Below are positions 1-56,714 of a DNA stretch of 56,714 nt, piece by piece. The position numbers and the translations under genes were made by a program. Source of the DNA: a virus; the IMG/VR virus record IMGVR_UViG_3300045741_000168, positions 1 to 56,714 of that record, one strand, 5' to 3'. The notes beneath the pieces are model-generated. The model made no database searches, had not been told where the DNA came from, and saw only the letters and a list, made by a program, of their open reading frames with translations. The number at the start of each line of letters is the position of its first letter. Position 1 is the stretch's first letter.

Positions 1-187
1 AGTTCGGTGGCTTCCTGGGACTACGAACCACAGATGTGGTCGGCATGGAAGGGATTACAGCCACAGACATGCTGGACTACCAGATGCCGAGAGGTGACGA
101 TTTGTCACGGGTTGGGACCGAGGCTCACTTTCTCGGCCAATATCTGCCCTGGGACTCTAACGAAAACGCCATGATCGCAGCAAGGCA
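1..187. repeat. Terminal redundancy, left copy (matches 56528-56714)
   Basis: Bases 1-187 are the same as 56528-56714 except for position 128 (C) against 56655 (T), which changes CAC to CAT and leaves histidine unchanged. The overlap lies inside one gene that stays open across the join. I take it as an assembly overlap of a circular or circularly permuted genome rather than a physical direct terminal repeat, though the latter is not excluded. Confidence 0.9.
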
Positions 188-500
188 CGGCATGAAACGA
201 AACGCTGGCTATCCGCCTTGTTACGCTAACTGGTGGGATCACGAGAATCTGGACAACGCACAGACCGGGTTACATGACTACTTCATGTTCCGTAAATATG
301 GCTTTGGTCGCGGGTGCCAGCAAATAAGCGTAGACGTGCGATCAGGACTTATAGATAGGGATGTAGCCATGAAGTGGCTGGAGAAGCATGAAGGTGCCTT
401 TCCATTCGTCTACGGCGGCGTTCCGGTAGAGGATGTCTTGGACCGCATCGGAATGAGCCGAGAGCAGTTGGAAAAACTGGCTAATCAGTTCTCGGAATAG
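1..500 (+). CDS. N-acetyl sugar amidotransferase, C-terminal part (gene continues from 55981 across the circle junction)
   Basis: This is the 3-prime part of the gene that starts at 55981. Joining 55981-56527 to 1-500 gives 1047 nt, an intact 348-residue frame, so the gene is broken only by the arbitrary cut of the circle. Family: PP-loop amidotransferases of the WbpG/PseA type, which put an amino/amidino group on N-acetyl sugars of lipopolysaccharide or nonulosonic acids. The part here holds the C-terminal substrate domain (TDMLDYQMPRGDDL, WWDHENLD) and ends at a TAG, 44 nt before the HisF-like partner. The in-frame ATG at 36 is internal, not the start. Confidence 0.85.
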   Translation, partial: FGGFLGLRTTDVVGMEGITATDMLDYQMPRGDDLSRVGTEAHFLGQYLPWDSNENAMIAARHGMKRNAGYPPCYANWWDHENLDNAQTGLHDYFMFRKYGFGRGCQQISVDVRSGLIDRDVAMKWLEKHEGAFPFVYGGVPVEDVLDRIGMSREQLEKLANQFSE

Positions 501-502
501 AC

Positions 503-534
503 TTATACCAAGTTATACACGTTTCCAGGTATAA
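503..534 (+). promoter_or_regulatory. Inverted repeat in the leader of the HisF-like gene
   Basis: The 44-nt gap between the amidotransferase stop and the HisF-like start holds an exact 7-bp inverted repeat, TTATACC (503-509) and GGTATAA (528-534), with an 18-nt loop. TTATAC also recurs directly at 514-519. The gap is AT-rich and has no clear Shine-Dalgarno sequence. It could be an operator, an RNA hairpin limiting translation or a minor promoter; nothing here decides which. Confidence 0.4.
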
Positions 535-544
535 ATAGATATAA

Positions 545-1345
545 ATGCTGGCGAAGCGGATAATCCCCGTCATGCTGGCTCGTGGCAAGAAGCTGGTGAA
601 GGGTGAGGGCTTCAATGGCTGGCGCAATGTCGGCCATGTTCTACAGTCCGCGAAGGTACACGCTGCGCGTGGCGTAGACGAGTTGATGATCCTGGATATT
701 GCTGCCACGAAAGAAAACCGCGGCCCTGATCTGAACGTAATCAGCGAACTGGCAGACGGTTGCTACATACCGATTACGGTTGGAGGAGGCGTCAAGACCG
801 TCCATGACATAGACAGGCTGTTACGCGCAGGCGCAGACAAAGTTGCAATATGCTCTGCCGCATGGGGAGACGATATCATTGCCAGAGCCGCAGATAGATT
901 CGGCTGCCAGGCCATCACAGTCGTCATCGACTACGAATGGATGACCCACGAAGAAGAACCAGACAAATCCTACCCTCTGATAAAAGTCCACAATAACACT
1001 CAAATTGTAAAAAAGCCTATGAACGACGGCTATACTGCAATCAGGGTAACAGAGGCCATCGAGTTGATGCAAGCATTGGGGGCCGGTGAAATCCTCTTGC
1101 AGCACGCCCAGGCAGACGGTACGCTATGTGGGTACGACTGCGAGCTTTTAGAGGCTCTGAGGCCCCTTTTAAGCGTTCCTGTCGTGATAGCCGGTGGCTG
1201 TTCAGGCTACGAGGATATGCACAAAGCTATCAAGGCCGGAGCAGACGGTGTTGCAGCGGGTGCGCTGTACCAGTTCACCGACGCTACGCCCAAGGGGGCC
1301 GCGCAGTATCTGGCTGAGAATGGTGTGAGCGTTCGGCTTCAGTGA
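545..1345 (+). CDS. HisF-like / WbuZ-type glycosyl amidation-associated cyclase subunit
   Basis: 266 residues, a full-length TIM-barrel protein of the imidazole glycerol phosphate synthase HisF family. N-terminal KRIIPVMLARGKKLVKG, central ILDI and TVGGGVKT, and the C-terminal VIAGGCSGYED / DGVAAGALY phosphate-binding segments are the expected blocks in order. Gene 545 follows an N-acetyl sugar amidotransferase, which marks it as the WbuZ/HisF2 partner that channels ammonia to the amidotransferase in surface-sugar pathways rather than as histidine biosynthesis. In bacteria a HisH-type glutaminase completes the trio; none was found in this genome. It is the last gene of the long plus-strand chain. 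The start lacks a visible Shine-Dalgarno sequence. Confidence 0.85.
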   Translation: MLAKRIIPVMLARGKKLVKGEGFNGWRNVGHVLQSAKVHAARGVDELMILDIAATKENRGPDLNVISELADGCYIPITVGGGVKTVHDIDRLLRAGADKVAICSAAWGDDIIARAADRFGCQAITVVIDYEWMTHEEEPDKSYPLIKVHNNTQIVKKPMNDGYTAIRVTEAIELMQALGAGEILLQHAQADGTLCGYDCELLEALRPLLSVPVVIAGGCSGYEDMHKAIKAGADGVAAGALYQFTDATPKGAAQYLAENGVSVRLQ

Positions 1346-1429
1346 CTTTACAGACACAAGTAGCTGCGGTTCCGTACTTCAAAGCAAAACCGTCGTTCAT
1401 ATAAGTTAAGTTCTTATACAGATTATGTT

Positions 1430-1826
1430 CTATATGTATATATTTAATCCTGTTTCTATACAGGTTCTTATGGATTCCCTAGATTTCACCGGTTCGATGG
1501 CGAAGCCCCCCCTACCCCCCAACATGTGAGAAGTAGAAAGAGCATCAGATTCCCTGAGTAACGACTCGGACATCCGACGACCCGCGACCGGCATTGCAGC
1601 CACCAGATTACTCTGGCTTCCATCTGCTTCGCGGGTAAGCCCCAGCAGCGTCGCGCATGGATTGCACGGTTGCCTTACGGCAGCGACTACCATGGACGCA
1701 GAAAGCAAGAAGCCCTTCTCTACTGCGCCCGGTGAGTAAGCACCGGTTGCCATTTCTGGCTGCGCATGAGAGAAGGGCCGTCCCTTGACATCACCACACT
1801 GACCACACTGCTTACTCAATGGTGAT
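1430..1826 (-). ncRNA. Candidate structured RNA of about 400 nt
   Basis: Between the convergent HisF-like gene and the minus-strand operon lies a stretch where the only long ORF (1430-1840 minus) resembles nothing I know. The DNA instead holds nested inverted repeats: ACATCACCA 1788-1796 with TGGTGATGT 1820-1828; GCCCTTCTCT near 1712 with AGAGAAGGGC near 1768, enclosing an exact CCGGTG/CACCGG hairpin; ACCCGCGA 1580-1587 with TCGCGGGT 1629-1636, enclosing CCAGA/TCTGG with a GUAA (GNRA-type) loop on the minus strand; and CCTGT/ACAGG at 1449-1464 followed by A/T-rich DNA. A strong minus-strand promoter sits immediately upstream. I infer a transcribed structured RNA, but I cannot assign it to a known class. 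Confidence 0.5.
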
Positions 1827-1828
1827 GT
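1788..1828. repeat. 9-bp inverted repeat at the expected transcription start
   Basis: Perfect inverted repeat ACATCACCA / TGGTGATGT with a 23-nt spacer. The right arm ends 2 bp from the minus-strand -10 box at 1830-1835, so it could be an operator for a repressor or the first hairpin of the transcript. A DnaA-box-like TTATCCACA at 1831-1839 overlaps the same -10 box. Confidence 0.6.
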
Positions 1829-1829
1829 T

Positions 1830-1857
1830 ATTATCCACACCAGAAAACCTTTGTCAA
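1830..1857 (-). promoter_or_regulatory. Sigma-70 type promoter, leftward
   Basis: On the minus strand a perfect -35 TTGACA (1857-1852) is followed after 16 nt by GATAAT (1835-1830), a 5/6 match to the -10 consensus. The -35 overlaps the stop region of the gene at 1854-2072. Transcription would start near 1823 and read the structured 1430-1826 region. It is one of the strongest promoter matches noticed in the window. Confidence 0.7.
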
Positions 1858-2072
1858 GTCCTTTTTTTCGGTGTGGTTATTTCCAAGGCTCTGTGAGAGG
1901 TAAATCCTTCTGGGCCGTCGGTGTAAACAGCCTTGATCTGAGCGACGACTGATCTAGTTTTAGTGAGACTGGCCGCATAAACGCAGGCATGGTCGAAGTC
2001 CTCGTCGAACCCTACGAAGTCATTGTCAACTATGACGGCGAACAGATTCAGTAGTTCACGTTCGTTTGCCAT
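1854..2072 (-). CDS. Hypothetical protein, 72 aa, last gene of the PseI operon
   Basis: Small acidic-to-neutral protein with no motif I recognise (begins MANERELLNLFAVIVDNDF, ends in basic PKKRT). It overlaps the end of the HTH gene (2056) and is the distal gene of the minus-strand set 3920-1854. The overlap and shared strand support it as a real gene. The function is unknown. Confidence 0.55.
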   Translation of the reverse strand: MANERELLNLFAVIVDNDFVGFDEDFDHACVYAASLTKTRSVVAQIKAVYTDGPEGFTSHRALEITTPKKRT

Positions 2073-2289
2073 TCTTACGCTCTCGTTCCTCGAACAATGC
2101 TCGCTCTGATTGCCAGAAGTTGAACAATCTGGCGGCTCGCTGATACGTCATCAGATGAATCTTCCCACGCGCTACTTGCGAGAGATAACCTCGGCTAAAA
2201 CCGCACGCCTGCTGGATTTTGTTGATGTTCCAGCCCCACCGTTTCAAGTCCTCGATGATGCTGAAGGCGTCTATCTCAGACGGTATCAT
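2056..2289 (-). CDS. Small helix-turn-helix DNA-binding protein
   Basis: 77 residues if started at the ATG at 2289, whose ATGA overlaps the synthase stop. The segment WNINKIQQACGFSRGYLSQV has the layout of a Cro/repressor-type helix-turn-helix: a helix, a tight turn at GFS, then a recognition helix. A phage regulator is likely. It could control its own operon or the nearby inverted repeats at 1788-1828; that link is an inference from position. A TTG start at 2301 is possible but less likely. Confidence 0.65.
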   Translation of the reverse strand: MIPSEIDAFSIIEDLKRWGWNINKIQQACGFSRGYLSQVARGKIHLMTYQRAARLFNFWQSERALFEERERKNGKRT

Positions 2290-3257
2290 CTTTCGAAACA
2301 ATCTTCAGTAAGTGGTGCTGGAGCAACAATGTCACGGGTAAACGATAGTCCTTCTATCTTATCGAACATCGCTGGGGAAATGCCGAGTGCCGGTCTAGCC
2401 GTGACCACGTTCAAGCCGAATCGTATCTTGTCCCCCTTCGACACGGAGGAACAGACCCACAATGAGCGTCGTAGCTCGGGGGTTTCGCCGGGCTTTGTCC
2501 CAACTTTGGAGCCAAGAGAAGAGGCTGCATCTCGTACAGCTTGAACCATGGAATTGAATTCGGCAGGGTTCAATGCGAATCCGCTATCCGGCCCGCCATC
2601 GGAACGAGACAAGCAAATATGCTTCTCGATCATCACAGCACCGAGAGCCGTAGCTACTACTGGGGCAGTGTTCGACATTGTATGGTCGCTGAGCCCCCAT
2701 TTATAGTCCAACGAGGCAAGGCCCCGCAGGTTCATCGTAGAGGATTCCGCTGGATAGGCTGATGTGCAGGCCAACATTATGGCTTTTGCATCCGCGGCGT
2801 CGTAAGCAGCCGCTATCTCGTCGCAGTTAGCCATCCCTGTGGAGATTATTACTTCATCAGCCTTGCTCGAGGCATATCGAATCAATGGAATATCTACTAA
2901 CTCGAACGAAGCGATTTTGATTCGATATGAACCAAGGTTTATCAGGTAGTTGACTGACGCATTATCGAAGGCAGAACCAAACGGGTCCAGTCCGATGTTT
3001 TTGCAGTGATTGAAGATTATGTCGATGTCGCGCCAACTCAGGAAAGTCTCGCCGTACAAGTCATACAACGAACGCCCTTTCCAAGGCCCACGAGCCACCA
3101 GGTAGCCGCGATCCAGGCACATAGTCCCAGGTGACCAGCATTGAATTTTGAACGCATCAGCGCCCGCTAATTTAGCCGCGTCGGCCAGCTTCAGTGCGTT
3201 CGACAACTTCCCGTTGTGAGACGCCCCAAGTTCTGCGACTATGGTTGGGCTAATCAC
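2286..3257 (-). CDS. pseI: Pseudaminic acid synthase-like (PseI/NeuB family) nonulosonate synthase
   Basis: 323 residues with a GTG start at 3257, overlapping the acetyltransferase gene by 8 nt. The family condenses a 6-carbon diacetamido sugar with phosphoenolpyruvate to give a 9-carbon nonulosonic acid. Visible: N-terminal TIM-barrel strand VAELGASHNG, FKIQCW, PWKGRSLYDLY (typical of the PseI branch), STGM, the metal/PEP-site region LSDHT and IEKHI, the GGPDSGFALNPAEF block, and a C-terminal antifreeze-like SAF domain (RRSLWVCSSVSKGD to LGISP). Length fits the family after a slightly short C-terminus. It is separated from the other Pse genes, which are on the plus strand just across the convergent junction. 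Confidence 0.88.
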   Translation of the reverse strand: MISPTIVAELGASHNGKLSNALKLADAAKLAGADAFKIQCWSPGTMCLDRGYLVARGPWKGRSLYDLYGETFLSWRDIDIIFNHCKNIGLDPFGSAFDNASVNYLINLGSYRIKIASFELVDIPLIRYASSKADEVIISTGMANCDEIAAAYDAADAKAIMLACTSAYPAESSTMNLRGLASLDYKWGLSDHTMSNTAPVVATALGAVMIEKHICLSRSDGGPDSGFALNPAEFNSMVQAVRDAASSLGSKVGTKPGETPELRRSLWVCSSVSKGDKIRFGLNVVTARPALGISPAMFDKIEGLSFTRDIVAPAPLTEDCFER

Positions 3258-3660
3258 GTCGGTATGTGGTCTGGATCAGATCGAAGCCCAACGACTTGAA
3301 TAGAATCCGACTCTTATCGTTTTGTGGCGCAATGTTCGCCAACAACGGGCCAGGATGATCCGAGATCAATTTGGTCAGCGCGGCGCGGGCATATCCCCGA
3401 CCTCGTTCCGCCACTAGCACGGCGATGCCGACTTCGTCCAATTTCGTCAGGTAGCACGTGCCGATCAGGCGACCTTCGACCTTGATTGCGTACCAAAATT
3501 TATACGGGTGCGAGTCGTGGAAAGCCTCGTGCTGTGCAAGCAAGGGCATCTTGCGGTGTGAGATAGACTCGATTGCCTCACGCTCCGACAGTAACTTCCA
3601 TGTCAGGGCGCAGGCAATCGAGCGGTCAACCGTATAAATATCGACCAGTTCGACCGGCAT
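3250..3660 (-). CDS. GNAT-family N-acetyltransferase (possible PseH/LegH role)
   Basis: 136 residues from the ATG at 3660 (a GTG codon lies just upstream). The acetyl-CoA-binding motif A is seen as VAERGRGYARAALTKL, followed by NIAPQNDKSRILFKSLGF, the usual GNAT motif B with the asparagine and GF. The upstream HEAFHDSHPYKFWYAIKVEGRLIG block is typical of sugar-pathway GNATs. Overlap with the synthase gene points to acetylation of the amino-sugar intermediate, the PseH/LegH step. The exact substrate cannot be read from sequence. Confidence 0.75.
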   Translation of the reverse strand: MPVELVDIYTVDRSIACALTWKLLSEREAIESISHRKMPLLAQHEAFHDSHPYKFWYAIKVEGRLIGTCYLTKLDEVGIAVLVAERGRGYARAALTKLISDHPGPLLANIAPQNDKSRILFKSLGFDLIQTTYRRD

Positions 3661-3920
3661 CACTTATGCGGTGCAGGCATCGCTGGAATCTGTTTCACAT
3701 CCCACAGTTTAGCGGCGAAAGCCTTACGCTCGCCCCTAGGTAGATCAACGCCAGATTTACGCAGGCGCGATAACATCGAAGCTACGTTCGTCGCTTTACG
3801 CTCAAGCGCAAGTGCAATCTCAGGTACCTTCGTACCATGTCGATAGAGCTTTACCAACTCATTGACATCGGCCTGAGTCCACGGCTTATAGTCCATATTC
3901 TTACGCGGTTTCTTTTCCAT
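3660..3920 (-). CDS. Small SANT/Myb-like or GcrA-like DNA-binding protein
   Basis: 86 residues, very basic. YKPWTQADVNELVKLYRHGTKVPEIALALERKATNVASMLSRLRK is the tryptophan-led three-helix layout of Myb/SANT-type domains, with the second and third helices resembling a helix-turn-helix. The first gene of the leftward operon, with Shine-Dalgarno AGAGGAA 6 nt before ATG. A transcription regulator is the simplest reading. Its stop codon overlaps the next start (TGATG). Confidence 0.6.
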   Translation of the reverse strand: MEKKPRKNMDYKPWTQADVNELVKLYRHGTKVPEIALALERKATNVASMLSRLRKSGVDLPRGERKAFAAKLWDVKQIPAMPAPHK

Positions 3921-3941
3921 GAAATTCCTCTAGTGGTTAAA

Positions 3942-3954
3942 ATGAGCGATTATA
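3942..3954 (-). promoter_or_regulatory. Candidate promoter with perfect -10 for the PseI operon
   Basis: TATAAT occurs on the minus strand at 3954-3949, about 30 nt before the start of the first gene at 3920. No convincing -35 is seen 16-18 nt upstream, so it may need an activator. The -10 overlaps the stop codon of the upstream 39-aa membrane protein gene. Confidence 0.45.
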
Positions 3955-4069
3955 CACTAAGCAACCACTGGAAGAATAGTGTGAGTGCATACCCTGACAA
4001 CAGGCCGGTGCAGTAGATCGCGAACAAGAATAGACAATCACGAGTCGGAAGTGTGTCGTAGTCAGTCAT
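3950..4069 (-). CDS. Small membrane protein, 39 aa
   Basis: Not a long ORF but well supported: a Shine-Dalgarno GGGGGT lies 5 nt before ATG, and the protein has one clear transmembrane segment, LFLFAIYCTGLLSGYALTLF, after a short polar N-terminus MTDYDTLPTRD. It sits in line with neighbouring minus-strand early genes. The function is unknown. Confidence 0.6.
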   Translation of the reverse strand: MTDYDTLPTRDCLFLFAIYCTGLLSGYALTLFFQWLLSV

Positions 4070-4080
4070 ATCGACCCCCT

Positions 4081-4347
4081 TTATCCTTTGAATCGTTGAA
4101 TTTCGGCCACGTGATCAGTGTAGTAGTCTAGCAGGATCTGTGCTGCCTCTGATTGTTGCTTTAGACGAGGCATGTTTTGTCCTTGGTAATCTGGTGATAA
4201 TGATAGATAAGTCTGTACTGCGCGAAGCATTGTGTAAGGGTCAGGATTCTCGCATCGATCCTTGTAGGAAAAGCCGCACTGTGAGCCATCGCCATCGTTG
4301 ATAATAGTCAGCACGATGTCATTGATTACATGGTTTTGATGGTACAT
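4081..4347 (-). CDS. Hypothetical phage protein, 88 aa
   Basis: No recognised domain. The mid part QCGFSYKDRCENPDPYTMLRAVQTYLS reads like a small globular early phage protein. It lies in the run of short minus-strand genes between the Pse operon and the sliding-clamp-like gene, 11 nt after a small membrane protein. Confidence 0.6.
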   Translation of the reverse strand: MYHQNHVINDIVLTIINDGDGSQCGFSYKDRCENPDPYTMLRAVQTYLSLSPDYQGQNMPRLKQQSEAAQILLDYYTDHVAEIQRFKG

Positions 4348-4358
4348 GTTGCATCCTA

Positions 4359-4520
4359 TCAGTCGTCAAAATACACAGATCGCAGCAGTTCGGCCTGCGC
4401 GCCTTCATAGTCGATGGCGTAAACCACGACTACGCCATCATCGTCACGGATGTCGGTACACCCTGCGCAGTAGCTCACATGCAATTCTGGTGAGTCGTCG
4501 GTGTTGGGTAGAGTAGTCAT
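4359..4520 (-). CDS. Hypothetical protein, 53 aa
   Basis: Starts with ATG overlapping the clamp-like gene stop (ATGA), showing translational coupling. It is an acidic protein with a CAGC pair and two aspartate-rich stretches (TDIRDDDGVVVVY), ending in YFDD. No function can be assigned. Confidence 0.5.
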   Translation of the reverse strand: MTTLPNTDDSPELHVSYCAGCTDIRDDDGVVVVYAIDYEGAQAELLRSVYFDD

Positions 4521-5209
4521 GCTGCCACCTTTGAGGTTTCGGTTGCAGGCTCGATCGCAGGCTCAGGGCCCTCTCCCAGCCAGTCCCCGACATATGGCGG
4601 CGGGGGGAAGCCCTCCCGCGTGTTGAGCTGCATCAGCGCGCCGATTGCGTTATCGGTCTGGAACTGCACCAGCGCGCCGGCTTTAGTCCCGTTATGGTGA
4701 ATTATTGGGGAATACGTGCATCCGCCCGTCAGTTTTTCGTTGATATCGCCCATTTTGCCGAGATATCGTGCGTTATACTGGCCCGCCTCGCCGCTGGGCG
4801 ACCGAGCCAACCGCAACACTCTGCGCCAGTCAGGGTAGGTGCCGTCGACAGGTGCGGCAGACGTTACCGTGCCTGCGTACATGTTGCGCAGCGTGATCGT
4901 CTGTTTCGGGGGGGATTCTTTGGTTTCGCCCGGTACAGATTCAAATTCCAGTAGCAGATCGTACTGCCGTGCGGTGAATTTTACTGACTTGGCAAACGCG
5001 ATAGGCACGATAAAATCCGCTTGCGGTATCTCGCAATCTTGGTCATAACGGGTAGCGATTAGATAGTGCCCGTTAGTAGTCACTAACGTCACGGTCTTAG
5101 TGCCGTTCGTTTCGACATTGATACCGTTTAAGTAAGCGCGAGTGTCGTTTGTAGGCGCGCTTATACAATGCGCTTGCCAATGCGTTTTAGGAATTGTCAG
5201 TGTAATCAT
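4517..5209 (-). CDS. DNA sliding clamp (DnaN-like) fold protein
   Basis: 230 residues from the ATG at 5209 (MITLTIPKTHW); the upstream 18 codons to 5263 look like leader. The motif VDGTYPDWRRVL near residue 120 is the hallmark of bacterial beta clamps (DG-x-[FY]-P-D-[WY]-R). TTNGHYLIATRYD resembles the domain-2 strand TDGHRLA, and FIVPIAFAKSV resembles the VP...L segment. NARYLGKMG and ALVQFQTDNAIGALMQLN fit the last domain. The protein would cover about two of the three clamp domains (bacterial DnaN is about 366 residues). Possible roles are a phage processivity clamp, or a mimic that competes for clamp-binding partners. The homology is recalled, not computed. Confidence 0.65.
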   Translation of the reverse strand: MITLTIPKTHWQAHCISAPTNDTRAYLNGINVETNGTKTVTLVTTNGHYLIATRYDQDCEIPQADFIVPIAFAKSVKFTARQYDLLLEFESVPGETKESPPKQTITLRNMYAGTVTSAAPVDGTYPDWRRVLRLARSPSGEAGQYNARYLGKMGDINEKLTGGCTYSPIIHHNGTKAGALVQFQTDNAIGALMQLNTREGFPPPPYVGDWLGEGPEPAIEPATETSKVAA

Positions 5210-5282
5210 GTGATGGACTCCTGTAATCTGCCCAGAATTGAGCATTGCAAGGCCCCGATGCACGGGGCGATGCGATGGTCAA

Positions 5283-5480
5283 TCATTTTGTTAAAACGTC
5301 AGTAAAATCTGGCGCTTCGCCTTTGTATTCTGCCACGCGAAATGAGTGCCAACCGTCAGCTGTCGCCAGTTTTTTGGCTTTGGGAATATCGATCGGGTTT
5401 ATGGTATGTAGCAAAATTGATTCCATACCCTCGCAGGTTTCGCCTTTTGCTAAGCCGTAAAGTAGGTATTCGGTCTTCAT
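5283..5480 (-). CDS. Hypothetical phage protein, 65 aa
   Basis: MKTEYLLYGLAKGETCEGMESIL followed by ADGWHSFRVAEYKGEAPDF is a compact beta-rich small protein seen in early regions of phages. The start overlaps the upstream gene stop (5477-5480, ATGA), so it is translated in a coupled pair. Unknown function. Confidence 0.65.
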   Translation of the reverse strand: MKTEYLLYGLAKGETCEGMESILLHTINPIDIPKAKKLATADGWHSFRVAEYKGEAPDFTDVLTK

Positions 5481-5764
5481 GCCGCCGCCTTTTGTTTTCC
5501 CGCCTCTATGCCCTTCAGATAAGAGCGCATCAGCTCGAATATTTCGCGTTTTGTGTGAAAGCCATCAATGATGCTTTTAACTCCGCCGTGTTCATTGTGC
5601 ATTCTGACAAGTGAGTGCCCGCCATACGCCGAATCAAGGTGGTAGTGGCCAACATTCGAAATATAACTTGCGCCATTGTTGGTATAGGCCTCCATCGGCG
5701 AGCCTGTCGCCGCGTTTATCTCGTCTATCATTGCTTGCAGATGGTTTTCTGTGATTCTGTTCAT
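5477..5764 (-). CDS. Hypothetical phage protein, 95 aa
   Basis: MNRITENHLQAMIDEINAATGSP at the N-terminus and GHYHLDSAYGGHSLVRMHNEHGGV in the middle match a widespread small early phage family known only as hypothetical. It is upstream partner of the 5283-5480 gene. Its leader contains a TTTACTCCG-like block that recurs before other genes in this cluster. Confidence 0.7.
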   Translation of the reverse strand: MNRITENHLQAMIDEINAATGSPMEAYTNNGASYISNVGHYHLDSAYGGHSLVRMHNEHGGVKSIIDGFHTKREIFELMRSYLKGIEAGKQKAAA

Positions 5765-5804
5765 GATTGTTTACTCCGTTTGGTTGAAGGGCGGGGTGAT
5801 GATG

Positions 5805-6041
5805 TCAGGCGTCTGGGTATTGACCGTAGCAAGCCTTTGCGAGTCCGGCCAAGTCTCGCGTTTTGATGCTTGTCGGCAGGCAGTCTGCGATGCTTGAATT
5901 GACGCGGTAGCCTTGCACTATGGCTACAACACCATTTTCAAACACTGCGACGCAATTGCCGTTGCGCTTGTAAGTACGCGCCTTAGACCGGCCGATGGAA
6001 TCTAGGTCAGAATCGTTGAGCCGCATTGCGCTGGTTATCAT
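5805..6041 (-). CDS. Hypothetical protein, 78 aa
   Basis: Basic N-terminal half (SIGRSKARTYKRNGNCVAVF) with a beta-strand pattern. No family is recognised. It lies 3 nt downstream of the stop of the next gene on the same strand and 40 nt from the following one. Confidence 0.55.
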   Translation of the reverse strand: MITSAMRLNDSDLDSIGRSKARTYKRNGNCVAVFENGVVAIVQGYRVNSSIADCLPTSIKTRDLAGLAKACYGQYPDA

Positions 6042-6043
6042 GA

Positions 6044-6292
6044 TTATTTACTCCTGTCGGCCACGCGCACGGCGCGGAGGGCTATGGCTAGATCTGTGCG
6101 CAGTGCATTGATATGCGGCAGGGTTTTGTGGCAGTCGCACGAGTGATGCCACGCCATTGCGGAGTGCAGCTCTTGCCAAGCATGGCCGACAGCTCGCACT
6201 AGTTCAGCCCGTTGGGACTGTTGATAGTTGCATGGGTTGCGCATCGCTGCGGCTTGTAATGCGCGATTTGCTTCTCGTTGATATTTCAGCAT
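6044..6292 (-). CDS. Hypothetical protein, 82 aa
   Basis: The ATG at 6292 (MLKYQREANRALQAAAMRNP) is preferred over the upstream in-frame start at 6352. The sequence is largely helical, with one HHSCDCHKTLPH cluster of His and Cys that could bind metal. Unknown function. Confidence 0.5.
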   Translation of the reverse strand: MLKYQREANRALQAAAMRNPCNYQQSQRAELVRAVGHAWQELHSAMAWHHSCDCHKTLPHINALRTDLAIALRAVRVADRSK

Positions 6293-6348
6293 GTTAGATC
6301 CTTGGTTGGTTGATGTGCAGTGCACAATTGATAATGTACAGGCGCCCT

Positions 6349-6549
6349 TCACGCCAGATCAGATTGCACAGATCTGGTGTTCAGTGCGGCTTGCTTACTG
6401 GTGGCGCATTTCTCGCATCGCTGCGTGATAGGCGTAGATTTGAATTCTGCCCAGCTGCACGACAGCGGGGTACGCAGGATGTTCCGACCGCAGGCTGTGC
6501 GCGCTGCTATCCCGCTTCCATTCTTGTTCAGGTGCATTTGGTGCGTCAT
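6349..6549 (-). CDS. Small cysteine-containing protein, 66 aa
   Basis: From MTHQMHLNKNGSG at 6549. The pattern C-G-R-N-I ... C-S-W-A-E-F ... C-E-K-C resembles small phage zinc-finger-like proteins. Upstream in-frame sequence to 6687 is compositionally unlike protein and overlaps a gene remnant at 6566-6625, so I reject the longer start. Confidence 0.5.
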   Translation of the reverse strand: MTHQMHLNKNGSGIAARTACGRNILRTPLSCSWAEFKSTPITQRCEKCATSKQAALNTRSVQSDLA

Positions 6550-6565
6550 GATGACCTCTGGTGGA

Positions 6566-6625
6566 TTACGCCGAGGCAACATCGTCAACAGTGGCGACGA
6601 TGTAGCCGTGTTGTGTTGCCCATGA
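6566..6625 (-). pseudogene. Remnant of the 3-prime end of a paralogue of the 6907-7128 gene
   Basis: The minus-strand translation SWATQHGYIVATVDDVASA followed by a stop lines up with SWAAQNGYTVTSVDDVANS at the C-terminus of the gene at 6907-7128. The DNA similarity runs for about 50 nt. An in-frame stop lies immediately upstream of the fragment and no start is present, so this is a decayed or recombined copy. Confidence 0.6.
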
Positions 6626-6628
6626 TTT

Positions 6629-6871
6629 TTACTTCGTTCGGTTGCCGAGCCGCACGATACAGTTACCGGCCGCGTCGTATGAGTCATCGATCACGCGCGC
6701 TGAGTCGTCGTCGGGCCCTGATCCATACAAGCCACCGCACCGACAATCGCTAACGCCACAAAGCTCATAATCGAGTCGCTTGGTCTGTCGCGCAGACAAC
6801 CAACCGTCGCGCGATCGAAAAGTTGCCAAGTAACTGCCGTGGAAATTATTGCCGCTTACTTTGTATTGCAT
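6629..6871 (-). CDS. Hypothetical protein, 80 aa
   Basis: MQYKVSGNNFHGSYLATFRSRDGW resembles a small beta-fold protein; CGVSDCRCGGLYGSGPDD has three cysteines that may bind metal. Its leader (AACCATAGGGGCAAATCATG on the coding strand, Shine-Dalgarno GGGG) is identical over 20 bp to that of the 6907-7128 gene. Confidence 0.6.
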   Translation of the reverse strand: MQYKVSGNNFHGSYLATFRSRDGWLSARQTKRLDYELCGVSDCRCGGLYGSGPDDDSARVIDDSYDAAGNCIVRLGNRTK

Positions 6872-6888
6872 GATTTGCCCCTATGGTT
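6869..6888. repeat. 20-bp leader repeat, copy 1 (copy 2 at 7126-7145)
   Basis: The sequence CATGATTTGCCCCTATGGTT occurs identically at 6869-6888 and 7126-7145. In both places it covers the start codon and Shine-Dalgarno region of a minus-strand gene. The two encoded proteins are unrelated past the second codon, so the copy concerns the translation-initiation module rather than the gene. Confidence 0.9.
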
Positions 6889-6906
6889 ATTTACAGCGTG
6901 TCATGA

Positions 6907-7128
6907 TTACGAATTGGCGACATCGTCCACACTGGTGACGGTGTACCCGTTTTGTGCTGCCCATGACGCCGCGTCGCTTTCAGCTTCATCCGGTGTCATG
7001 CAATCCGGCGAGCGGTAAGTGTACGCGTGTGGCCCCCCCTCGTGATAATCTTTATCTGTAACCACATCTGCGCAATACTCGCCCCAAGAGCGTGGCTTGA
7101 CGCTGATATATACCTTATATACCTTCAT
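6907..7128 (-). CDS. Hypothetical phage protein, 73 aa, first gene of the leftward early cluster
   Basis: MKVYKVYISVKPRSWGEYCADVV then a Pro/Asp-rich middle and a C-terminal helix-strand DEAESDAASWAAQNGYTV. No known function. It is the promoter-proximal gene of the leftward group and has a partial duplicate at 6566-6625. Confidence 0.65.
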   Translation of the reverse strand: MKVYKVYISVKPRSWGEYCADVVTDKDYHEGGPHAYTYRSPDCMTPDEAESDAASWAAQNGYTVTSVDDVANS

Positions 7129-7145
7129 GATTTGCCCCTATGGTT
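7126..7145. repeat. 20-bp leader repeat, copy 2
   Basis: Second copy of the initiation-region repeat described at 6869-6888, here in front of the 73-aa gene at 6907-7128. Confidence 0.9.
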
Positions 7146-7364
7146 GATGCTGCAACGATGGTGATGCAGTGATGTAATGATAGGTTCATGACATACCGAT
7201 GGAAGTAGGCACCGTACCCATTTTAGCGTAAGGTAACGTCTATTTATCGTGTAGGGCAAACACCTACAGAAGGCATATATACTTCGCTTAAAGTTGTTGC
7301 AATTTCATAGGAAAAGAGTACAGTAGATCTGTGGACAAGTACGATAACGTGAGCGGGCACTAAC
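7129..7364. promoter_or_regulatory. Divergent intergenic region
   Basis: 236 nt separate the leftward early genes from the rightward virion block, so promoters for both directions are expected here. It is AT-rich, with TAAAAT on the minus strand near 7221 and no clear -35. A TGTGGACAA near 7330, one base from a DnaA box, lies close to the small terminase start. I see no strong consensus promoter, and phage-specific control is possible. Confidence 0.4.
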
Positions 7365-7982
7365 ATGCCAGCAGTTGCGAGAATAGACTGGGCGGAGGTT
7401 GAGCCGCGCTACCGCAGTGGTCGCTACACGTTTAGCGCGCTGGCATCGATGTTCGCCTGCAGCGAAACGGCGATCAGGAATCAGGCGCGAAAACGGGGAT
7501 GGACACGTGACCTTGCCCCGGCCATCAAGGCCCGTGCTGACGAGATAGTCCAGCAGCAGGCCCTTGTCCATACTTCGGAAAGTAACAGTGAATTCGAAAG
7601 CGGCGGCGGATTATGGGCCAGTGAGCTTACTGACAAAGATATCAATCAGGCCGTAGAGCAAAATGCCAAGCAAATTGCCTGCATCAAAATAGCTCACAGA
7701 AAAGATATAGGAAGACTTAGAAAAGCATTGACCAAATTGTTAAAAGAGGTTGAGCAGGACAATAGAGCATTAGAGTACAAGCTCAAAGGCGTAAAGCTCG
7801 CAGCAGATACGCTCGAAACAATAATCAAGCTCGAATCAGAGTCATGGAATTTTGACAAACACGCCGAGCCTCAAACAGAGGCGCAACAAATAGACCCAAT
7901 AGACGGCGCACGAAGATTAGCGTTCATTTTGGCGCGAGCAGAAAAGATACAAGGGCAGATAAATGTCGATACTCTACAATGA
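7365..7982 (+). CDS. Terminase small subunit (putative)
   Basis: 205 residues. The N-terminal WAEVEPRYRSGRYTFSALASMFACSETAIRNQARKRGWTRDL is a helix-turn-helix DNA-binding domain of the type that starts many phage small terminases. It is followed by long charged helices (residues about 85-160, AHRKDIGRLRKALTKLLKEVEQDNRALEYKLKGVKLAADTLETI split by short turns) fit for ring oligomerisation. It is the first gene of the virion block, though the large subunit lies 4.3 kb downstream. The role would be recognising the packaging site. Confidence 0.7.
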   Translation: MPAVARIDWAEVEPRYRSGRYTFSALASMFACSETAIRNQARKRGWTRDLAPAIKARADEIVQQQALVHTSESNSEFESGGGLWASELTDKDINQAVEQNAKQIACIKIAHRKDIGRLRKALTKLLKEVEQDNRALEYKLKGVKLAADTLETIIKLESESWNFDKHAEPQTEAQQIDPIDGARRLAFILARAEKIQGQINVDTLQ

Positions 7983-8115
7983 GCCCAGAGCCATAAGCAA
8001 CACGGCAACACCCCCAAAGCCAAAGCGCACTAGCCACGAGCAGATAGTACAGCGCAAGGCACAGGGTAAACCCACAACACTAAAGCGCAAGAAAATAGTC
8101 AAAGGATACTACTGA
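7963..8115 (+). CDS. Small basic protein, 50 aa
   Basis: The frame starts at an ATG 20 nt inside the small terminase 3-prime end and stops 2 nt before the next gene. The product (MSILYNEPRAISN, then a Lys/Arg/Pro-rich tail ending KRKKIVKGYY) is strongly basic and fills the gap exactly. The overlap arrangement suggests a real gene, but no homology is known to me. Confidence 0.45.
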   Translation: MSILYNEPRAISNTATPPKPKRTSHEQIVQRKAQGKPTTLKRKKIVKGYY

Positions 8116-8117
8116 CC

Positions 8118-8330
8118 ATGGCCAAACTCACAGCAGCCAAACGCAATAAGCTAAGCAACAAAACATTCGGACTGCCCAAAGCACGTAAATACCCAATGCC
8201 CGATAAATCCCACGCAATAAACGCAAAAGCCAGAGCTACACAAATGGTTGATAAGGGCAAATTATCGGAGGCAGCTAAGAATATCATTGATGCAAAGGCT
8301 AATTCAATTCTGGGCAGAGCAGGTAAATAA
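8118..8330 (+). CDS. Conserved small basic phage protein, 70 aa
   Basis: MAKLTAAKRNKLSNKTFGLP / KYPMPDKSHAINAKARATQ matches a widespread family of small phage proteins with the LP..R.YP..DK.HA.NAKARA signature, often next to terminase or capsid genes. Exact function is unknown. The ATG is 2 nt after the previous stop. Confidence 0.75.
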   Translation: MAKLTAAKRNKLSNKTFGLPKARKYPMPDKSHAINAKARATQMVDKGKLSEAAKNIIDAKANSILGRAGK

Positions 8331-8990
8331 TCCAACACTGGCGCGTACTTAGGTCAGCCGCAGCAGCAGCATCAGGGCAGATTCAGCAGCGGCAGCAGTG
8401 GCCGGGCGGGCGGACCGGGCGCGGGACCGGGCGCGGGACCGGGCGGGCGGGGGCCGGCGCCGTCGCTTAGCGGGGTGGCTGAGATAGAGTGTAACCCCTC
8501 CTACCCAGATAAAAATCGTGCGCTTGTGATGAGAAAAATCGTGCGTCTATGCTGAGTATTCTCGTATCTGTGGCGTATTTGTTTGTTGTGTAGCAGAAAA
8601 AAAGTGGTTTCAGCAAAGTGGTGAGTAGAATCATCATCATCAAAATGGTGTCTTTTACTCAAGATTGGGGTTAAAGTGGGGTGGTTGATGCGCTTTTCTC
8701 GGGTTTATACTTTTGGTTTGGAATGTCAAGACGGGTGTTTTTGTGATCTTTCTTGGCATCTTTGTTAGTCAAGACGGTATTTGGGCTTCAATGTTTATTC
8801 CAATATCAATAAATAGGAAGTTATCCACAGGGCTGGTCTGGGAAAATAAGGCTCAGAAACTGGAAAAGTCATGTGGAATCTCCACTTTTGGGGGTGTAAG
8901 TGTCGAAAAACACGGGTTTAGACCGAAGCAAACCGCTTGGTTGCTCAAAGGCGAGAATAATCACCAAAAGTTATCCACAGGGGAAATATC
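8331..8990. other. 660-nt non-coding region, candidate replication origin
   Basis: No convincing gene: the 93-aa ORF 8713-8994 does not look like protein. From left to right it holds a CAG/GCA-rich tract (about 8357-8400), a GC-only 12-bp tandem repeat (8412-8447), a direct repeat AAAAATCGTGCG at 8511-8522 and 8534-8545, T-rich DNA, and two perfect DnaA boxes TTATCCACA at 8821-8829 and 8971-8979, both within the shared AGTTATCCACAGGG. Iterons, DnaA boxes and a marked base-composition switch are what an origin would show. The second box also supplies the Shine-Dalgarno region of the next gene, so it may have a dual meaning. Confidence 0.5.
8412..8447. repeat. GC-rich 12-bp tandem repeat, three copies
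   Basis: Units GGACCGGGCGCG (8412-8423), the same at 8424-8435, and GGACCGGGCGGG at 8436-8447, in a tract that is almost all G and C from 8400 to 8463. It stands out against the roughly 50% GC surroundings. Confidence 0.9.
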
Positions 8991-9335
8991 ATGATGAAAC
9001 TAGTATCTCTCAAGGCTTCTAAGGATGAAGTTAGTGAGGGGATGGCGACGCCGGACGGGTATCCGTTCAGCACGTCTATTTCGTTCGAGACGGATGTTTT
9101 GAAGAAGTTGGGGGTCAAGAAGTTACCGACTCCTGGGGATGAGTGGCATCTTATGGCGGTGGCTGATGTGACTTCTGTTAACAAGCAGGGTGAGGAATCG
9201 AGGGTTGGGCTTCAGATCAAGATGTTGGCTGTCACAAATCTTGAGGGCCCAGACAAGGGTGAGGTCGAGACTCCTGCGAGTGAGATCAAAGAGTCCAAGG
9301 CGAAGCCTGCCAAAGGTGGTTTGGTAGGGGAGTAA
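8991..9335 (+). CDS. Capsid staple-like / small capsid-associated beta protein (putative)
   Basis: 114 residues. The layout YPFSTSISFETDVLKKLGVKKLPTPGDEWHLMAVADVTSV ... VGLQIKMLAV is that of a small beta-barrel phage protein that I recall being annotated as capsid staple in epsilon15-like and related podoviruses. A Lys/Glu-rich tail follows (residues 90-114). It would sit on the outer capsid to strengthen it. Strong Shine-Dalgarno AGGGG. Moderate confidence on the role, high on the gene. Confidence 0.55.
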   Translation: MMKLVSLKASKDEVSEGMATPDGYPFSTSISFETDVLKKLGVKKLPTPGDEWHLMAVADVTSVNKQGEESRVGLQIKMLAVTNLEGPDKGEVETPASEIKESKAKPAKGGLVGE

Positions 9336-9383
9336 CCCATCTAAAAACAGGCTGTTTTTTCCCTACACCGAATTTTACATAAT

Positions 9384-10697
9384 ATGGCTTTGAAGCAGAT
9401 TATCCGCACTACGGCTGGGTCGGCGTATGGCCAGGACCCTATGGGGATGCCGGTGTGGAATCGTCGTGATGGTGGTCAATTAGCTATTGGTATGTGGAAT
9501 GATGGTCTATCATACGTTTTTACAAGGACTTCTTCAGGTGTAGAGAATTACTCTTTTTTATCTGACAGGCAAACTGGTGTAACTAATTTTGCTGCACTTA
9601 TGCCATTTTTTCAGAAGATGGCTGATGTGCAGAATTCGTCAGTATTGATTCAATGCGCTGGTGATTCGATAACCTATGGTTTGTATTCGGATGGGTCATC
9701 TACTCCAAGCGATACGAATCAAGCTCCTTATGCAATGCCTGCTCAGTTGTCTAAGTTCATGAATTCCAGAATTGGAATGACTGCTACTTTCTCAATCAAT
9801 GCAGATGATGATAGAAATACTTTTGTAGGAGCATCGCAGGTTCAAAGCGTTGGCTTGGGTGGGTTTTGTAGGCAGATTACGAATACCCAAACTATCACTA
9901 TTAACTTACCAGCCTGTACGACCATCGAAGTCATATATTACGAAAGCAATGGTACCAGTGGTACTCCAACCAGCGGAAGTTGTAGTTATAACTGGGGTGG
10001 TGGAACCGTCACTGGAAACATTACTTATGCAGCAACTTTCGATACTTACAAGAAAGCGACAATTGCTGTAACCGGAACTGCGCAAACTCTAGTCCTTACA
10101 GGAACTACAGCAAACCCTGTCTATGTTGCCCAGGTTAATTGCTATACGACTGGTGGAGTCGTGGTTGGTAGAAATGGTCGCGGAGGATGGACTACTAGCG
10201 ATTTTCTGGGAACTGGAGGTAATTTTTCCACAGATGTCGCTGGACAAGCGCGTGTTCTTAAGGGATTCGGTCAGGGTTCTACGGCCTTAAATATAGTAAT
10301 GCTTGGATTCAATGATTGTGCTTTACAAGCAACAGCGGGCCAATTAACCACTACCACATTATATAAGTCTAATCTTCTTCAAATTGCCAATAGAGACACA
10401 ACAATCCCATTACTATTGGTCTCTGAACCAGATGGGCCAAATAGCGATGCCAGTCTTACGGAAAAGTATAGAGATTATTGGGCCGCTGCAAGGTCGCTGG
10501 CTACTATAGGTTCAAATATAGCTCACATGAGTATCGGAGATTTTTGGGGTAATTACACTACAGCCAATGCGAATGGATATAACGCAGGCTCTTCAGTCCA
10601 TCCATCAAGGAAAGGATATGGGAGTATTGCGAATATGCTGGCAACAGTATTGAGCCGAGCCGATATATATAGAACTCAACTACTTACCGGACAATAA
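9384..10697 (+). CDS. SGNH/GDSL-family esterase, likely virion carbohydrate esterase
   Basis: 437 residues. All SGNH blocks are seen in order: block I AGDSITYGL (about residue 90) with the nucleophile Ser; a glycine block GRGGW; block III VMLGFNDCAL with the Asn; and block V SSVHPSRKGY with the catalytic His. Such enzymes remove acyl groups, often O-acetyl, from polysaccharide. The N-terminal 80 residues are likely a structural or attachment domain, and the centre is Thr/Ser-rich beta sequence. The position in the virion block suggests a particle-borne enzyme acting on host capsule or O-antigen during adsorption. Confidence 0.75.
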   Translation: MALKQIIRTTAGSAYGQDPMGMPVWNRRDGGQLAIGMWNDGLSYVFTRTSSGVENYSFLSDRQTGVTNFAALMPFFQKMADVQNSSVLIQCAGDSITYGLYSDGSSTPSDTNQAPYAMPAQLSKFMNSRIGMTATFSINADDDRNTFVGASQVQSVGLGGFCRQITNTQTITINLPACTTIEVIYYESNGTSGTPTSGSCSYNWGGGTVTGNITYAATFDTYKKATIAVTGTAQTLVLTGTTANPVYVAQVNCYTTGGVVVGRNGRGGWTTSDFLGTGGNFSTDVAGQARVLKGFGQGSTALNIVMLGFNDCALQATAGQLTTTTLYKSNLLQIANRDTTIPLLLVSEPDGPNSDASLTEKYRDYWAAARSLATIGSNIAHMSIGDFWGNYTTANANGYNAGSSVHPSRKGYGSIANMLATVLSRADIYRTQLLTGQ

Positions 10698-10706
10698 GGA
10701 GGGAAA

Positions 10707-11048
10707 ATGTCTTATTTCAATAGTTTCTGTCCACAGGGAAATACCGTCCTTGTGGCTGCTAGTTCAAGTACCGGAGTTGCCGCAACTCAGTTGACGACGA
10801 ATCCTGGTATTCAGATGGCGTATATTGCAAATCCGAGCACGGCTTTGCCTGTATATGTCGCTTTTGGTTCCAGTTCAGTCGCAGCGAGTTATCCTAGTAC
10901 TACTACTCCATCGGCTGGAATGTGTATCCCGTTCAATTCGGCAAGGGTATTTGTAATTTCCCCTAGCCTTACAAATAACTGGATCAGTGCGGTCACCTCT
11001 GCGGGTGCTTCGCTTGGTTTGTTTGCAACCCCTGGCTACGGCCAATAA
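10707..11048 (+). CDS. Small beta-rich virion-associated protein, 113 aa
   Basis: Ser/Thr/Ala-rich with short strands (AYIANPSTALPVYVAFGSSS), similar in style to the proteins at 11065-11544 and 20995-21384. Shine-Dalgarno AAGGAGG 6-7 nt before ATG is strong, implying high expression as for a structural protein. A capsid decoration or tail accessory role is inferred only. Confidence 0.6.
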   Translation: MSYFNSFCPQGNTVLVAASSSTGVAATQLTTNPGIQMAYIANPSTALPVYVAFGSSSVAASYPSTTTPSAGMCIPFNSARVFVISPSLTNNWISAVTSAGASLGLFATPGYGQ

Positions 11049-11064
11049 TTAAAGGAGATTTATT

Positions 11065-11544
11065 ATGTCTTGGAGTTCATTGTTAAATACGAGCATTCTT
11101 GGGCGTCGCCTGGGCCTGCAAATCGCAACCACCAACGTTAGCGGAAGCGGAGCTTCTGGGCGTACCGTTGATTTGCTGGTCGGCCCAGAGGAGTTGAAGC
11201 GAGGCGTTACGACAGCAGAAAGTACCGGCACGAATCTTGCCGCATGGGGCGTGAGCTTTGTTCCCGGAACGAGCGCTTCGTCCAGTGCCGTGTATACTCT
11301 CGATCCTCCGATCCCTGGTGTGCAGAAGTTTATTAACTTCAATTCGACTTCGCAGGGTCCGATTTACGTCAAGACAGCGAATGGAGAGACGTTTAATTCG
11401 ACTCAAGGAACGACTTTCACCGTCCTCAAGAGCACGAATAACCAGGTCGGGGTAATCAGCCTTATGGGACTCACAACTGCGACGTGGGGACTGATTAATG
11501 TCGGTCTTAGCACGGCCACTTTTGCACTCACCTCTTCGACCTGA
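11065..11544 (+). CDS. Hypothetical virion-type protein, 159 aa
   Basis: The N-terminus MSWSSLLNTSILGRRLGLQI is followed by Gly/Ser/Thr-rich beta sequence (GPIYVKTANGETFNST). Strong Shine-Dalgarno AAAGGAG. Together with the preceding gene it looks like a tandem of small surface proteins; I know of no specific function. Confidence 0.6.
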   Translation: MSWSSLLNTSILGRRLGLQIATTNVSGSGASGRTVDLLVGPEELKRGVTTAESTGTNLAAWGVSFVPGTSASSSAVYTLDPPIPGVQKFINFNSTSQGPIYVKTANGETFNSTQGTTFTVLKSTNNQVGVISLMGLTTATWGLINVGLSTATFALTSST

Positions 11545-11547
11545 ACG

Positions 11548-12324
11548 ATGAGTTCTCTCGGCAGGGAAAAGAAGTCTGAGCCAACTCAGATACCAGTTCC
11601 CAATCCAGAGTTGAAAATTGCTCTGGTAGGGAGCGCTCCCGCATCCTGTAGAGCTGCCCCGTATCACGACCTAAGCTGGAAGATATGGGGCTGTTCACCG
11701 GGCCTGTATGGGGTTGCCGGACGGGTTGACGAGTGGTTCGAGCTTCACCTGTGGGAACCAGGCCAAACGTGGTTTAGCCCTGAGTATTGCCAATGGATGA
11801 AGAATCTGCCAAGTCATGGGGTAAAACTATGGACGGGCGCTCCAGTATCTGACTTACCGGGAAGCGAGGTTTATCCTGCCGAGGAAATGCTTAATCGGTT
11901 CGATCCGAACAGGTGGTTTTGTTCATCGAGTCTGTTCTGGATGATGGCAAGGGCTATAAGCATCGGAGCCACGAAGATCGGGTTCTGGGGCGTAGATATG
12001 GCAGCCGGTGAAGAGTATCAAATGCAGAGGGCTGGCATTCATTATCTGACATACATAGCCAAGAATCTTGGAATAGAGGTCGGAATTCCACATGAATCTG
12101 ACTTGTTCACGCCACGGTTCCGGTACGGCATCGACGAGTGGACGCACGTATTCAGGAAAACCCGCGCACGCAAGGCAGAGTTGGAAATTCGTGTGAGGGA
12201 TGCCGAAAGTCTCGTTCAGGCCAAGACTAATGAGGTGCATTTTCTCAAGGGCGCATTGGATGATCTGGAATATATGGGTCAGACATGGGTGGACAAAAAG
12301 CCTTATCTTGGTCCGACTAGCTAA
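11548..12324 (+). CDS. Rossmann-like protein reminiscent of Maf/sialyltransferase-fold enzymes (putative)
   Basis: 258 residues. The N-terminal KIALVGSAPASCRAAPYHDLSW has the nucleotide-site glycine pattern seen in GT42 sialyltransferases and DUF115/Maf proteins (G-x-G/A-P-S). Then WGCSPG, RVDEWFELHLWEP, SSLFWMMARAISIGATKIGFWGVDMAAG and EYQMQRAG form a conserved phage family I recall only as hypothetical. The last 60 residues form a coiled helix (RKAELEIRVRDAESLVQAKTNEV). A role in transferring a nonulosonic acid is attractive because this phage makes precursors, but it rests on fold resemblance judged by eye. It sits directly before the large terminase (stop then ATG). Confidence 0.45.
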   Translation: MSSLGREKKSEPTQIPVPNPELKIALVGSAPASCRAAPYHDLSWKIWGCSPGLYGVAGRVDEWFELHLWEPGQTWFSPEYCQWMKNLPSHGVKLWTGAPVSDLPGSEVYPAEEMLNRFDPNRWFCSSSLFWMMARAISIGATKIGFWGVDMAAGEEYQMQRAGIHYLTYIAKNLGIEVGIPHESDLFTPRFRYGIDEWTHVFRKTRARKAELEIRVRDAESLVQAKTNEVHFLKGALDDLEYMGQTWVDKKPYLGPTS

Positions 12325-15039
12325 ATGGATGCTGTAGCAGAACTTCGCGCTCAACTCGCGGCGTTGAATCCGAGAGAGGAGCATAAAGTTTACAAGTCTG
12401 CACTGGAGCAGACAAGTTCCGTAAAGTGGGTTCCAAACCCAGGCCCACAAACGCAGGCTTATCTCTCAGATGCGGATTGTCTGCTATTCGGCGGCGAGCC
12501 AGGCGGAGGCAAGCAAGTTAGTATTCACTCACTTATACCTACGCCTAATGGTTGGACAACGATGGCCGAGATATGTGTCGGGCAGCAGGTAATCGACGAC
12601 ACTGGTAGGCCCTGCATGGTTGTAGCGAAGTCTAATGTTGATTGGACCGAGCAGGCCTATCGCTTAACGTTTTCAGATGGGTCTGTGATCGAGGCGGGTG
12701 CACGGCACCAGTGGGTAACGAGCACCCGTGCAGAGCGGATGCGTGCGCTCAAGTGTAATGACGAATGGCGCGCAGCGCGCCGAGCCAACCGTCCATTGCG
12801 CGGCACCGGCAAGCGACCTGATCTTGCAAAACGCAATGCCGAATCTGCTGTTTCGCAAGACTTGCCAACGTCATCTATCAAAACCACGCAGCAGATATTT
12901 GAAACGCTGAAGCGAGGCGACGGCGGACTAAACCATGCGATCGCAGTTGCTGGGTCGCTCCAACTGCCATGCGCAGAACTGCTGATTGATCCTTACGCGC
13001 TCGGTGCGTGGCTCGGGGATGGAGCATCAAAGTCTGGTCAGATTACAGGGTTAGATGAGGAGATATTCCAGCAGATTGCAAATGGTGGATACGTTGTAAC
13101 GCAACACGCCTGCCCGAAAAGCCGTGGTGTGCTAGGTATTCAAAAGCACCTGAAGCAACTCGGTGTGTTTGGCAACAAACACATTCCACCAGCCTACCTT
13201 CGTGCATCTTTCGATCAGCGTTTGGCTCTCTTACAGGGCCTGATGGACACCGATGGATATTGTGATACTCGTGGTCAGTGCGAGATTCAACTGACGCGCA
13301 AGGAGTTGATCGATGGCGTACACGAACTGCTGTCATCGCTTGGCATCAAGGCCGAGATGCGTGATGGTGACGCTACGCTATACGGGCGCGTGGTCAGCCG
13401 TAAGTGGCGACTGAAGTTCATGACTGAGCTACCCGCATTCAAGCTACCGAGAAAACTGATACGCCAGAAACGCAGCGGCTTTCGCGGTACGCATAGCGTG
13501 CGGTATATCGTTGGCTGTGAGCCGATTGCACCCATTCCGATGCAATGTATTCAGGTAGACAGCCCATCACATTGCTATTTGGTCGGCAAGACAATGATCC
13601 CGACTCATAATAGCCAATTGATACTAGGTTTAGCATTTAATGAACATAAACGTTCACTAATAATGCGGCGTCAGTATGGTGAACTTGACCGTTTAGTCGA
13701 TGATGCTCTCAAGATTCATGGAAGCAGAGAAGGATTCAACGGAAGTCCACCACCAAAGTTAAGAGTCACTGACAAACAGATTATAGAGTTTGCGGCTGCG
13801 CACCGGGTCGGTGATGAGCAGGCACAGATGGGTAAGGGCCGAGATTTGTTGGGAATCGACGAGGCCACTCACTTTGCCGAGCAGCAAGTAAGGTTCCTGA
13901 TGGGATGGAACCGAAGTGAGGACCCGAATCAGCGGGTCAGAACAGTATTGGCGACGAATCCACCTCTATCAGCCGAGGGGCTGTGGGTTTTAAAGATGTT
14001 CGCCCCATGGATCGACCCACAATATCCTAATCCTGCGAAACCAGGAGAGTTGCGTTGGGTTATCAGCGATGATGATGGTAATGATCTTTGGGTGAATGGG
14101 CCAGAAGATATAAGGACTAACTCATCAGGCAAGAAGATCAGGCCGACTTCCAGAACGTATATTCCGTCGAAAGTCTCAGATAACCCATATTACGCAGCCA
14201 GCGATTATGAGAGACAGCTCGATGCAATGCCGGAGCCGTATCGTAGCCTGCTATTAGGCGGCTTCACGACTTCGTTCAAGGACCAGCCGGCGCAGATTAT
14301 CCCGACCAAGTGGGTTCAATTAGCACAAGAACGCTGGACAAAAACCCCGCCGGTCGGGATTCCCATGTGCGTTATAGGAGTAGATGCCAGCGGTGGTGGA
14401 GCGGACCCGATGGTAATGGCCGCACGGCATGATGGCTGGTACGCGCCTCTCGTGGAGATTCAAGGAAAAGACATCCCGATGGAAAATATCGGGCCATACG
14501 GAGCCGGAAGGATTATCTCGCTTCGTCGAGACAATGCCCTTGTAGTGATCGACATGAGCGGTGGCTATGGCGGTTCTATGTACGACCATCTAAGACATAA
14601 CGGTGTCGAGGTTAAATCGTACAAGGGCGCAGAAGCAACACCGAGACGGTCGATAGATGGGAAGCTGAAGTTCGTGAACAAGCGTACAGCAGCCCTGTGG
14701 GGGATGAGGGAAGCTCTTGATCCAGGACAGCCAGGAGGTAGCCCTATCATGTTGCCGCCAGATGCCAAGATCGTAGCGGACTTGACGGCTCCCACGTTCG
14801 AGGTAGTACCAAACGGAATAAAGGCTGAAGCGAAGGAAAAGATTTGCGACCGGCTTGGAAGATCGACAGATGCGGGTGATGCTATTGTGATGTGCTGGTT
14901 CGAGGGCGGAAGAAAGGCGACGAACGTAGTTGACTGGATGGACCTGAAAAAAGGTAAAGGCGGATATTTAGAGAAAATCCCTCAAGTGTTGACCAGTGGT
15001 AGAAAACCATTGACGGCCAATCGTGCGACTCGCCACTAA
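12325..15039 (+). CDS. terL: Terminase large subunit precursor with in-frame intein
   Basis: 904 residues before splicing. Residues 64-429 are an intein; the joined terminase would be 538 residues, normal for the family. The Walker A motif GGEPGGGK-S is completed only after splicing. Walker B is LLGIDEA (D512, E513), the coupling motif ATNPP follows, and the RNase H-like nuclease carries GVDASGGGAD (D687) and VVIDMSGGYGG (D743). The enzyme drives DNA into the prohead with ATP and cuts the concatemer. Start: ATG immediately after the stop of the previous gene. Confidence 0.92.
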   Translation: MDAVAELRAQLAALNPREEHKVYKSALEQTSSVKWVPNPGPQTQAYLSDADCLLFGGEPGGGKQVSIHSLIPTPNGWTTMAEICVGQQVIDDTGRPCMVVAKSNVDWTEQAYRLTFSDGSVIEAGARHQWVTSTRAERMRALKCNDEWRAARRANRPLRGTGKRPDLAKRNAESAVSQDLPTSSIKTTQQIFETLKRGDGGLNHAIAVAGSLQLPCAELLIDPYALGAWLGDGASKSGQITGLDEEIFQQIANGGYVVTQHACPKSRGVLGIQKHLKQLGVFGNKHIPPAYLRASFDQRLALLQGLMDTDGYCDTRGQCEIQLTRKELIDGVHELLSSLGIKAEMRDGDATLYGRVVSRKWRLKFMTELPAFKLPRKLIRQKRSGFRGTHSVRYIVGCEPIAPIPMQCIQVDSPSHCYLVGKTMIPTHNSQLILGLAFNEHKRSLIMRRQYGELDRLVDDALKIHGSREGFNGSPPPKLRVTDKQIIEFAAAHRVGDEQAQMGKGRDLLGIDEATHFAEQQVRFLMGWNRSEDPNQRVRTVLATNPPLSAEGLWVLKMFAPWIDPQYPNPAKPGELRWVISDDDGNDLWVNGPEDIRTNSSGKKIRPTSRTYIPSKVSDNPYYAASDYERQLDAMPEPYRSLLLGGFTTSFKDQPAQIIPTKWVQLAQERWTKTPPVGIPMCVIGVDASGGGADPMVMAARHDGWYAPLVEIQGKDIPMENIGPYGAGRIISLRRDNALVVIDMSGGYGGSMYDHLRHNGVEVKSYKGAEATPRRSIDGKLKFVNKRTAALWGMREALDPGQPGGSPIMLPPDAKIVADLTAPTFEVVPNGIKAEAKEKICDRLGRSTDAGDAIVMCWFEGGRKATNVVDWMDLKKGKGGYLEKIPQVLTSGRKPLTANRATRH
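12514..13611 (+). mobile_element. Class 3 intein with LAGLIDADG endonuclease in the terminase Walker A motif
   Basis: 366 codons inserted between K63 and S430 of the precursor. Block A is SIHSLIPTPNGWTTMAEI; residue 1 is Gln, not Cys or Ser. Block B GARHQW carries W130; block F CIQVDSPSHCYLVG carries C408; block G is PTHN with T427 and N429, followed by Ser+1. The W-C-T set with a non-nucleophilic first residue is the class 3 signature, in which the block F Cys starts splicing. Two LAGLIDADG-type motifs (LGAWLGDGA and LLQGLMDTDGY) mark the homing endonuclease domain. The insertion leaves GGGK/S intact after splicing. Confidence 0.88.
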
Positions 15040-15484
15040 GGAAGATATTCCGTGGGTGGATCAGGTATTGAACCTTCCCGAAATAAGGTTGTGGACCACG
15101 TATGAGGGGCAGGGAAGAATAGAATCAGAAAAGTTAATGAAGCCTCCTAATATATTTGTCGTAGATGAGCGAGGGGTTGTTGCGGCGAATTATGTAGAGC
15201 CTGGCATATACAATGTTCATACCAATCTACTTCCTTCATGCAGGGGACAAAAAGCCGTAGAAGCAGCAAGTGAGTTTCTAAGATTCTTGTTTTTGGAACA
15301 AGAGGTATCAGAATTAAGGACTTCGATTCCCGAAACCATGCCTCACGTAAAAAGGTTTGCAAAACAGTTCGGCTTCAGATGGATTTATAACCGTAAAGAA
15401 GCATGGAAAGTCCTTGGGACTCTCGTTGATATGGGTTTCTATTCAATTACAAGAGAACAATATCTAGCAGGATTGGAGAAATAA
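15023..15484 (+). CDS. GNAT-like phage protein
   Basis: 153 residues overlapping the terminase 3-prime end by 17 nt. MRLATKEDIPWVDQVLNL is a typical GNAT opening, LPSCRGQKAVEAASEFLRFLF aligns with the acetyl-CoA loop region although the usual Q/R-G-x-G is degenerate, and RFAKQFGFRW is the closing GF motif. Such proteins are common in podovirus head operons with no proven substrate. It may modify a virion protein or have lost enzymatic activity. Confidence 0.6.
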   Translation: MRLATKEDIPWVDQVLNLPEIRLWTTYEGQGRIESEKLMKPPNIFVVDERGVVAANYVEPGIYNVHTNLLPSCRGQKAVEAASEFLRFLFLEQEVSELRTSIPETMPHVKRFAKQFGFRWIYNRKEAWKVLGTLVDMGFYSITREQYLAGLEK

Positions 15485-15485
15485 C

Positions 15486-16067
15486 ATGCCAGTAGGAGAT
15501 TGGATAGACAGTATAGGAAGTTCTGTTACTAATTTTTTATCCGGCCCGGCTGATGCTGTGGCTAATGCAGGTGGTCAGTTCGCTGAATCACCTCTTCTTC
15601 CTGCGGCAATCAATGCTGCGGCTACAGGGAATCCGGTTAGTCCTGTCGATGCAGGGACAGATGCAGCAACAACAGCAGGGACAGATGCAGCAACAACAGC
15701 AGGGACAGATGCAGTAACAGCGGCACAAGCTGATGCTGCCGCACAAGAGGCAGGAGCGTCATTGCAGGGAACGGCCTCTTCCGGGGCTTCAGCGTCAACA
15801 TATTTCGGAACTGCTGGGTCTGGCGGCTTATTGGGAAACTTCAAGACAGCGGGGCAACTAATATCTGCGGCGAGTGGGATCAAGTCCCTGCTGACGAGGC
15901 CACCAAGTATGCCGAAACCGACGGTGGCACCAATCGTTCCTATGCCAGACCCACTGGCGCAGCAACGAGCCAAGCAAAAAGCTCTGCTACAGGCGGTTTT
16001 GGGACGAGGACGGGCTGCGTCAATACTGACGGACCCGAATCAGGCAAGCGGAAACTTAGGCGGATAA
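15486..16067 (+). CDS. Head-operon protein upstream of portal, Ala-rich with internal repeat
   Basis: 193 residues, Ala/Gly/Thr-rich. It holds a tandem AGTDAATT repeat at residues about 56-78, and its C-terminus has the pattern PMPDPLAQQRAKQKALLQAVLGRGRAASILT, common to phage proteins encoded just before T7-like portals. The function is not known to me. It may be an ejected or head-tail protein. The ATG is 1 nt after the previous stop. Confidence 0.65.
   Translation: MPVGDWIDSIGSSVTNFLSGPADAVANAGGQFAESPLLPAAINAAATGNPVSPVDAGTDAATTAGTDAATTAGTDAVTAAQADAAAQEAGASLQGTASSGASASTYFGTAGSGGLLGNFKTAGQLISAASGIKSLLTRPPSMPKPTVAPIVPMPDPLAQQRAKQKALLQAVLGRGRAASILTDPNQASGNLGG
15651..15720 (+). repeat. 24-bp in-frame tandem repeat
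   Basis: Two exact 24-bp units (15651-15674 and 15675-15698) starting GCAGGGACAGATGCAGCAAC, and a third partial copy to 15720, in the gene at 15486-16067. They encode eight-residue repeats AGTDAATT. Units are in frame, so slippage would change protein length without breaking it. Confidence 0.92.
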
Positions 16068-16068
16068 C

Positions 16069-17727
16069 ATGGATGCAAAAGAGTTACATACAGTAGCAGA
16101 GGATTTATTCTCGAAAAAGATGCCTCTGAACTCGCTCCATCAGGAAATCGCGGACAACTTTTACCCTGAACGAGCAGACTTCACGCTAAAGCGGTCGATG
16201 GGGACAGACTTCGCTGCGAACATGATGAGTTCCTATCCTATGCGTTGCCGCAGGGAGCTTGGAAACCAGTTCGGCACGATGCTACGGCCAACAGCAAGAC
16301 CGTGGTTTCATACTCGCCGCAAGTACATCGAGCGGACGGGGGAAGATACGGAAACGATGGCATATCTTGAATGGTTCGAGGAAACTCAGCGCCGGGCAAT
16401 GTACGATCCAGCATCTTTGTTTACTAGAGCCTGCAAAGAGCTTGACCACGACTTGGCAGCATTCGGACAGGGGGTAATGAGCGTCGAGCTTAACGGTGAG
16501 GCCAATGGTCTTTTGTATCGTTGCTATCACTTGCGAGACGTATGCTGGCAAGAGAATGAAATGGGCAAGATTGGATTCGTAGCAAGAAAGTGGAAGCCAA
16601 CTGCACAGACAATGACTCGGGTATTTTCCAAGACAGTATCTGAACAAGTACGGAATACTGCCAAGAAAACTCCGTTTGAAGAAATGGAGGCAATGCACTT
16701 TGTCGTCGATGCTGATATGTACGATGGTAATGCGATGAAATGCCCGAAGTGGAGTATCTGGTACGATACGCTTCATAATGAGATTCTGGACGCAACCCCA
16801 ATTTGGGGTAATCATTATGTAATACCACGCTGGCAGACAGTATCTGGTGTTCAGTACAGTTATTCTCCGGCGACAGTATGTGCCCTGCCAGACGCAAGAC
16901 TTTTACAGGCAATGACATTTACGCTTCTCGAAGCTGGTGAAAAGGCTACAAGCCCACCGATCATTGCTACTCAGAACGCTGTAAGGTCTGATCTTGCTCT
17001 ATTCGCTGGTGGAGTGACTTGGGTCGATGAGGAATACGACGAAACCAAGGGCGCATCGCTAAGGCCCTTGGAGCAGGACTTCCGTGGTTTTAATTACGGT
17101 GTGGAAATGAACCGTGATACTCGGGAAATGCTCAGGTCTGCTTTCTTTCTGGACACGTTGACTATTCCTCAGCGCGCACCGGAAATGACTGCTTATGAGG
17201 TTGGGCAACGGATTCAGGAATATATCCGTAACGCACTTCCTATATTCGAGCCTATCGAAATGGAATATAATGCGGCAGTATGTAACGAAACCTTCGATCT
17301 ATTATGGAGACATGGCGCATTTGGGCAAGCGGCATCATGGCCTAAAGCCTTGAGAGGCGCTGAAATTGATTTCAGTTTCGAGTCTCCGCTGCATGATGTG
17401 ATCGAAGAACAAAAGGGCCAGAAGTTCCAGCAGATTCAGGTCTTGGTATCTGCCGCAGCCGCTCTCGATCCGACGAGCGTGTACGTGCCTAATGTAGAGG
17501 TTGCATTGAGAGACGCCCTGTTAGGTGTTGGGGTTCCTGCAAGGTGGCTCAATAGCGAGGTCGATGTGGCTAAGCAGAAGGAAAATCAGCAAGCTCAACA
17601 GGCCGCGCAGCAGAAACTCGCTGCTATGGAAAGTGCATCCACAACGGCCAAGAATATCGGTCAGAGTGGAATGATTCCGAATGAACAGGCTGGAGTTGGT
17701 CAGCGCACAAGCGGAGCCGCGCCATAA
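16069..17727 (+). CDS. Portal (head-to-tail connector) protein, T7 type
   Basis: 552 residues, close to the T7 gp8 length. It starts with helices (EDLFSKKMPLNSLHQEIADNFYPERADF), typical of the head-tail connector family, and has the ELGNQFGTMLRPTARPWF and HYVIPRWQTVSGVQYSYSPATVCALPDARLLQAM blocks that place it there. The C-terminal helix-rich tail is Gln/Ala-rich (KQKENQQAQQAAQQK). The dodecamer forms the DNA channel and docks the terminase and tail tube. It is flanked by terminase and scaffold genes as expected. Confidence 0.9.
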   Translation: MDAKELHTVAEDLFSKKMPLNSLHQEIADNFYPERADFTLKRSMGTDFAANMMSSYPMRCRRELGNQFGTMLRPTARPWFHTRRKYIERTGEDTETMAYLEWFEETQRRAMYDPASLFTRACKELDHDLAAFGQGVMSVELNGEANGLLYRCYHLRDVCWQENEMGKIGFVARKWKPTAQTMTRVFSKTVSEQVRNTAKKTPFEEMEAMHFVVDADMYDGNAMKCPKWSIWYDTLHNEILDATPIWGNHYVIPRWQTVSGVQYSYSPATVCALPDARLLQAMTFTLLEAGEKATSPPIIATQNAVRSDLALFAGGVTWVDEEYDETKGASLRPLEQDFRGFNYGVEMNRDTREMLRSAFFLDTLTIPQRAPEMTAYEVGQRIQEYIRNALPIFEPIEMEYNAAVCNETFDLLWRHGAFGQAASWPKALRGAEIDFSFESPLHDVIEEQKGQKFQQIQVLVSAAAALDPTSVYVPNVEVALRDALLGVGVPARWLNSEVDVAKQKENQQAQQAAQQKLAAMESASTTAKNIGQSGMIPNEQAGVGQRTSGAAP

Positions 17728-17730
17728 GAT

Positions 17731-18042
17731 ATGCCTAGTCCGAAGCTGAAATTACTCACGCAAGGAGCAAATTATGTCCCGACTGTATCGTTACCTGTCG
17801 CAACAGCTATCAAGGCTTTGCGCATGGGGGAAGCAACTTCTCACCAGCAACAAACAGCCCTAGAGTGGATTATCCGAGATGCTGCTGGCAAGGCGACGTT
17901 TGCATTTCACCAGACGGATAGAGATACGGCTTTCGCTCTAGGTAGGCAGTTTGTTGCCGACCAGATTATCGGTTTGTTCAATGCGGATTTGTATTCTTTG
18001 AGGAATAAGGATGTTCCAGACCAAGCAGATTTACATGGCTGA
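17731..18042 (+). CDS. Small conserved head-operon protein, 103 aa
   Basis: WIIRDAAGKATFAFHQTDRDTAFALGRQFVADQIIGLF near the C-terminus is a motif of small podovirus proteins (a TD.d.tAF..GR.FVg.qI pattern) encoded between portal and scaffold. No function is established to my knowledge. It overlaps the scaffold gene. Confidence 0.65.
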   Translation: MPSPKLKLLTQGANYVPTVSLPVATAIKALRMGEATSHQQQTALEWIIRDAAGKATFAFHQTDRDTAFALGRQFVADQIIGLFNADLYSLRNKDVPDQADLHG

Positions 18043-19009
18043 AGATGAACAGGGTGGCGGCGGCGGTACGGCAACGGTGACAGAAGCTCCTTCTCCAGCA
18101 GCACGAGAGGTTCCGCACGTACCAAAGGCCGCAGAGGTTGTATCAGATGAAGGAACTCCAGCAGCGAAGACCGCAGAAGCTGTAAAAACTGAAACTCCAC
18201 CTGAGCCAAAGGACAAGCCTGGAATATGGCCTGAGAACTGGAGACAGTCTGTAGCCAAGGAAGATGTCAAGGTCTTGCAGAGGCTTGAGCGTTATGCTTC
18301 GCCGGAGGCTGCACTACAGGCTCTGATTGCGGCACAAAACAGGATATCTGCGGGTGAACTGAAGCCTGCACTTGGGAAGAACCCTACAGCAGACCAACTC
18401 AAGGAATGGCGCGAGAGCCACGGTATCCCGGAGACGCCTGACAAGTATGAAATCCCCAAGGGGTTTCAGATCCCGGATGAAGAGAAAGACCTGTATGCTG
18501 GGTTGTTGAAACGACTCCATGATACGAACCACACCAAGGAGCAGGTAGCTTCCAGCTTCGACGCCATGAGGCAACTGTCACTTGCTCAGGCTGAACGCCG
18601 CGCTGAAGCAGATGCAGCCAGACAGCAAGAAGCAGAAGATACTCTCAGAGCAGAATGGGGGACAGAGTATCGTAGAAATATCAATTTGATTAACGGTATG
18701 CTCGATCTGACCACAGACAAGCAGACTAAGCTTGATTGGCTTGAAGGTCGTCTCAAGACGGGAGAGATTATCGGAAGCTCGCCAAATGTATTACGTATGT
18801 TGGTAAGTCTGGCGAGAATCCAGAATCCTACAGGTACAGTTGTTCCTGGCGCAGAGAATCAAATGGATGGAATCGACGGAGAGATTGCCAAAATAGAAAA
18901 GGTAATGAAGGAAAATCGCGGAGCGTATAACAAGGACACAAAGATGCAGGACAGGCTGCGTGAGTTATATGGCGCTCGTGAAGTAATTAATGCCAGAAAT
19001 AAGCGGTGA
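18011..19009 (+). CDS. Capsid scaffolding protein
   Basis: 332 residues, acidic and highly helical, directly before the major capsid gene. It has a disordered Ala/Pro/Glu N-terminus, then PGIWPENWRQSVA, GKNPTADQLKEWRESHGIPETPDKYEIPKG (a conserved scaffold motif, split by turns), and a helical C-terminus. It would guide prohead assembly and be lost on maturation. The start at 18011 has GAGG 7 nt upstream; the alternative ATG at 18035 (MAEDEQ) resembles usual scaffold starts but has no Shine-Dalgarno. Confidence 0.85.
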   Translation: MFQTKQIYMAEDEQGGGGGTATVTEAPSPAAREVPHVPKAAEVVSDEGTPAAKTAEAVKTETPPEPKDKPGIWPENWRQSVAKEDVKVLQRLERYASPEAALQALIAAQNRISAGELKPALGKNPTADQLKEWRESHGIPETPDKYEIPKGFQIPDEEKDLYAGLLKRLHDTNHTKEQVASSFDAMRQLSLAQAERRAEADAARQQEAEDTLRAEWGTEYRRNINLINGMLDLTTDKQTKLDWLEGRLKTGEIIGSSPNVLRMLVSLARIQNPTGTVVPGAENQMDGIDGEIAKIEKVMKENRGAYNKDTKMQDRLRELYGAREVINARNKR

Positions 19010-19028
19010 TTATATTATCCCAAAGTTC

Positions 19029-19057
19029 TTGACATTCTGTTGTATAAGGAATACGCT
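19029..19057 (+). promoter_or_regulatory. Candidate sigma-70 promoter for the major capsid gene
   Basis: TTGACA at 19029-19034, then a 17-nt spacer, then TACGCT (3/6 match to -10) at 19052-19057. It lies in the 171-nt gap between scaffold and major capsid genes, where phages often place an extra promoter to raise capsid output. The gap also has G/C-rich segments (GGGAAGGCCCCC, GGGACACCCC) that may fold. Confidence 0.5.
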
Positions 19058-19180
19058 ACTCAGACCGAAGTAACACGGCACCGGCAAAGCGGGAAGGCCC
19101 CCAATAAGAGGGACACCCCGGATACGCTCCAACGGATACCCCAAGTGAAAGGAATTCATCAACCTTTTATTGGAGATAAT

Positions 19181-20952
19181 ATGTCAGATAGTGCGTTTCA
19201 AATTCAGTAAATCTTTGCTGAGTAACTAGAACTGAATAACTGGGAGGCGAAAGCTAACCAGACGGAAGGTTTCCAAGCCCATAACAGAGAGGCGGTTTGG
19301 ATGAACGAATCATTAGTTAAGTATCTAGCTGGATTGCTAGATGCTGATGGCTCTTTATCATTTGCCTTTAAGCACGACCAAAACAGAGAGGGTCGGTATT
19401 TCATAGGGCTCATGATGAAGTTATCGTCATCAGCGGCGGTTGATAAGTCTGGATTTACAGAGTCGTTGCCAGAGCAGACTGGAATGGGTTCTGTAAGTTT
19501 TTCAGGGGAACGGGCCCAGTTCAAAACTTGGTCTATAGCTAAGAGGGCTGATCTGGAAATGATCTTGCCGAGACTTATCAAGCACATGGTTATCAAGGCT
19601 CAACATTGGCAGTGGATGCTAGATGTGTGGCGTAATGCAAGAATTGATGACAAAACATGCACGCTGTTGGAACGAGAAACTTTAACTCATGGATGTAAAG
19701 AGTCGCGTCGATTAAATCGTGGTCCACTGAAGCCAAAAAAGTTCCCAACATGGGCTTGGTTAGCCGGGTATCTTGATGGTGACGGATGTTATTCCAACAG
19801 ACCTTATGAGTATGGTGGATATCAGCAGAGGGCCATGAATGTGAGCGCTGTGGCTCATGTGAATGACGTAAAGGTGCTTGAGTTTTTACAGGCTTCCTTT
19901 GGCGGCAGGATACAAGATCACGGTCAGTCCAAGAATGTCTTTGTATGGATTAGGAACTTAGGCCCGCGCGATAAAGATTTTGCGCTGGAGTTTCTCAGAA
20001 ACATATCGAAGCATTCAAGGCTAAAGCGGTACAAAATTGACGCTATGATTCATCACCACCGGCAACGACTAAGTGTTCTAGGCGTCAATGACGTAAGCGA
20101 TAGTCTGAAAACGTTATGCGTTTGATCGACAGACAAGAATTTATCCAAGCGTTCGAGCAGCACCAAACACTGCTTCGTGAAACGGTAACTACAGAAGCCG
20201 TTATCAAGGGCCAGCAGGCTATCTTCCTGGTAGCTGGTTCGGGTGGTGCAGCAGCAGTGACTCGTGGCCTCAACGGTCGCATCCCTGCGCGTAACGATTC
20301 CAACACGCAGAACACCTGCACGCTGCAAGAATGGCATGATCTAGTCCGCAAGACTGGATTCAACGTCTTTGCATCGCAGGGTAATCAGCGTGCGATCATG
20401 CAGATGACGAGCATGGCCGTCATCAACCGCAAGATCGACGAACTTATCGTCAACCAACTCAACACGGGTACGGTTACGATTGGCTCTAGCACCACGATTC
20501 CTAACGTTTCGCTGTTCCAGAACGCTCGCGTCAAACTGAGCAATGCAGCGGTGCCGTGGGATTCCAACATCACCCTGCTGTGCCAACCATCGTTCCTGGC
20601 TTATCTTGAGCAAGCAACGGAGTTTGTCAACGCTCAGTACGTAGACATGCGTCCATATGCTGGCTCAGACAATCCAAGCTGGAAAGACAAGCCGATGGCA
20701 TACCGCTGGCGCAATTGCCTGCTGGTTGAGCATCCGAACCTTCCAGGTCGTGGCACGTCGAGCGAAAAGTCGTTCATGTATCACAAGACCGCGATTGGCC
20801 ATGCGATGGACACCGCAGGGATTCAAAGCCCAGTAGGTTACGAGCAAGAGCAAGATTACTCTTGGGCACGAGCCAGCGGATATCAGGGCGCACTGTTGTT
20901 GCAAAACACTGGTGTTGTTGTTTTGACTCACGATGGTAGCGCGTACGCTTAA
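19181..20952 (+). CDS. Major capsid protein, split by a group I intron (exons 19181-19208 and 20129-20952)
   Basis: The unspliced reading stops after MSDSAFQIQ (TAA at 19208). Joining 19208 to 20129 rebuilds a tyrosine codon (T + AC) and gives MSDSAFQIQ-Y-RQEFIQAFEQ, which fits major capsid N-termini of related podoviruses. The spliced CDS is 28 + 824 = 852 nt, 283 residues. Exon 2 carries LLRETVTTEAVIKG, IPARNDSNTQNTCTLQEWHDLVRKTGFNVF (split by turns), QRAIMQMTSM and GYEQEQDYSWARASGYQGALLLQNTGVVV-type blocks, the HK97-fold capsid family of this phage group. Without splicing no capsid protein can be made from ATG 19181. Confidence 0.88.
19209..20128 (+). mobile_element. Group I intron in the major capsid gene
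   Basis: 920 nt, last exon base T and last intron base G, as the class demands. An internal guide ACTGAAT (19231-19237) pairs with ATTCAGT at the exon end (19202-19208); the terminal pair is U-A rather than the usual U-G. Near the 3-prime end, CAACGACTAAG (R-like) and GATAGTCTGAA (S-like) give the P7 pairing GACTA 20067-20071 with TAGTC 20101-20105. The remaining 5-prime core must lie in 19240-19300. It hosts a LAGLIDADG ORF. Confidence 0.82.
19301..20125 (+). CDS. LAGLIDADG homing endonuclease inside the intron
   Basis: 274 residues with two dodecapeptide motifs, YLAGLLDADGSL (residue about 8-19) and WLAGYLDGDGCY (about 150-161), so a single-chain two-motif enzyme. It would cut intronless capsid alleles and promote intron homing, and may act as an RNA maturase. 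Its last 20 or so codons overlap the ribozyme R/P7/S segment, and it stops 3 nt before the 3-prime splice site, so coding and catalytic RNA share sequence. Confidence 0.9.
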   Translation: MNESLVKYLAGLLDADGSLSFAFKHDQNREGRYFIGLMMKLSSSAAVDKSGFTESLPEQTGMGSVSFSGERAQFKTWSIAKRADLEMILPRLIKHMVIKAQHWQWMLDVWRNARIDDKTCTLLERETLTHGCKESRRLNRGPLKPKKFPTWAWLAGYLDGDGCYSNRPYEYGGYQQRAMNVSAVAHVNDVKVLEFLQASFGGRIQDHGQSKNVFVWIRNLGPRDKDFALEFLRNISKHSRLKRYKIDAMIHHHRQRLSVLGVNDVSDSLKTLCV

Positions 20953-20994
20953 CAGCATACTAGCATAACATCGTAACAACACAAAGGAAATATC

Positions 20995-21384
20995 ATGGCT
21001 TATTTTGGTTCTACTCAATTGAGTTCTGTTGCTAACCCTCCGCGTCAGTTGGTTTCTCCGTTCGGCGCTAATCCAGCAGTGGCTGGTTCTACCAACTTTC
21101 TGACCACACAGGGTTCGACCTATGCGAACAATCCTAATGGTCCAGGCGGTATTGGTGGAAGTCTGTGGTACTACGCATCGACAAATGCGACCACTGATCT
21201 GACGGCTACCAACTTCTTCAGTGACGGATTCTATTTGGGTATGCGTGCTGGCGATATTATTATGGGCGCGCAGTTTTCGTCGTTGGGGTCGACTGTCACT
21301 ACGTTTACCGGTGCAATTGTTTCTGTTTCGACGGCTGGAGCTAGTTTGTCTACTGGCACTTTGATGACCAGCACGTTTAACTGA
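20995..21384 (+). CDS. Small capsid-associated protein (possible decoration protein), 129 aa
   Basis: Immediately after the major capsid gene with Shine-Dalgarno AAAGGAAA. Ser/Thr/Asn/Gly-rich beta sequence (QLSSVANPPRQLVSPFGA, GTLMTSTFN). Position and expression signals suggest a capsid decoration or head-fibre protein. No sequence family is recognised. A double hairpin terminator follows. Confidence 0.6.
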   Translation: MAYFGSTQLSSVANPPRQLVSPFGANPAVAGSTNFLTTQGSTYANNPNGPGGIGGSLWYYASTNATTDLTATNFFSDGFYLGMRAGDIIMGAQFSSLGSTVTTFTGAIVSVSTAGASLSTGTLMTSTFN

Positions 21385-21398
21385 TAAATAATTCCTCT

Positions 21399-21468
21399 GG
21401 TGATGTAGAATTCAGAGTGTGTCATCACCAATTTGGGGGCGTGTTTTAACCGGCGCGTCCCCATTTTT
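21399..21468 (+). terminator. Tandem hairpins with rho-independent terminator
   Basis: First hairpin: GGTGATG 21399-21405 with CATCACC 21423-21429. Second hairpin: GGGGGCGTG 21435-21443 with CGCGTCCCC 21454-21462, a 9-bp stem with two G-U pairs and a 10-nt loop, followed by ATTTTT. It ends or attenuates the highly expressed capsid transcript before the tail genes. Confidence 0.8.
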
Positions 21469-21484
21469 CTAACCCGGAGGAATA

Positions 21485-21934
21485 ATGGCAGAAGTAGCAG
21501 AAGCAAAACGAACGATCATTCTGGAACCACAACGCATGCACCTTGCTGAACACGCAAGGCAGGAGTGGGTGGTCGATGCAGAAGAAGGTACGAAGGTAGA
21601 AGATATTATGGCTCCCGCATATTGGAGTCATATGGCATCTCAGATGAAGCAGTTCGACCATGTTGAAGTACGCATGGAAACTGGGGAATGGACGGCAGAT
21701 TTCATCGTCAGTACGGTCGGTAGAAATTGGGCGAATGTGCATCTAGTTCAGCAGCACTTCCTCAGTCAAGACCCCGGCTTGGAGACGGCGATGGCAAGAT
21801 ACGAAGTGTTGTGGCGCGGCCCACAGCATAAGTGGTGCGTGAAGCGACTGGCGGACAACGCTGTTCTTCAGTCAGGCATGGACAATAAGTTGGCGGCTTC
21901 TACGTGGCTGACAAGTTACGAGAACGCCCAATAA
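21485..21934 (+). CDS. Conserved hypothetical podovirus protein, 149 aa
   Basis: Begins with an acidic lead, then HARQEWVVDAEEGTKVEDIMAPAYWSHMA and FIVSTVGRNWANVHLV. Genes of this type sit between capsid and tail-tube genes in T7-morphology phages. The function is unknown to me. Strong Shine-Dalgarno GGAGGAA. Confidence 0.65.
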   Translation: MAEVAEAKRTIILEPQRMHLAEHARQEWVVDAEEGTKVEDIMAPAYWSHMASQMKQFDHVEVRMETGEWTADFIVSTVGRNWANVHLVQQHFLSQDPGLETAMARYEVLWRGPQHKWCVKRLADNAVLQSGMDNKLAASTWLTSYENAQ

Positions 21935-21953
21935 TGAGAAATGAGGCTTCTGC

Positions 21954-22598
21954 ATGGCGTCACAACTTGATGTTTATAACGGAGCCCTTCTATTCTGCGG
22001 TGAGCGGTTCTTAGCGTCACTTAGCGAAGAGAGAGAGCCACGACGGTTACTTGATAACGTCTGGTCAGATGGCGGGGTAAAGAATTGTCTCGAACAAGGG
22101 CAATGGAACTTCGCCATGCGGACCGTACAGCTCGATTACGATACGAGCATACAACCGACGTTCGGGTATAACCGCGCTTATACGAAGCCAACAGACTGGG
22201 TTCTCACGTCTGGATTATGTGCTGACGAATTCTTCCGTGTCCCACTTACACGGTATTGGGATGAATCTGGTTATTGGTACACGGACTTGGACACTATCTA
22301 TGTCCGGTACGTTTCCAATGATGTGAACTACGGAGGCGACCTGGGCCAATGGCCTGAGTCGTTCAAGGAATTCGTAGAGGCTCACTTCGCCTACAAGATC
22401 ATTATGAAGCTCTCTAACTCAGAGGAAGAGTGGAAGCGAGTGGAAAGGATCAGGGAGAAGTTCCTCAAGACAGCCAAGAGCCGTGCTGCAATGGCAGAAC
22501 CAACGATGTTCTCGGCAAGAGGAACCTGGAGCAATTCCAGAAATCGGTTCCCGAACCGCAGGGACGGGGGTGGAACTAACGGGCCATTGTTCGGGTAA
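21954..22598 (+). CDS. Tail tubular protein A (gp11-like adaptor)
   Basis: 214 residues. LDVYNGALLFCGERFLASLSEEREPRRLLDNVW then CLEQGQWNFAMRTVQLDYD and YNRAYTKPTDWVLTSG are the standard T7 gp11-family landmarks. It forms the ring joining portal to nozzle. The following gene is the gp12-like nozzle as expected. Confidence 0.88.
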   Translation: MASQLDVYNGALLFCGERFLASLSEEREPRRLLDNVWSDGGVKNCLEQGQWNFAMRTVQLDYDTSIQPTFGYNRAYTKPTDWVLTSGLCADEFFRVPLTRYWDESGYWYTDLDTIYVRYVSNDVNYGGDLGQWPESFKEFVEAHFAYKIIMKLSNSEEEWKRVERIREKFLKTAKSRAAMAEPTMFSARGTWSNSRNRFPNRRDGGGTNGPLFG

Positions 22599-22601
22599 GA
22601 A

Positions 22602-25322
22602 ATGGCTCAGACAAATACTACCCTTCTTAGTCTAAACAGGGGGATAGTAGATCACCGTGTATTAGCTCGTCTGGATGTAAAGCGCGCCGCTCTGGCCGCA
22701 GAGACGATGACTAATTACATCCCTCGTGTTCTTGGCTCCATGAGCATGAGGCCAGGACTTGGGTATATCGGTACTATTTCAGCGGTAGGAACCTCGTGCA
22801 GGCTGCTGAAGTTTATCTTCGCAACTGATGACACTTCTATTCTTGAGCTGACAGACTTACAGTTACGAATCTGGATCAATGACGTTATCTTGACCAGACC
22901 TTCAGTAACCAGTGCTGTTACGAACCCGACATTTGCAACAGGTCCGTTTACAGGCTGGACGAAATCAGCCGCTCCGACTGCACCAACATATACCAGTAGC
23001 GCGGCCCAACTGAATGGTGATGGGGCGAGCGGAATCTCGTCTGTAGAACAGACAGTGACGTGTCTTAATACAAACGTAGAACACGCCCTGAGAATAGTAA
23101 TAGACAGAGGCCCTGTAACATTTACTTGTGGTACGGCCAGCGGTGATGATAGTTATGTATCTAAAACCAGTCTTGCTACTGGAACTCACTCTCTATCATT
23201 TACACCTACCGGGGATTTCAATATACGGTTTACCAGTACCCTGAAGAATCCGGTGAGGATTACCAGTTGTACTATCGAGGCCTCTGGCATAGTAACTCTT
23301 CCAACTCCTTGGGGAATTAGCGACTTACAGAATGTACGTTATGAGCAAGTTGGGGATAGAGTATTTATAGCCTGTAAGGATATACAACAATACGAGATAC
23401 AGCGCAGGGGAACAAGACCAGCGGCAAGAGGTTGGAGCGTAGTCAAGTATGAAGTAAATGATGGTCCGTTTCTTACTCAGAACTTGACTCCATCAACTAT
23501 ATCTGCATCAGCGATATCTGGTGGAGGAGTTACTCTTACAGCATCGGTGCCAACATTCAAATCGACTAATGTAGGCGGATTATATTTCATCGAGTCTGTC
23601 GGACAAAAGGTAAGTATCACTACTGGAGTAGCAACGACTACGACAGATGAAATACGTGTTACTGGTATCAGTTCAGCCAGAACTATTACTATAACTATAA
23701 CTGGAATAGTTACTGCCGGTACTTCTGTTGACTTGCAGTATTCATATGATGAGAGCAGTTGGGTAAATGTAACAGGCAAGCATTATACCGCCAATACTAC
23801 AACCACATATGCTGATGGATTAGATAATCAGATTATCTTTTACCGACTAATACTAACCACGGTTGCCGGTGGTGATACACCAACAATGCAGTTGGATTTT
23901 GGAGCCGGGTCTATTCGTGGTATTTGCAGGGTTACAGCATATTCAAGCACAACATCGGTAACTGTAGATGTGCTAAAGAATCTTGGTGGCACGGCTGCTA
24001 GTTCTACATGGGGCGAGGGAGAATGGAGTACCAGACAAGGATGGCCCACGAGTGTACGGATACATGAAGGAAGGCTATGGTGGGCGGGAAAGAATGGTAT
24101 ATGGGGATCGGTAAGTGACGCTTATACCTCTTTCGATGAAACTACAGTTGGAGATTCTGGACCATTAAATAGAACAATAGGCTCTGGACCAGTCGATGTG
24201 ATTAACTGGTTATTGAGCGCAAAGAATCTGTTGTTCGGCGCTCAAGGAACAGAATATGCCTGTCGTGCATCGAGTCTAGATGAGTTACTAACTCCAAGCA
24301 ACTTCAATATGAAAGTGGTTGGTACTCAAGGGTCAGGATCAGTAGAGGCTTTGAAAATAGACCAAAGTGGATATTTCGTAAACAGAACCAACACCAAGGT
24401 ATATGAGCTTCAGTTTGATCTTAGGAGTTATGAATATGCAGCAAAAGACTTACTAGAACTTATACCTGAAATAGGACTTCCCGGAATAATCAGGATTGAC
24501 GTACAGCGTCAACCCGATACTCGTATTCACTGTGTACGGTCCGATGGAACAGTAGTATTGATTACTCTGAACAAGACCGAGGATATGCTTGCCATATCAT
24601 TAATTATGTCGGCAGGAGCGATAAATGATGTTGTTATCTTGCCAGCAAAAAACGGTGATTTAGACGACCAAGTGTATTATTGTGTCACTCAGTTAGATCA
24701 AGATGGAGCAATGAACGGTGATTTTCTGGAGAAAATGGCTCAGGATATAGACTGTCGTGGAGATTTACCACAGTGCCATATAGCTGATTCGTATGTCACT
24801 TATTCAGGAACTCCGGTAAGTTCATTATCAGGATTGACAAATCTGAAAAACACCAGGGTAGTAATCTGGGCTGATGGCGCAGAGATATCAGGGTATAACG
24901 CAAATCCAAATCTAATGGCTTTAGTAGACAGTAGTGGAAATATAACTATGCCAGGAGGTATTGCATATTCTGATATTGTTGTAGGCAAACCTTATCTGGC
25001 GCAGTTCAAGAGTGGGAAACTTGGATTCCAGGATCAAAAGGGAACATTGCTTGGTCAGCAGAAGAGGCTTGGTCACATAGCAATGTTGCTGGCGAACAGA
25101 ACGCCAAATTCGGTTCAATTCGGGCCTGACTTTGACACTCTAGATAATCTTCCGGGCCTGATAGACAGCCATACAGACTCGACGTGGATTGCCGACTACG
25201 ACGATGCTCCGGTAGAGTTTCCCGGTAGGTTCGACGTTGATATGCGTATTTGCTTGCAGACACAGGCACCAAGGGCAGTAACGGTAATGGCCATTGTGTA
25301 CGAAGCCAGAGAGGATATTTGA
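22602..25322 (+). CDS. Tail tubular protein B (gp12-like nozzle)
   Basis: 906 residues, near the T7 gp12 length (794) with extra beta domains. The start LLSLNRGIVDHRVLARLDVKR and NYIPRVLGSMSMRPGLGYI are diagnostic of phage stabilisation/nozzle proteins; AAKDLLELIPE and HCVRSDGTVVLITLNKTEDM fall in the later beta-propeller part. It forms the tube through which ejection proteins and DNA pass. It ends with TGA overlapping the next ATG. Confidence 0.85.
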   Translation: MAQTNTTLLSLNRGIVDHRVLARLDVKRAALAAETMTNYIPRVLGSMSMRPGLGYIGTISAVGTSCRLLKFIFATDDTSILELTDLQLRIWINDVILTRPSVTSAVTNPTFATGPFTGWTKSAAPTAPTYTSSAAQLNGDGASGISSVEQTVTCLNTNVEHALRIVIDRGPVTFTCGTASGDDSYVSKTSLATGTHSLSFTPTGDFNIRFTSTLKNPVRITSCTIEASGIVTLPTPWGISDLQNVRYEQVGDRVFIACKDIQQYEIQRRGTRPAARGWSVVKYEVNDGPFLTQNLTPSTISASAISGGGVTLTASVPTFKSTNVGGLYFIESVGQKVSITTGVATTTTDEIRVTGISSARTITITITGIVTAGTSVDLQYSYDESSWVNVTGKHYTANTTTTYADGLDNQIIFYRLILTTVAGGDTPTMQLDFGAGSIRGICRVTAYSSTTSVTVDVLKNLGGTAASSTWGEGEWSTRQGWPTSVRIHEGRLWWAGKNGIWGSVSDAYTSFDETTVGDSGPLNRTIGSGPVDVINWLLSAKNLLFGAQGTEYACRASSLDELLTPSNFNMKVVGTQGSGSVEALKIDQSGYFVNRTNTKVYELQFDLRSYEYAAKDLLELIPEIGLPGIIRIDVQRQPDTRIHCVRSDGTVVLITLNKTEDMLAISLIMSAGAINDVVILPAKNGDLDDQVYYCVTQLDQDGAMNGDFLEKMAQDIDCRGDLPQCHIADSYVTYSGTPVSSLSGLTNLKNTRVVIWADGAEISGYNANPNLMALVDSSGNITMPGGIAYSDIVVGKPYLAQFKSGKLGFQDQKGTLLGQQKRLGHIAMLLANRTPNSVQFGPDFDTLDNLPGLIDSHTDSTWIADYDDAPVEFPGRFDVDMRICLQTQAPRAVTVMAIVYEAREDI

Positions 25323-25882
25323 TGGACTTGGATTTCTGGCAACAGGCCGCTCAAGACGTATCGGGTATAACTCAGGGTCTACTCGATTACAGCAGCAAGA
25401 AGGAGACTGCTGCAAGCGCAGTCGCCCTCGGAGAATATCAAGCTGCGCAGCTACAGCAGAACGCTGGTCAGACAATGGCGGCGAGCCAGCGTCAGGCTTA
25501 TGACATACAACGACAGGCAGATTACTTGACATCCAGAGCTATTGCCGCTGCGGCTGGAAGCGGCGGTGGAGCAAATGATCCAACTGTGTTGAACCTGATA
25601 GCCAGAAACGCAGGAGAAATGGCCTATAGGAAGTCCCTAGCTCTCTATGGTGGGCAGGAGAGGGCAAGACAGATGGGGATGGAGGCACAGTCCAAATTGT
25701 ACGAAGGAGCGACTGTTGGTGCTCGTTACAGGAGCGCGGCAAACATCAGCGCACTTAAGACTGGAGTTACTTTGTTAGGTGATGCCCAAAGTCTAAACAG
25801 CCGGTTTGGTGGCGGAGGACCAAAGTTACCAGATGTTTCCCCAAGTCAGTACACCGACTTGGACAGTTTTCCTCAGTGGTAA
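25322..25882 (+). CDS. Internal virion protein, gp14-like
   Basis: 186 residues from the ATG sharing an A with the nozzle stop. Ala/Gln-rich helices (VALGEYQAAQLQQNAGQTMAASQ and RQADYLTSRAIAAAAGSGGG) match small ejected core proteins of T7-like phages. It would form part of the channel across the outer membrane. Confidence 0.7.
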   Translation: MDLDFWQQAAQDVSGITQGLLDYSSKKETAASAVALGEYQAAQLQQNAGQTMAASQRQAYDIQRQADYLTSRAIAAAAGSGGGANDPTVLNLIARNAGEMAYRKSLALYGGQERARQMGMEAQSKLYEGATVGARYRSAANISALKTGVTLLGDAQSLNSRFGGGGPKLPDVSPSQYTDLDSFPQW

Positions 25883-25888
25883 TAGATC

Positions 25889-27730
25889 ATGCCGATATTA
25901 CCTGATATTCAAGGGCAAAGTGAAAGCCCAGTTCCACAACCATCTCAGGGAGTTGTGGCCTATGACGTAATGGGGCGATACAAAGGCGCTGGCTTGGCTG
26001 CTGAGGAAATGGGAGGAGTCAGCCAAGAGATAGGGCGTTGGGGCCAGCAGCTTCATGCACAGGATGAGTTCAATGCTCAGGCTGCATTGAATCAGGTCAG
26101 CCGATCTTTGACAGAAGCCGAGTATGGATCGGCTGATGGTAGTGTCCCCGGATTCAAATCAGTAAGGGGGCTTGGAGTTCAGGACCCGAACTTTATTCAG
26201 AACGCCTTACAGCCAGCAGACGACCATGCGAAGCAGCTTGCCGAGTCATTGGGTGATACGATGGCTAAGCAAATCTTTGACCAGCATTATCAAGTAGCTC
26301 GGGCGCATTTGATGGCCGGTGCATTGGCATGGAAGGCGCAACAAACATATGACGGCAATGTTCACACTGCGCAAGAAGGTATCAAACTTGCTATAAACCA
26401 AGCAAATATCGATCCTGTTGGAGACATTCAATGGACGCCATCTGGAACGTTAATAGACAATAATACGTCATTCCATGATGCGTTACTGAAGATAGACAAT
26501 AACGCTAAACTGTTGTTCCATACTACAGGTGCAGATCAGGGACAAAACGGCCAAGAAAACCTAAATGATTTTATCAATCAGCAGCATGGAATTGCGTGGA
26601 CAGCTCGCCTCACTGCAATAGCGGAAGGAGCACCTGGAAGGCCTCCTGACCCAGGACTTGCGAGTCAGCTTTTTGAGCAGAACAAAGACAACATTCCACC
26701 TGGCTTGAAGGATACGATTGGCAAGCAGTTAGAAGCCTACCAAAAGGATTTCGACGGCAGGGCCTTAGCGCAGGATACGGTGATTGGAACAGCACCCACT
26801 ATAGAGGGAAAGGAGCCATTACCGTCAGCATCATCCATGCAAACATCTGACCAGATGAAGGTGATGAAAGAGCCTTGGGGTCAATGGGCGCACGATGCTT
26901 ATCTTCAGCAATATCCTGGTGATCTGAAGGGGGCCGATAACGCCCGTAACCAAGCGACGAATCTTGCTGCACAGATGATCCAGCAGAAAGAAGCTGTTGA
27001 AAATCAATCATCAGGCGTCCTGAAAGACTTTCTGGTAAATAGCTATTTGAATGGAACTGTCCCAACCCCTGAAATGGTCAGGAATGATCCAAACATCAGG
27101 CAAGCACTTGCATCAACCAGCCCAACAGCAAGAGAGTCTTTTGCAAGGGCTTTGTCTCAAGGCGGATTGAACAAAGACGGCGACCCTATTTACGCAGATC
27201 AGGTAATGAGGGGAATAGTTAATGGAACCGTTACCAATACCTCACAGATTCAGATAGATAGGCTTAATGCAGGGCAACTAAGCAGGATAAATTCTGCGTT
27301 TGCTGACCATCAGCGCAACCCGGACGGTGTGGGCAAACAGATAGAGCAGGTAACGTCCATCTTCAGGCAGAGGGCTTATGCGCTAGACCAGACGAATAGC
27401 GGCGCTTGGACCTATGCTTATCGAAACTCGGTACTCGATAAGATCAAGGCTTATCAGGACGCAGGAAAACAAACTGATACTTTATTTAGAACTGATACGC
27501 CAGATTCAGTGGTAACGCCAAATTACATGTCGGCATTTATTCCAAGCAAGCAGCAGCAAGCTTTCCTCAAAGCCGCTGGTATCAAGGCGCAGCAACCTCA
27601 ACTTAGGCCTTTTGTTGGGCCTTTACCTCTACCTCCTCGTGATGCTAACGGCAACCTAATGCCTTTTGCTCAATTTATGAACCAGCATGTGTTGGGTATT
27701 AAAGAAGGAACTGGTGCTGGCAATGAATAA
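25889..27730 (+). CDS. Internal virion/ejection protein, gp15-like
   Basis: 613 residues, Gln/Ala/Asp-rich and helical. MGGVSQEIGRWGQQLHAQDEFNAQAALNQV and FKSVRGLGVQDP near the start resemble internal core proteins encoded after the nozzle gene in podoviruses. No enzymatic motif is evident. It overlaps the next gene by 8 nt. Confidence 0.65.
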   Translation: MPILPDIQGQSESPVPQPSQGVVAYDVMGRYKGAGLAAEEMGGVSQEIGRWGQQLHAQDEFNAQAALNQVSRSLTEAEYGSADGSVPGFKSVRGLGVQDPNFIQNALQPADDHAKQLAESLGDTMAKQIFDQHYQVARAHLMAGALAWKAQQTYDGNVHTAQEGIKLAINQANIDPVGDIQWTPSGTLIDNNTSFHDALLKIDNNAKLLFHTTGADQGQNGQENLNDFINQQHGIAWTARLTAIAEGAPGRPPDPGLASQLFEQNKDNIPPGLKDTIGKQLEAYQKDFDGRALAQDTVIGTAPTIEGKEPLPSASSMQTSDQMKVMKEPWGQWAHDAYLQQYPGDLKGADNARNQATNLAAQMIQQKEAVENQSSGVLKDFLVNSYLNGTVPTPEMVRNDPNIRQALASTSPTARESFARALSQGGLNKDGDPIYADQVMRGIVNGTVTNTSQIQIDRLNAGQLSRINSAFADHQRNPDGVGKQIEQVTSIFRQRAYALDQTNSGAWTYAYRNSVLDKIKAYQDAGKQTDTLFRTDTPDSVVTPNYMSAFIPSKQQQAFLKAAGIKAQQPQLRPFVGPLPLPPRDANGNLMPFAQFMNQHVLGIKEGTGAGNE

Positions 27731-29516
27731 TTTTGCCCCCTATTCCGATGAGGAGGTAAGCAACTATGTCGAGCAAAATAGGGATGCGTGGAATAAGCTT
27801 GGCTATCCAGACAGCTATATAAACAATTACTTCGGTGTTCAGGAGCCGAGTGTATTTGCTGCCAATGGCAAGTTTGCAAGAGTTCTGCATCATGTTGCTA
27901 ATGCTCTTACACCAACCAAAGAGGGAATAGAAAATGCGAAGCAGACAGCATCGAATATCGGAGAGGATGTGATTGGTGGCATAGAAACAGGATTAAACGC
28001 TGTCACGTCACTCACAGCGGCCCCAGCAGCATTGATCGGTTCCGGTCTAGGTGGCTTGGCGTATAAGGCAATGACCGGTGGTGATTACTCGCTGGAGGAA
28101 GTTTCTGACCTTGCCAAGGCATATTCCAAGCTAGTGACTTATGAGCCTCAGACAGAAATGGGGCAAAGAGGCGCTGAGAATTTTCAAGCGCCGTTTAACG
28201 CATTGAGTGAAGTAGCAACCAAGGCTGGACAAAAAAGTACAGACATTGCAACCAAAGCCGGATTAGGAACTGATACAGCATCTGCTGTTGGAGCAACAGT
28301 TGAGTCAACCCTGAACGTTCTTCCGTGGGTCGTGGGAGCCAAGGCTGGCGATATAGGCTTTGCCGCTGCTAAAGCGTTGCGAGGTGAGGCAGTAACTAAG
28401 CTTACTGATCCGGCTCCTACGAACAGAGATATTCATAACGTAGCCACAGTAATTGCTGCTGGTAAGAGGCCTACTGCGCCAGTGACAGAGGACTTCACAG
28501 AGCCAGCAACAAGGCAGCACGAGGAAGGTACTTCGTTAGCATCACCGGTGCCTAGAGTGTTTGGTGCGAAGCCAGCTCCAATACCAGTAGTTGGTGGTGC
28601 TACGGTTAAGGTCGGCGCTCCATCAAATGATGATGTCCTGGCTGTCGAGAAAAGTCTCAAGGCCATTTATTCTGAAACAGGCATAGGACCATTCTCTGTA
28701 GCTGAAGCTGCAAAGGTTGATTCCAATGTCAGAGCAGACTTGCTCGATCCGAATAAAGACATACCGGATGCGTTTCAGCCGCTGATTCCTGAAAAGCCAA
28801 ATGAAGCAGCAGAGCCTCCTATTCCGCAGATTGATTTATCGACTTCGGAGCAGAAGATCGCTGATGAAGTCAGCCAACAAGCCGTTGATGCTGGATACAC
28901 ACCGGAACAGGCGCATCAATACGGCCAACTTTATGCAGCTAGATATGCGGCAAGGGGCGAGAGGCTAGGAATCGATCCGTATGAGGCTTATAAAGGTGGC
29001 CCAGAGCAAACAGTAAAAGAAGTAGTCGAGGAAAATAAGAGTCTTGCTTCCTCTTTTGCAGATAGGCCACAAGAGATGATTAGATCATCAGGGCATGCGT
29101 GGCTGGAAGAACTTGTTGCTGATGCGGCACGAGAAGGTGTCGATCCTCAACTCAAGACTGATCTGCAAACTGTCAGGGACTATCTTGGAAATAAAGGAGA
29201 AGAATTCACCACTGAGCAACACGAGAAGTTTGCAAGGACAGCAGAGGCTTATTTCATGGAAGGTAAAGCCCCGACTTCCAAGCTCCGTGCCGTGTTCGAT
29301 AACTTCAAGGCTTGGCTCACACACATTTATCAGAGCGTTCTTGATCTGAATGTTCCGATCAATAATGAGATTCGTGGCGCGTTCGACAGAATGCTTGGCA
29401 CTGACAAAGAACTTTCTGCACCGGCTGAGATTGGGCCTGAAGCTAAACAGGCGCTAATAGATATGCGTAAGCGTAATTCTGTACTTGAGTCGTTACTGGA
29501 TTGTCTGGCAGCATGA
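27723..29516 (+). CDS. Large ejection protein with polyvalent-protein-type C-terminal domain
   Basis: 597 residues from the ATG at 27723 (MNNFAPYSDEEV); the upstream start at 27687 would overlap the previous gene much more. Residues about 60-150 are a Gly/Ala-rich hydrophobic stretch. The C-terminal FTTEQHEKFARTAEAYFMEGKAP and LRAVFDNFKAWLTHIYQSV are a motif found in large phage polyvalent/ejected proteins. It would be injected with the DNA. Confidence 0.65.
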   Translation: MNNFAPYSDEEVSNYVEQNRDAWNKLGYPDSYINNYFGVQEPSVFAANGKFARVLHHVANALTPTKEGIENAKQTASNIGEDVIGGIETGLNAVTSLTAAPAALIGSGLGGLAYKAMTGGDYSLEEVSDLAKAYSKLVTYEPQTEMGQRGAENFQAPFNALSEVATKAGQKSTDIATKAGLGTDTASAVGATVESTLNVLPWVVGAKAGDIGFAAAKALRGEAVTKLTDPAPTNRDIHNVATVIAAGKRPTAPVTEDFTEPATRQHEEGTSLASPVPRVFGAKPAPIPVVGGATVKVGAPSNDDVLAVEKSLKAIYSETGIGPFSVAEAAKVDSNVRADLLDPNKDIPDAFQPLIPEKPNEAAEPPIPQIDLSTSEQKIADEVSQQAVDAGYTPEQAHQYGQLYAARYAARGERLGIDPYEAYKGGPEQTVKEVVEENKSLASSFADRPQEMIRSSGHAWLEELVADAAREGVDPQLKTDLQTVRDYLGNKGEEFTTEQHEKFARTAEAYFMEGKAPTSKLRAVFDNFKAWLTHIYQSVLDLNVPINNEIRGAFDRMLGTDKELSAPAEIGPEAKQALIDMRKRNSVLESLLDCLAA

Positions 29517-29851
29517 GTGAAATAGCCATCGAAGATATTCTCGTAGAAATCAGTGGCGCACTGAGTGATATCTTGGTTGCCATTGAAAAGCCGTCTGATG
29601 ACAAGGAAATGGCCGCTTCGTTGTTGATTGGTCTGAGAGAACTCGTCGATGCTAAACAGGCCAAGCCACCAGAGGTGAATGTTACTGTTCAGCCGACTCC
29701 GATAACTATCGAGCCGACACCAATTACTGTTCAGCCATCAAGCGTGATTATTTCAGAGCCACAAGATAATCAGATAAAGAACTGGAAGTTAGTAGTATCT
29801 TCCAGGGATGGTAATGGATACATAAGAGAAGTTACTCTGAAGGCAGAATAG
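29513..29851 (+). CDS. Hypothetical protein with Pro-Thr-Ile repeat, 112 aa
   Basis: The ATG at 29513 overlaps the previous stop (ATGA). An N-terminal helix is followed by VTVQPTPITIEPTPITVQPS, a short tandem P-T-P-I repeat, then a beta segment (NWKLVVSSRDGNGYIREVTLKAE). The ending looks like a small domain found in phage tail proteins. Unknown function. Confidence 0.6.
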   Translation: MSEIAIEDILVEISGALSDILVAIEKPSDDKEMAASLLIGLRELVDAKQAKPPEVNVTVQPTPITIEPTPITVQPSSVIISEPQDNQIKNWKLVVSSRDGNGYIREVTLKAE

Positions 29852-29852
29852 C

Positions 29853-32800
29853 GTGGCAATTAGTCACATCAAGTCGAACATCATCCCGGACTTTACCGGG
29901 ACTGTGACTGTATTCGACCAGTCAACAGGGACCTTGACCAAGGCAGCTAGTGATCTGGTTCGCCCAAGTGACTGGAACAGTGTCCATAACGAGTACATGA
30001 CTATCAGTGGCAACACTGCTGGTGCATCTACTCTGAGCGGATCGAACTTGGTATTCCAGGGCGGCAACAACGTCACGTTGAGCGCCAATGGGCAGACGCT
30101 CATATTCAGTGCCGGGGCTGGTGGGGGCGGTGGCGTCGGAATATCTGCCGGCACACAATCCGTCAGCACAGGAACGGTCGTATTCTCGAACAGCAACGGT
30201 ATCAGCTTCGGGATGTCTGGATCGAATACCGTAACTGCCAGTTACACGGTTCCAGCAGATCAGACCGGGATCAGTGGTATTCAGGTGTCTGATACAACTT
30301 ACACCAGCGGAACAATAACATTCCAGAACGCCAATGGCATCAGTTTCGGTAGCAGCGGGGCCAACGGAATCAGCGCCAGCTACACAGTACCTGCCCAGAG
30401 CACTCAGCCGGTAGCCGCCAGTGCCAGCAATGGTTCGTTTGCTTTCAGCACGTTGAATTTCAGCAACGCGAACAACGTCACATTCGGTACCAGTGCCGGT
30501 GGAATCATTACTGCTTCTGTAGCTGCTGGGGGCGGTGGCGCTGTTGTCAGTAACGCCATCCAGTCAGTAGGAAGCGCAACTGGGTCAGGAACAAACACAA
30601 GCAGATTTGCCGCCGACGATCACGTTCATGCTGGGGTGTTCAGCATGGGGGTCAGTACGGCGGGTAATACCCTGAACAATACCCGTGTCGATGTAGGCCA
30701 GTTCGTCTTGCAGGGCGGAAACAACGTAACACTGAGTCAGATCACAGCAGCCGGAGGACTCAACACGATTGTGTTCTCAGGCCCGAATGCTGGAGGAGCG
30801 CAAACAGGGATTAGCGGGATTGTCGTATCAGATACTACTTACACGAGCGGTACTGTAAGTTTCTCCAACGCAGGGAACATTACCATTAGTTCTAGCGTAA
30901 ACGGTGCAACCCAGTACATCAAACTTAGTGGCAACGCGGCCCAGACCAACCAGAGCGCGATCAAGGCTTTCGGTGTAAGCAACACTGGGCAAACGGCAGG
31001 AAATACTGGTGTATCTACCGGAGTGGATTGGGTGCTGGCCGGGTCCGGCAGCATCACGCTTTCTCAGAGTACGGCAGGCGGTGGGCCTAATACTGTATGG
31101 ATACAACATCCAGCATGGCTTACGACTGCGATGCAGAGCAATGCTGCGACGATCAGCAATATCAATATCAGCGCTGGGACGACCTCTACCAATGCTTCTG
31201 CGTTCACGTTCTCGAATAGCAACGGTCTAAGTTTCGGGCTTGGTACAGGAGCTAACGTTGGTGTCGTTACCGCCAGCTACAACAGCACTCAGTTTGCCGG
31301 AACTGGCACATCGATTACCGGTGGCGCGTCTATAACACTAGACAGTGCTGGCATCAAGTTCAACGGAACCGCTCTAGCAGGGACTGGCACTACATTCGCT
31401 GGTGCGAACATCAGTGGTTCGATAACCCAAAATACTGCCGGTATAAATCTGTCATTGTCGGCAGCGGCTACTGTTGCACAGACAAACCAGACGGTTGGGA
31501 TCTATGGTTCTTCTCAGACAACTGGTTCGGCTTCATCTGGCACTCACGATGCGCGATCTATGTCGTTCATTGGTGCTGGCATCATTTCAATTGGTAACCA
31601 TTCGACTTCTGCTGGTGGTACTACTACCGGCATCATCATTTCGGCGACTCAGAGCAATCAAGCTTTCAGTGCTGGGGCTGCTTCGAGTGCGTTCCAAACT
31701 CTAGTATTCCAAGACTCTCAGAACATCAGTTGGAGCAACAACGCTGGATCAGTTCGGATCACGCATAACCTGGCTGGAACGTCGACCGGATTTACCGGGG
31801 CCAATATATCCGGCTCGATGACACATGACAGTTCTGGTCTTGCGTTGTCATTATCTGTTGCCGCCCCTGGCGCTGCCGCTGAAAACAACTGGATGAACCT
31901 GCTCGGAGCAAATACGGCAGGAAACACGACGGCATCTGGTTCTACCATAGGGCTATCAGGCGTCAACATGACCCTGAGTGGCACGAATAACTCACAGATC
32001 GTGTTCAGTGTTCCAGCTACATCGTCGCTTGTTGGGGTGAACGGTATTAGCATCTCGACCAGCGGCAGCACTATCAGTGTCCAGAACATTATGCAGTCGT
32101 ACTATGAGCCAAGTATGCGCGGCTCAGTTGCTGCACAGCTTAACTCGAATGGAACGGTGTATTTCCAACCATTCAATCTGTATGTTCCGCTGTCAATGTA
32201 TCGGATGCAACTGTTTCAAAGCGTTAGCGGTCAATCTGCTACGACAGCATCTTATTCAGGTTCAGTATCCAGTCAAACCAGCACGGCAGGCAACCAGACA
32301 TGGGGCCAGACGGGTACGGTATTGTTGTTTAGCCGTGTATCTACAGGAACGAATGCCAACAGCAGTAGGATACTCAGCTTCTTCAGCCAGAGTTATTCAC
32401 ATTCTGTCGGCATCAGTGAGTCAATTAGCTGGTCTACCAATGCAAGCTCTGCTACTGTATCTGGAACAACCACAGGGCAGTGCGGATATAACTCACAGAT
32501 AGACAGTGCAGGTGGCTTGACCACCAGTAGCTTCAGCACCAGTGGCAGTTGGTCATTCTCAACCACCAGCACGAACCAAAATAGCTTTAGTTCATCTACT
32601 GTTGTTACGTTCTTGTCAGGGATGATGTCTGGTCCAAGACCAATTATTATTCCATTCGCAACATCACTTTCACCAGGTGAATACTGGCTTGCCAATATAC
32701 AATCGAGCAACTCAAACACTACCGGATATAATCATAGCCGTGTTGTCAATATTCAGCAACAGATGGTAGGGGCGAATTTTATAACGAATCAGTATATTGA

Positions 32801-32957
32801 AATTGGGAATAGTGCAGTAGTAAATTCTTCTAATTACATACCTGGATGGGGCAGCTACAGCGCCAGTTCGCAGACATCGACGACGATTCCTTTGTCTCAG
32901 ATCTCGCCAAACTCAGGTATGCAGACGTACTTCAACATGATGGCTCAAATCAAGTAA
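29853..32957 (+). CDS. Tail fibre protein, repetitive
   Basis: 1034 residues with a GTG start. The first 60 residues (KSNIIPDFTGTVTVFDQSTG, RPSDWNSVHNEY) look like a virion attachment region. The rest is a long Ser/Thr/Gly/Asn-rich beta region with recurring modules of the form GISGI.VSDTTYTSGT.(T/S)F.NA and NGISFG, as in extended trimeric fibres. The C-terminal 250 residues (from about YYEPSMRGSV) are more unique and probably carry the receptor-binding tip. Confidence 0.75.
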   Translation: MAISHIKSNIIPDFTGTVTVFDQSTGTLTKAASDLVRPSDWNSVHNEYMTISGNTAGASTLSGSNLVFQGGNNVTLSANGQTLIFSAGAGGGGGVGISAGTQSVSTGTVVFSNSNGISFGMSGSNTVTASYTVPADQTGISGIQVSDTTYTSGTITFQNANGISFGSSGANGISASYTVPAQSTQPVAASASNGSFAFSTLNFSNANNVTFGTSAGGIITASVAAGGGGAVVSNAIQSVGSATGSGTNTSRFAADDHVHAGVFSMGVSTAGNTLNNTRVDVGQFVLQGGNNVTLSQITAAGGLNTIVFSGPNAGGAQTGISGIVVSDTTYTSGTVSFSNAGNITISSSVNGATQYIKLSGNAAQTNQSAIKAFGVSNTGQTAGNTGVSTGVDWVLAGSGSITLSQSTAGGGPNTVWIQHPAWLTTAMQSNAATISNINISAGTTSTNASAFTFSNSNGLSFGLGTGANVGVVTASYNSTQFAGTGTSITGGASITLDSAGIKFNGTALAGTGTTFAGANISGSITQNTAGINLSLSAAATVAQTNQTVGIYGSSQTTGSASSGTHDARSMSFIGAGIISIGNHSTSAGGTTTGIIISATQSNQAFSAGAASSAFQTLVFQDSQNISWSNNAGSVRITHNLAGTSTGFTGANISGSMTHDSSGLALSLSVAAPGAAAENNWMNLLGANTAGNTTASGSTIGLSGVNMTLSGTNNSQIVFSVPATSSLVGVNGISISTSGSTISVQNIMQSYYEPSMRGSVAAQLNSNGTVYFQPFNLYVPLSMYRMQLFQSVSGQSATTASYSGSVSSQTSTAGNQTWGQTGTVLLFSRVSTGTNANSSRILSFFSQSYSHSVGISESISWSTNASSATVSGTTTGQCGYNSQIDSAGGLTTSSFSTSGSWSFSTTSTNQNSFSSSTVVTFLSGMMSGPRPIIIPFATSLSPGEYWLANIQSSNSNTTGYNHSRVVNIQQQMVGANFITNQYIEIGNSAVVNSSNYIPGWGSYSASSQTSTTIPLSQISPNSGMQTYFNMMAQIK

Positions 32958-33307
32958 TGACAATACTCGCTACTGTTGCATCACAGTCCTATAGCCCGCA
33001 GGCGCTGACTGTGGCGTTCACTCCCGCCAATGTAGCTGGAGCGACGCAGGTACGCATCACTCTCACGCGACCGGAATGGCCGTCCGGGGACTGTGTGACT
33101 TATGAGGTACTTTGGGATAGCATATCCAGCGGGATTTGTACTATCGGCGGCGGTGTGCGTGCCGATAAAGGCGGAGGCAATATCCCATCGGCAAATCTTC
33201 AAGACACGAGTTGGACTTGTGATATTCCGCCTGGATTCTCATCGGCTACTGCGCGAATCACAGTGCTCCAGACACTGACCACATCACTATTGGTCGAGGG
33301 CCTTTGA
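32957..33307 (+). CDS. Small tail-associated protein, 116 aa
   Basis: Starts at the ATG overlapping the fibre stop (TAATG). A single beta-sandwich-like domain (QALTVAFTPANVAGATQVRIT, EVLWDSISSGIC, SATARITVLQTLTTSLLVEGL). It may be a tail accessory domain that follows fibres in this cluster. No family is known to me. Confidence 0.6.
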   Translation: MTILATVASQSYSPQALTVAFTPANVAGATQVRITLTRPEWPSGDCVTYEVLWDSISSGICTIGGGVRADKGGGNIPSANLQDTSWTCDIPPGFSSATARITVLQTLTTSLLVEGL

Positions 33308-33308
33308 C

Positions 33309-33989
33309 ATGGCTCTGACGTATACCAGTTACAAAGATAACGCAGTACATCCGACGACAAATGGTGGAGTTACAACTACATCACACACATATACGTCGGG
33401 TAATCTAGTCACAGTTTGTTATGTTACTGCCGACGGTAATAGCGGTGGCACAACCAGCATATCGAATTCCGGGACGGCGCAAAGTTGGACAAAGCAAAAA
33501 GAAAATGCGACTATAGACGGCACTAATTGCATAGTCACATTGTGGTCTTGCGTGATGAGTGTTACGCAAGCGATGACCATAACTTGTCAGTTATCGGCAT
33601 CGAGTGCGAGCGTTTGCGCATTTGTTATAGAACATTCTGGGCAACATTCTACAACTCCAATACCTGCTGGAAACATATTCCACGGAATTGGTGGGCACAA
33701 TGTAACTCAGAGCATTACCCCTACATCTTCTGGGTCATGCCTTTGGTTCTTTTGCGGTGATTGGTCCGCTACAAATTCGTTCACTCAAATTGCAAACTGC
33801 TCTCAAGAGCAATTAGTCCCTGGTGATGGCACTGATTACAGCACAGAACTTGTCAGACCAACGACGCAGCCAAGAACCGACGCCAATGCTTTCACCATCG
33901 GTGAGAACGAGACCGGTGGTAAGATAGCCTGGATTGCCTTCGAGGTGCAGGCGGCTCCGGCAACAACAATAGCATGGTTGAAAGCATGA
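33309..33989 (+). CDS. Tail-associated beta-sandwich protein, 226 aa
   Basis: Beta-rich with a lectin-like pattern (NLVTVCYVTADGNSGGTTSI, SVCAFVIEHSGQHSTTPI, GKIAWIAFEVQAA). Proteins of this build (WxxxK, VIEHSG, final Trp) are often attached to phage tails as surface-binding domains. One nucleotide after the previous stop. Confidence 0.6.
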   Translation: MALTYTSYKDNAVHPTTNGGVTTTSHTYTSGNLVTVCYVTADGNSGGTTSISNSGTAQSWTKQKENATIDGTNCIVTLWSCVMSVTQAMTITCQLSASSASVCAFVIEHSGQHSTTPIPAGNIFHGIGGHNVTQSITPTSSGSCLWFFCGDWSATNSFTQIANCSQEQLVPGDGTDYSTELVRPTTQPRTDANAFTIGENETGGKIAWIAFEVQAAPATTIAWLKA

Positions 33990-34711
33990 GACCGCAATTC
34001 ATTGCGCCAGATATTGGCAAGCACAACGCAAATTTGGAAGATACTATTGCTCGTGTCAAGGATTCTGCTGCCTGGAAGAAACTGGACACGATTATTCTGA
34101 TACCTGCTGCTGGAACTATCCCGACGAAAGTAGTTGCATCCTGGTGGAATATGTATGCACCACCGAACAATGGCCTGTACCGTATATTCGCCGTAGGTAT
34201 GGAAGTCGGAGAGGCATATTCACAGGCAATAGAGGGAATACTTGCCAACGAGACACTTTCCAAATTCCCATACATATTGACGATGGAGCATGACAATATA
34301 CCTCCGCCAGATGGGTTGGTAAAGTTGCTTCAGAGAATGGAACAGCACCCAGAATATGACTGCATCGGGGGCCTTTATTTTACCAAGGGCGAGTGTGGAG
34401 TACCACAAATCTGGGGTGATCCCAGAGATGTGACGACGAATTTTCGGCCACAGCCCCCGAGAATGGGAGAACTCGTCGAATGTTGCGGAACAGGAATGGG
34501 GTTCAATCTGTGGCGCACGGATATGTTCAAGGATGGTGATCTGAGAAGGCCGTGGTTCAAGACACAAACAGAAGGCGGGGTGGCAACCCAGGACTTGTAC
34601 TTCTGGGGTGATGCAAGAAAGCATGGATACAGATGTGCTGTGGACTGTGCTGTGCCAGTTGGTCATTACGACCATCTTGGTCAATTCGGGATTCCCGACT
34701 ACACGTGGTGA
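33986..34711 (+). CDS. Glycosyltransferase, GT-A fold (putative)
   Basis: 241 residues from ATG 33986, which overlaps the previous stop (ATGA); an in-frame ATG at 33974 is the longer option. Motifs: the nucleotide-binding IILIPAAGTIPTKV, VGEAYSQAIEGIL, the DxD-like TMEHDNIPPPDG (about residue 100), CCGTGMGFNLWRTDMF acceptor-site block and a late GHYDHLG that may coordinate metal. These are features of GT2-like enzymes. Target unknown; the neighbouring fibre genes or the host envelope are candidates. Confidence 0.65.
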   Translation: MRPQFIAPDIGKHNANLEDTIARVKDSAAWKKLDTIILIPAAGTIPTKVVASWWNMYAPPNNGLYRIFAVGMEVGEAYSQAIEGILANETLSKFPYILTMEHDNIPPPDGLVKLLQRMEQHPEYDCIGGLYFTKGECGVPQIWGDPRDVTTNFRPQPPRMGELVECCGTGMGFNLWRTDMFKDGDLRRPWFKTQTEGGVATQDLYFWGDARKHGYRCAVDCAVPVGHYDHLGQFGIPDYTW

Positions 34712-34729
34712 CTTTGATTGGTGAAATAA

Positions 34730-35308
34730 ATGGCAAAAGGTAATGTAGTCAGAGCATATGTTGTTCCGCAAGGGGAGGCGCAACCTGCTCCATTGCTGAA
34801 GCTCGACATTGGTTGTGGCAAGACAACCCCTGAAGGATGGGAAGGCATAGACGCCATCGACTTTGGTCAGAAACACGTCCATGATATTCGTAAAGGGCTG
34901 CCTTGGATCAAGGACAGCACGGTGGATGAGATCCGGTCAAGCCATTTCGTGGAACATCTTGACTGGCCGGAACGAGTCGATCTGTTCAATGAGCTATACC
35001 GAGTGATGAAGCCAAAGGCAACGGCGCAGATCATCACCCCACATTGGAGCCATTCTTGTTTCTACGGCGATCCTACTCACAAGGCACCACTGAGCGAATG
35101 GTATCCGTACTATTTGCTCAAGTCTTGGCGGGATGTGAATGCGCCACATGCCGGTTATATCTGTGACTTCGACCACGTGGTGGCCGGGTCATGGGATCAG
35201 AGTATCGAAGCCAGGAATCCAGAGACAAAAAGTGTCATGATGAACAAGAACATCAATTCCTGGCGCGATCTCATCATCACTTTGACATCACGGAAACCTG
35301 CTGGTTAA
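34730..35308 (+). CDS. Class I SAM-dependent methyltransferase
   Basis: 192 residues. LLKLDIGCGKTTPEGWEGID is motif I of the SAM-binding Rossmann fold; VDEIRSSHFVEHL and ELYRVMKPKATAQIITPH are motifs of the methyltransf_11 kind. It directly follows the glycosyltransferase and is probably co-translated. The pair suggests methylation of a transferred sugar or of a sugar donor. Confidence 0.8.
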   Translation: MAKGNVVRAYVVPQGEAQPAPLLKLDIGCGKTTPEGWEGIDAIDFGQKHVHDIRKGLPWIKDSTVDEIRSSHFVEHLDWPERVDLFNELYRVMKPKATAQIITPHWSHSCFYGDPTHKAPLSEWYPYYLLKSWRDVNAPHAGYICDFDHVVAGSWDQSIEARNPETKSVMMNKNINSWRDLIITLTSRKPAG

Positions 35309-35314
35309 AGAAAT

Positions 35315-35548
35315 GTGTTTCAGCTTGGCGCATTCCAGACAGATGCTTTCCAGCACGGAGCAAATCCTGCTAATACAACGTCATGGCCGTTCCAGTCAGA
35401 TGCGTTCCAGTACGCTGTGGGGTCTTACATCACCAAGCATTACAAGCCGTGGATTGATGGAAAGCGTCCTGAAGATAAGATTCATAAAGACGATGAAGAA
35501 GTTATTGAACTTCTGACATTGTTGTTTGCTTCTGGAAAATTTCACTAA
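35315..35548 (+). CDS. Small phage protein with FQxDAFQ motifs, 77 aa
   Basis: GTG start. FQLGAFQTDAFQHG and WPFQSDAFQYAVG are repeats of the F-Q-x-D-A-F-Q motif frequent in small phage tail or capsid proteins. The gene shares its last base with the start of the next gene. Precise function unknown. Confidence 0.65.
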   Translation: MFQLGAFQTDAFQHGANPANTTSWPFQSDAFQYAVGSYITKHYKPWIDGKRPEDKIHKDDEEVIELLTLLFASGKFH

Positions 35549-38193
35549 TGGCATCATTAACTGGCTGCATCAAGAAGGCTCGGGAGTTTCTCCACCCAGA
35601 GGATAAGGCTGCGGTGCTTGCCCATGCTCGTGAACTTCGCAATTCAGGCCTGAGCAATGCAGATGCGGCGCGGCAAGCTGTTTCTGCAAGGATAGAACAC
35701 GCCAAAGGATTGCTGTCTGATCTGGAGGTTCAACCAAGCAGCAAGCCTGTGACAGAAGGGGCTGGAACGCTTGGGGCTGGTATCAATACGGCGGCGATCA
35801 AAGGTGCGCTCACAAGCCCATATACGCCCTACCAAGGGGTTGCTCCGATCAAGACCACTGCGCATCCATTATGGGATTCGTTGCAGAAGGTATTTGCTCC
35901 GGCAAGTCGTGGCCCGATAGCTTCTATTCAAGCGGGGATCATGCGACACAACTGGGGCAAGATTGCTCACGCCCAGGAACTTGCAATAGAGGCTCTGAAA
36001 GAATCTGCTGCTGTGCTTCATAAGATGCCGGTGGCCGAGCAATTGAAGATGGCCGACGCCATCGAGCGTGGCACAAGGCTGACAGACCCGAGGCTTGCTG
36101 CGATAGCGGCTGATCTAAAAGCCAGTCAGGATGCCAAGGTAGCAGAGGTAAGGGCGCTTGGTACAGGTGCTTTGGAGCACGTACAAGAAAATTATCTGAC
36201 GCATCTTTGGCAAAACCCTGAGAAGGCGGTCGGGTTCTTTGGGCGCAGGCCCTTGGAGGGAAGCAAGACCTCGCTTAAGAAGAGAACAATTCCATACATA
36301 TCAGATGGTATGCGGTGGCGCGCATACGATGCAGATGGAGAGTTCGTCAAGAGCTTCGATACTGAGGCGCAAGCCAAGGCCGCTGCTGGTGCTGACGGAA
36401 GGGTTGGTGAGCCACTCAAGTTAGTAACAACTAATCCTGTTGAGCTTGTAATGCTTAACAATCGCATATTGGATAACTTTATTTCCGGGCAGAAAATATT
36501 TCAGGAAATGAAGTCTGTAGGTATAGCCAAGTTCGTTAAATTTTTGGACGATCATCCGGCTGGATGGACAAAGATTAACGACAGTATAGCCCGCGTGCTT
36601 CAAAAGAACGAAGGCGAAGGCGGAGGGATGATCCTGCGTGGTGAGTATTACGCTCCTGACGAGGCTGCTACCTTACTGAACAATCATTTGTCACCAGGAT
36701 TGAGAGGAAACACTTTCTTCGAGAAATGGAGAATGCTTGGCAACATGATGGTTCAGCTAAAAATGGGTTTGTCTGGCTTCCATGCCGGGTTCACCACTTT
36801 CGATGCGATCATCAATAAAGGCGCGCTTGGCTTACAACAGATAAGCCGTGGTGATATAGCAAAAGGTTCTTATAACATCGCGCAGGCATATCTTAACCCT
36901 TTTACACCTATCGCAAATGTATGGCGCGGTGACAGAGTAATTAAAGCATATTTGGGTAAAAACTCTGATCCAGCAATGGCGCCTATTATAGAGGCTATGG
37001 AGAAATCAAATACAGCAATAGGTATGGACCCATTCTACAGAAACCTTGCTGCTAATGCTTTCAAGAACTCTATCAAGGAAGGCAGTTATGGCAAGGCGTC
37101 TGTACAAGTCCTGCCATATGTATTAGACAAGCTAAGTGCCCCGTTATTTGAATGGTTAGTACCAAGACAGAAGCTTGGAGTATTTGCAGAACTTGCCAAG
37201 GATTGGAATTCAGAGAATCCGAATGCCAGTTTAGCAGAGCAACGTAAAGCATATTCAAGAATATCTGATGATATAGATAATCGCATGGGACAGATGCGGT
37301 ACGATAACAGATTCTGGAATCGCGCCTTAAAAGATGGGTTAATGGCTTCCATCCAAGCGCCTGGCTGGTTTGTTGGTACGGAGGAAGTATTCAGGGGTGG
37401 AGTATTAGATATTAAGGATATTCATAAGCTTGGTTCATTATCTAATAGAACTGCCTATTTAATAAATTTGTTTACACTGACAGCATGGACTGGCGCTGTA
37501 TTAACATATTTATACACTGGTGAAGTTCCAAGAGATTTATGGGATTCGTTACATCCTAGAAATGGCAAGACCAATCCAGATGGAACCGAACAGAGATTAT
37601 CGTTGGCTACATATGTAAAAGACTCCGATGCTGTTACCTATGAAGGTGTTGGTAAGTATCTCAAGAACAGAATACATCCTGCTGTAATCGCTCTTATAGA
37701 GGGTTTGCAGAATAAGGACTGGCAAGATGCTGCTATCAGAACACCTAGCGATCCTATCAGTCAACAACTAATAGATGAAGGTAAGGACATAGTCAGCAGA
37801 CTCATCCCGATAGGTATTTCCAAGTACGCAAAAACAGCCAAGGAAGAAGGCAAGGAACCATCATTCTCAGACTTGTCTAGTTATTGGGACTACGCAACTT
37901 CAGGAGCAAATTGGGGATTGGCTGTAGCTCCAGGATATATTCAGAAAAGTCCTGAGCAGCGCGAGAGCAATGAGATATTGGCAAACAAGGATGCCGTGAT
38001 GCAGAAGTATCGGGTTGCTCTCAGAGAGGGTAAGATGGAGCCTGATGAGGCAAGGGCACATATGCTGAAGTTTGGTATCACCACTAGGGAAATACAGTCT
38101 GTAATCAGATCAGCTAACAGACAGCCAGGAACAGGAAAACTCAGAGAGCCTGATCCTGATGCACTAGACGAATTCAATCAGCAAGGACAATAA
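35548..38193 (+). CDS. Large ejection protein, polyvalent-type
   Basis: 881 residues. The N-terminal helices (CIKKAREFLHPEDKAAVLAHARELRNSGLSNADAARQAV with turns) resemble those of large ejected proteins. The middle and C-terminal parts contain amphipathic and hydrophobic helices (YLINLFTLTAWTGAVLTYLYTG about residue 640) that could insert into membrane. It is a candidate counterpart of T7 gp16, but I see no transglycosylase motif. Position is unusual: after fibre and glycosyltransferase genes, away from the other core proteins. Confidence 0.65.
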   Translation: MASLTGCIKKAREFLHPEDKAAVLAHARELRNSGLSNADAARQAVSARIEHAKGLLSDLEVQPSSKPVTEGAGTLGAGINTAAIKGALTSPYTPYQGVAPIKTTAHPLWDSLQKVFAPASRGPIASIQAGIMRHNWGKIAHAQELAIEALKESAAVLHKMPVAEQLKMADAIERGTRLTDPRLAAIAADLKASQDAKVAEVRALGTGALEHVQENYLTHLWQNPEKAVGFFGRRPLEGSKTSLKKRTIPYISDGMRWRAYDADGEFVKSFDTEAQAKAAAGADGRVGEPLKLVTTNPVELVMLNNRILDNFISGQKIFQEMKSVGIAKFVKFLDDHPAGWTKINDSIARVLQKNEGEGGGMILRGEYYAPDEAATLLNNHLSPGLRGNTFFEKWRMLGNMMVQLKMGLSGFHAGFTTFDAIINKGALGLQQISRGDIAKGSYNIAQAYLNPFTPIANVWRGDRVIKAYLGKNSDPAMAPIIEAMEKSNTAIGMDPFYRNLAANAFKNSIKEGSYGKASVQVLPYVLDKLSAPLFEWLVPRQKLGVFAELAKDWNSENPNASLAEQRKAYSRISDDIDNRMGQMRYDNRFWNRALKDGLMASIQAPGWFVGTEEVFRGGVLDIKDIHKLGSLSNRTAYLINLFTLTAWTGAVLTYLYTGEVPRDLWDSLHPRNGKTNPDGTEQRLSLATYVKDSDAVTYEGVGKYLKNRIHPAVIALIEGLQNKDWQDAAIRTPSDPISQQLIDEGKDIVSRLIPIGISKYAKTAKEEGKEPSFSDLSSYWDYATSGANWGLAVAPGYIQKSPEQRESNEILANKDAVMQKYRVALREGKMEPDEARAHMLKFGITTREIQSVIRSANRQPGTGKLREPDPDALDEFNQQGQ

Positions 38194-38195
38194 AC

Positions 38196-39998
38196 ATGAG
38201 CACACCAACTACAGACAGGCGCTACGGCCTGACAGCAGACAAAGGCATGAAGGCTCCTTGTCGTGTAGCTACAACAACTAACATAACATTATCTGGAGAA
38301 CAGACAATAGATGGCGTGGCAGTTGTTGCCGATGACCGTGTATTAGTCAAGAATCAGACCAATTCAATAGATAATGGAATATATCTAGTTAGTACAGGAG
38401 CATGGGCCAGAGATTATGATGCCGACAATAATCTCGATCTAGTTAGCGGAACTACTGTATTTGTTAATGCAGGAAGTATTAACGGTAACAGTTATTTTGT
38501 TTTGACCTCAGTTAACCCTATACAACCAGGCACTACTGGGCAAACTTGGGTAGTTGTTACGGCTGCGGCACTTGTAAACCTAGCCGCATCATCTGGTTCA
38601 TCTCTGGTCGGATTCCTCCAAGCTGGAACAGGCGCAGTTGCGCGGACTACGCAGGCGAAGATGCGGGAGATTGTTAGTGTGACGGATTTCGGTGCGATTG
38701 GTGATGGGGCTACAGATAATGCCGCAGCATTCGCACTTGCGCGGACGTATGCGGCCTCATCAGTTTGCACCTTGGTATTTCCTCCTGGCACCTACAATTA
38801 TTCGGTCATTCAGAATTTTAATTTCCAGGGAGCGAGATTACTTGGCCTTGGCAAAGTCAATCTACATTTCACCGGCACCGGGAACTGCTGGTCTGTTGAT
38901 GCCGGGCCGAATCCAGGTGATGGGACAGTCGTCGATGTGGAGATGGACAATTTTACGATCTCGGGAACAGCATCAGCCACAAATGGTCTGTTGAGCCGAG
39001 GTGCGGATCACTGCACATTCCGAAACATCAATGTTACCAATGTAACAGCGGCCGGGCTAAATGTTGTTCGGAACACAGCAAGTCTGTTCGAGAATTTCAG
39101 GTGCTCCTTGACTGAGGCAGCATTCAGCACCACCCCAGCGAATGGGATATTGATAGAGCAGAGAGTCAGCCAACAGACCTCAGCTTGCACATTTATTCAA
39201 CCGATCATAGAGGGCGTAAGCGGGTCTGGGTTAAAGCTCGCGGCCAGTGGTTGCCTGCGTTGCAATTTCCAGGGAGGCACCATCGAGGGCAACGGTGGAT
39301 TGGGCATAGAAATACTTGCTAGTAGTGCTGGAAATGTATTCAATTGCATTGATCTTGAGGGCAATACGCTTGGTGATATTTCGGTAACATCAAACTACAA
39401 CACATTCATAGGCATATTGGGAATCTCAAACGTAGCAAACACAATACATCTACTATCTCCTGCGCTAGGAAATACATTTCACGGCGGACAAGTCGGAAAC
39501 GTGACCCTTGATTCTGGCACATATAGCAATGGATTCTTCGGGACAACTTATCTTTTTGGCGCTGGAACATATACCGATAATGGATCAGGAAATATCAGAG
39601 TCGGAACATACAACCAAAACACATCGTCTAATGAGGCACTGAGGGCCGGAACTACGCTAATCTCAGATGTTGGCGCAGTTGTGATGACCCGGAAGGCGCT
39701 TACTTATGCAGCGCCGACGGCGGTGAATGCTGCGACAGGAAATTGGTTCGACTTGACGGTTAGTGATGGATCGGCTTTTACTATTTCCAGCCCAACTAAC
39801 TCAGTAGACGGTCAACGGATTTCTATTACAGTTCGCAATTCATCGGGCGGGGCTGGTGGAGTAATTACGTGGGGAGCATCTTACAAAATGTCGGCATGGA
39901 CAAATCCTGCAAACGGATTCAGCCGCACCATTGACTTCAAATATAACGGAACAAATTGGGTTCAGGTTTCGCAGACAGGAGTAGATGTTCCTAACTAA
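38196..39998 (+). CDS. Tailspike with beta-helix (pectate lyase-like) domain
   Basis: 600 residues. Residues about 1-145 are a virion-binding head domain of a well-known spike type (CRVATTTNITLSGEQTIDGV, DDRVLVKNQTNSIDNGIYLV, WARDYDAD). VTDFGAIGDGATDNAAAF at about 170 opens the right-handed parallel beta-helix, continuing with Asn/Gly-rich rungs to about 500. A C-terminal trimer-type domain follows. It probably binds and cleaves surface polysaccharide. Confidence 0.85.
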   Translation: MSTPTTDRRYGLTADKGMKAPCRVATTTNITLSGEQTIDGVAVVADDRVLVKNQTNSIDNGIYLVSTGAWARDYDADNNLDLVSGTTVFVNAGSINGNSYFVLTSVNPIQPGTTGQTWVVVTAAALVNLAASSGSSLVGFLQAGTGAVARTTQAKMREIVSVTDFGAIGDGATDNAAAFALARTYAASSVCTLVFPPGTYNYSVIQNFNFQGARLLGLGKVNLHFTGTGNCWSVDAGPNPGDGTVVDVEMDNFTISGTASATNGLLSRGADHCTFRNINVTNVTAAGLNVVRNTASLFENFRCSLTEAAFSTTPANGILIEQRVSQQTSACTFIQPIIEGVSGSGLKLAASGCLRCNFQGGTIEGNGGLGIEILASSAGNVFNCIDLEGNTLGDISVTSNYNTFIGILGISNVANTIHLLSPALGNTFHGGQVGNVTLDSGTYSNGFFGTTYLFGAGTYTDNGSGNIRVGTYNQNTSSNEALRAGTTLISDVGAVVMTRKALTYAAPTAVNAATGNWFDLTVSDGSAFTISSPTNSVDGQRISITVRNSSGGAGGVITWGASYKMSAWTNPANGFSRTIDFKYNGTNWVQVSQTGVDVPN

Positions 39999-40054
39999 AG
40001 CCTTATTATTGCACAACAGAAAGGTGACATATTTACTAATAGGCAATAAAAATA

Positions 40055-40435
40055 ATGTCAGAACAAAAACAAGAAGGTGTTTTCCATTATAAATCTGATA
40101 AAATTGATGAGAAAATCTTGCAAGAAGTCTTGAGAATCCATGATGATATTACTATCATTAGAGCAGATCTGGTAAACGCTGAAATGATGGCGCCTGTCAT
40201 ATCCAAGGCTGTCGCAGATGGTCTAAAGCTCGCAGCAGGCAGTCCTGAAACGTGGGCAGCGGTGGCTGATGGCATCAGGGCTAGGGCCACGGCAAGCGCC
40301 GGAGGATGGCTATTCGGTGGACTCGCTACCTTGTTTAAGCGCCTTGCATGGATCGCCTTGATATTGATCTGCGCCTACATTGCTGGCGGCCACAAGGCGA
40401 TCCTTGCATTGGTCAAGGCGGCGACTGCCGAATGA
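40055..40435 (+). CDS. Small membrane protein, possible second holin, 126 aa
   Basis: A soluble N-terminal two-thirds (helical, QEVLRIHDDITIIRADLV) is followed by one transmembrane helix, WIALILICAYIAGG, and a basic C-terminus. It is located at the start of the lysis region. A holin, spanin-like or regulator of lysis role is possible. The actual 3-TM holin is at 41924-42331. Confidence 0.55.
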   Translation: MSEQKQEGVFHYKSDKIDEKILQEVLRIHDDITIIRADLVNAEMMAPVISKAVADGLKLAAGSPETWAAVADGIRARATASAGGWLFGGLATLFKRLAWIALILICAYIAGGHKAILALVKAATAE

Positions 40436-40629
40436 TGGGGCCTGTAGCCTACCTAGTCATCGGTGAACCGCATTACAGGGCGGTGTTCCTGGAGCACGAG
40501 CCAGCCATCAAAGCAGCGGTGGAGCATCACGGACTTGTCCGAAACCTGGTGCTGGAGGATCAAGTGGCGACGCTGTGCTCGGCAGCGTATCAGCAGGGGA
40601 TTGATACTGCTGACAGGAGGATGTCATGA
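40432..40629 (+). CDS. Hypothetical protein, 65 aa
   Basis: Starts with ATG overlapping the previous stop (AATGATGG). Protein MMGPVAYLVIGEPHYRAVFLE with a helical rest. Coupled to the membrane gene before it. Unknown function. Confidence 0.5.
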   Translation: MMGPVAYLVIGEPHYRAVFLEHEPAIKAAVEHHGLVRNLVLEDQVATLCSAAYQQGIDTADRRMS

Positions 40630-40780
40630 TCTTTTCTATGCAAGATTTATGCGCCATAACTGGTGCAGATTTATCTGTCATTGATAATGGCCCAGTTATC
40701 CCTAAGCCGCACACAGGGCATGAATACCAGAATCTGCCATTTGACATGGATAGTACTCCATCCCACTCAATGAGATTCAT
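40508..40780 (-). CDS. Possible small zinc-binding protein on the opposite strand
   Basis: A minus-strand frame from the ATG at 40780 reads MNLIEWDGVLSMSNGRFWYS then CPVCGLG and a later HKSCIEKI, a plausible C-x-x-C ... H-x-x-C metal site. Its C-terminal half overlaps the plus-strand gene 40432-40629 and looks low-complexity. Either a real accessory gene like those at 41110-41898, or chance. Low certainty. Confidence 0.3.
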   Translation of the reverse strand: MNLIEWDGVLSMSNGRFWYSCPVCGLGITGPLSMTDKSAPVMAHKSCIEKIMTSSCQQYQSPADTLPSTASPLDPPAPGFGQVRDAPPLL

Positions 40781-40820
40781 ATCTACTTCTTTATTCTGAA
40801 TTGCGTGGGTAAATTTCATT

Positions 40821-41240
40821 ATGAACCTAATTGATTGGATGCAAAGGGAAGAGGGCTGCAAGCTCTACGCCTACCAAGACTCACTCGGATTCTGGACTAT
40901 CGGATACGGAACTCTTATCGACCAGCGGGGCGGCGGGATAACTGAGGAGGAGGCGCTGTATCTCCTGACGCATCGCCTCGACACGACAAAGAATTCTGTT
41001 ATATCCGCTCTTCCATGGGTCTCTGGGTGCGCGGAAGTACGTCAGGCAGTCATCTTCGCAATGGCATTCCAACTCGGCCTGCACGGGATGCTCGCTTTCC
41101 ACAGGATGCTCACAGCGGCGCACGATGGGAATTGGGAATTAGCGGCGAAGGAACTTCTGAACTCGAAGTTGGCGACTCAGACTCCGGCACGGGCACAGCG
41201 GACGGCGGAGATGCTTCGGACGGGGGAATGGCCTTTGTAA
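40821..41240 (+). CDS. Endolysin: T4-type lysozyme (glycoside hydrolase 24)
   Basis: 139 residues. Catalytic triad spacing is exactly that of T4 lysozyme: E11 in REEGCKLYAY, D20 in QDSLG and T26 in FWTIGYGT. The C-terminal LLNSKLATQTPARAQRTAEML is the family ending. No signal peptide, so release depends on a holin. It cleaves the peptidoglycan glycan strand. Confidence 0.93.
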   Translation: MNLIDWMQREEGCKLYAYQDSLGFWTIGYGTLIDQRGGGITEEEALYLLTHRLDTTKNSVISALPWVSGCAEVRQAVIFAMAFQLGLHGMLAFHRMLTAAHDGNWELAAKELLNSKLATQTPARAQRTAEMLRTGEWPL

Positions 41241-41505
41241 TTCCGCATAAAGAACAAAGTAGATGATCTTCTTGCGGTTTGCGCAAAAATCCAGTCCACA
41301 CCCAGTTATGCCTGCACCTATCTGGAGCGATCGTTGCCACAGCTCTTTTCTCGTCATTTATGGGTACAAGCGTAGTTTTGAAACCTTTCGAGCACTCTTT
41401 GCACAGACACGTCCAAGCACCAAAGTTAATCCGACGTCGAATGTCGGCGATGTAGAAACACTTCGCCCCGCAGTTGTCGCACAAACGGTAATCTATTCCT
41501 GCCAT
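41110..41505 (-). CDS. Small zinc-binding protein, 131 aa
   Basis: From ATG 41505 (MAGIDYRLCDNCGAKCFYI). Pairs CDNC/C, CLCKEC and CSLCG are consistent with two zinc ribbons; the tail is Pro/Ser/Glu-rich. It overlaps the lysozyme gene by 131 bp on the other strand; its start lies 2 nt from the stop of the preceding minus-strand gene, which favours a real gene. Unknown role. Confidence 0.5.
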   Translation of the reverse strand: MAGIDYRLCDNCGAKCFYIADIRRRINFGAWTCLCKECSKGFKTTLVPINDEKRAVATIAPDRCRHNWVWTGFLRKPQEDHLLCSLCGITKAIPPSEASPPSAVPVPESESPTSSSEVPSPLIPNSHRAPL

Positions 41506-41506
41506 A

Positions 41507-41611
41507 TCATTTACCCAGAAGCTGGTATACAACCCAAGCAAAGCAGATCAGGCCTCCGACAACTGCGCCTTGTGCCATGCCGCGCCACATTGCATATAGA
41601 AAATCTCTCAT
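41507..41611 (-). CDS. Small membrane protein, 34 aa
   Basis: MRDFLYAMWRGMAQGAVVGG followed by LICFAWVVYQLLGK: one transmembrane helix. ATGA overlap with the preceding DUF551-like gene, and 1 nt to the next gene, so part of a three-gene minus-strand operon. Confidence 0.6.
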   Translation of the reverse strand: MRDFLYAMWRGMAQGAVVGGLICFAWVVYQLLGK

Positions 41612-41898
41612 GTCATTTCCCTTCTGAATGCGGCTTCGGAAGCTGCTGCCAATGAGTCGGGTGAAGGCGGCTGCGGAAGCGGATGCCAATGAGTCGGGTG
41701 AAAAGCTATATCAGTTTCCCAATAACCGTCGTGAACTTCTTCTGTTTTGTATACGTCTCCGTCCTCTGCCGGACGCACAAATATAAGCTCTTCTTTCCAG
41801 GTATGGCAATAAAAGCCAACATCCATCTCGCCGTTGTCGTTTACAAGAAGTATTTTGGTGCCGTCTTTAGGCGCTGTTTCTATCGGTAGCCAACTCAT
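41608..41898 (-). CDS. DUF551-family protein
   Basis: 96 residues: WLPIETAPKDGTKILLVNDN at the N-terminus and FHPTHWHPLPQPP at the C-terminus are the DUF551 hallmarks. These are small proteins widespread in phages and prophages with unknown function. Shine-Dalgarno AGGAGA lies before ATG. Confidence 0.85.
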   Translation of the reverse strand: MSWLPIETAPKDGTKILLVNDNGEMDVGFYCHTWKEELIFVRPAEDGDVYKTEEVHDGYWETDIAFHPTHWHPLPQPPSPDSLAAASEAAFRREMT

Positions 41899-41923
41899 GT
41901 CATTTCTCCTTGGAGGTTAAATA
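41899..41923. promoter_or_regulatory. Divergent 25-nt gap with back-to-back Shine-Dalgarno sequences
   Basis: CTCC (41906-41909) and GGAG (41912-41915) form an inverted pair. Read on the minus strand it is the AGGAG of the DUF551 gene, and on the plus strand the TGGAGG of the holin. The two divergent genes are separated by 25 nt only, so their promoters must lie inside the neighbouring coding sequences. Confidence 0.75.
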
Positions 41924-42331
41924 ATGTCACTCGATCCAGTAACAGCACTTCTCGATATTGGCAGTAAAGTCATCGACAGGCTTTGGCCCGACCCGACGCA
42001 GGCCGCCGCCGCGAAGCTCGAACTGTTCAAGCTCCAGCAATCTGGCGAACTCGCGCAGATGACTGGGCAACTGGAGATCAACAAGGTCGAGGCGGCAAGT
42101 ACGAGTCTGTTCACGAGTGGATGGAGACCAGCCATTGGCTGGGTCTGCGGCGCAGGGTTTGCTTGCCAGTTCGTCATAGGGCCACTTGCGAGTTGGGGGA
42201 GCCGATTGGTAGGACATCCTGTCGATCTGCCTCCGCTCGATGTTGGCGCGATGATGCCTCTGCTATTCGGGATGCTTGGCATGGGCGCATATCGGACTGC
42301 GGAGAAGATTCAGGGCGTGGCGGCTAAGTAG
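41924..42331 (+). CDS. Holin, 3-TM family
   Basis: 135 residues. SLDPVTALLDIGSKVIDRLWPDPTQAAAAKLELFKLQQSGELAQM with turns, then three hydrophobic segments beginning at GWRPAIGWVCGAGFACQFVI, ending in FGMLGMGAYRTAEKIQGVAAK: the GTA/3TM holin layout. It permeabilises the inner membrane to release the lysozyme. Its last 22 nt overlap the convergent cytosine methyltransferase gene. Confidence 0.85.
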   Translation: MSLDPVTALLDIGSKVIDRLWPDPTQAAAAKLELFKLQQSGELAQMTGQLEINKVEAASTSLFTSGWRPAIGWVCGAGFACQFVIGPLASWGSRLVGHPVDLPPLDVGAMMPLLFGMLGMGAYRTAEKIQGVAAK

Positions 42332-43284
42332 GCTCTAATGAACTCCGCCGCGACTTGCGGGACGATAGCGTTGCCGTAGGCGCGCAGGCGTCCCACACGG
42401 CTGGTAGTCCCATTAGCCAACGGGAAAATGCCGGGTTGAGTTGGCCTGGCTTTGCCGTCGGAGCACTGGAGCCATTCGATGTCGCACCAAGGACTAGATA
42501 CGCTTGTACCTCTATGCCAACCTGGCGATTGGATTCGGATCGCGCCTTGGCCATCGACTGATTGCTGAGCCGCATCTTTGCATCTGTCGCATTCGGCGTC
42601 GCCCAGTTGGCCAGCCACGCTGCTCGGCCCAGCCGCGCATTGATCGGCACGTTGTTGCACTGTGACCCGTCCTTCCAATCCCGCGTCGTCGGTGTCGGCC
42701 ACAGTGACAATGCCACTTGTTGCGTTAGTGGTATCCCCGTATCGTGTGGCCTTGGAGGCGCAACTCCCCGACTGTGATCTTGGGCAGTCGGAGACACCCA
42801 CGAACCATAATCGCTGCCTGATGTGCGGTGCCCCGACGCTGCAAGCCGGTAAATCTGTCGCCCCGACGGAGTAACCCGCGCTTTCCATGTCATCCGAAAC
42901 AAGGTCGAACCAGGCGAGTGCATTGGCAACCTGCTCTCCAAACACAATTTCAGGGCTGCACTCAGTGATGAGACGGAACCATGTGGGCCAGAGGTGCCGA
43001 CTGTCATCGAAGCCTTTTTGCTTCCCTGATGAACTGAATGGCTGGCATGGACAGCTTCCAGTCCAGACCGGTCGATCGTCCGGCCATCCTGCGAGTCGCA
43101 AGGCGTAGCTCCATCCTCCAATGCCTGCGAAGAAGTGGCATTGTTCATATCCTCTGAGATCGTCTGGTTTGACATCCTCGATGCTCCTCTCGTCCACATC
43201 ACCGGGCGCAATATGCCCCGCAACAATCAAGATGCGCAGCCATGCCGCTGCGAATGGACCATTTTCGTTGTAGTAAGCGGCCAT
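42310..43284 (-). CDS. DNA cytosine-5 methyltransferase
   Basis: 324 residues. Motif I HFFAGIGGWSYAL (51-59), motif IV GSCPCQPFSSSG with nucleophile C80, FGEQV motif VI, IRQRLWFVG motif VIII, and RLRAYGNAIVPQVAAEFI motif X. The variable region between VIII and X (about residues 165-275) is the target recognition zone; it is also the zone that encodes a second protein in another frame. Likely protects phage DNA from restriction. Confidence 0.92.
   Translation of the reverse strand: MAAYYNENGPFAAAWLRILIVAGHIAPGDVDERSIEDVKPDDLRGYEQCHFFAGIGGWSYALRLAGWPDDRPVWTGSCPCQPFSSSGKQKGFDDSRHLWPTWFRLITECSPEIVFGEQVANALAWFDLVSDDMESAGYSVGATDLPACSVGAPHIRQRLWFVGVSDCPRSQSGSCASKATRYGDTTNATSGIVTVADTDDAGLEGRVTVQQRADQCAAGPSSVAGQLGDAECDRCKDAAQQSVDGQGAIRIQSPGWHRGTSVSSPWCDIEWLQCSDGKARPTQPGIFPLANGTTSRVGRLRAYGNAIVPQVAAEFIRAYLAATP
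42324..43175 (-). CDS. Nested overlapping gene within the cytosine methyltransferase
   Basis: A 283-codon frame lies completely inside the methyltransferase gene in a different minus-strand frame. It has its own Shine-Dalgarno AGGAG 8 nt before the ATG at 43175 (MSNQTISEDMNN). Its protein has family-like sequence: LESRLPMHSPGSTLFRMTWK, LWPTPTTRDWKDGSQC and LNPAFSRWLMGLPAVWDACA resemble proteins I recall from other phages next to or within dcm genes (WPTPTARDWKDG, WLMGFP). I regard it as real. Function unknown. Confidence 0.65.
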   Translation of the reverse strand: MSNQTISEDMNNATSSQALEDGATPCDSQDGRTIDRSGLEAVHASHSVHQGSKKASMTVGTSGPHGSVSSLSAALKLCLESRLPMHSPGSTLFRMTWKARVTPSGRQIYRLAASGHRTSGSDYGSWVSPTAQDHSRGVAPPRPHDTGIPLTQQVALSLWPTPTTRDWKDGSQCNNVPINARLGRAAWLANWATPNATDAKMRLSNQSMAKARSESNRQVGIEVQAYLVLGATSNGSSAPTAKPGQLNPAFSRWLMGLPAVWDACAPTATLSSRKSRRSSLEPT

Positions 43285-43286
43285 TT

Positions 43287-43448
43287 TCAGAGCGTGGCGT
43301 CGAAATAGTCATAGCCCCCGTCTCTCCGAGGTGTCACGTCGATCTGCGGAGCATCCTGACCCCTGACGTTCTCTAGCCGCACATTACCGCGGTCTCCGCT
43401 TCCGCCAGCGTACTCCGGGGCCGGGTTGTGCTGGATTCGGTCCCTCAT
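43287..43448 (-). CDS. Hypothetical protein, 53 aa
   Basis: From ATG 43448: MRDRIQHNPAPEYAGGSGD followed by a polar rest ending DYFDATL. Two nt before the methyltransferase start. Its initiation region is part of a 35-bp duplication shared with the gene at 43468-43590. Confidence 0.5.
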   Translation of the reverse strand: MRDRIQHNPAPEYAGGSGDRGNVRLENVRGQDAPQIDVTPRRDGGYDYFDATL

Positions 43449-43469
43449 TTCAGGCCCCCCGAAGAATTC
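43435..43469. repeat. 35-bp imperfect repeat, copy 1 (copy 2 at 43591-43625)
   Basis: ATTCGGTCCCTCATTTCAGG..., matching 43591-43625 with few changes and one indel. In both places it covers a Shine-Dalgarno-like GAGGG and ATG context of a minus-strand gene, so an initiation region has been duplicated. Confidence 0.85.
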
Positions 43470-43590
43470 ATATCCATGTACTATCACGCACAACAACTGC
43501 AATAAGCAGAGCCAAACAGATAATCCCGGCAATCCAATGCCCAAACGTGAAAAATGCGATGGTTGCCAGAATAAGCATTAGACTTTCCAT
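43468..43590 (-). CDS. Small membrane protein, 40 aa
   Basis: MESLMLILATIAFFTFGHWI followed by AGIICLALLIAVVVRDSTWI: two closely spaced hydrophobic helices. GAGGG lies 7 nt before ATG. It is the kind of small hydrophobic protein seen among phage early or lysis genes. Too short to assign. Confidence 0.6.
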   Translation of the reverse strand: MESLMLILATIAFFTFGHWIAGIICLALLIAVVVRDSTWI

Positions 43591-43625
43591 ATTCGTTCCC
43601 TCATTTCATGCCCCCCAGAAGAATT
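43591..43625. repeat. 35-bp imperfect repeat, copy 2
   Basis: Second copy of the initiation-region repeat, in front of the 40-aa membrane protein gene and touching the end of the DUF2829 gene. Confidence 0.85.
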
Positions 43626-43857
43626 AAACGGCTTCCCAATCATCGGCCAGTATGTCTGTTTGCGAAGCCAACCACGGAACGCGAGCTCCGGGGATGTTTT
43701 GCGCATCGATAGGATAGTTGATGTAAATGTACGGAAGCGTCATCTTGCTGTGTTCGTCAGGTATTTGTAGCTCAAGCCAGAGACCTTTGCCGTTCCATCC
43801 GCTTCTGGCAACTTTTCCGCCATCATTTAATAGTTCCAATGCTTGTCCTATTTTCAT
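43624..43857 (-). CDS. tad2: DUF2829 / Tad2-family protein, likely anti-Thoeris
   Basis: 77 residues from the ATG at 43857 with AAGGGG 5 nt upstream. KIGQALELLNDGGKVARSGWNGKGLWL at the N-terminus, LPYIYINYP in the middle and VPWLASQTDILADDWEAV at the end match the DUF2829 family residue for residue in its conserved places. Members tested (Tad2 of phage SPO1 and relatives) bind and sequester the cyclic ADP-ribose-type signal of Thoeris defence. I infer the same role here. Confidence 0.8.
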   Translation of the reverse strand: MKIGQALELLNDGGKVARSGWNGKGLWLELQIPDEHSKMTLPYIYINYPIDAQNIPGARVPWLASQTDILADDWEAV

Positions 43858-44012
43858 CTTCACCCCTTTTGTTTGCTGTCAGTCGGCTGGCGACAGCAAC
43901 CCCGTCACACTTGTCGCTTAAAAGGCTCGACAGTCTGCCCGCGACGCTGTTCGTCGAATCACTGCTACGCATCATCACTGCGCTTCACCACCACCTGATA
44001 GCACTTCATGTT
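43858..44012. other. Short gap without a recognised gene
   Basis: 155 nt on the minus-strand path between two early genes. It holds only very short frames and no clear promoter. It may carry translational leader for the DUF2829 gene. Confidence 0.4.
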
Positions 44013-44339
44013 TTAGAGCCTGCTTGGCGAGTCTGGGTGCAGGACCACTGCCGACATACATGCGTCCCAACGCTTTGCGGCTTCGCTCGCCGCTTCTTCT
44101 TGTGACAACGGATACAGAGCAGCAGTGTCGATAGATGAAAACTGTCTGAATACGATGTACCCAACTATTTCGCGACTAGCATTGAGCAGCCGCTCAACCT
44201 CAGCGCGCAGCCGCTCAATTTCGTCGGCAGCTTCGATATTTAGCTTTCCACGTTGAATCGTATGCGGGTCTATATTCACACCAGTACGCATCATATTGGC
44301 GAGCCAAGGTTCGCGCAGGCGCTCTAGGATGTCGCTCAT
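44013..44339 (-). CDS. Hypothetical coiled-coil early protein, 108 aa
   Basis: From ATG 44339: MSDILERLREPWLANMM, then EAADEIERLRAEVERLLNASREIVGYI, a heptad-like coiled coil found in phage Ea22-like early proteins, and a C-terminal EEAASEAAKRWDACM helix. Unknown function. Confidence 0.6.
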   Translation of the reverse strand: MSDILERLREPWLANMMRTGVNIDPHTIQRGKLNIEAADEIERLRAEVERLLNASREIVGYIVFRQFSSIDTAALYPLSQEEAASEAAKRWDACMSAVVLHPDSPSRL

Positions 44340-44340
44340 G

Positions 44341-44424
44341 TCAAGTTCCTTTAAGTTCTTCCCATACTGCCTTTGCAGCCTGATACGCGGCGGTATAGGC
44401 TCGGGTACGGCCATTTACAGCCAT
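44341..44424 (-). CDS. Short ORF duplicating the C-terminal tail of the 44602-44925 gene
   Basis: 27 codons: MAVNGRTRAYTAAYQAAKAV continuing WEELKGT. YQAAKAVWEELKG also ends the protein at 44602-44925, and the DNA is similar over about 45 nt. It overlaps the gene 44351-44605 in another frame and could be a vestige of a duplicated gene rather than an expressed peptide. Confidence 0.35.
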   Translation of the reverse strand: MAVNGRTRAYTAAYQAAKAVWEELKGT

Positions 44425-44605
44425 CCGCGAAGTGCTCTAGTGAGCGCGATAGAGCGTGCGCGCGCTTCAACGCGATGGGTTTGCCAAAGCTTCCGAGGGG
44501 CCCTTCATCAGGTGCAGCAGCGTGATACATCGCGCCGTTTCCAAACACCGATAGGTAGCCGCCGCCATTGAGAGCCCTCATTGCCGCCGCTTCCGTTTTG
44601 TTCAT
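44351..44605 (-). CDS. Hypothetical protein, 84 aa
   Basis: MNKTEAAAMRALNGGGYLSVFGNGAMYHAAA resembles small early phage proteins. Its last 25 residues run through DNA that, in another frame, encodes a copy of a neighbour C-terminus, so the end may be frameshifted relative to the ancestor. ATG overlaps the stop of the upstream gene. Confidence 0.5.
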   Translation of the reverse strand: MNKTEAAAMRALNGGGYLSVFGNGAMYHAAAPDEGPLGSFGKPIALKRAHALSRSLEHFADGCKWPYPSLYRRVSGCKGSMGRT

Positions 44606-44925
44606 GTTGCCGCCCCTTTAAGTTCTTCCCATACCGCCTTTGCCGCCTGATACGCAGCGCCGCCGACCTGCCACACAAACGGCTCGGTGCTGTGCTGCCG
44701 CATTTGTAGCTGCCACCACTCACCAAAATCCTGCGCCGGCTGCCACCAAAGAAAAGTATCTGCTGCCAGCCATTCCTCACCGTCCCACTTTGTCCATTGC
44801 CAGCCCTCAGAGCATTGCTGGTGCATGGACTTGTTGAGCGTTTTGTACCACCCGACTTTTCGTGGCAGGTCACAAGGCGGACTCCAAGTCACCGACCAGG
44901 CCCCCGAATATCTGACTGCATCCAC
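44602..44925 (-). CDS. Hypothetical Trp-rich protein, 107 aa
   Basis: The pattern CDLPRKVGWYKTLNK ... WQWTKWDGEEWLAAD ... FLWWQPAQDFGEWW is that of a small phage family with a beta core of Trp/Gly, related in style to the pair at 48270-48795. It ends in the AYQAAKAVWEELKG helix. Function unknown. Confidence 0.6.
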   Translation of the reverse strand: MDAVRYSGAWSVTWSPPCDLPRKVGWYKTLNKSMHQQCSEGWQWTKWDGEEWLAADTFLWWQPAQDFGEWWQLQMRQHSTEPFVWQVGGAAYQAAKAVWEELKGAAT

Positions 44926-45071
44926 ATGATGGCAAAGATCACAGCCTGCCGCGCTCGTCTGTAGTCTGGTGTTCTGACGCTTTCAGGGCGAGTATCCATC
45001 TCTTCACGGACTGCCCGGAGTAACCTTAATATCTTCTCGTCGTGCTGTTCGGATGCAGATTTGTTCACCAT
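44889..45071 (-). CDS. Hypothetical helical protein, 60 aa
   Basis: MVNKSASEQHDEKILRLLRAVREEMDTRP and RRARQAVIFAIMWMQ are amphipathic helices. It overlaps genes on both sides (ATGGTGA with the PEP-CTERM gene). Unknown. Confidence 0.5.
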   Translation of the reverse strand: MVNKSASEQHDEKILRLLRAVREEMDTRPESVRTPDYRRARQAVIFAIMWMQSDIRGPGR

Positions 45072-45661
45072 TTCGTTTTCCTCTTCGCCAATCCAATCAA
45101 ACTAAGCCCAGCAGCAATCAGTTGCAGGGTTGGCGGCTCAGGCACTGGCGGCGGTGTGGACACGACAAGCTGATCCAAGGTGTTCTGTGTTCCGACAAAC
45201 AGGCTCAGTCCAGCGCCATAGGCCTCGTACCACGAGCCGCTAAGTTGATACCAATCGAAGGCCTGGGGTATGGGTGACTGCCCAGGCATCGCAAGTCCAG
45301 AATCGGATGCACTGGAAAACACCACGGTGTAGAGGCCAGGAGGCAGCCACAGACTGTCCGCGATGCCGAACCATCCGCGCTGAAACGGCGGGATGTATGT
45401 GCTGGCCTGATAGATCAGAGAACCTGAGCCTGGAAATTCGGTGTAAATCGAGACCGTCAGATCGGCCCAGTTCTCCGAGTCGAAGTAACCATCGATATTG
45501 GTGATTGTTTCGGCCTCACCCATGCCGAACGACACTCCAAGGCTTTGCTGCCAATTCACAGAATAGAGCGCGCCATATGGATTGCTGCCGGTGTTGACCA
45601 GAGTGTTGGCTGATGCGACAGCCGCGATTGAGAGTAAGAGCGTCGCGAGTAATCGTTTCAT
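45065..45661 (-). CDS. Secreted protein with PEP-CTERM sorting signal
   Basis: 198 residues from ATG 45661. Residues 1-19 (MKRLLATLLLSIAAVASA) are a classical signal peptide. The body is a beta-rich exported domain (about 20-165, DGYFDSENWADLTVSIYTEF, WLPPGLYTVVFSSASD). The C-terminus has the full tripartite PEP-CTERM signal: VPEPPTL (173-179), hydrophobic LIAAGLSLIGLA (181-192) and a basic tail KRKTKW. Host exosortase would recognise it. ATGA overlap with a small membrane protein gene. Such proteins are rarely expected in phages and the gene may be acquired from the host. Confidence 0.88.
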   Translation of the reverse strand: MKRLLATLLLSIAAVASANTLVNTGSNPYGALYSVNWQQSLGVSFGMGEAETITNIDGYFDSENWADLTVSIYTEFPGSGSLIYQASTYIPPFQRGWFGIADSLWLPPGLYTVVFSSASDSGLAMPGQSPIPQAFDWYQLSGSWYEAYGAGLSLFVGTQNTLDQLVVSTPPPVPEPPTLQLIAAGLSLIGLAKRKTKW

Positions 45662-45792
45662 ACCAACCACCACACCAGCAGCGCAGTCCATGCCACCGAA
45701 AACAAGATCAGCCATATCCATATCCGGCGTTGTGCCTGAGCGTCGCGCAGAGCTTCCTCCATCAACCATTGGTTTTCTTCATCGTCTGTCAT
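45658..45792 (-). CDS. Small membrane protein, 44 aa, coupled to the PEP-CTERM gene
   Basis: MTDDEENQWLMEEALRDAQA is acidic and polar, then one transmembrane helix rich in Trp (WIWLILFSVAWTALLVWWLV) ends the protein. Start and stop overlap its neighbours by 4 nt on both sides (ATGA). The type resembles small phage inner-membrane proteins. Confidence 0.65.
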   Translation of the reverse strand: MTDDEENQWLMEEALRDAQAQRRIWIWLILFSVAWTALLVWWLV

Positions 45793-45947
45793 GGTTTCTC
45801 TCCATCTACCAATGACTTCATAGCTTTTTCGTAGAGTGGTTTAGCAGTTGTTATTACCACATGCCCGATGTAGTACATCATCGCGGCACCAGATAACACA
45901 CCGAATAGATAAATTCCAAGCACAACAATTGCGTCAAATAGGTTCAT
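45789..45947 (-). CDS. Small membrane protein, 52 aa
   Basis: MNLFDAIVVLGIYLFGVLSG with the following AAMMYYIGHVVI forms one or two hydrophobic helices; the C-terminus is Lys-rich. It overlaps the next small membrane gene by 4 nt (ATGA), giving a three-gene coupled set ending in the PEP-CTERM protein. Confidence 0.65.
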   Translation of the reverse strand: MNLFDAIVVLGIYLFGVLSGAAMMYYIGHVVITTAKPLYEKAMKSLVDGEKP

Positions 45948-45948
45948 G

Positions 45949-46170
45949 TTACCCCATCTTGTCGATAGTTAGCGCCATCAGCCTTGCGACTTCCTTGTCA
46001 GTGGTTCTCTGTCCGCCAGGCAATACCCAACCTTCATGGAATGGAGTGCCGAACTGATCTGTTCCAGCATCACCCCAGATAATCCTGCCCTTGCCGATGG
46101 TTATATTCAACTCGTGAGTGAACCGGCCAATTTCTTTGTCCTGTATATGTTTCTTTCCTGGAGCGTTCAT
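45949..46170 (-). CDS. Hypothetical protein, 73 aa
   Basis: MNAPGKKHIQDKEIGRFTHELN then WGDAGTDQFGTPFHEGWVLPGG looks like a small globular protein. Starts within the stop of the Gp157-like gene (46167-46170, ATGA overlap). Unknown. Confidence 0.6.
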   Translation of the reverse strand: MNAPGKKHIQDKEIGRFTHELNITIGKGRIIWGDAGTDQFGTPFHEGWVLPGGQRTTDKEVARLMALTIDKMG

Positions 46171-46670
46171 TTAATATCGATCCTTCTCTCTTGTACCAGG
46201 TGGCAACCGGGAATCTCGACACCATCTTTCAGAAACTTTGCCAGTAATGTTTTGTCTGGCTCTGGTGGCGGTGGCGGTGGATGCCTCATATATTCAGCAG
46301 GAATAAAGTCAACCTCGTCTATTATTACTTTTGGCGGATTGTTTTTGATCGAGATTGCAAAGTAAGGACTATCTACCTTTGATATTCCTGCATACTCCAT
46401 GCAGTCCAGAAGATACTTCTTCAGCCTGGCAGACCTATTCTCAAGGGCCTTCCTGCGACTGTGCATCTGTTCTTCAGCCTGCTTTATAGAAGAAGCCAAG
46501 GCTTCCAGGTTACGACTGAACATCGCAACGTTGGTGGCCTTGGTTTCAAGATCACCGCCGAGCGAATCCAGAGTATCCCTGACAGTTACCTCATCCAAGT
46601 CCAATTCCGATAACTTCTCGATGGACTGACGGTACTCTGTAGCTAATTGATATAACGCTGGTAATGTCAT
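46167..46670 (-). CDS. Gp157-family (Sipho_Gp157) protein
   Basis: 167 residues from ATG 46670 (MTLPALYQLATEYRQ). Long helical N-terminal half (DLDEVTVRDTLDSLGGDLETKATNVA and SIKQAEEQMHSRRKALENRS) and then YFAISIKNNPPKVIIDEVDFIPAEYM: the layout and the KxNPPxV motif are those of the Gp157 family. These proteins lie next to phage recombination and SSB genes. The exact action is not established. Confidence 0.8.
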   Translation of the reverse strand: MTLPALYQLATEYRQSIEKLSELDLDEVTVRDTLDSLGGDLETKATNVAMFSRNLEALASSIKQAEEQMHSRRKALENRSARLKKYLLDCMEYAGISKVDSPYFAISIKNNPPKVIIDEVDFIPAEYMRHPPPPPPEPDKTLLAKFLKDGVEIPGCHLVQERRIDIK

Positions 46671-46678
46671 AATAAATC

Positions 46679-46782
46679 CTTGCTTTGCTTCGCAGAACCC
46701 TGCCACGCCGCGCCCCACACCGCCGAGCCCATCCGCGCCAGCACTGCCTGGCATCACCGCGCCCTGCCCGACCGCGCCGCGC
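46679..46782. repeat. Degenerate 5-bp (NNNGC) repeat array A
   Basis: Read on the plus strand in fives from 46679, twenty pentads (with a single 4-nt slip at the middle) all end in C and fifteen end in GC; the first three bases vary freely. On the transcribed minus strand the units read GCNNN. It fills the gap between the Gp157-like gene and its upstream neighbour. A second array with the same grammar is at 47404-47543. Confidence 0.85.
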
Positions 46783-46792
46783 CGTGATTATA

Positions 46793-47383
46793 TTAAGCAA
46801 CAGCTTTCAATACTTCAACTTCTTCCCACTTGGTAACAACAAACTTCCCATATGGCCCTTTTGTTGCTGGCCTGAAGTCTCCTAGCCCGATACGCTTCCC
46901 AGCATCATCGACAATCATTCTGAAAATCTTTGCTCCGGCAATAGACGTATCAAGATCGACAAGGAATTCCAGCGCCCAGTCATCGAACATAGGCCGATGA
47001 GCCAAGATTCGGCCACCAGTCGATGGGATGCGTACAGCGCGTGTATCGACCTTCCACGGCTGCTTTGTAATCAGTGTGATCTCAGCGCCTTCGATATCGA
47101 CGCAGGCATACAGGTGACTACTCTTGCTGGTGGTTAGTTGAGTCTTGCCAGCTTTGTGAAACCGTCCGCCCTCTACAAGGCACCGCATTAGATTAGGCTG
47201 AGGGATCATAGGTTTACCATCCAACCCGATATATAGCTTGCTCTCTGCAATCTCTAGCGGTGTTCCACGATCCTGTGCGGCTCCCGATCCACGAGTTCCA
47301 TTCGTTGCTGATTCCGCTGCTGCATCGGTAAACTTGTTGCAGATCAGCGGTGTTGTACCTTCGATTCTGATTGATAGTTTCAT
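46793..47383 (-). CDS. Conserved phage protein of recombination region, RAMP-like look
   Basis: 196 residues. MKLSIRIEGTTPLICNKFTD, PMIPQPNLMRCLVEGGRFHK, VDTRAVRIPSTGGRILAHRP, and the glycine-rich GLGDFRPATKGPYGKFVV near the C-terminus. I recall homologues as hypothetical proteins in other phages at the same place. The TPL..N strand plus late G-rich loop are reminiscent of RAMP/Cas7-type RNA-binding folds, or it could be an annealing protein partner of SSB. Both are inferences. Confidence 0.6.
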   Translation of the reverse strand: MKLSIRIEGTTPLICNKFTDAAAESATNGTRGSGAAQDRGTPLEIAESKLYIGLDGKPMIPQPNLMRCLVEGGRFHKAGKTQLTTSKSSHLYACVDIEGAEITLITKQPWKVDTRAVRIPSTGGRILAHRPMFDDWALEFLVDLDTSIAGAKIFRMIVDDAGKRIGLGDFRPATKGPYGKFVVTKWEEVEVLKAVA

Positions 47384-47403
47384 AATTCCTCTTTAGTTAA
47401 AGC

Positions 47404-47543
47404 CTTGCCTATCCTTGCAGCGCTCGGCATTACCATGCAGGGCCCGGCAATACATTGCGTCGCCTCGCCGACCATTGCCCCACCGAGCAATGCTGTGCAG
47501 CGCCGGGCACTACCACGCCGGGCAAAGCCCGGCATTACCATGC
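47404..47543. repeat. Degenerate 5-bp (NNNGC) repeat array B
   Basis: Twenty-eight consecutive pentads with no slip: all 28 end in C, 21 end in GC, the remaining seven have A, T or C before the C. The variable triplets show no unit-to-unit copying beyond a few repeats (CATGC, ATTAC, AGCGC recur). It lies between the RAMP-like-look gene and the SSB gene. Confidence 0.92.
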
Positions 47544-47546
47544 CAT

Positions 47547-47996
47547 CTAATTAAAAGGTATATCGTCATCCATATCGCCGAATGGCGGAGGATCGTTCTC
47601 GGTGTATGCCCTCTTGGGAGCTGACTTTGCAGCAACCCGATCAGACACTCGTGCAGGAGACCTCGGGGGAGACGCAACCCTGTTGGCCTTGATCCGCAAA
47701 CCGCCAGTAACTTTGCCACCGTACGAGATAGATGGGTCTGTGTAGAGCACAACTTCCTGGCCCTTCCAGTCGTCAGTCTCATCAGAGTTCAGGGCGTTGG
47801 CGATCAAATTCATGTTGGTCGGGTTGAGCACCATGCCCTTGTCGAATTCCTTGAAGTAAATCACGTACTTCATTTCCTCAGAATCGCCATCACGTGCAAC
47901 GTTTTCCACTTTGACGCCACGAATAGTGACAATGTAATCTTCTTCCACATCAGCCTGTTTCAGGTATTTGCTCGGCATCATTTTGCTTATCTTCAT
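47547..47996 (-). CDS. ssb: Single-stranded DNA-binding protein (SSB)
   Basis: 149 residues. An OB-fold-like N-terminal domain (YIVTIRGVKVENVARDG, MKYVIYFKEFDKGMVLNPTNM, GQEVVLYTDPSISYGGK) is followed by a basic linker and an acidic tip DMDDDIPFN that mirrors the bacterial SSB tail DDDIPF, which recruits host replication and repair enzymes. It heads the leftward recombination operon. Confidence 0.85.
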   Translation of the reverse strand: MKISKMMPSKYLKQADVEEDYIVTIRGVKVENVARDGDSEEMKYVIYFKEFDKGMVLNPTNMNLIANALNSDETDDWKGQEVVLYTDPSISYGGKVTGGLRIKANRVASPPRSPARVSDRVAAKSAPKRAYTENDPPPFGDMDDDIPFN

Positions 47997-48021
47997 GTTC
48001 CAGTTCCTGTTTGAGTAAAGT

Positions 48022-48044
48022 GCAGGGTTTTGAATAGACCCTGC
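48022..48044 (-). promoter_or_regulatory. Hairpin at the start of the SSB transcript
   Basis: Exact 7-bp inverted repeat GCAGGGT (48022-48028) / ACCCTGC (48038-48044) with a 9-nt loop. It begins within a few bases of the transcription start predicted from the upstream promoter and lies 26 nt before the SSB ATG. It may protect the RNA or serve autoregulation by SSB. Confidence 0.6.
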
Positions 48045-48046
48045 GA

Positions 48047-48076
48047 ACTATAGTGGCGGCCAACCAAGGAGTCCAA
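48047..48076 (-). promoter_or_regulatory. Candidate promoter for the SSB/Gp157 operon
   Basis: Minus-strand TTGGAC (48076-48071), 18-nt spacer, TATAGT (48052-48047): 4/6 and 5/6 matches to sigma-70 boxes. It sits just upstream of the SSB leader hairpin. Confidence 0.5.
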
Positions 48077-48100
48077 CGTCACATAACCAGCCGCCAATCC

Positions 48101-48280
48101 CTAAAGCCACAGCATCGATACTGCGATTAATCCAATCACGATTAGCCAGATATAAACCAACCCGTGATGCTTCGGCCTTTTATAGCCGTAAATAGATATT
48201 GCATCCATTACGCTGTCTTTCATTCTGTCCTGGCAATATCCCCAGCGAAAAGGATAATGCAGAAAGTCCTTATTCGACAT
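48101..48280 (-). CDS. Small membrane protein, 59 aa
   Basis: Soluble MSNKDFLHYPFRWGYCQDRM start, basic KRPKHHG, then a C-terminal transmembrane helix LVYIWLIVIGLIAVSMLWL. Start uncertain (ATG 48280 preferred, TTG 48292 possible). It overlaps the preceding gene. Unknown function. Confidence 0.55.
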   Translation of the reverse strand: MSNKDFLHYPFRWGYCQDRMKDSVMDAISIYGYKRPKHHGLVYIWLIVIGLIAVSMLWL

Positions 48281-48551
48281 ATCGATTGGCAAGGCCCCTC
48301 CATTGTTTATTTTGGTCTAACGACTTATGCAGACTATATTGAGTGCTCAAAGCCATTTCTATAGTAACTCCTGCACAAGTCCAGTAATTCCCGGTCCAGA
48401 AGCTGAACATAACATTTCCCTTCTTTCGCCGCTTCACCTGATATATTCCAGGATATGTTGGTTTGATATAATAATCGAACCATTCCGTTGTTATTCCTTT
48501 ACTGACAAGGCCAGCCGGTTTCAACAATGAGTGCGGCAATGGATTAGTCAT
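48270..48551 (-). CDS. Hypothetical protein, paralogue of the next gene, 93 aa
   Basis: WFDYYIKPTYPGIYQVKRR then FSFWTGNYWTCAG and a final QWRGLANR. The same plan (WF..K.KP..PG.YQVK, Y-W-S/T-G-Y/N-W, W-R-G) is found in the neighbouring 48544-48795 gene, so the two arose by duplication. A common small early phage family; role unknown. Confidence 0.65.
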   Translation of the reverse strand: MTNPLPHSLLKPAGLVSKGITTEWFDYYIKPTYPGIYQVKRRKKGNVMFSFWTGNYWTCAGVTIEMALSTQYSLHKSLDQNKQWRGLANRYVE

Positions 48552-48795
48552 TCATTATTCCTCTCCACATTAGTATCTGATCTTTTTCGTCGCCATCGAA
48601 AGCGAAATATGGTCCTTCCGATAATACTTTGTGTTTCGTATACGTACCCCAATAGCCGCTCCAGTAACACCAATATATCGATGCCCCGAAATAATGTGGT
48701 GCTTTATATGGACGCACCAAGGCTTTTACTTGGTACAGACCGTGATGCACCGGCTTTACCTTTGCCTGAAACCAAGGCGTCATCCGATGTATCAT
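48544..48795 (-). CDS. Hypothetical protein, paralogue of 48270-48551, 83 aa
   Basis: WFQAKVKPVHHGLYQVKAL, IYWCYWSGYWGTY and ILMWRGI mirror the paralogue. Start and stop overlap the genes on either side by a few nt. Unknown role. Confidence 0.65.
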   Translation of the reverse strand: MIHRMTPWFQAKVKPVHHGLYQVKALVRPYKAPHYFGASIYWCYWSGYWGTYTKHKVLSEGPYFAFDGDEKDQILMWRGIMND

Positions 48796-49130
48796 GCAGC
48801 CTCCTCATCTCGATAGCCCCACGACATACGATCATGGAGTTGAAGTAGCTCATCTTCCCATCGTTCGATGATATGCTCTTGCAGCACATCCTCCGGATGC
48901 TTGCACCAGACCCCATTGATGAGCGCGCCAGTGATGAACAGTTCTGCCGGCTCACCTTCTTCCGGCGTGTCTAGGCTGTAGCATGGCTCGGAACCTGGGT
49001 GAAATTCGTACTCTACCAGGAACTCTACTTCCCCAGCCCGTAACACGTACATTTCACGGTTTGGATCAGTCGGGTACAGGCTTGTGCCCTCGTACTGAGC
49101 CAGCCTCTCTTTGTCTGTGCCGTATGCCAT
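48792..49130 (-). CDS. Hypothetical acidic protein, 112 aa
   Basis: From MAYGTDKERLAQYEG. Strongly acidic (EGEPAELF, EDVLQEHIIERWEDELLQL). The N-terminal beta region GEVEFLVEYEFHPGSEPCYS resembles small phage early proteins. Unknown role. Confidence 0.6.
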   Translation of the reverse strand: MAYGTDKERLAQYEGTSLYPTDPNREMYVLRAGEVEFLVEYEFHPGSEPCYSLDTPEEGEPAELFITGALINGVWCKHPEDVLQEHIIERWEDELLQLHDRMSWGYRDEEAA

Positions 49131-49174
49131 GATGGACCCCATGTGTTGCTGACACTGTGGATTATAGTCGATGG

Positions 49175-49453
49175 TTAGACGATGCCAATATCCTTATCTG
49201 TAACATCGGTAACAATACGTAACACTATCATCGCATGCTCGCATTGGTGTAGAATAGGATATGAGATTGGTTGTTCGTTAGGGCATTTGGGGCGTCTGAA
49301 GTAGCTGCACTCGGCGCAGGAGACACGAGGATCGATATCACGATCACGGCGCACCAGCCGATCAGCGAGGGCCGACGCGCGGTGGTCTGGAAGCAAGTTG
49401 TTCAGAAATAGTCGTTCACGAGCCAAGAACAAGTCGATCTCTGCGGTGTTCAT
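49175..49453 (-). CDS. Zinc-binding small protein, 92 aa
   Basis: From MNTAEIDLFLARE. A helical region (ALADRLVRRDRDIDPRVS) leads into CAECSYFRRPKCPNEQ and HQCEH, a four-Cys/His zinc site. An upstream start at 49495 extends it by 14 residues. It is the first gene of the leftward early cluster, divergent from the replication genes. Confidence 0.55.
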   Translation of the reverse strand: MNTAEIDLFLARERLFLNNLLPDHRASALADRLVRRDRDIDPRVSCAECSYFRRPKCPNEQPISYPILHQCEHAMIVLRIVTDVTDKDIGIV

Positions 49454-49506
49454 CGCCTCGCTATGGGGCCAACAAAAGCGGTCTGGATTTAACATAGGAG
49501 AAAAAT

Positions 49507-49764
49507 ATGGTTGACCTCAATGCTTCCGTAAAGGAAATGAAAGATGGTCGAGTAGCTATAGCAATAAAACTAGCGTCTGGCATAGAAGGTAGACTAGATG
49601 GTGCCAGTGAACGTGCTCAGGCATTGGCCCTGTTACGTCTTATATTCAATGAACTTAGGCGGCTAGGATGTAGCGATGCAGGAGTAGAAGTGTTCATTTC
49701 TGCTGTAGCAAGATCAGTATTGATCGACAAGTACGATTTGGCCACCTTGTGGGGCATAGGATGA
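49507..49764 (+). CDS. Hypothetical protein, first gene of the rightward replication operon, 85 aa
   Basis: Helical, MVDLNASVKEMKDGRVAIAI then ERAQALALLRLIFNELRRLG. Shine-Dalgarno AGGAG 6 nt before ATG. It overlaps the next gene by 4 nt (ATGA). Unknown role, probably tied to replication control by position. Confidence 0.6.
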   Translation: MVDLNASVKEMKDGRVAIAIKLASGIEGRLDGASERAQALALLRLIFNELRRLGCSDAGVEVFISAVARSVLIDKYDLATLWGIG

Positions 49765-50333
49765 AGTACATGATTACACCATTGTCAGCCGTGGTGCATG
49801 GCGTAGATGAGTCTGCGATCTTTGGTGAGTATCGTACCATCGTTAGCATCGAAGATGATGGTGACGGTATTTACATACAACTGGATCAGGATAAGGAGAA
49901 TCGGCCAGGAAGAATTAAGCTCAACGGACTCGAAGAACTACACAAAGTAGTCGAAGCAGCGACCAAGCTGATGAAGGCTCACGAGAAGCCCGCTGAGATC
50001 GTAGAGACCGATGACTACAAGTGCCCGAACTGTCCTGCTGAGAAGCTGGTGGAGTTGTACCATAAACAATTGCCTGAACTGCCTAGAATTGTAGATATGT
50101 CATCGACCAGACTGAAACATTTGGCCGCACGATGGAGACAAGTTGTTGCTGAAGAAAAGATGACGCGCCAGGAAGGTTTGAATTGGTGGGTAAAGTTCTT
50201 TGGCATGGTCAAAGAGTCCCCGTTCTTGATGGGCACCAACAATCAGAACTGGCGCGCCAGCCTGGACTGGCTCATCGTACAGGACAACTTTCTCAAGGTG
50301 ATCGAAAGGAAATATCACCGTGAAGTTTCGTGA
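49761..50333 (+). CDS. Replication initiation protein, C-terminal type (O-like)
   Basis: 190 residues from ATG 49761. The C-terminal two-thirds (VELYHKQLPELPRIVDMSS, HLAARWRQVV, GLNWWVKFFGMVKESPFLMG, WRASLDWLIVQDNFLKVIE) is the conserved helical domain found in lambda-O-like and related phage replication proteins. The N-terminal 85 residues are a different beta domain, and CPNCPAEK is a possible zinc knuckle. It would bring the host helicase to the origin. Confidence 0.72.
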   Translation: MKYMITPLSAVVHGVDESAIFGEYRTIVSIEDDGDGIYIQLDQDKENRPGRIKLNGLEELHKVVEAATKLMKAHEKPAEIVETDDYKCPNCPAEKLVELYHKQLPELPRIVDMSSTRLKHLAARWRQVVAEEKMTRQEGLNWWVKFFGMVKESPFLMGTNNQNWRASLDWLIVQDNFLKVIERKYHREVS

Positions 50334-51001
50334 TGGCTGAGAAAGTAACAATCGGGAACGCGGAACTGTGGCACGGGGACTGCCGCGATGTACTGCCACT
50401 ACTGCCGAAGCATGACCTGCTACTGACTGACCCGCCGTATGGCATTGGCACTGGAGCTGCATCAGTTGGCAGGGGTGCGAAGCTGTGGGGCGCACAGGAT
50501 TGGGATTTGGTGATTGCCAATGACGCTGTGCAGCTATCGCTTTCAAAGGCTGGGACGGCGATTGTTTGGGGTGGCAATTACTACCCGCTTCCGCCTTCTC
50601 GGTGTTGGCTTCTCTGGGACAAAAAGCAATCGGATGCTTGGTATTCAACGGCTCACTTCGAGATGGCTTGGACGAACATGAACAAGAACTCCCACGCATT
50701 CCGAATGTCGCGAGTAGAGGCGCACACAGGGATGAACAAGGAGCACCCTTCGCAGAAGCCTTTACGACTGATGTCGTGGTGCATCGACCAAGCGGGCCGT
50801 CCTGGCGTTGTGCTTGACCCTTTTATGGGCAGCGGCACAACCGGCGTTGCCTGCGCCCAGCTTGGCAAAGCCTTCACAGGCATCGAACGCGAGCGCAAGT
50901 ATTTCGACATTGCCTGCGAGCGCATCAGCCGCAGCCAGGCACAGGGCAAGTTAATACCACATGAATCAGCGATAAATCAGATACAGGAACCATTGTTATG
51001 A
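50333..51001 (+). CDS. DNA adenine N6-methyltransferase
   Basis: 222 residues. LLLTDPPYGIG is the catalytic DPPY motif (about 33-36), and VVLDPFMGSGTTGVACAQLG is the SAM-binding FxGxG motif near the C-terminus, so a beta-class (motif order IV then I) enzyme. KEHPSQKPLRLM is a further family signature. It probably protects phage DNA. The start ATG shares a base with the previous TGA. Confidence 0.9.
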   Translation: MAEKVTIGNAELWHGDCRDVLPLLPKHDLLLTDPPYGIGTGAASVGRGAKLWGAQDWDLVIANDAVQLSLSKAGTAIVWGGNYYPLPPSRCWLLWDKKQSDAWYSTAHFEMAWTNMNKNSHAFRMSRVEAHTGMNKEHPSQKPLRLMSWCIDQAGRPGVVLDPFMGSGTTGVACAQLGKAFTGIERERKYFDIACERISRSQAQGKLIPHESAINQIQEPLL

Positions 51002-51402
51002 AGTTTCGTGAAGCACTGGAGAAGAAAGAAGAATCGGCTGATGACCGCATGTGTCGGGCCAGTGGATGCCCGAACCGATGGAGCGTGAGTATCGATGGCA
51101 AATTATGCCAGTGGCACGCATTCGCAGAGATGATCGACTGGCCGCGTATCACTCGTGAGCAGATCGACAACGAAGCGGCACGGATCCGAAAGTCTGTCGC
51201 ACCGAAACAACCGCAGCATCAATACACTCGGGAAGAAAAGAAGGAAATACTGCGCAAGTTGCCTGCTGCGGCGAAGGAATTGAAGCTGGAAACGGCCAGG
51301 CTTGGATGGGCGTATCAGCTACGGGCGCGTGACGAAGCCGGGGAAGCTCTTACACCGTACCAACGTACAGCATGGCGCGAAGCATTGAGGAGGATTGAAT
51401 GA
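50998..51402 (+). CDS. Phage protein with zinc-binding motif, 134 aa
   Basis: MCRASGCPNRWSVSIDGKLCQWHAFAE is a C-x4-C ... C-x2-H site seen in phage replication-region proteins. The C-terminal half is a charged helical domain (ILRKLPAAAKELKLETARLG). ATGA overlaps with the methyltransferase stop. Confidence 0.65.
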   Translation: MKFREALEKKEESADDRMCRASGCPNRWSVSIDGKLCQWHAFAEMIDWPRITREQIDNEAARIRKSVAPKQPQHQYTREEKKEILRKLPAAAKELKLETARLGWAYQLRARDEAGEALTPYQRTAWREALRRIE

Positions 51403-51650
51403 AGAATAACAAATTTCATCGATGGTTCGTTTCGCAGCACTTGGATCGTCCATCAAAGCTGGAAATAAGCGAGCTAATGGACGCGATGAGCGCCAAGCAA
51501 AAAGAAGTAGATGCACTTGCCAGACTAATCCGCGAATGTCAGGACTGGCATATCCAATACAAAAGTGCGCTACTCGCATGGAAGGCAAGAGCGTATGAAG
51601 ATGCGCTACACCTATGGAACGAAAGAAAGCATGAAGATGAGAAAGATTAG
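51399..51650 (+). CDS. Hypothetical coiled-coil protein, 83 aa
   Basis: Long single helix (SELMDAMSAKQKEVDALARLIRECQDWHIQ with turns). Coupled by overlap to the gene before. Unknown role. Confidence 0.55.
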   Translation: MKNNKFHRWFVSQHLDRPSKLEISELMDAMSAKQKEVDALARLIRECQDWHIQYKSALLAWKARAYEDALHLWNERKHEDEKD

Positions 51651-51654
51651 AAAT

Positions 51655-51870
51655 ATGAATGAAAAAATCTGTCGTGAGTGTGGTAAGACAGAAAGAGATC
51701 ATCACGAATTCGATCCGATGATGCCTGATCCACGTTGTATGTGCGATCCTAGAGACTGGTTCGATGATGGAATAACAAGGATTTGCCCAGAATTCACGCC
51801 ACGCGACGAAGATCAAGAACAAGATGGGCGTTGTAAAGTATGCGAACATGTCGAGGCTTGCCACGGCTGA
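51655..51870 (+). CDS. Small zinc-binding protein, 71 aa
   Basis: MNEKICRECGKTERDHHEFD, then RCMCDP, ICPEF and CKVCEHVEACH: several Cys pairs typical of a zinc ribbon or NinF/NinZ-like small phage protein. Immediately followed by NinB. Confidence 0.55.
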   Translation: MNEKICRECGKTERDHHEFDPMMPDPRCMCDPRDWFDDGITRICPEFTPRDEDQEQDGRCKVCEHVEACHG

Positions 51871-52266
51871 ATGAAGCAGACCTTCTACATGGCCCATGCT
51901 GAGGCTCGCAGGAACGCCATAGAAGCCGTCAGAAACGCGCCTGAAGGCTACAAAGTCACCATCGACTCACCAAGGCGCACTGACCCAGAGAATCGTCTCA
52001 TGCACGCTCTGATAGGCGAGGTTGCAGCGGCCAAGGTATGGGATGGGAAGCGCCTGCCGATGGAAGTCTGGAAGCGCCTGCTCGTTGCAGCTTGGTGCCG
52101 GGCAAGTGGTGAACCTGCTGAGATGTACCGATCCTTGGACGGTCAAGGCATAGATATTGTGCCGAAACGCACAGGAAAGCTCACAAAGAAGGAATGTGCA
52201 GACCTTATAGAGTTTATTTACGCCTGGGGCGCAGAAAATGGAGTAAACTGGTCTGTGGACATATAA
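51871..52266 (+). CDS. ninB: NinB-family recombination protein
   Basis: 131 residues. YKVTIDSPRRTDPENRLMHALIGEVA and LPMEVWKRLLVAAWCRA are NinB (lambda Orf) landmarks, with GIDIVPKRTGKLTKKECADLIEFIYAWGAENGV (with turns) at the C-terminus. Orf-type proteins are recombination mediators that help load strand-exchange protein on SSB-coated DNA. Confidence 0.88.
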   Translation: MKQTFYMAHAEARRNAIEAVRNAPEGYKVTIDSPRRTDPENRLMHALIGEVAAAKVWDGKRLPMEVWKRLLVAAWCRASGEPAEMYRSLDGQGIDIVPKRTGKLTKKECADLIEFIYAWGAENGVNWSVDI

Positions 52267-52282
52267 TTGCCGGAAAAATTTT

Positions 52283-52564
52283 GTGAAAAGTAAAAACTCT
52301 AAGGCGATTTCACATGCAGAGTCAAGGCACATGCAGAGGGTCAAAGAATTACCCTGTTCAGTATGCGATTCTCCAGGTCCGAGCGACGCGCACCATATCA
52401 ACCAGGGTCAGCACTGGACTGTAGTGGCATTGTGCAAGGACTGTCATCAGCATTCATTTCATGGATGGCATGGGCAAAGATGGGCATGGCAATTGCGCAA
52501 AATGGATGAACTTGATGCTTTGGCAATTACGATAAAGCGGATAATTGGAGATAAATATGATTAA
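52283..52564 (+). CDS. HNH-like / Ref-type nuclease
   Basis: 93 residues from a GTG start. CSVCDSPGPSDAHHINQGQH then LCKDCHQHSFHGWHG are an HNH/His-Me-finger-type site with two CxxC zinc pairs, as in Ref-family recombination enhancing nucleases of phages. A neighbour of NinB and RusA, which supports a role in recombination. Only the fold level is confident. Confidence 0.7.
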   Translation: MKSKNSKAISHAESRHMQRVKELPCSVCDSPGPSDAHHINQGQHWTVVALCKDCHQHSFHGWHGQRWAWQLRKMDELDALAITIKRIIGDKYD

Positions 52565-52988
52565 ACCGTGGCTTAGTTTCACTGTTCCTGGTGTTGCAGT
52601 TGCAAAGGGCCGAGCGCGAGTGGTCAAGGGCCACGCTTATACGCCTGAGAAAACAAAGACCTATGGCGATACTGTTGGCTGGATCGCCAGGGATGCGATG
52701 GGTAAGATCGGGCGGCAGCTTACTTTGGAGCCTGTTTATGTCGAGATCGACATTGGAGTTCCAATTCCAAAAGGCTTTGGAGTAAAACGCCGTGCGGCGG
52801 CTCTGTCTGGGGAGTTACATCCCACGCAGAAGCCTGACCTGGATAACATCATCAAATCGATCTATGACTCGATGAACAAGATCGCGTACAAGGATGATGC
52901 CCAGATCGTCAAAACGCTCGTAAAGAAGATATACGCTCCTGAACCATATGCGGAAGTGCGTGTATGGCGCATGATTGATCTAGTATGA
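52557..52988 (+). CDS. rusA: RusA-family Holliday junction resolvase
   Basis: 143 residues from ATG 52557. FTVPGVAVAKGRARVV at the N-terminus, and HPTQKPDLDNIIKSIYDSMN / YKDDAQIV carry the metal-binding aspartates of RusA (D in KPDLDN and in DDAQIV). It resolves branched recombination intermediates before packaging. Its stop overlaps the PseB-like start. Confidence 0.92.
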   Translation: MIKPWLSFTVPGVAVAKGRARVVKGHAYTPEKTKTYGDTVGWIARDAMGKIGRQLTLEPVYVEIDIGVPIPKGFGVKRRAAALSGELHPTQKPDLDNIIKSIYDSMNKIAYKDDAQIVKTLVKKIYAPEPYAEVRVWRMIDLV

Positions 52989-53833
52989 AGTCTGTTCTCG
53001 TAACAGGTGGCGCGGGGTTCTGGGGGTTTGGATTTGCCAGGGCCGCTCTGGACTTGCAGTGTGTTCAGCGAATCTGTATCTATAGCCGAGGTGAACACGC
53101 ACAGCATTTAATGCGACAACATCTTGGTAATAATCCATTGCTGCGATTCTTTATCGGGGATGTGCGGGATAAAGACAGGCTGCTCAGGGCCATGCACGAG
53201 GTCGATGTGGTGGTTCATGCAGCGGCGCTGAAGAGGGTGGAGGTGGGAGAGTACGACTCAGGTGAGATAGCCAAGACCAATGTTGGTGGGACACAATTTG
53301 TTATCGAAGCTGCTCAGGAAACTGGAGTACGAAAATGTGTGCTCATCAGTAGCGACAAGGCTTGTGAGCCAAGGAACTGCTACGGAGCGTCGAAGTTAAT
53401 GGCTGAGAAGCTGTTTCTGTCGGCCAATAACTCTCGCGGCCAAACTGGTCCGATATTTTCTGTCGTGAGATATGGAAATGTGGCCGGCAGCACAGGATCG
53501 GTAATCCCCACATGGTCACGTGAGCATGAGCAAGGCCGTCCAGTAAGACTTACTCACCCCGACGCCACACGATTCTGGATGACTCGTAAAGAGGCTGTAG
53601 GCTTGGTGATGCGGACAATCGACACGATGAAAGGTGGAGAACTGGTAATTCCAGAGCTACCGGCGTACAGATTGGCTGATTTGGCTACAGCAATGGGAGT
53701 GGAATATAACGTTCATGGACTGAATCCGGGAGAGAAAATGCACGAGTCGATGAAACATGGCGAGACAAGTAACGATGCGAGACGCATGACAATCAGCGAG
53801 ATTCGTGAACAACTGAAGGTGATTTATGCTTAG
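52985..53833 (+). CDS. pseB: NAD-dependent epimerase/dehydratase, PseB-like (UDP-GlcNAc 4,6-dehydratase type)
   Basis: 282 residues, shorter than bacterial PseB (about 330). Rossmann motif TGGAGFWG at 7-14; D60 acidic in FIGDVRD; ISSDKACEPRNCYGASK with S122/S123-D124-K125 and the Y133-x3-K137 catalytic pair. GDVRDKDRL, HAAALKRVEVGEYD and RFWMTRKEAVGLVM place it in the CapD/PseB inverting dehydratase clan. This would make the first 4-keto intermediate of pseudaminic acid. The start overlaps the RusA stop (ATGA). Confidence 0.8.
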   Translation: MKSVLVTGGAGFWGFGFARAALDLQCVQRICIYSRGEHAQHLMRQHLGNNPLLRFFIGDVRDKDRLLRAMHEVDVVVHAAALKRVEVGEYDSGEIAKTNVGGTQFVIEAAQETGVRKCVLISSDKACEPRNCYGASKLMAEKLFLSANNSRGQTGPIFSVVRYGNVAGSTGSVIPTWSREHEQGRPVRLTHPDATRFWMTRKEAVGLVMRTIDTMKGGELVIPELPAYRLADLATAMGVEYNVHGLNPGEKMHESMKHGETSNDARRMTISEIREQLKVIYA

Positions 53834-54437
53834 TCCGTTTTGCGTGGTAAAAGATTTCGAGCGCAATCTATGTGAATATACAGGTGCTAAATATGCTGTT
53901 ACCACCACTAGCTGCACACAGGCTATATTGATGGCGTGTGCATATTGGCGGTATAAAGATAAGTCATATGTATGTAAGATGCCAAGACTATCTTATGTTG
54001 GCGTTCCAGCAAGTATTTGTAATGCTGGACATGCAGTCGAATTCAGGAGTGAAAATTGGCAAGGGGAATATGAGATTTTCCCGTTACCGGTCTGGGACAG
54101 CGCGCGCCGGTTCACATCCGATATGTTCAGGCCAGGCCTGATGCAATGCGTAAGTTTTCACGTGAGCAAAATCCTGGGAGATACTCAAGGAGGCGCGATT
54201 CTGCATGATAACGACGAAGCAGATCAGTGGCTAAGACGAGCTAGATTCGATGGCCGCACAGAAGGAGTTGATCCAAAGAACGACCAGGTTCAATATCCGT
54301 CGTGGCACGCTTATATGAGTCCAGATGTTGCAGCTAGGTTGAACTGGAAGTTATCTGTTCTACCAAAGCATAATGCCGATCTACCCAGGAGTGATTACCC
54401 TGATCTGAGTACGTTGAAGGCGTTCCAGAATGACTGA
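53826..54437 (+). CDS. Miniature DegT-family aminotransferase (PseC-like)
   Basis: 203 residues, against about 380 for the family. Seen: the N-terminal EYTGAKYAVTTTSCTQAILMA, the PLP-pyridine Asp D91 in PVWDSAR, and K115 in VSFHVSKILGDTQGGAILHD (the S-F-H-x-x-K Schiff-base lysine and GG). The usual C-terminal small domain is absent, and the protein ends after about 80 more residues. It could transaminate the 4-keto sugar as PseC does, or be a minimal form that needs a partner. Coupled by overlap to its neighbours. Confidence 0.72.
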   Translation: MLSPFCVVKDFERNLCEYTGAKYAVTTTSCTQAILMACAYWRYKDKSYVCKMPRLSYVGVPASICNAGHAVEFRSENWQGEYEIFPLPVWDSARRFTSDMFRPGLMQCVSFHVSKILGDTQGGAILHDNDEADQWLRRARFDGRTEGVDPKNDQVQYPSWHAYMSPDVAARLNWKLSVLPKHNADLPRSDYPDLSTLKAFQND

Positions 54438-54804
54438 GCTTGATCGTCAAATCCGCACCGACATACAGATGCAGGTAGTTGCCCGTGAAAAGGAGATTCA
54501 TCTTCTGTTCAGCGAAGTGTCTGGCGACAAAATGATTCCAGCCTATACCAGTAACTTCCTGCTCAGTGCCTCGGATGCGCTTGCACTCAGCACTTTGCTG
54601 GCGGACTTGGCATATGAAATAGAAACGACTCTGAAGCCGGTTGGGAGCGCGCTCAAGGCTGAACTGATTGAGAAGCACAGGATCAAGATCACCAAGCGAA
54701 TTGAGTTGATGCTCAACAGCACCAGATTCAAAAAGACCGTCTCGAACAGCGTGTTAGCCAAGAAGATGACGGATGTCTCACTGAAAGATGTATTCGATCT
54801 ATGA
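54430..54804 (+). CDS. Hypothetical helical protein in the Pse operon, 124 aa
   Basis: Mostly alpha-helical (LLSASDALALSTLLADLAYEIETTLKPVG and LIEKHRIKITKRIELML). No motif known to me. The overlap with both neighbours suggests it is part of the same unit. One thought is that it supplies a function missing from the short aminotransferase or the absent PseG, but nothing in its sequence shows this. Confidence 0.5.
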   Translation: MTELDRQIRTDIQMQVVAREKEIHLLFSEVSGDKMIPAYTSNFLLSASDALALSTLLADLAYEIETTLKPVGSALKAELIEKHRIKITKRIELMLNSTRFKKTVSNSVLAKKMTDVSLKDVFDL

Positions 54805-55400
54805 ATGTTGTAGCAATAATCCCTGCGCGTGGCGGGAGTAAAAGGGTTCCACGCAAAAACGTAAGCCAGTTCCGTGGCCATCCTATGATCTGGTACGCCA
54901 TTCGTGCTGCTCAGGCCGCAAACATTTTCACGAGCATCATTGTTTCGACTGACGACCAGATGATTGCTGATGTGGCAAATTCATATGGCGCAGTAGTCTC
55001 AATGCGCGAGCCTGATGACGGCGTCAGAGGTACACAGGAACTCACAGCAGAGGTTCTGAGGGCGTGCTCCATCGATACTGGACTGGCGTGCTGTATTTAT
55101 CCTTGCGTTCCGATGTTACTGGCGACTGATCTTATCTCAGCGCATCACGAACTGGTAGATGAACATCACGATTACGTTATGTCTATAGATCGGTCTGGAG
55201 CTGACATCGGTATGTTCTATTTCGGCCATGTGGAATGCTTCCTGAAGGACGTTCCTCTGCATGGGGCTGGCACCGCTTACCAAGTGATACCAGACGAGAG
55301 GGCTATCGACATAAATACCCAGGAGGACTGGAAAAGGGCCGAACATATGTACGACTCATTTCTGCATAATCTGATGCTTGACATGAGGGGCCATGTATGA
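54801..55400 (+). CDS. pseF: CMP-nonulosonic acid cytidylyltransferase (PseF/NeuA-like)
   Basis: 199 residues, a little shorter than PseF (about 230). IIPARGGSKRVPRKNVSQF is the signature CTP-binding loop; HPMIWYAIRAAQAANIF, IIVSTDD and AYQVIPDERAIDINTQEDW (late family block) follow in order. It activates the nonulosonic acid to the CMP form for transfer. The stop overlaps the next start. Confidence 0.85.
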   Translation: MNVVAIIPARGGSKRVPRKNVSQFRGHPMIWYAIRAAQAANIFTSIIVSTDDQMIADVANSYGAVVSMREPDDGVRGTQELTAEVLRACSIDTGLACCIYPCVPMLLATDLISAHHELVDEHHDYVMSIDRSGADIGMFYFGHVECFLKDVPLHGAGTAYQVIPDERAIDINTQEDWKRAEHMYDSFLHNLMLDMRGHV

Positions 55401-55984
55401 GCAACACTGAAGGGTTCTGGAGCGGTGAATTCGGAGACGACTACCACAAGCGCAATCGTGTCGATTACCGGGACCGTTTACCGTTCTGGCAATCTGCTGT
55501 CCAGTACACAGAGCCGAGAAGCGTGCTGGAGATCGGTTGCGGTCCAGGCTGGAATCTTCTGGCTCTGAGAGAGGTGCAACCGACGCTCGATCTATACGGT
55601 ATAGAGATCAACGAAGGTGCGGTAGCAGAGGCACGTAGCAATAACCTGAAGGTCGATCATGGGACCTTCGACACCGCCAAAGCAATGTACGAACCTGGAG
55701 CCGTCGATCTTGTGTTCACCAGCGGGGTGCTGATCCACGTTGCGCCGGATGATCTTGATCGCTGCATGAACGCGATGATCGAGATAAGTGGACGATATGT
55801 CATGGCTATCGAGTACGACGCTGACCGGGAAGTTCCCCGTGTTTACAGAGGCCACGATGACAAGCTATGGGCCAGGCCATACGGCAAGCTCCTGGAGAAG
55901 AAGGGGCTGAAACTGTTGTCTGAAGGCATGGCAGGTGGCTGGGAAAGTGCGACCTATTACTTACTGGAGAAGGCACAAACATGA
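55397..55984 (+). CDS. Pseudaminic acid biosynthesis-associated methylase
   Basis: 195 residues. EGFWSGEFGDDYHKRNRVDY at the start and VLEIGCGPGWNLLAL, DLVFTSGVLIHVAPDDL, RYVMAIEYDAD, VYRGHDDKLWARPYG in order fit the Pse-associated class I methyltransferase family well. It would add a methyl group to the sugar or its acyl substituent. Confidence 0.85.
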   Translation: MSNTEGFWSGEFGDDYHKRNRVDYRDRLPFWQSAVQYTEPRSVLEIGCGPGWNLLALREVQPTLDLYGIEINEGAVAEARSNNLKVDHGTFDTAKAMYEPGAVDLVFTSGVLIHVAPDDLDRCMNAMIEISGRYVMAIEYDADREVPRVYRGHDDKLWARPYGKLLEKKGLKLLSEGMAGGWESATYYLLEKAQT

Positions 55985-56714
55985 TTCGTTGTAAAACATG
56001 CGTGCTTCCTGATTCCAGACCCGACACTCCTTTCATAGATGGTGAGTGCTCGGCCTGTATCAGCTACCGCAAGCGGCCAATAATAGATTGGGACGAGCGC
56101 AAGCGGCAGCTGCTGGCTTTGCTGGGCCGACACGGATTCAGGTGTATTGTTCCAAGTTCCGGCGGTAAGGACTCTACAGCGCAGGTCATAAAACTTCAGG
56201 AGTTGGGGTGTGATGTAACGGTTGTGACTGCTAGGACATGTCAACTTACATCGGTCGGCAGAGAAAACATCGACAATTTGGCGCGGTACGCCAGGACAAT
56301 CGAGGTCGTACCAAATATGACTGTCAGGGCAAAGCTCAATCGACTTGGGCTTGAACTGGTTGGGGATATATCGTGGCCTGAACATTCTGCAATCTTCACC
56401 ACGCCATTCAAGATGTCAGTGGCATTGGGCATCCCGCTTCTGTGGTACGGAGAAAACCCGCAGAACCAGTACGGCGGCCCTATGGGAAGCGAAGAAGCGA
56501 TGCAGATGACCCAACGCTGGGTCAGTGAGTTCGGTGGCTTCCTGGGACTACGAACCACAGATGTGGTCGGCATGGAAGGGATTACAGCCACAGACATGCT
56601 GGACTACCAGATGCCGAGAGGTGACGATTTGTCACGGGTTGGGACCGAGGCTCATTTTCTCGGCCAATATCTGCCCTGGGACTCTAACGAAAACGCCATG
56701 ATCGCAGCAAGGCA
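55981..56714 (+). CDS. N-acetyl sugar amidotransferase, N-terminal part (continues at 1-500)
   Basis: Start of the gene whose end is at 1-500 (full protein 348 aa). CKTC (C4, C7) and CSAC (C23, C26) form a zinc site; VPSSGGKDSTAQ (S60-G-G-K-D-S65) is the ATP PP-loop. IPLLWYGENPQNQYGGP and WVSEFGGFLGL are family blocks. It converts a sugar N-acetyl group to an acetamidino group or related product in the WbpG/PseA manner, using ammonia supplied through the HisF-like partner. The bases from 56528 on repeat 1-187. Confidence 0.9.
   Translation, partial: MIRCKTCVLPDSRPDTPFIDGECSACISYRKRPIIDWDERKRQLLALLGRHGFRCIVPSSGGKDSTAQVIKLQELGCDVTVVTARTCQLTSVGRENIDNLARYARTIEVVPNMTVRAKLNRLGLELVGDISWPEHSAIFTTPFKMSVALGIPLLWYGENPQNQYGGPMGSEEAMQMTQRWVSEFGGFLGLRTTDVVGMEGITATDMLDYQMPRGDDLSRVGTEAHFLGQYLPWDSNENAMIAAR
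56528..56714. repeat. Terminal redundancy, right copy
   Basis: Repeat of bases 1-187 with one synonymous change (T at 56655 against C at 128). The unit genome would therefore be 56,527 bp. Confidence 0.9.

Follow-up and report, generated by a model that had tools for sequence, protein, structure and literature searches.

The DNA analysed here (hereafter the window) is the complete 56,714-nucleotide sequence of an uncultured viral record, IMGVR_UViG_3300045741_000168, and represents a terminally redundant phage genome in which positions 1-187 repeat 56528-56714 with one mismatch. A cassette of sugar-biosynthesis genes spans its ends. On the plus strand we found, in order, genes for a 282-aa PseB-like NAD-dependent UDP-GlcNAc 4,6-dehydratase/5-epimerase (52985..53833), a half-size DegT/PseC-like sugar aminotransferase of 203 aa that lacks the C-terminal domain (53826..54437), a 124-aa protein with no assigned function (54430..54804), a 199-aa PseF-like CMP-nonulosonate cytidylyltransferase (54801..55400), a 195-aa Pse-associated SAM methylase (55397..55984) and the N-terminal part of a WbuX/PseA-type N-acetyl sugar amidotransferase (55981..56714). 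The ends of the window overlap inside this last gene, whose C-terminal part occupies 1..500 (plus strand) and shares the terminal repeat with the N-terminal part; given the terminal redundancy, the gene reads 55981-56527 and then 1-500 (348 aa). It is followed by a gene for a 266-aa WbuZ/HisF2-type synthase subunit (545..1345, plus strand). The minus strand carries a 137-aa GNAT acetyltransferase that is PseH-like by position only (3250..3663; PF00583), a 323-aa PseI/NeuB-like nonulosonate synthase with a SAF domain (2286..3257) and a small HTH-like protein (2056..2301) that comes after neuB in relatives. The orientation of the PseI/NeuB-like gene in the window is inverted relative to other phages.

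Open reading frames and profile searches placed the named genes where a preliminary description of this DNA had put them, including the end of the HisF/WbuZ-like gene at 1345 and the minus-strand PseI/NeuB and GNAT genes within 1854-3920. To that description we add the continuation of the WbuX-like gene across the terminal repeat to 500; its gene list, otherwise accurate in membership, left out the 124-aa reading frame between the PseC- and PseF-like genes. In place of the uniform 4-nt overlaps that it described from 49507 onward, we found overlaps ranging from 4 to 20 nt; gaps precede 52283 and the HisF-like gene at 545. Other phages carry the same cassette in the same gene order, with proteins that are 40-74% identical, and its arrangement is therefore not a product of chance.

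The profile searches returned NCBIfam Pse-family matches for the cassette, but only the methylase exceeded its curated cut-off (TIGR03587, 132.1 bits against 112.05), and for this reason we term the other enzymes Pse-type and not certified orthologues. The methylase is an accessory, missing from two genomes (G006 and G008). The PseB-like enzyme scored 303.9 bits against TIGR03589, below the curated equivalog cut-off of 407.75 (E 1e-90, versus 1.5e-13 for LegB); its top PDB match was the H. pylori UDP-GlcNAc C6 dehydratase (2gn4, E 1e-64), and of 16 copies all but one, a fragment, keep the (S/T)DK...YxxxK motif. Similarly, the PseI-like enzyme scored 277 bits against TIGR03586 (E 2e-82; below the cut-off of 340.25) and 203 bits against the NeuB model, had pseudaminic acid synthase 8h2c as its top PDB match (E 3e-68) and retains the EKH and SAF RPxxG motifs in all but one of 15 copies, again a fragment. 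For the PseF-like enzyme the TIGR03584 score was 164 bits (E 3e-48; below the cut-off of 205.7), with the next family at 60, and the best PDB match was NeuA (9ftb, E 1e-43). The PseC-like enzyme, at 203 aa compared with 380 for PseC, matched TIGR03588 over residues 7-73 only (38.8 bits, E 5e-10; below the cut-off of 423.5). Its top PDB match was H. pylori PseC (2fn6), an AlphaFold2 model (pLDDT 82) gave Foldseek matches to sugar aminotransferases including PseC, and the PLP-associated Asp and the Lys of the SFHxxK motif are conserved in 18/18 copies.

The two halves of the WbuX-like protein in the window scored 150.9 and 70 bits against TIGR03573, and a full-length homologue from another contig (L003) scored 193.3, relative to a cut-off of 203.2 that applies to the full-length protein; the best PDB match of that homologue was 8wex, an N-acetyl sugar amidotransferase. 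An SGGKDS PP-loop and CxxC pairs are present in 16/16 WbuX-like copies. The HisF-like protein matched TIGR03572 with 195 bits (E 9e-58; below the curated cut-off), and the catalytic Asp11 of IGPS is replaced by Leu in all 15 copies, which assigns it to WbuZ/HisF2 and not to the HisF of histidine synthesis. In a phylogenetic tree the phage WbuX proteins formed one clade (100/100) that was sister to three bacterial WbuX (98/95). In two of these, the neighbouring genes encode HisH, HisF and a PseC that exceeds its cut-off, and in one of the two also a PseI that exceeds its own.

Could the cassette make a different sugar? The scores under the equivalog cut-offs, and the naming of the closest solved structure of the PseF-like enzyme as NeuA, would be compatible with a legionaminic-type nonulosonate or a WbpG-type acetamidino hexuronic sugar. 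We consider such a product improbable, since the PseB, PseC, PseF and PseI profiles each outscored the Leg/Neu alternatives in NCBIfam, the sister bacterial WbuX genes adjoin PseC and PseI, and a NeuB-type synthase with a CMP-transferase excludes a plain UDP-hexose product. Taken together, family membership, solved-structure matches, catalytic motifs, synteny and nearest bacterial homologues beside bona fide PseC/PseI bear out the earlier proposal in this respect and give good support to a predicted route to a methylated, amidated CMP-nonulosonate. What the data show directly is gene identity, conserved catalytic motifs, synteny and joint conservation with virion genes; which sugar results, which hydrolase takes part, whether the candidate acts as a transferase and whether virions are its target are inferred.

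In agreement with the preliminary description, no match to PseG (TIGR03590) was found in the window and six relatives (7 phage records, in which controls were detected), and the same seven records contained no HisH/GATase (PF00117); a HisH glutaminase partner was present only in the distant phage contigs L345 and L346. The 124-aa protein has homologues in 14 contigs, being kept in the core clade and missing from many distant cassettes, and its model (pLDDT 73) had no PDB fold match; the absence from many cassettes and the lack of a fold match ruled it out as the missing PseG or HisH. The GNAT gene adjoins NeuB in relatives. Profile searches with 8 homologues of its product gave GNAT fold matches only and none to PseH, and its identification as PseH by profile was dropped. 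The missing PseG and HisH and the shortened aminotransferase might indicate a degenerate or moonlighting cassette from which no sugar is made. This seems very improbable in view of open frames and catalytic residues in 15-18 divergent copies, the conserved order of overlapping genes, and the occurrence of distant half-size DegT relatives beside glycosyltransferases in other phages.

Comparison with related genomes linked the cassette to virion genes. Its seven core enzymes were present in 9/9 terminally redundant genomes, and across nine complete related genomes it was the sole conserved module besides the virion genes. The window genes found in all eight other complete genomes were virion-module genes, a candidate transferase and the cassette enzymes, and no early gene was common to more than three of the eight. 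Immediately upstream of the window cassette lie an adenine-methylase-like ORF, NinB, an HNH-like ORF and RusA, recombination and modification genes among which no replication protein was identified. The cassette had earlier been described as joined to a replication operon; we reject this link because the upstream early genes are not conserved in relatives. The cassette instead precedes the terminase and the virion genes: 10 of 12 genomes carry it a few kb upstream of terL and on the same strand. In the window this module begins with an intein-containing terminase large subunit (12325..15039, plus strand) and includes the portal (16069-17727) and MCP (20116-20952). Genomes with GC contents of 50-66% retain this association despite turnover of their early genes. 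Distances between alleles were only weakly correlated for cassette and virion genes (Mantel r 0.31, p 0.024), indicating that genes recombine one by one, and strict allele co-inheritance was dropped as an explanation.

In total, the cassette was found in >70 uncultured viral contigs. An initial restriction to phages with an MCP at least 77% identical was abandoned, as far more distant MCP-bearing contigs carry it. Alignments were required for these searches: single-sequence NeuB searches of viral contigs, a narrow pattern search, gave none or one locus. Among 50,697 phage records there was no match to WbuX and only distant matches to the other cassette enzymes tested, and we found no close relatives among cultured phages.

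Directly upstream of terL, a gene at 11548..12324 (plus strand) encodes a 258-aa GT-like protein that, from synteny and hhalign comparison, is a candidate for the missing CMP-nonulosonate transferase (GT42/Maf-like). It is conserved in 8/8 complete relatives, and of 25 well-flanked WbuX loci 23 contain it. In L346, L351 and L323 it is embedded in rearranged cassettes, and in L332, L335, L336, L337 and L349 it lies after MCP and before pseB. In one contig (L344) a genuine Maf transferase (E 2e-19) replaces it just upstream of the terminase. The gene was not seen in 10 of 27 cassette-rich DegT loci, some of which end before its expected place. The protein had no Pfam or PDB match, and none to PF06002 or PF01973 in particular. 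Profile comparison with GT42 gave an hhalign E-value of 7.7e-4 (HHalign probability 25%; best control E 0.012), or 0.0018 with the widest alignment (methylase control 0.0049), and a GT42 profile retrieved GT-like proteins as 8 of its 10 top matches among 16,779 ORFs. These values are only suggestive of GT42 sialyltransferases as the closest, weakly matching family. A second, weak GT2-like gene in the tail module (33974..34711, plus strand; PF00535 E 0.005, phrog_12406 E 4e-4) is specific to the window, and its absence from relatives led us to discard it as a general transferase.

PP-loop amidotransferases and sugar transferases are known from phage DNA modification in general, and the sugar or amidine might accordingly be destined for phage DNA or a nucleotide and not for a protein or surface glycan. 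This we hold to be extremely improbable, as we noticed no gene for base hypermodification among those of the window, and each pathway member has a homologue in a nonulosonate pathway.

We propose that UDP-GlcNAc would be dehydrated and epimerised by the PseB-like enzyme, aminated by the half-size PseC-like enzyme and N-acetylated by the GNAT. Removal of UDP is assigned to another or a host enzyme because PseG is missing. The PseI-like synthase would then condense the product with PEP and the PseF-like enzyme would activate it with CTP, while the WbuX-like amidotransferase would convert one N-acetyl to an acetamidino group, with the WbuZ/HisF-like barrel handling ammonia supplied by host HisH or as free ammonium; methylation of the product is a further possible step. 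Finally, the GT42/Maf-like protein encoded next to terL would attach the sugar to virion proteins of the phage. That the phage encodes such a near-complete Pse-type pathway, and that a CMP-pseudaminate-type (acetamidino, methylated) sugar decorates the virion, we judge to have an even chance of being correct. We put at slightly less than even the fuller version, in which a widespread uncultured podovirus lineage makes an acetamidino-pseudaminate-type sugar with miniaturised enzymes and coats its virions by means of its own previously unrecognised GT42/Maf-like transferase beside the terminase.

The preliminary description had offered virion glycosylation, receptor masking or surface remodelling as the purpose. 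The same sugar might be placed by host transferases on the host surface (LPS, capsule or flagellin), where it would mask receptors or prevent superinfection: prophage genes are known to alter Pse in the Acinetobacter capsule (PMC12053666), PF01973 Maf-type proteins occur in 46 of 150 sampled Pseudomonadota genomes, and with PseG and HisH missing the host must contribute. Genes with a host-surface role would more probably lie among variable early genes or morons, however, whereas this cassette stays with virion genes despite the range of base composition and early-gene turnover, and the transferase candidate travels with it; we therefore regard such a role as unlikely, if still a serious contender. 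The conserved association with virion genes and the candidate transferase gene favour virion glycosylation without proving it. The placement of an almost full gene set for an activated sialic-acid-like sugar next to the particle genes, in this uncultured phage and in dozens of relatives, suggests that such viruses coat their particles with a sugar of their own making. If true, phages would have a sialic-acid-like coat from their own near-complete pathway, in effect a viral counterpart of sialylation directed at the virus's own particle, and would retain it in the core genome together with capsid and tail genes, in hosts of very different base composition. They would offer a system in which to study what virion glycans do (receptor choice, decoying, stability), would bring to light a half-size family of PLP aminotransferases and perhaps a new family of CMP-sugar transferases, and would do so with a gene set small enough for reconstitution in laboratory E. 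coli.

We found no phage-encoded nonulosonate pathway in the open-access literature. The bacterial CMP-pseudaminic acid pathway is established in H. pylori, C. jejuni and A. caviae (flm; PMC3426422), and acetamidino Pse is known in C. jejuni. The phage version shares the PseB-, PseC-, PseI- and PseF-type steps but is shortened, with a half-size PseC, no PseG and an enzyme that is PseH-like by position only, and lies beside virion genes. Bacterial WbuX-HisH-HisF acetamidino modules beside PseC/PseI (L181 and L182) contain the closest homologues of the WbuX (43-47% identity) and HisF of the phage; these bacteria keep HisH and full-length PseC, both of which the phage core clade has lost, whereas phage contig L346 has both. 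Sugar clusters of Flavobacterium phage immuto and Synechococcus phage S-SCSM2R likewise place a half-size DegT beside glycosyltransferases, but unlike the present cassette these regions have no NeuB-, WbuX- or HisF-like match. In mycobacteriophages, phage-encoded transferases glycosylate virion protein (PMC11256854; Freeman 2023 as cited in PMC12691614); these sources describe no phage-encoded nonulosonate synthesis. Phage genes also alter Pse-type sugars in Acinetobacter, where prophage EpaA/EpaB and phage O-acetyltransferases (PMC12053666, PMC6586298) tailor host-made Pse on the capsule without synthesising it, whereas the cassette described here consists of synthesis genes.

The first 187 bases of the window match its final 187 bases with one mismatch, and this terminal repeat means that the record contains a complete or circularly permuted phage genome, with the WbuX-like gene split across its ends. 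ORF calls and family profiles confirmed the gene list of the preliminary description: PseB-like (TIGR03589, E 1e-90), DegT/PseC-like (E 5e-10, match limited to the N-terminal part), PseF-like (TIGR03584, E 3e-48), Pse-associated methylase (TIGR03587, 132 bits, over the cut-off), WbuX-like (TIGR03573), WbuZ-like (TIGR03572) and PseI-like (TIGR03586, E 2e-82). The GNAT is generic by family profile, a 124-aa ORF sits between the PseC-like and PseF-like genes, and NinB and RusA are encoded upstream of the cassette. The reported lack of PseG also held: neither PseG nor a glutamine amidotransferase was found in the window or six relatives by searches whose controls gave signal.

The PseC-like aminotransferase is only 203 aa long, compared with approximately 380 aa. 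Its AlphaFold2 model (pLDDT 82, pTM 0.84) had sugar aminotransferases including PseC as top Foldseek matches, with slightly more than half of the target covered, and the PLP Asp and SFHxxK lysine were unchanged across 18 copies. Equally short distant relatives occur in Flavobacterium phage immuto and Synechococcus phage S-SCSM2R, in both of which glycosyltransferases adjoin the short DegT gene, and in two huge phages; half-size copies from such unrelated phages lie on contigs L156 (8986-9630), L157 (8998-9585), L158 and L159. The invariant PLP residues, predicted fold and short relatives indicate a phage enzyme type rather than a broken gene, with predicted aminotransferase activity.

Several lines of evidence bear on the sugar. 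The closest solved structures of the PseB-, PseC- and PseI-like enzymes (2gn4, 2fn6 and 8h2c, respectively) are all Pse-pathway proteins, and the amidotransferase of the related phage contig L003 matches 8wex. For the window proteins, scores are 250 bits higher with the PseB-type model than with LegB, and higher with the PseI model than with the NeuB model. A search of 299 Pseudomonadota genomes recovered three bacterial WbuX proteins 43-47% identical to phage WbuX, the remainder being mostly at or below 34%. Two of the three loci have PseC (531-533 bits, over the cut-off), an SpsF-like cytidylyltransferase, HisH and HisF as neighbours, one of them (L182) additionally PseI (484 bits), and the third has a HisH-like ORF. 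In the WbuX tree these three are the sister group (98/95) of a single clade (100/100) comprising the phage sequences. Imidazole glycerol phosphate synthase requires Asp11; all 15 phage copies of the HisF-like barrel carry Leu at this position, fitting acetamidino HisF2 proteins and not histidine synthesis. Taken together, these comparisons support an acetamidino sugar of the Pse type as the product, its precise structure being inferred.

A DegT search revealed an operon of the same kind in seven more viral contigs beyond L003, and a capsid search gave 78 related contigs. Nine records, the window among them (GC 50-66%), have terminal repeats and encode a capsid protein of at least 77% identity; each has all seven core enzymes, and the methylase was missing from two. 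The cassette was not found in G016, G020 and G021, three fragments with capsid identity of at most 48%, and the cassette turned up afterwards in phages whose capsids are more distant still. What the window shares with all eight other complete genomes is the virion module, the cassette enzymes and the 258-aa gene upstream of terL; the 124-aa gene is in seven by BLAST, with the eighth copy recognised by eye, and each early gene occurs in at most three. In 10 of 12 genomes the cassette and terL share a strand, with the cassette a few kb upstream; the inversion of gnat-neuB in the window reflects a local rearrangement. Cassette and virion genes were weakly correlated in their pairwise distances (Mantel r 0.31, p 0.024), as were virion genes with each other, indicating that the parts recombine while their presence is maintained.

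The window terminase large subunit (12325-15039; 904 aa) carries an intein, as judged from an internal LAGLIDADG/Hom_end segment compared with relatives of approximately 540 aa that align with residues 2-63 and 429-900. The major capsid gene overlaps at its start with a free-standing LAGLIDADG-type endonuclease ORF (19301-20125), and homing-endonuclease-like ORFs (GIY-YIG and HNH, identified by eye) lie between cassette genes in L023 (2330-2707), L028/G007, G012 and G018. The tail-fibre module contains a weak GT2-like gene and a methyltransferase-like gene (33974-35308), the former in none of the relatives tested. The predicted protein at 45065-45769 (minus strand) has a PEP-CTERM sorting motif at its end, scoring above the Pfam cut-off, which is unusual for a phage and possibly a hint of the host. 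Part of the cassette (pseB-degT-cmpT-mt) was found on L004, a low-coverage, probably phage contig whose binning with a Thiobacillaceae MAG is a weak and sole host clue.

A WbuX profile search identified 54 viral contigs. Among the 25 loci with at least 4.5 kb on either side, pseB and hisF were each present in all 25, mt and neuB in 24, degT and gnat in 23, cmpT in 19 and the 124-aa gene in 14. A DegT profile search gave 76 contigs, and 27 of the 32 well-flanked ones carried five or more of the seven remaining cassette genes. Two divergent phage cassettes, L345 and L346, retain HisH, and L346 also a full-length PseC, possibly the ancestral state of the shortened cassette.

The 258-aa protein directly upstream of terL (11548-12324) had no match in Pfam, NCBIfam or PDB, and its family is present in 23 of the 25 well-flanked WbuX loci. 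In loci of different gene order, its gene lies within the cassette in L346 (pseB-degT-mt-GTlike-cmpT-wbuX-HisH-hisF, with full-length DegT) and, as a remote homologue, in L351 and L323, or between the capsid gene and pseB in L332, L335, L336, L337 and L349. In phage contig L344 its place is occupied by a genuine Maf-type protein (3033-4379; E 2e-19), just upstream of terS/terL and downstream of wbuX-hisF. Maf proteins have been proposed to transfer CMP-Pse onto flagellin (PMC3426422). A profile of 93 homologues matched GT42 sequences gathered in this analysis with E 7.7e-4 over 152 colinear columns (13 controls, at least 0.012; reversed profile, 0.65), an enlarged alignment gave 0.0018 (methylase control, 0.0049), and Maf versus GT42, a known remote pair, gave 9e-5. 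A GT42 profile searched against 16,779 ORFs returned the 258-aa family as eight of its ten top matches, each weak and several from near-identical contigs. These profile comparisons suggest, but do not prove, kinship with GT42 transferases.

In the established pathway, UDP-GlcNAc becomes CMP-Pse through PseB, PseC, PseH, PseG, PseI and PseF, and a PseA-type enzyme carries out the acetamidino conversion. Building on the gene identities, motifs, operon structure and co-conservation observed here, we propose that UDP removal and ammonia would be supplied by the host or some further enzyme, and that the 258-aa protein would transfer the sugar to the virion. The main rival is that the sugar modifies the host surface instead.

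In the open-access literature we found no description of a nonulosonate pathway that phages encode as a core viral module. WbuX had no match among 50,697 phage records. The pathway chemistry itself is already known. Phage tailoring of host-made Pse has been described (PMC12053666), and virion glycosylation is established in mycobacteriophages (PMC11256854; Freeman 2023, as cited in PMC12691614).
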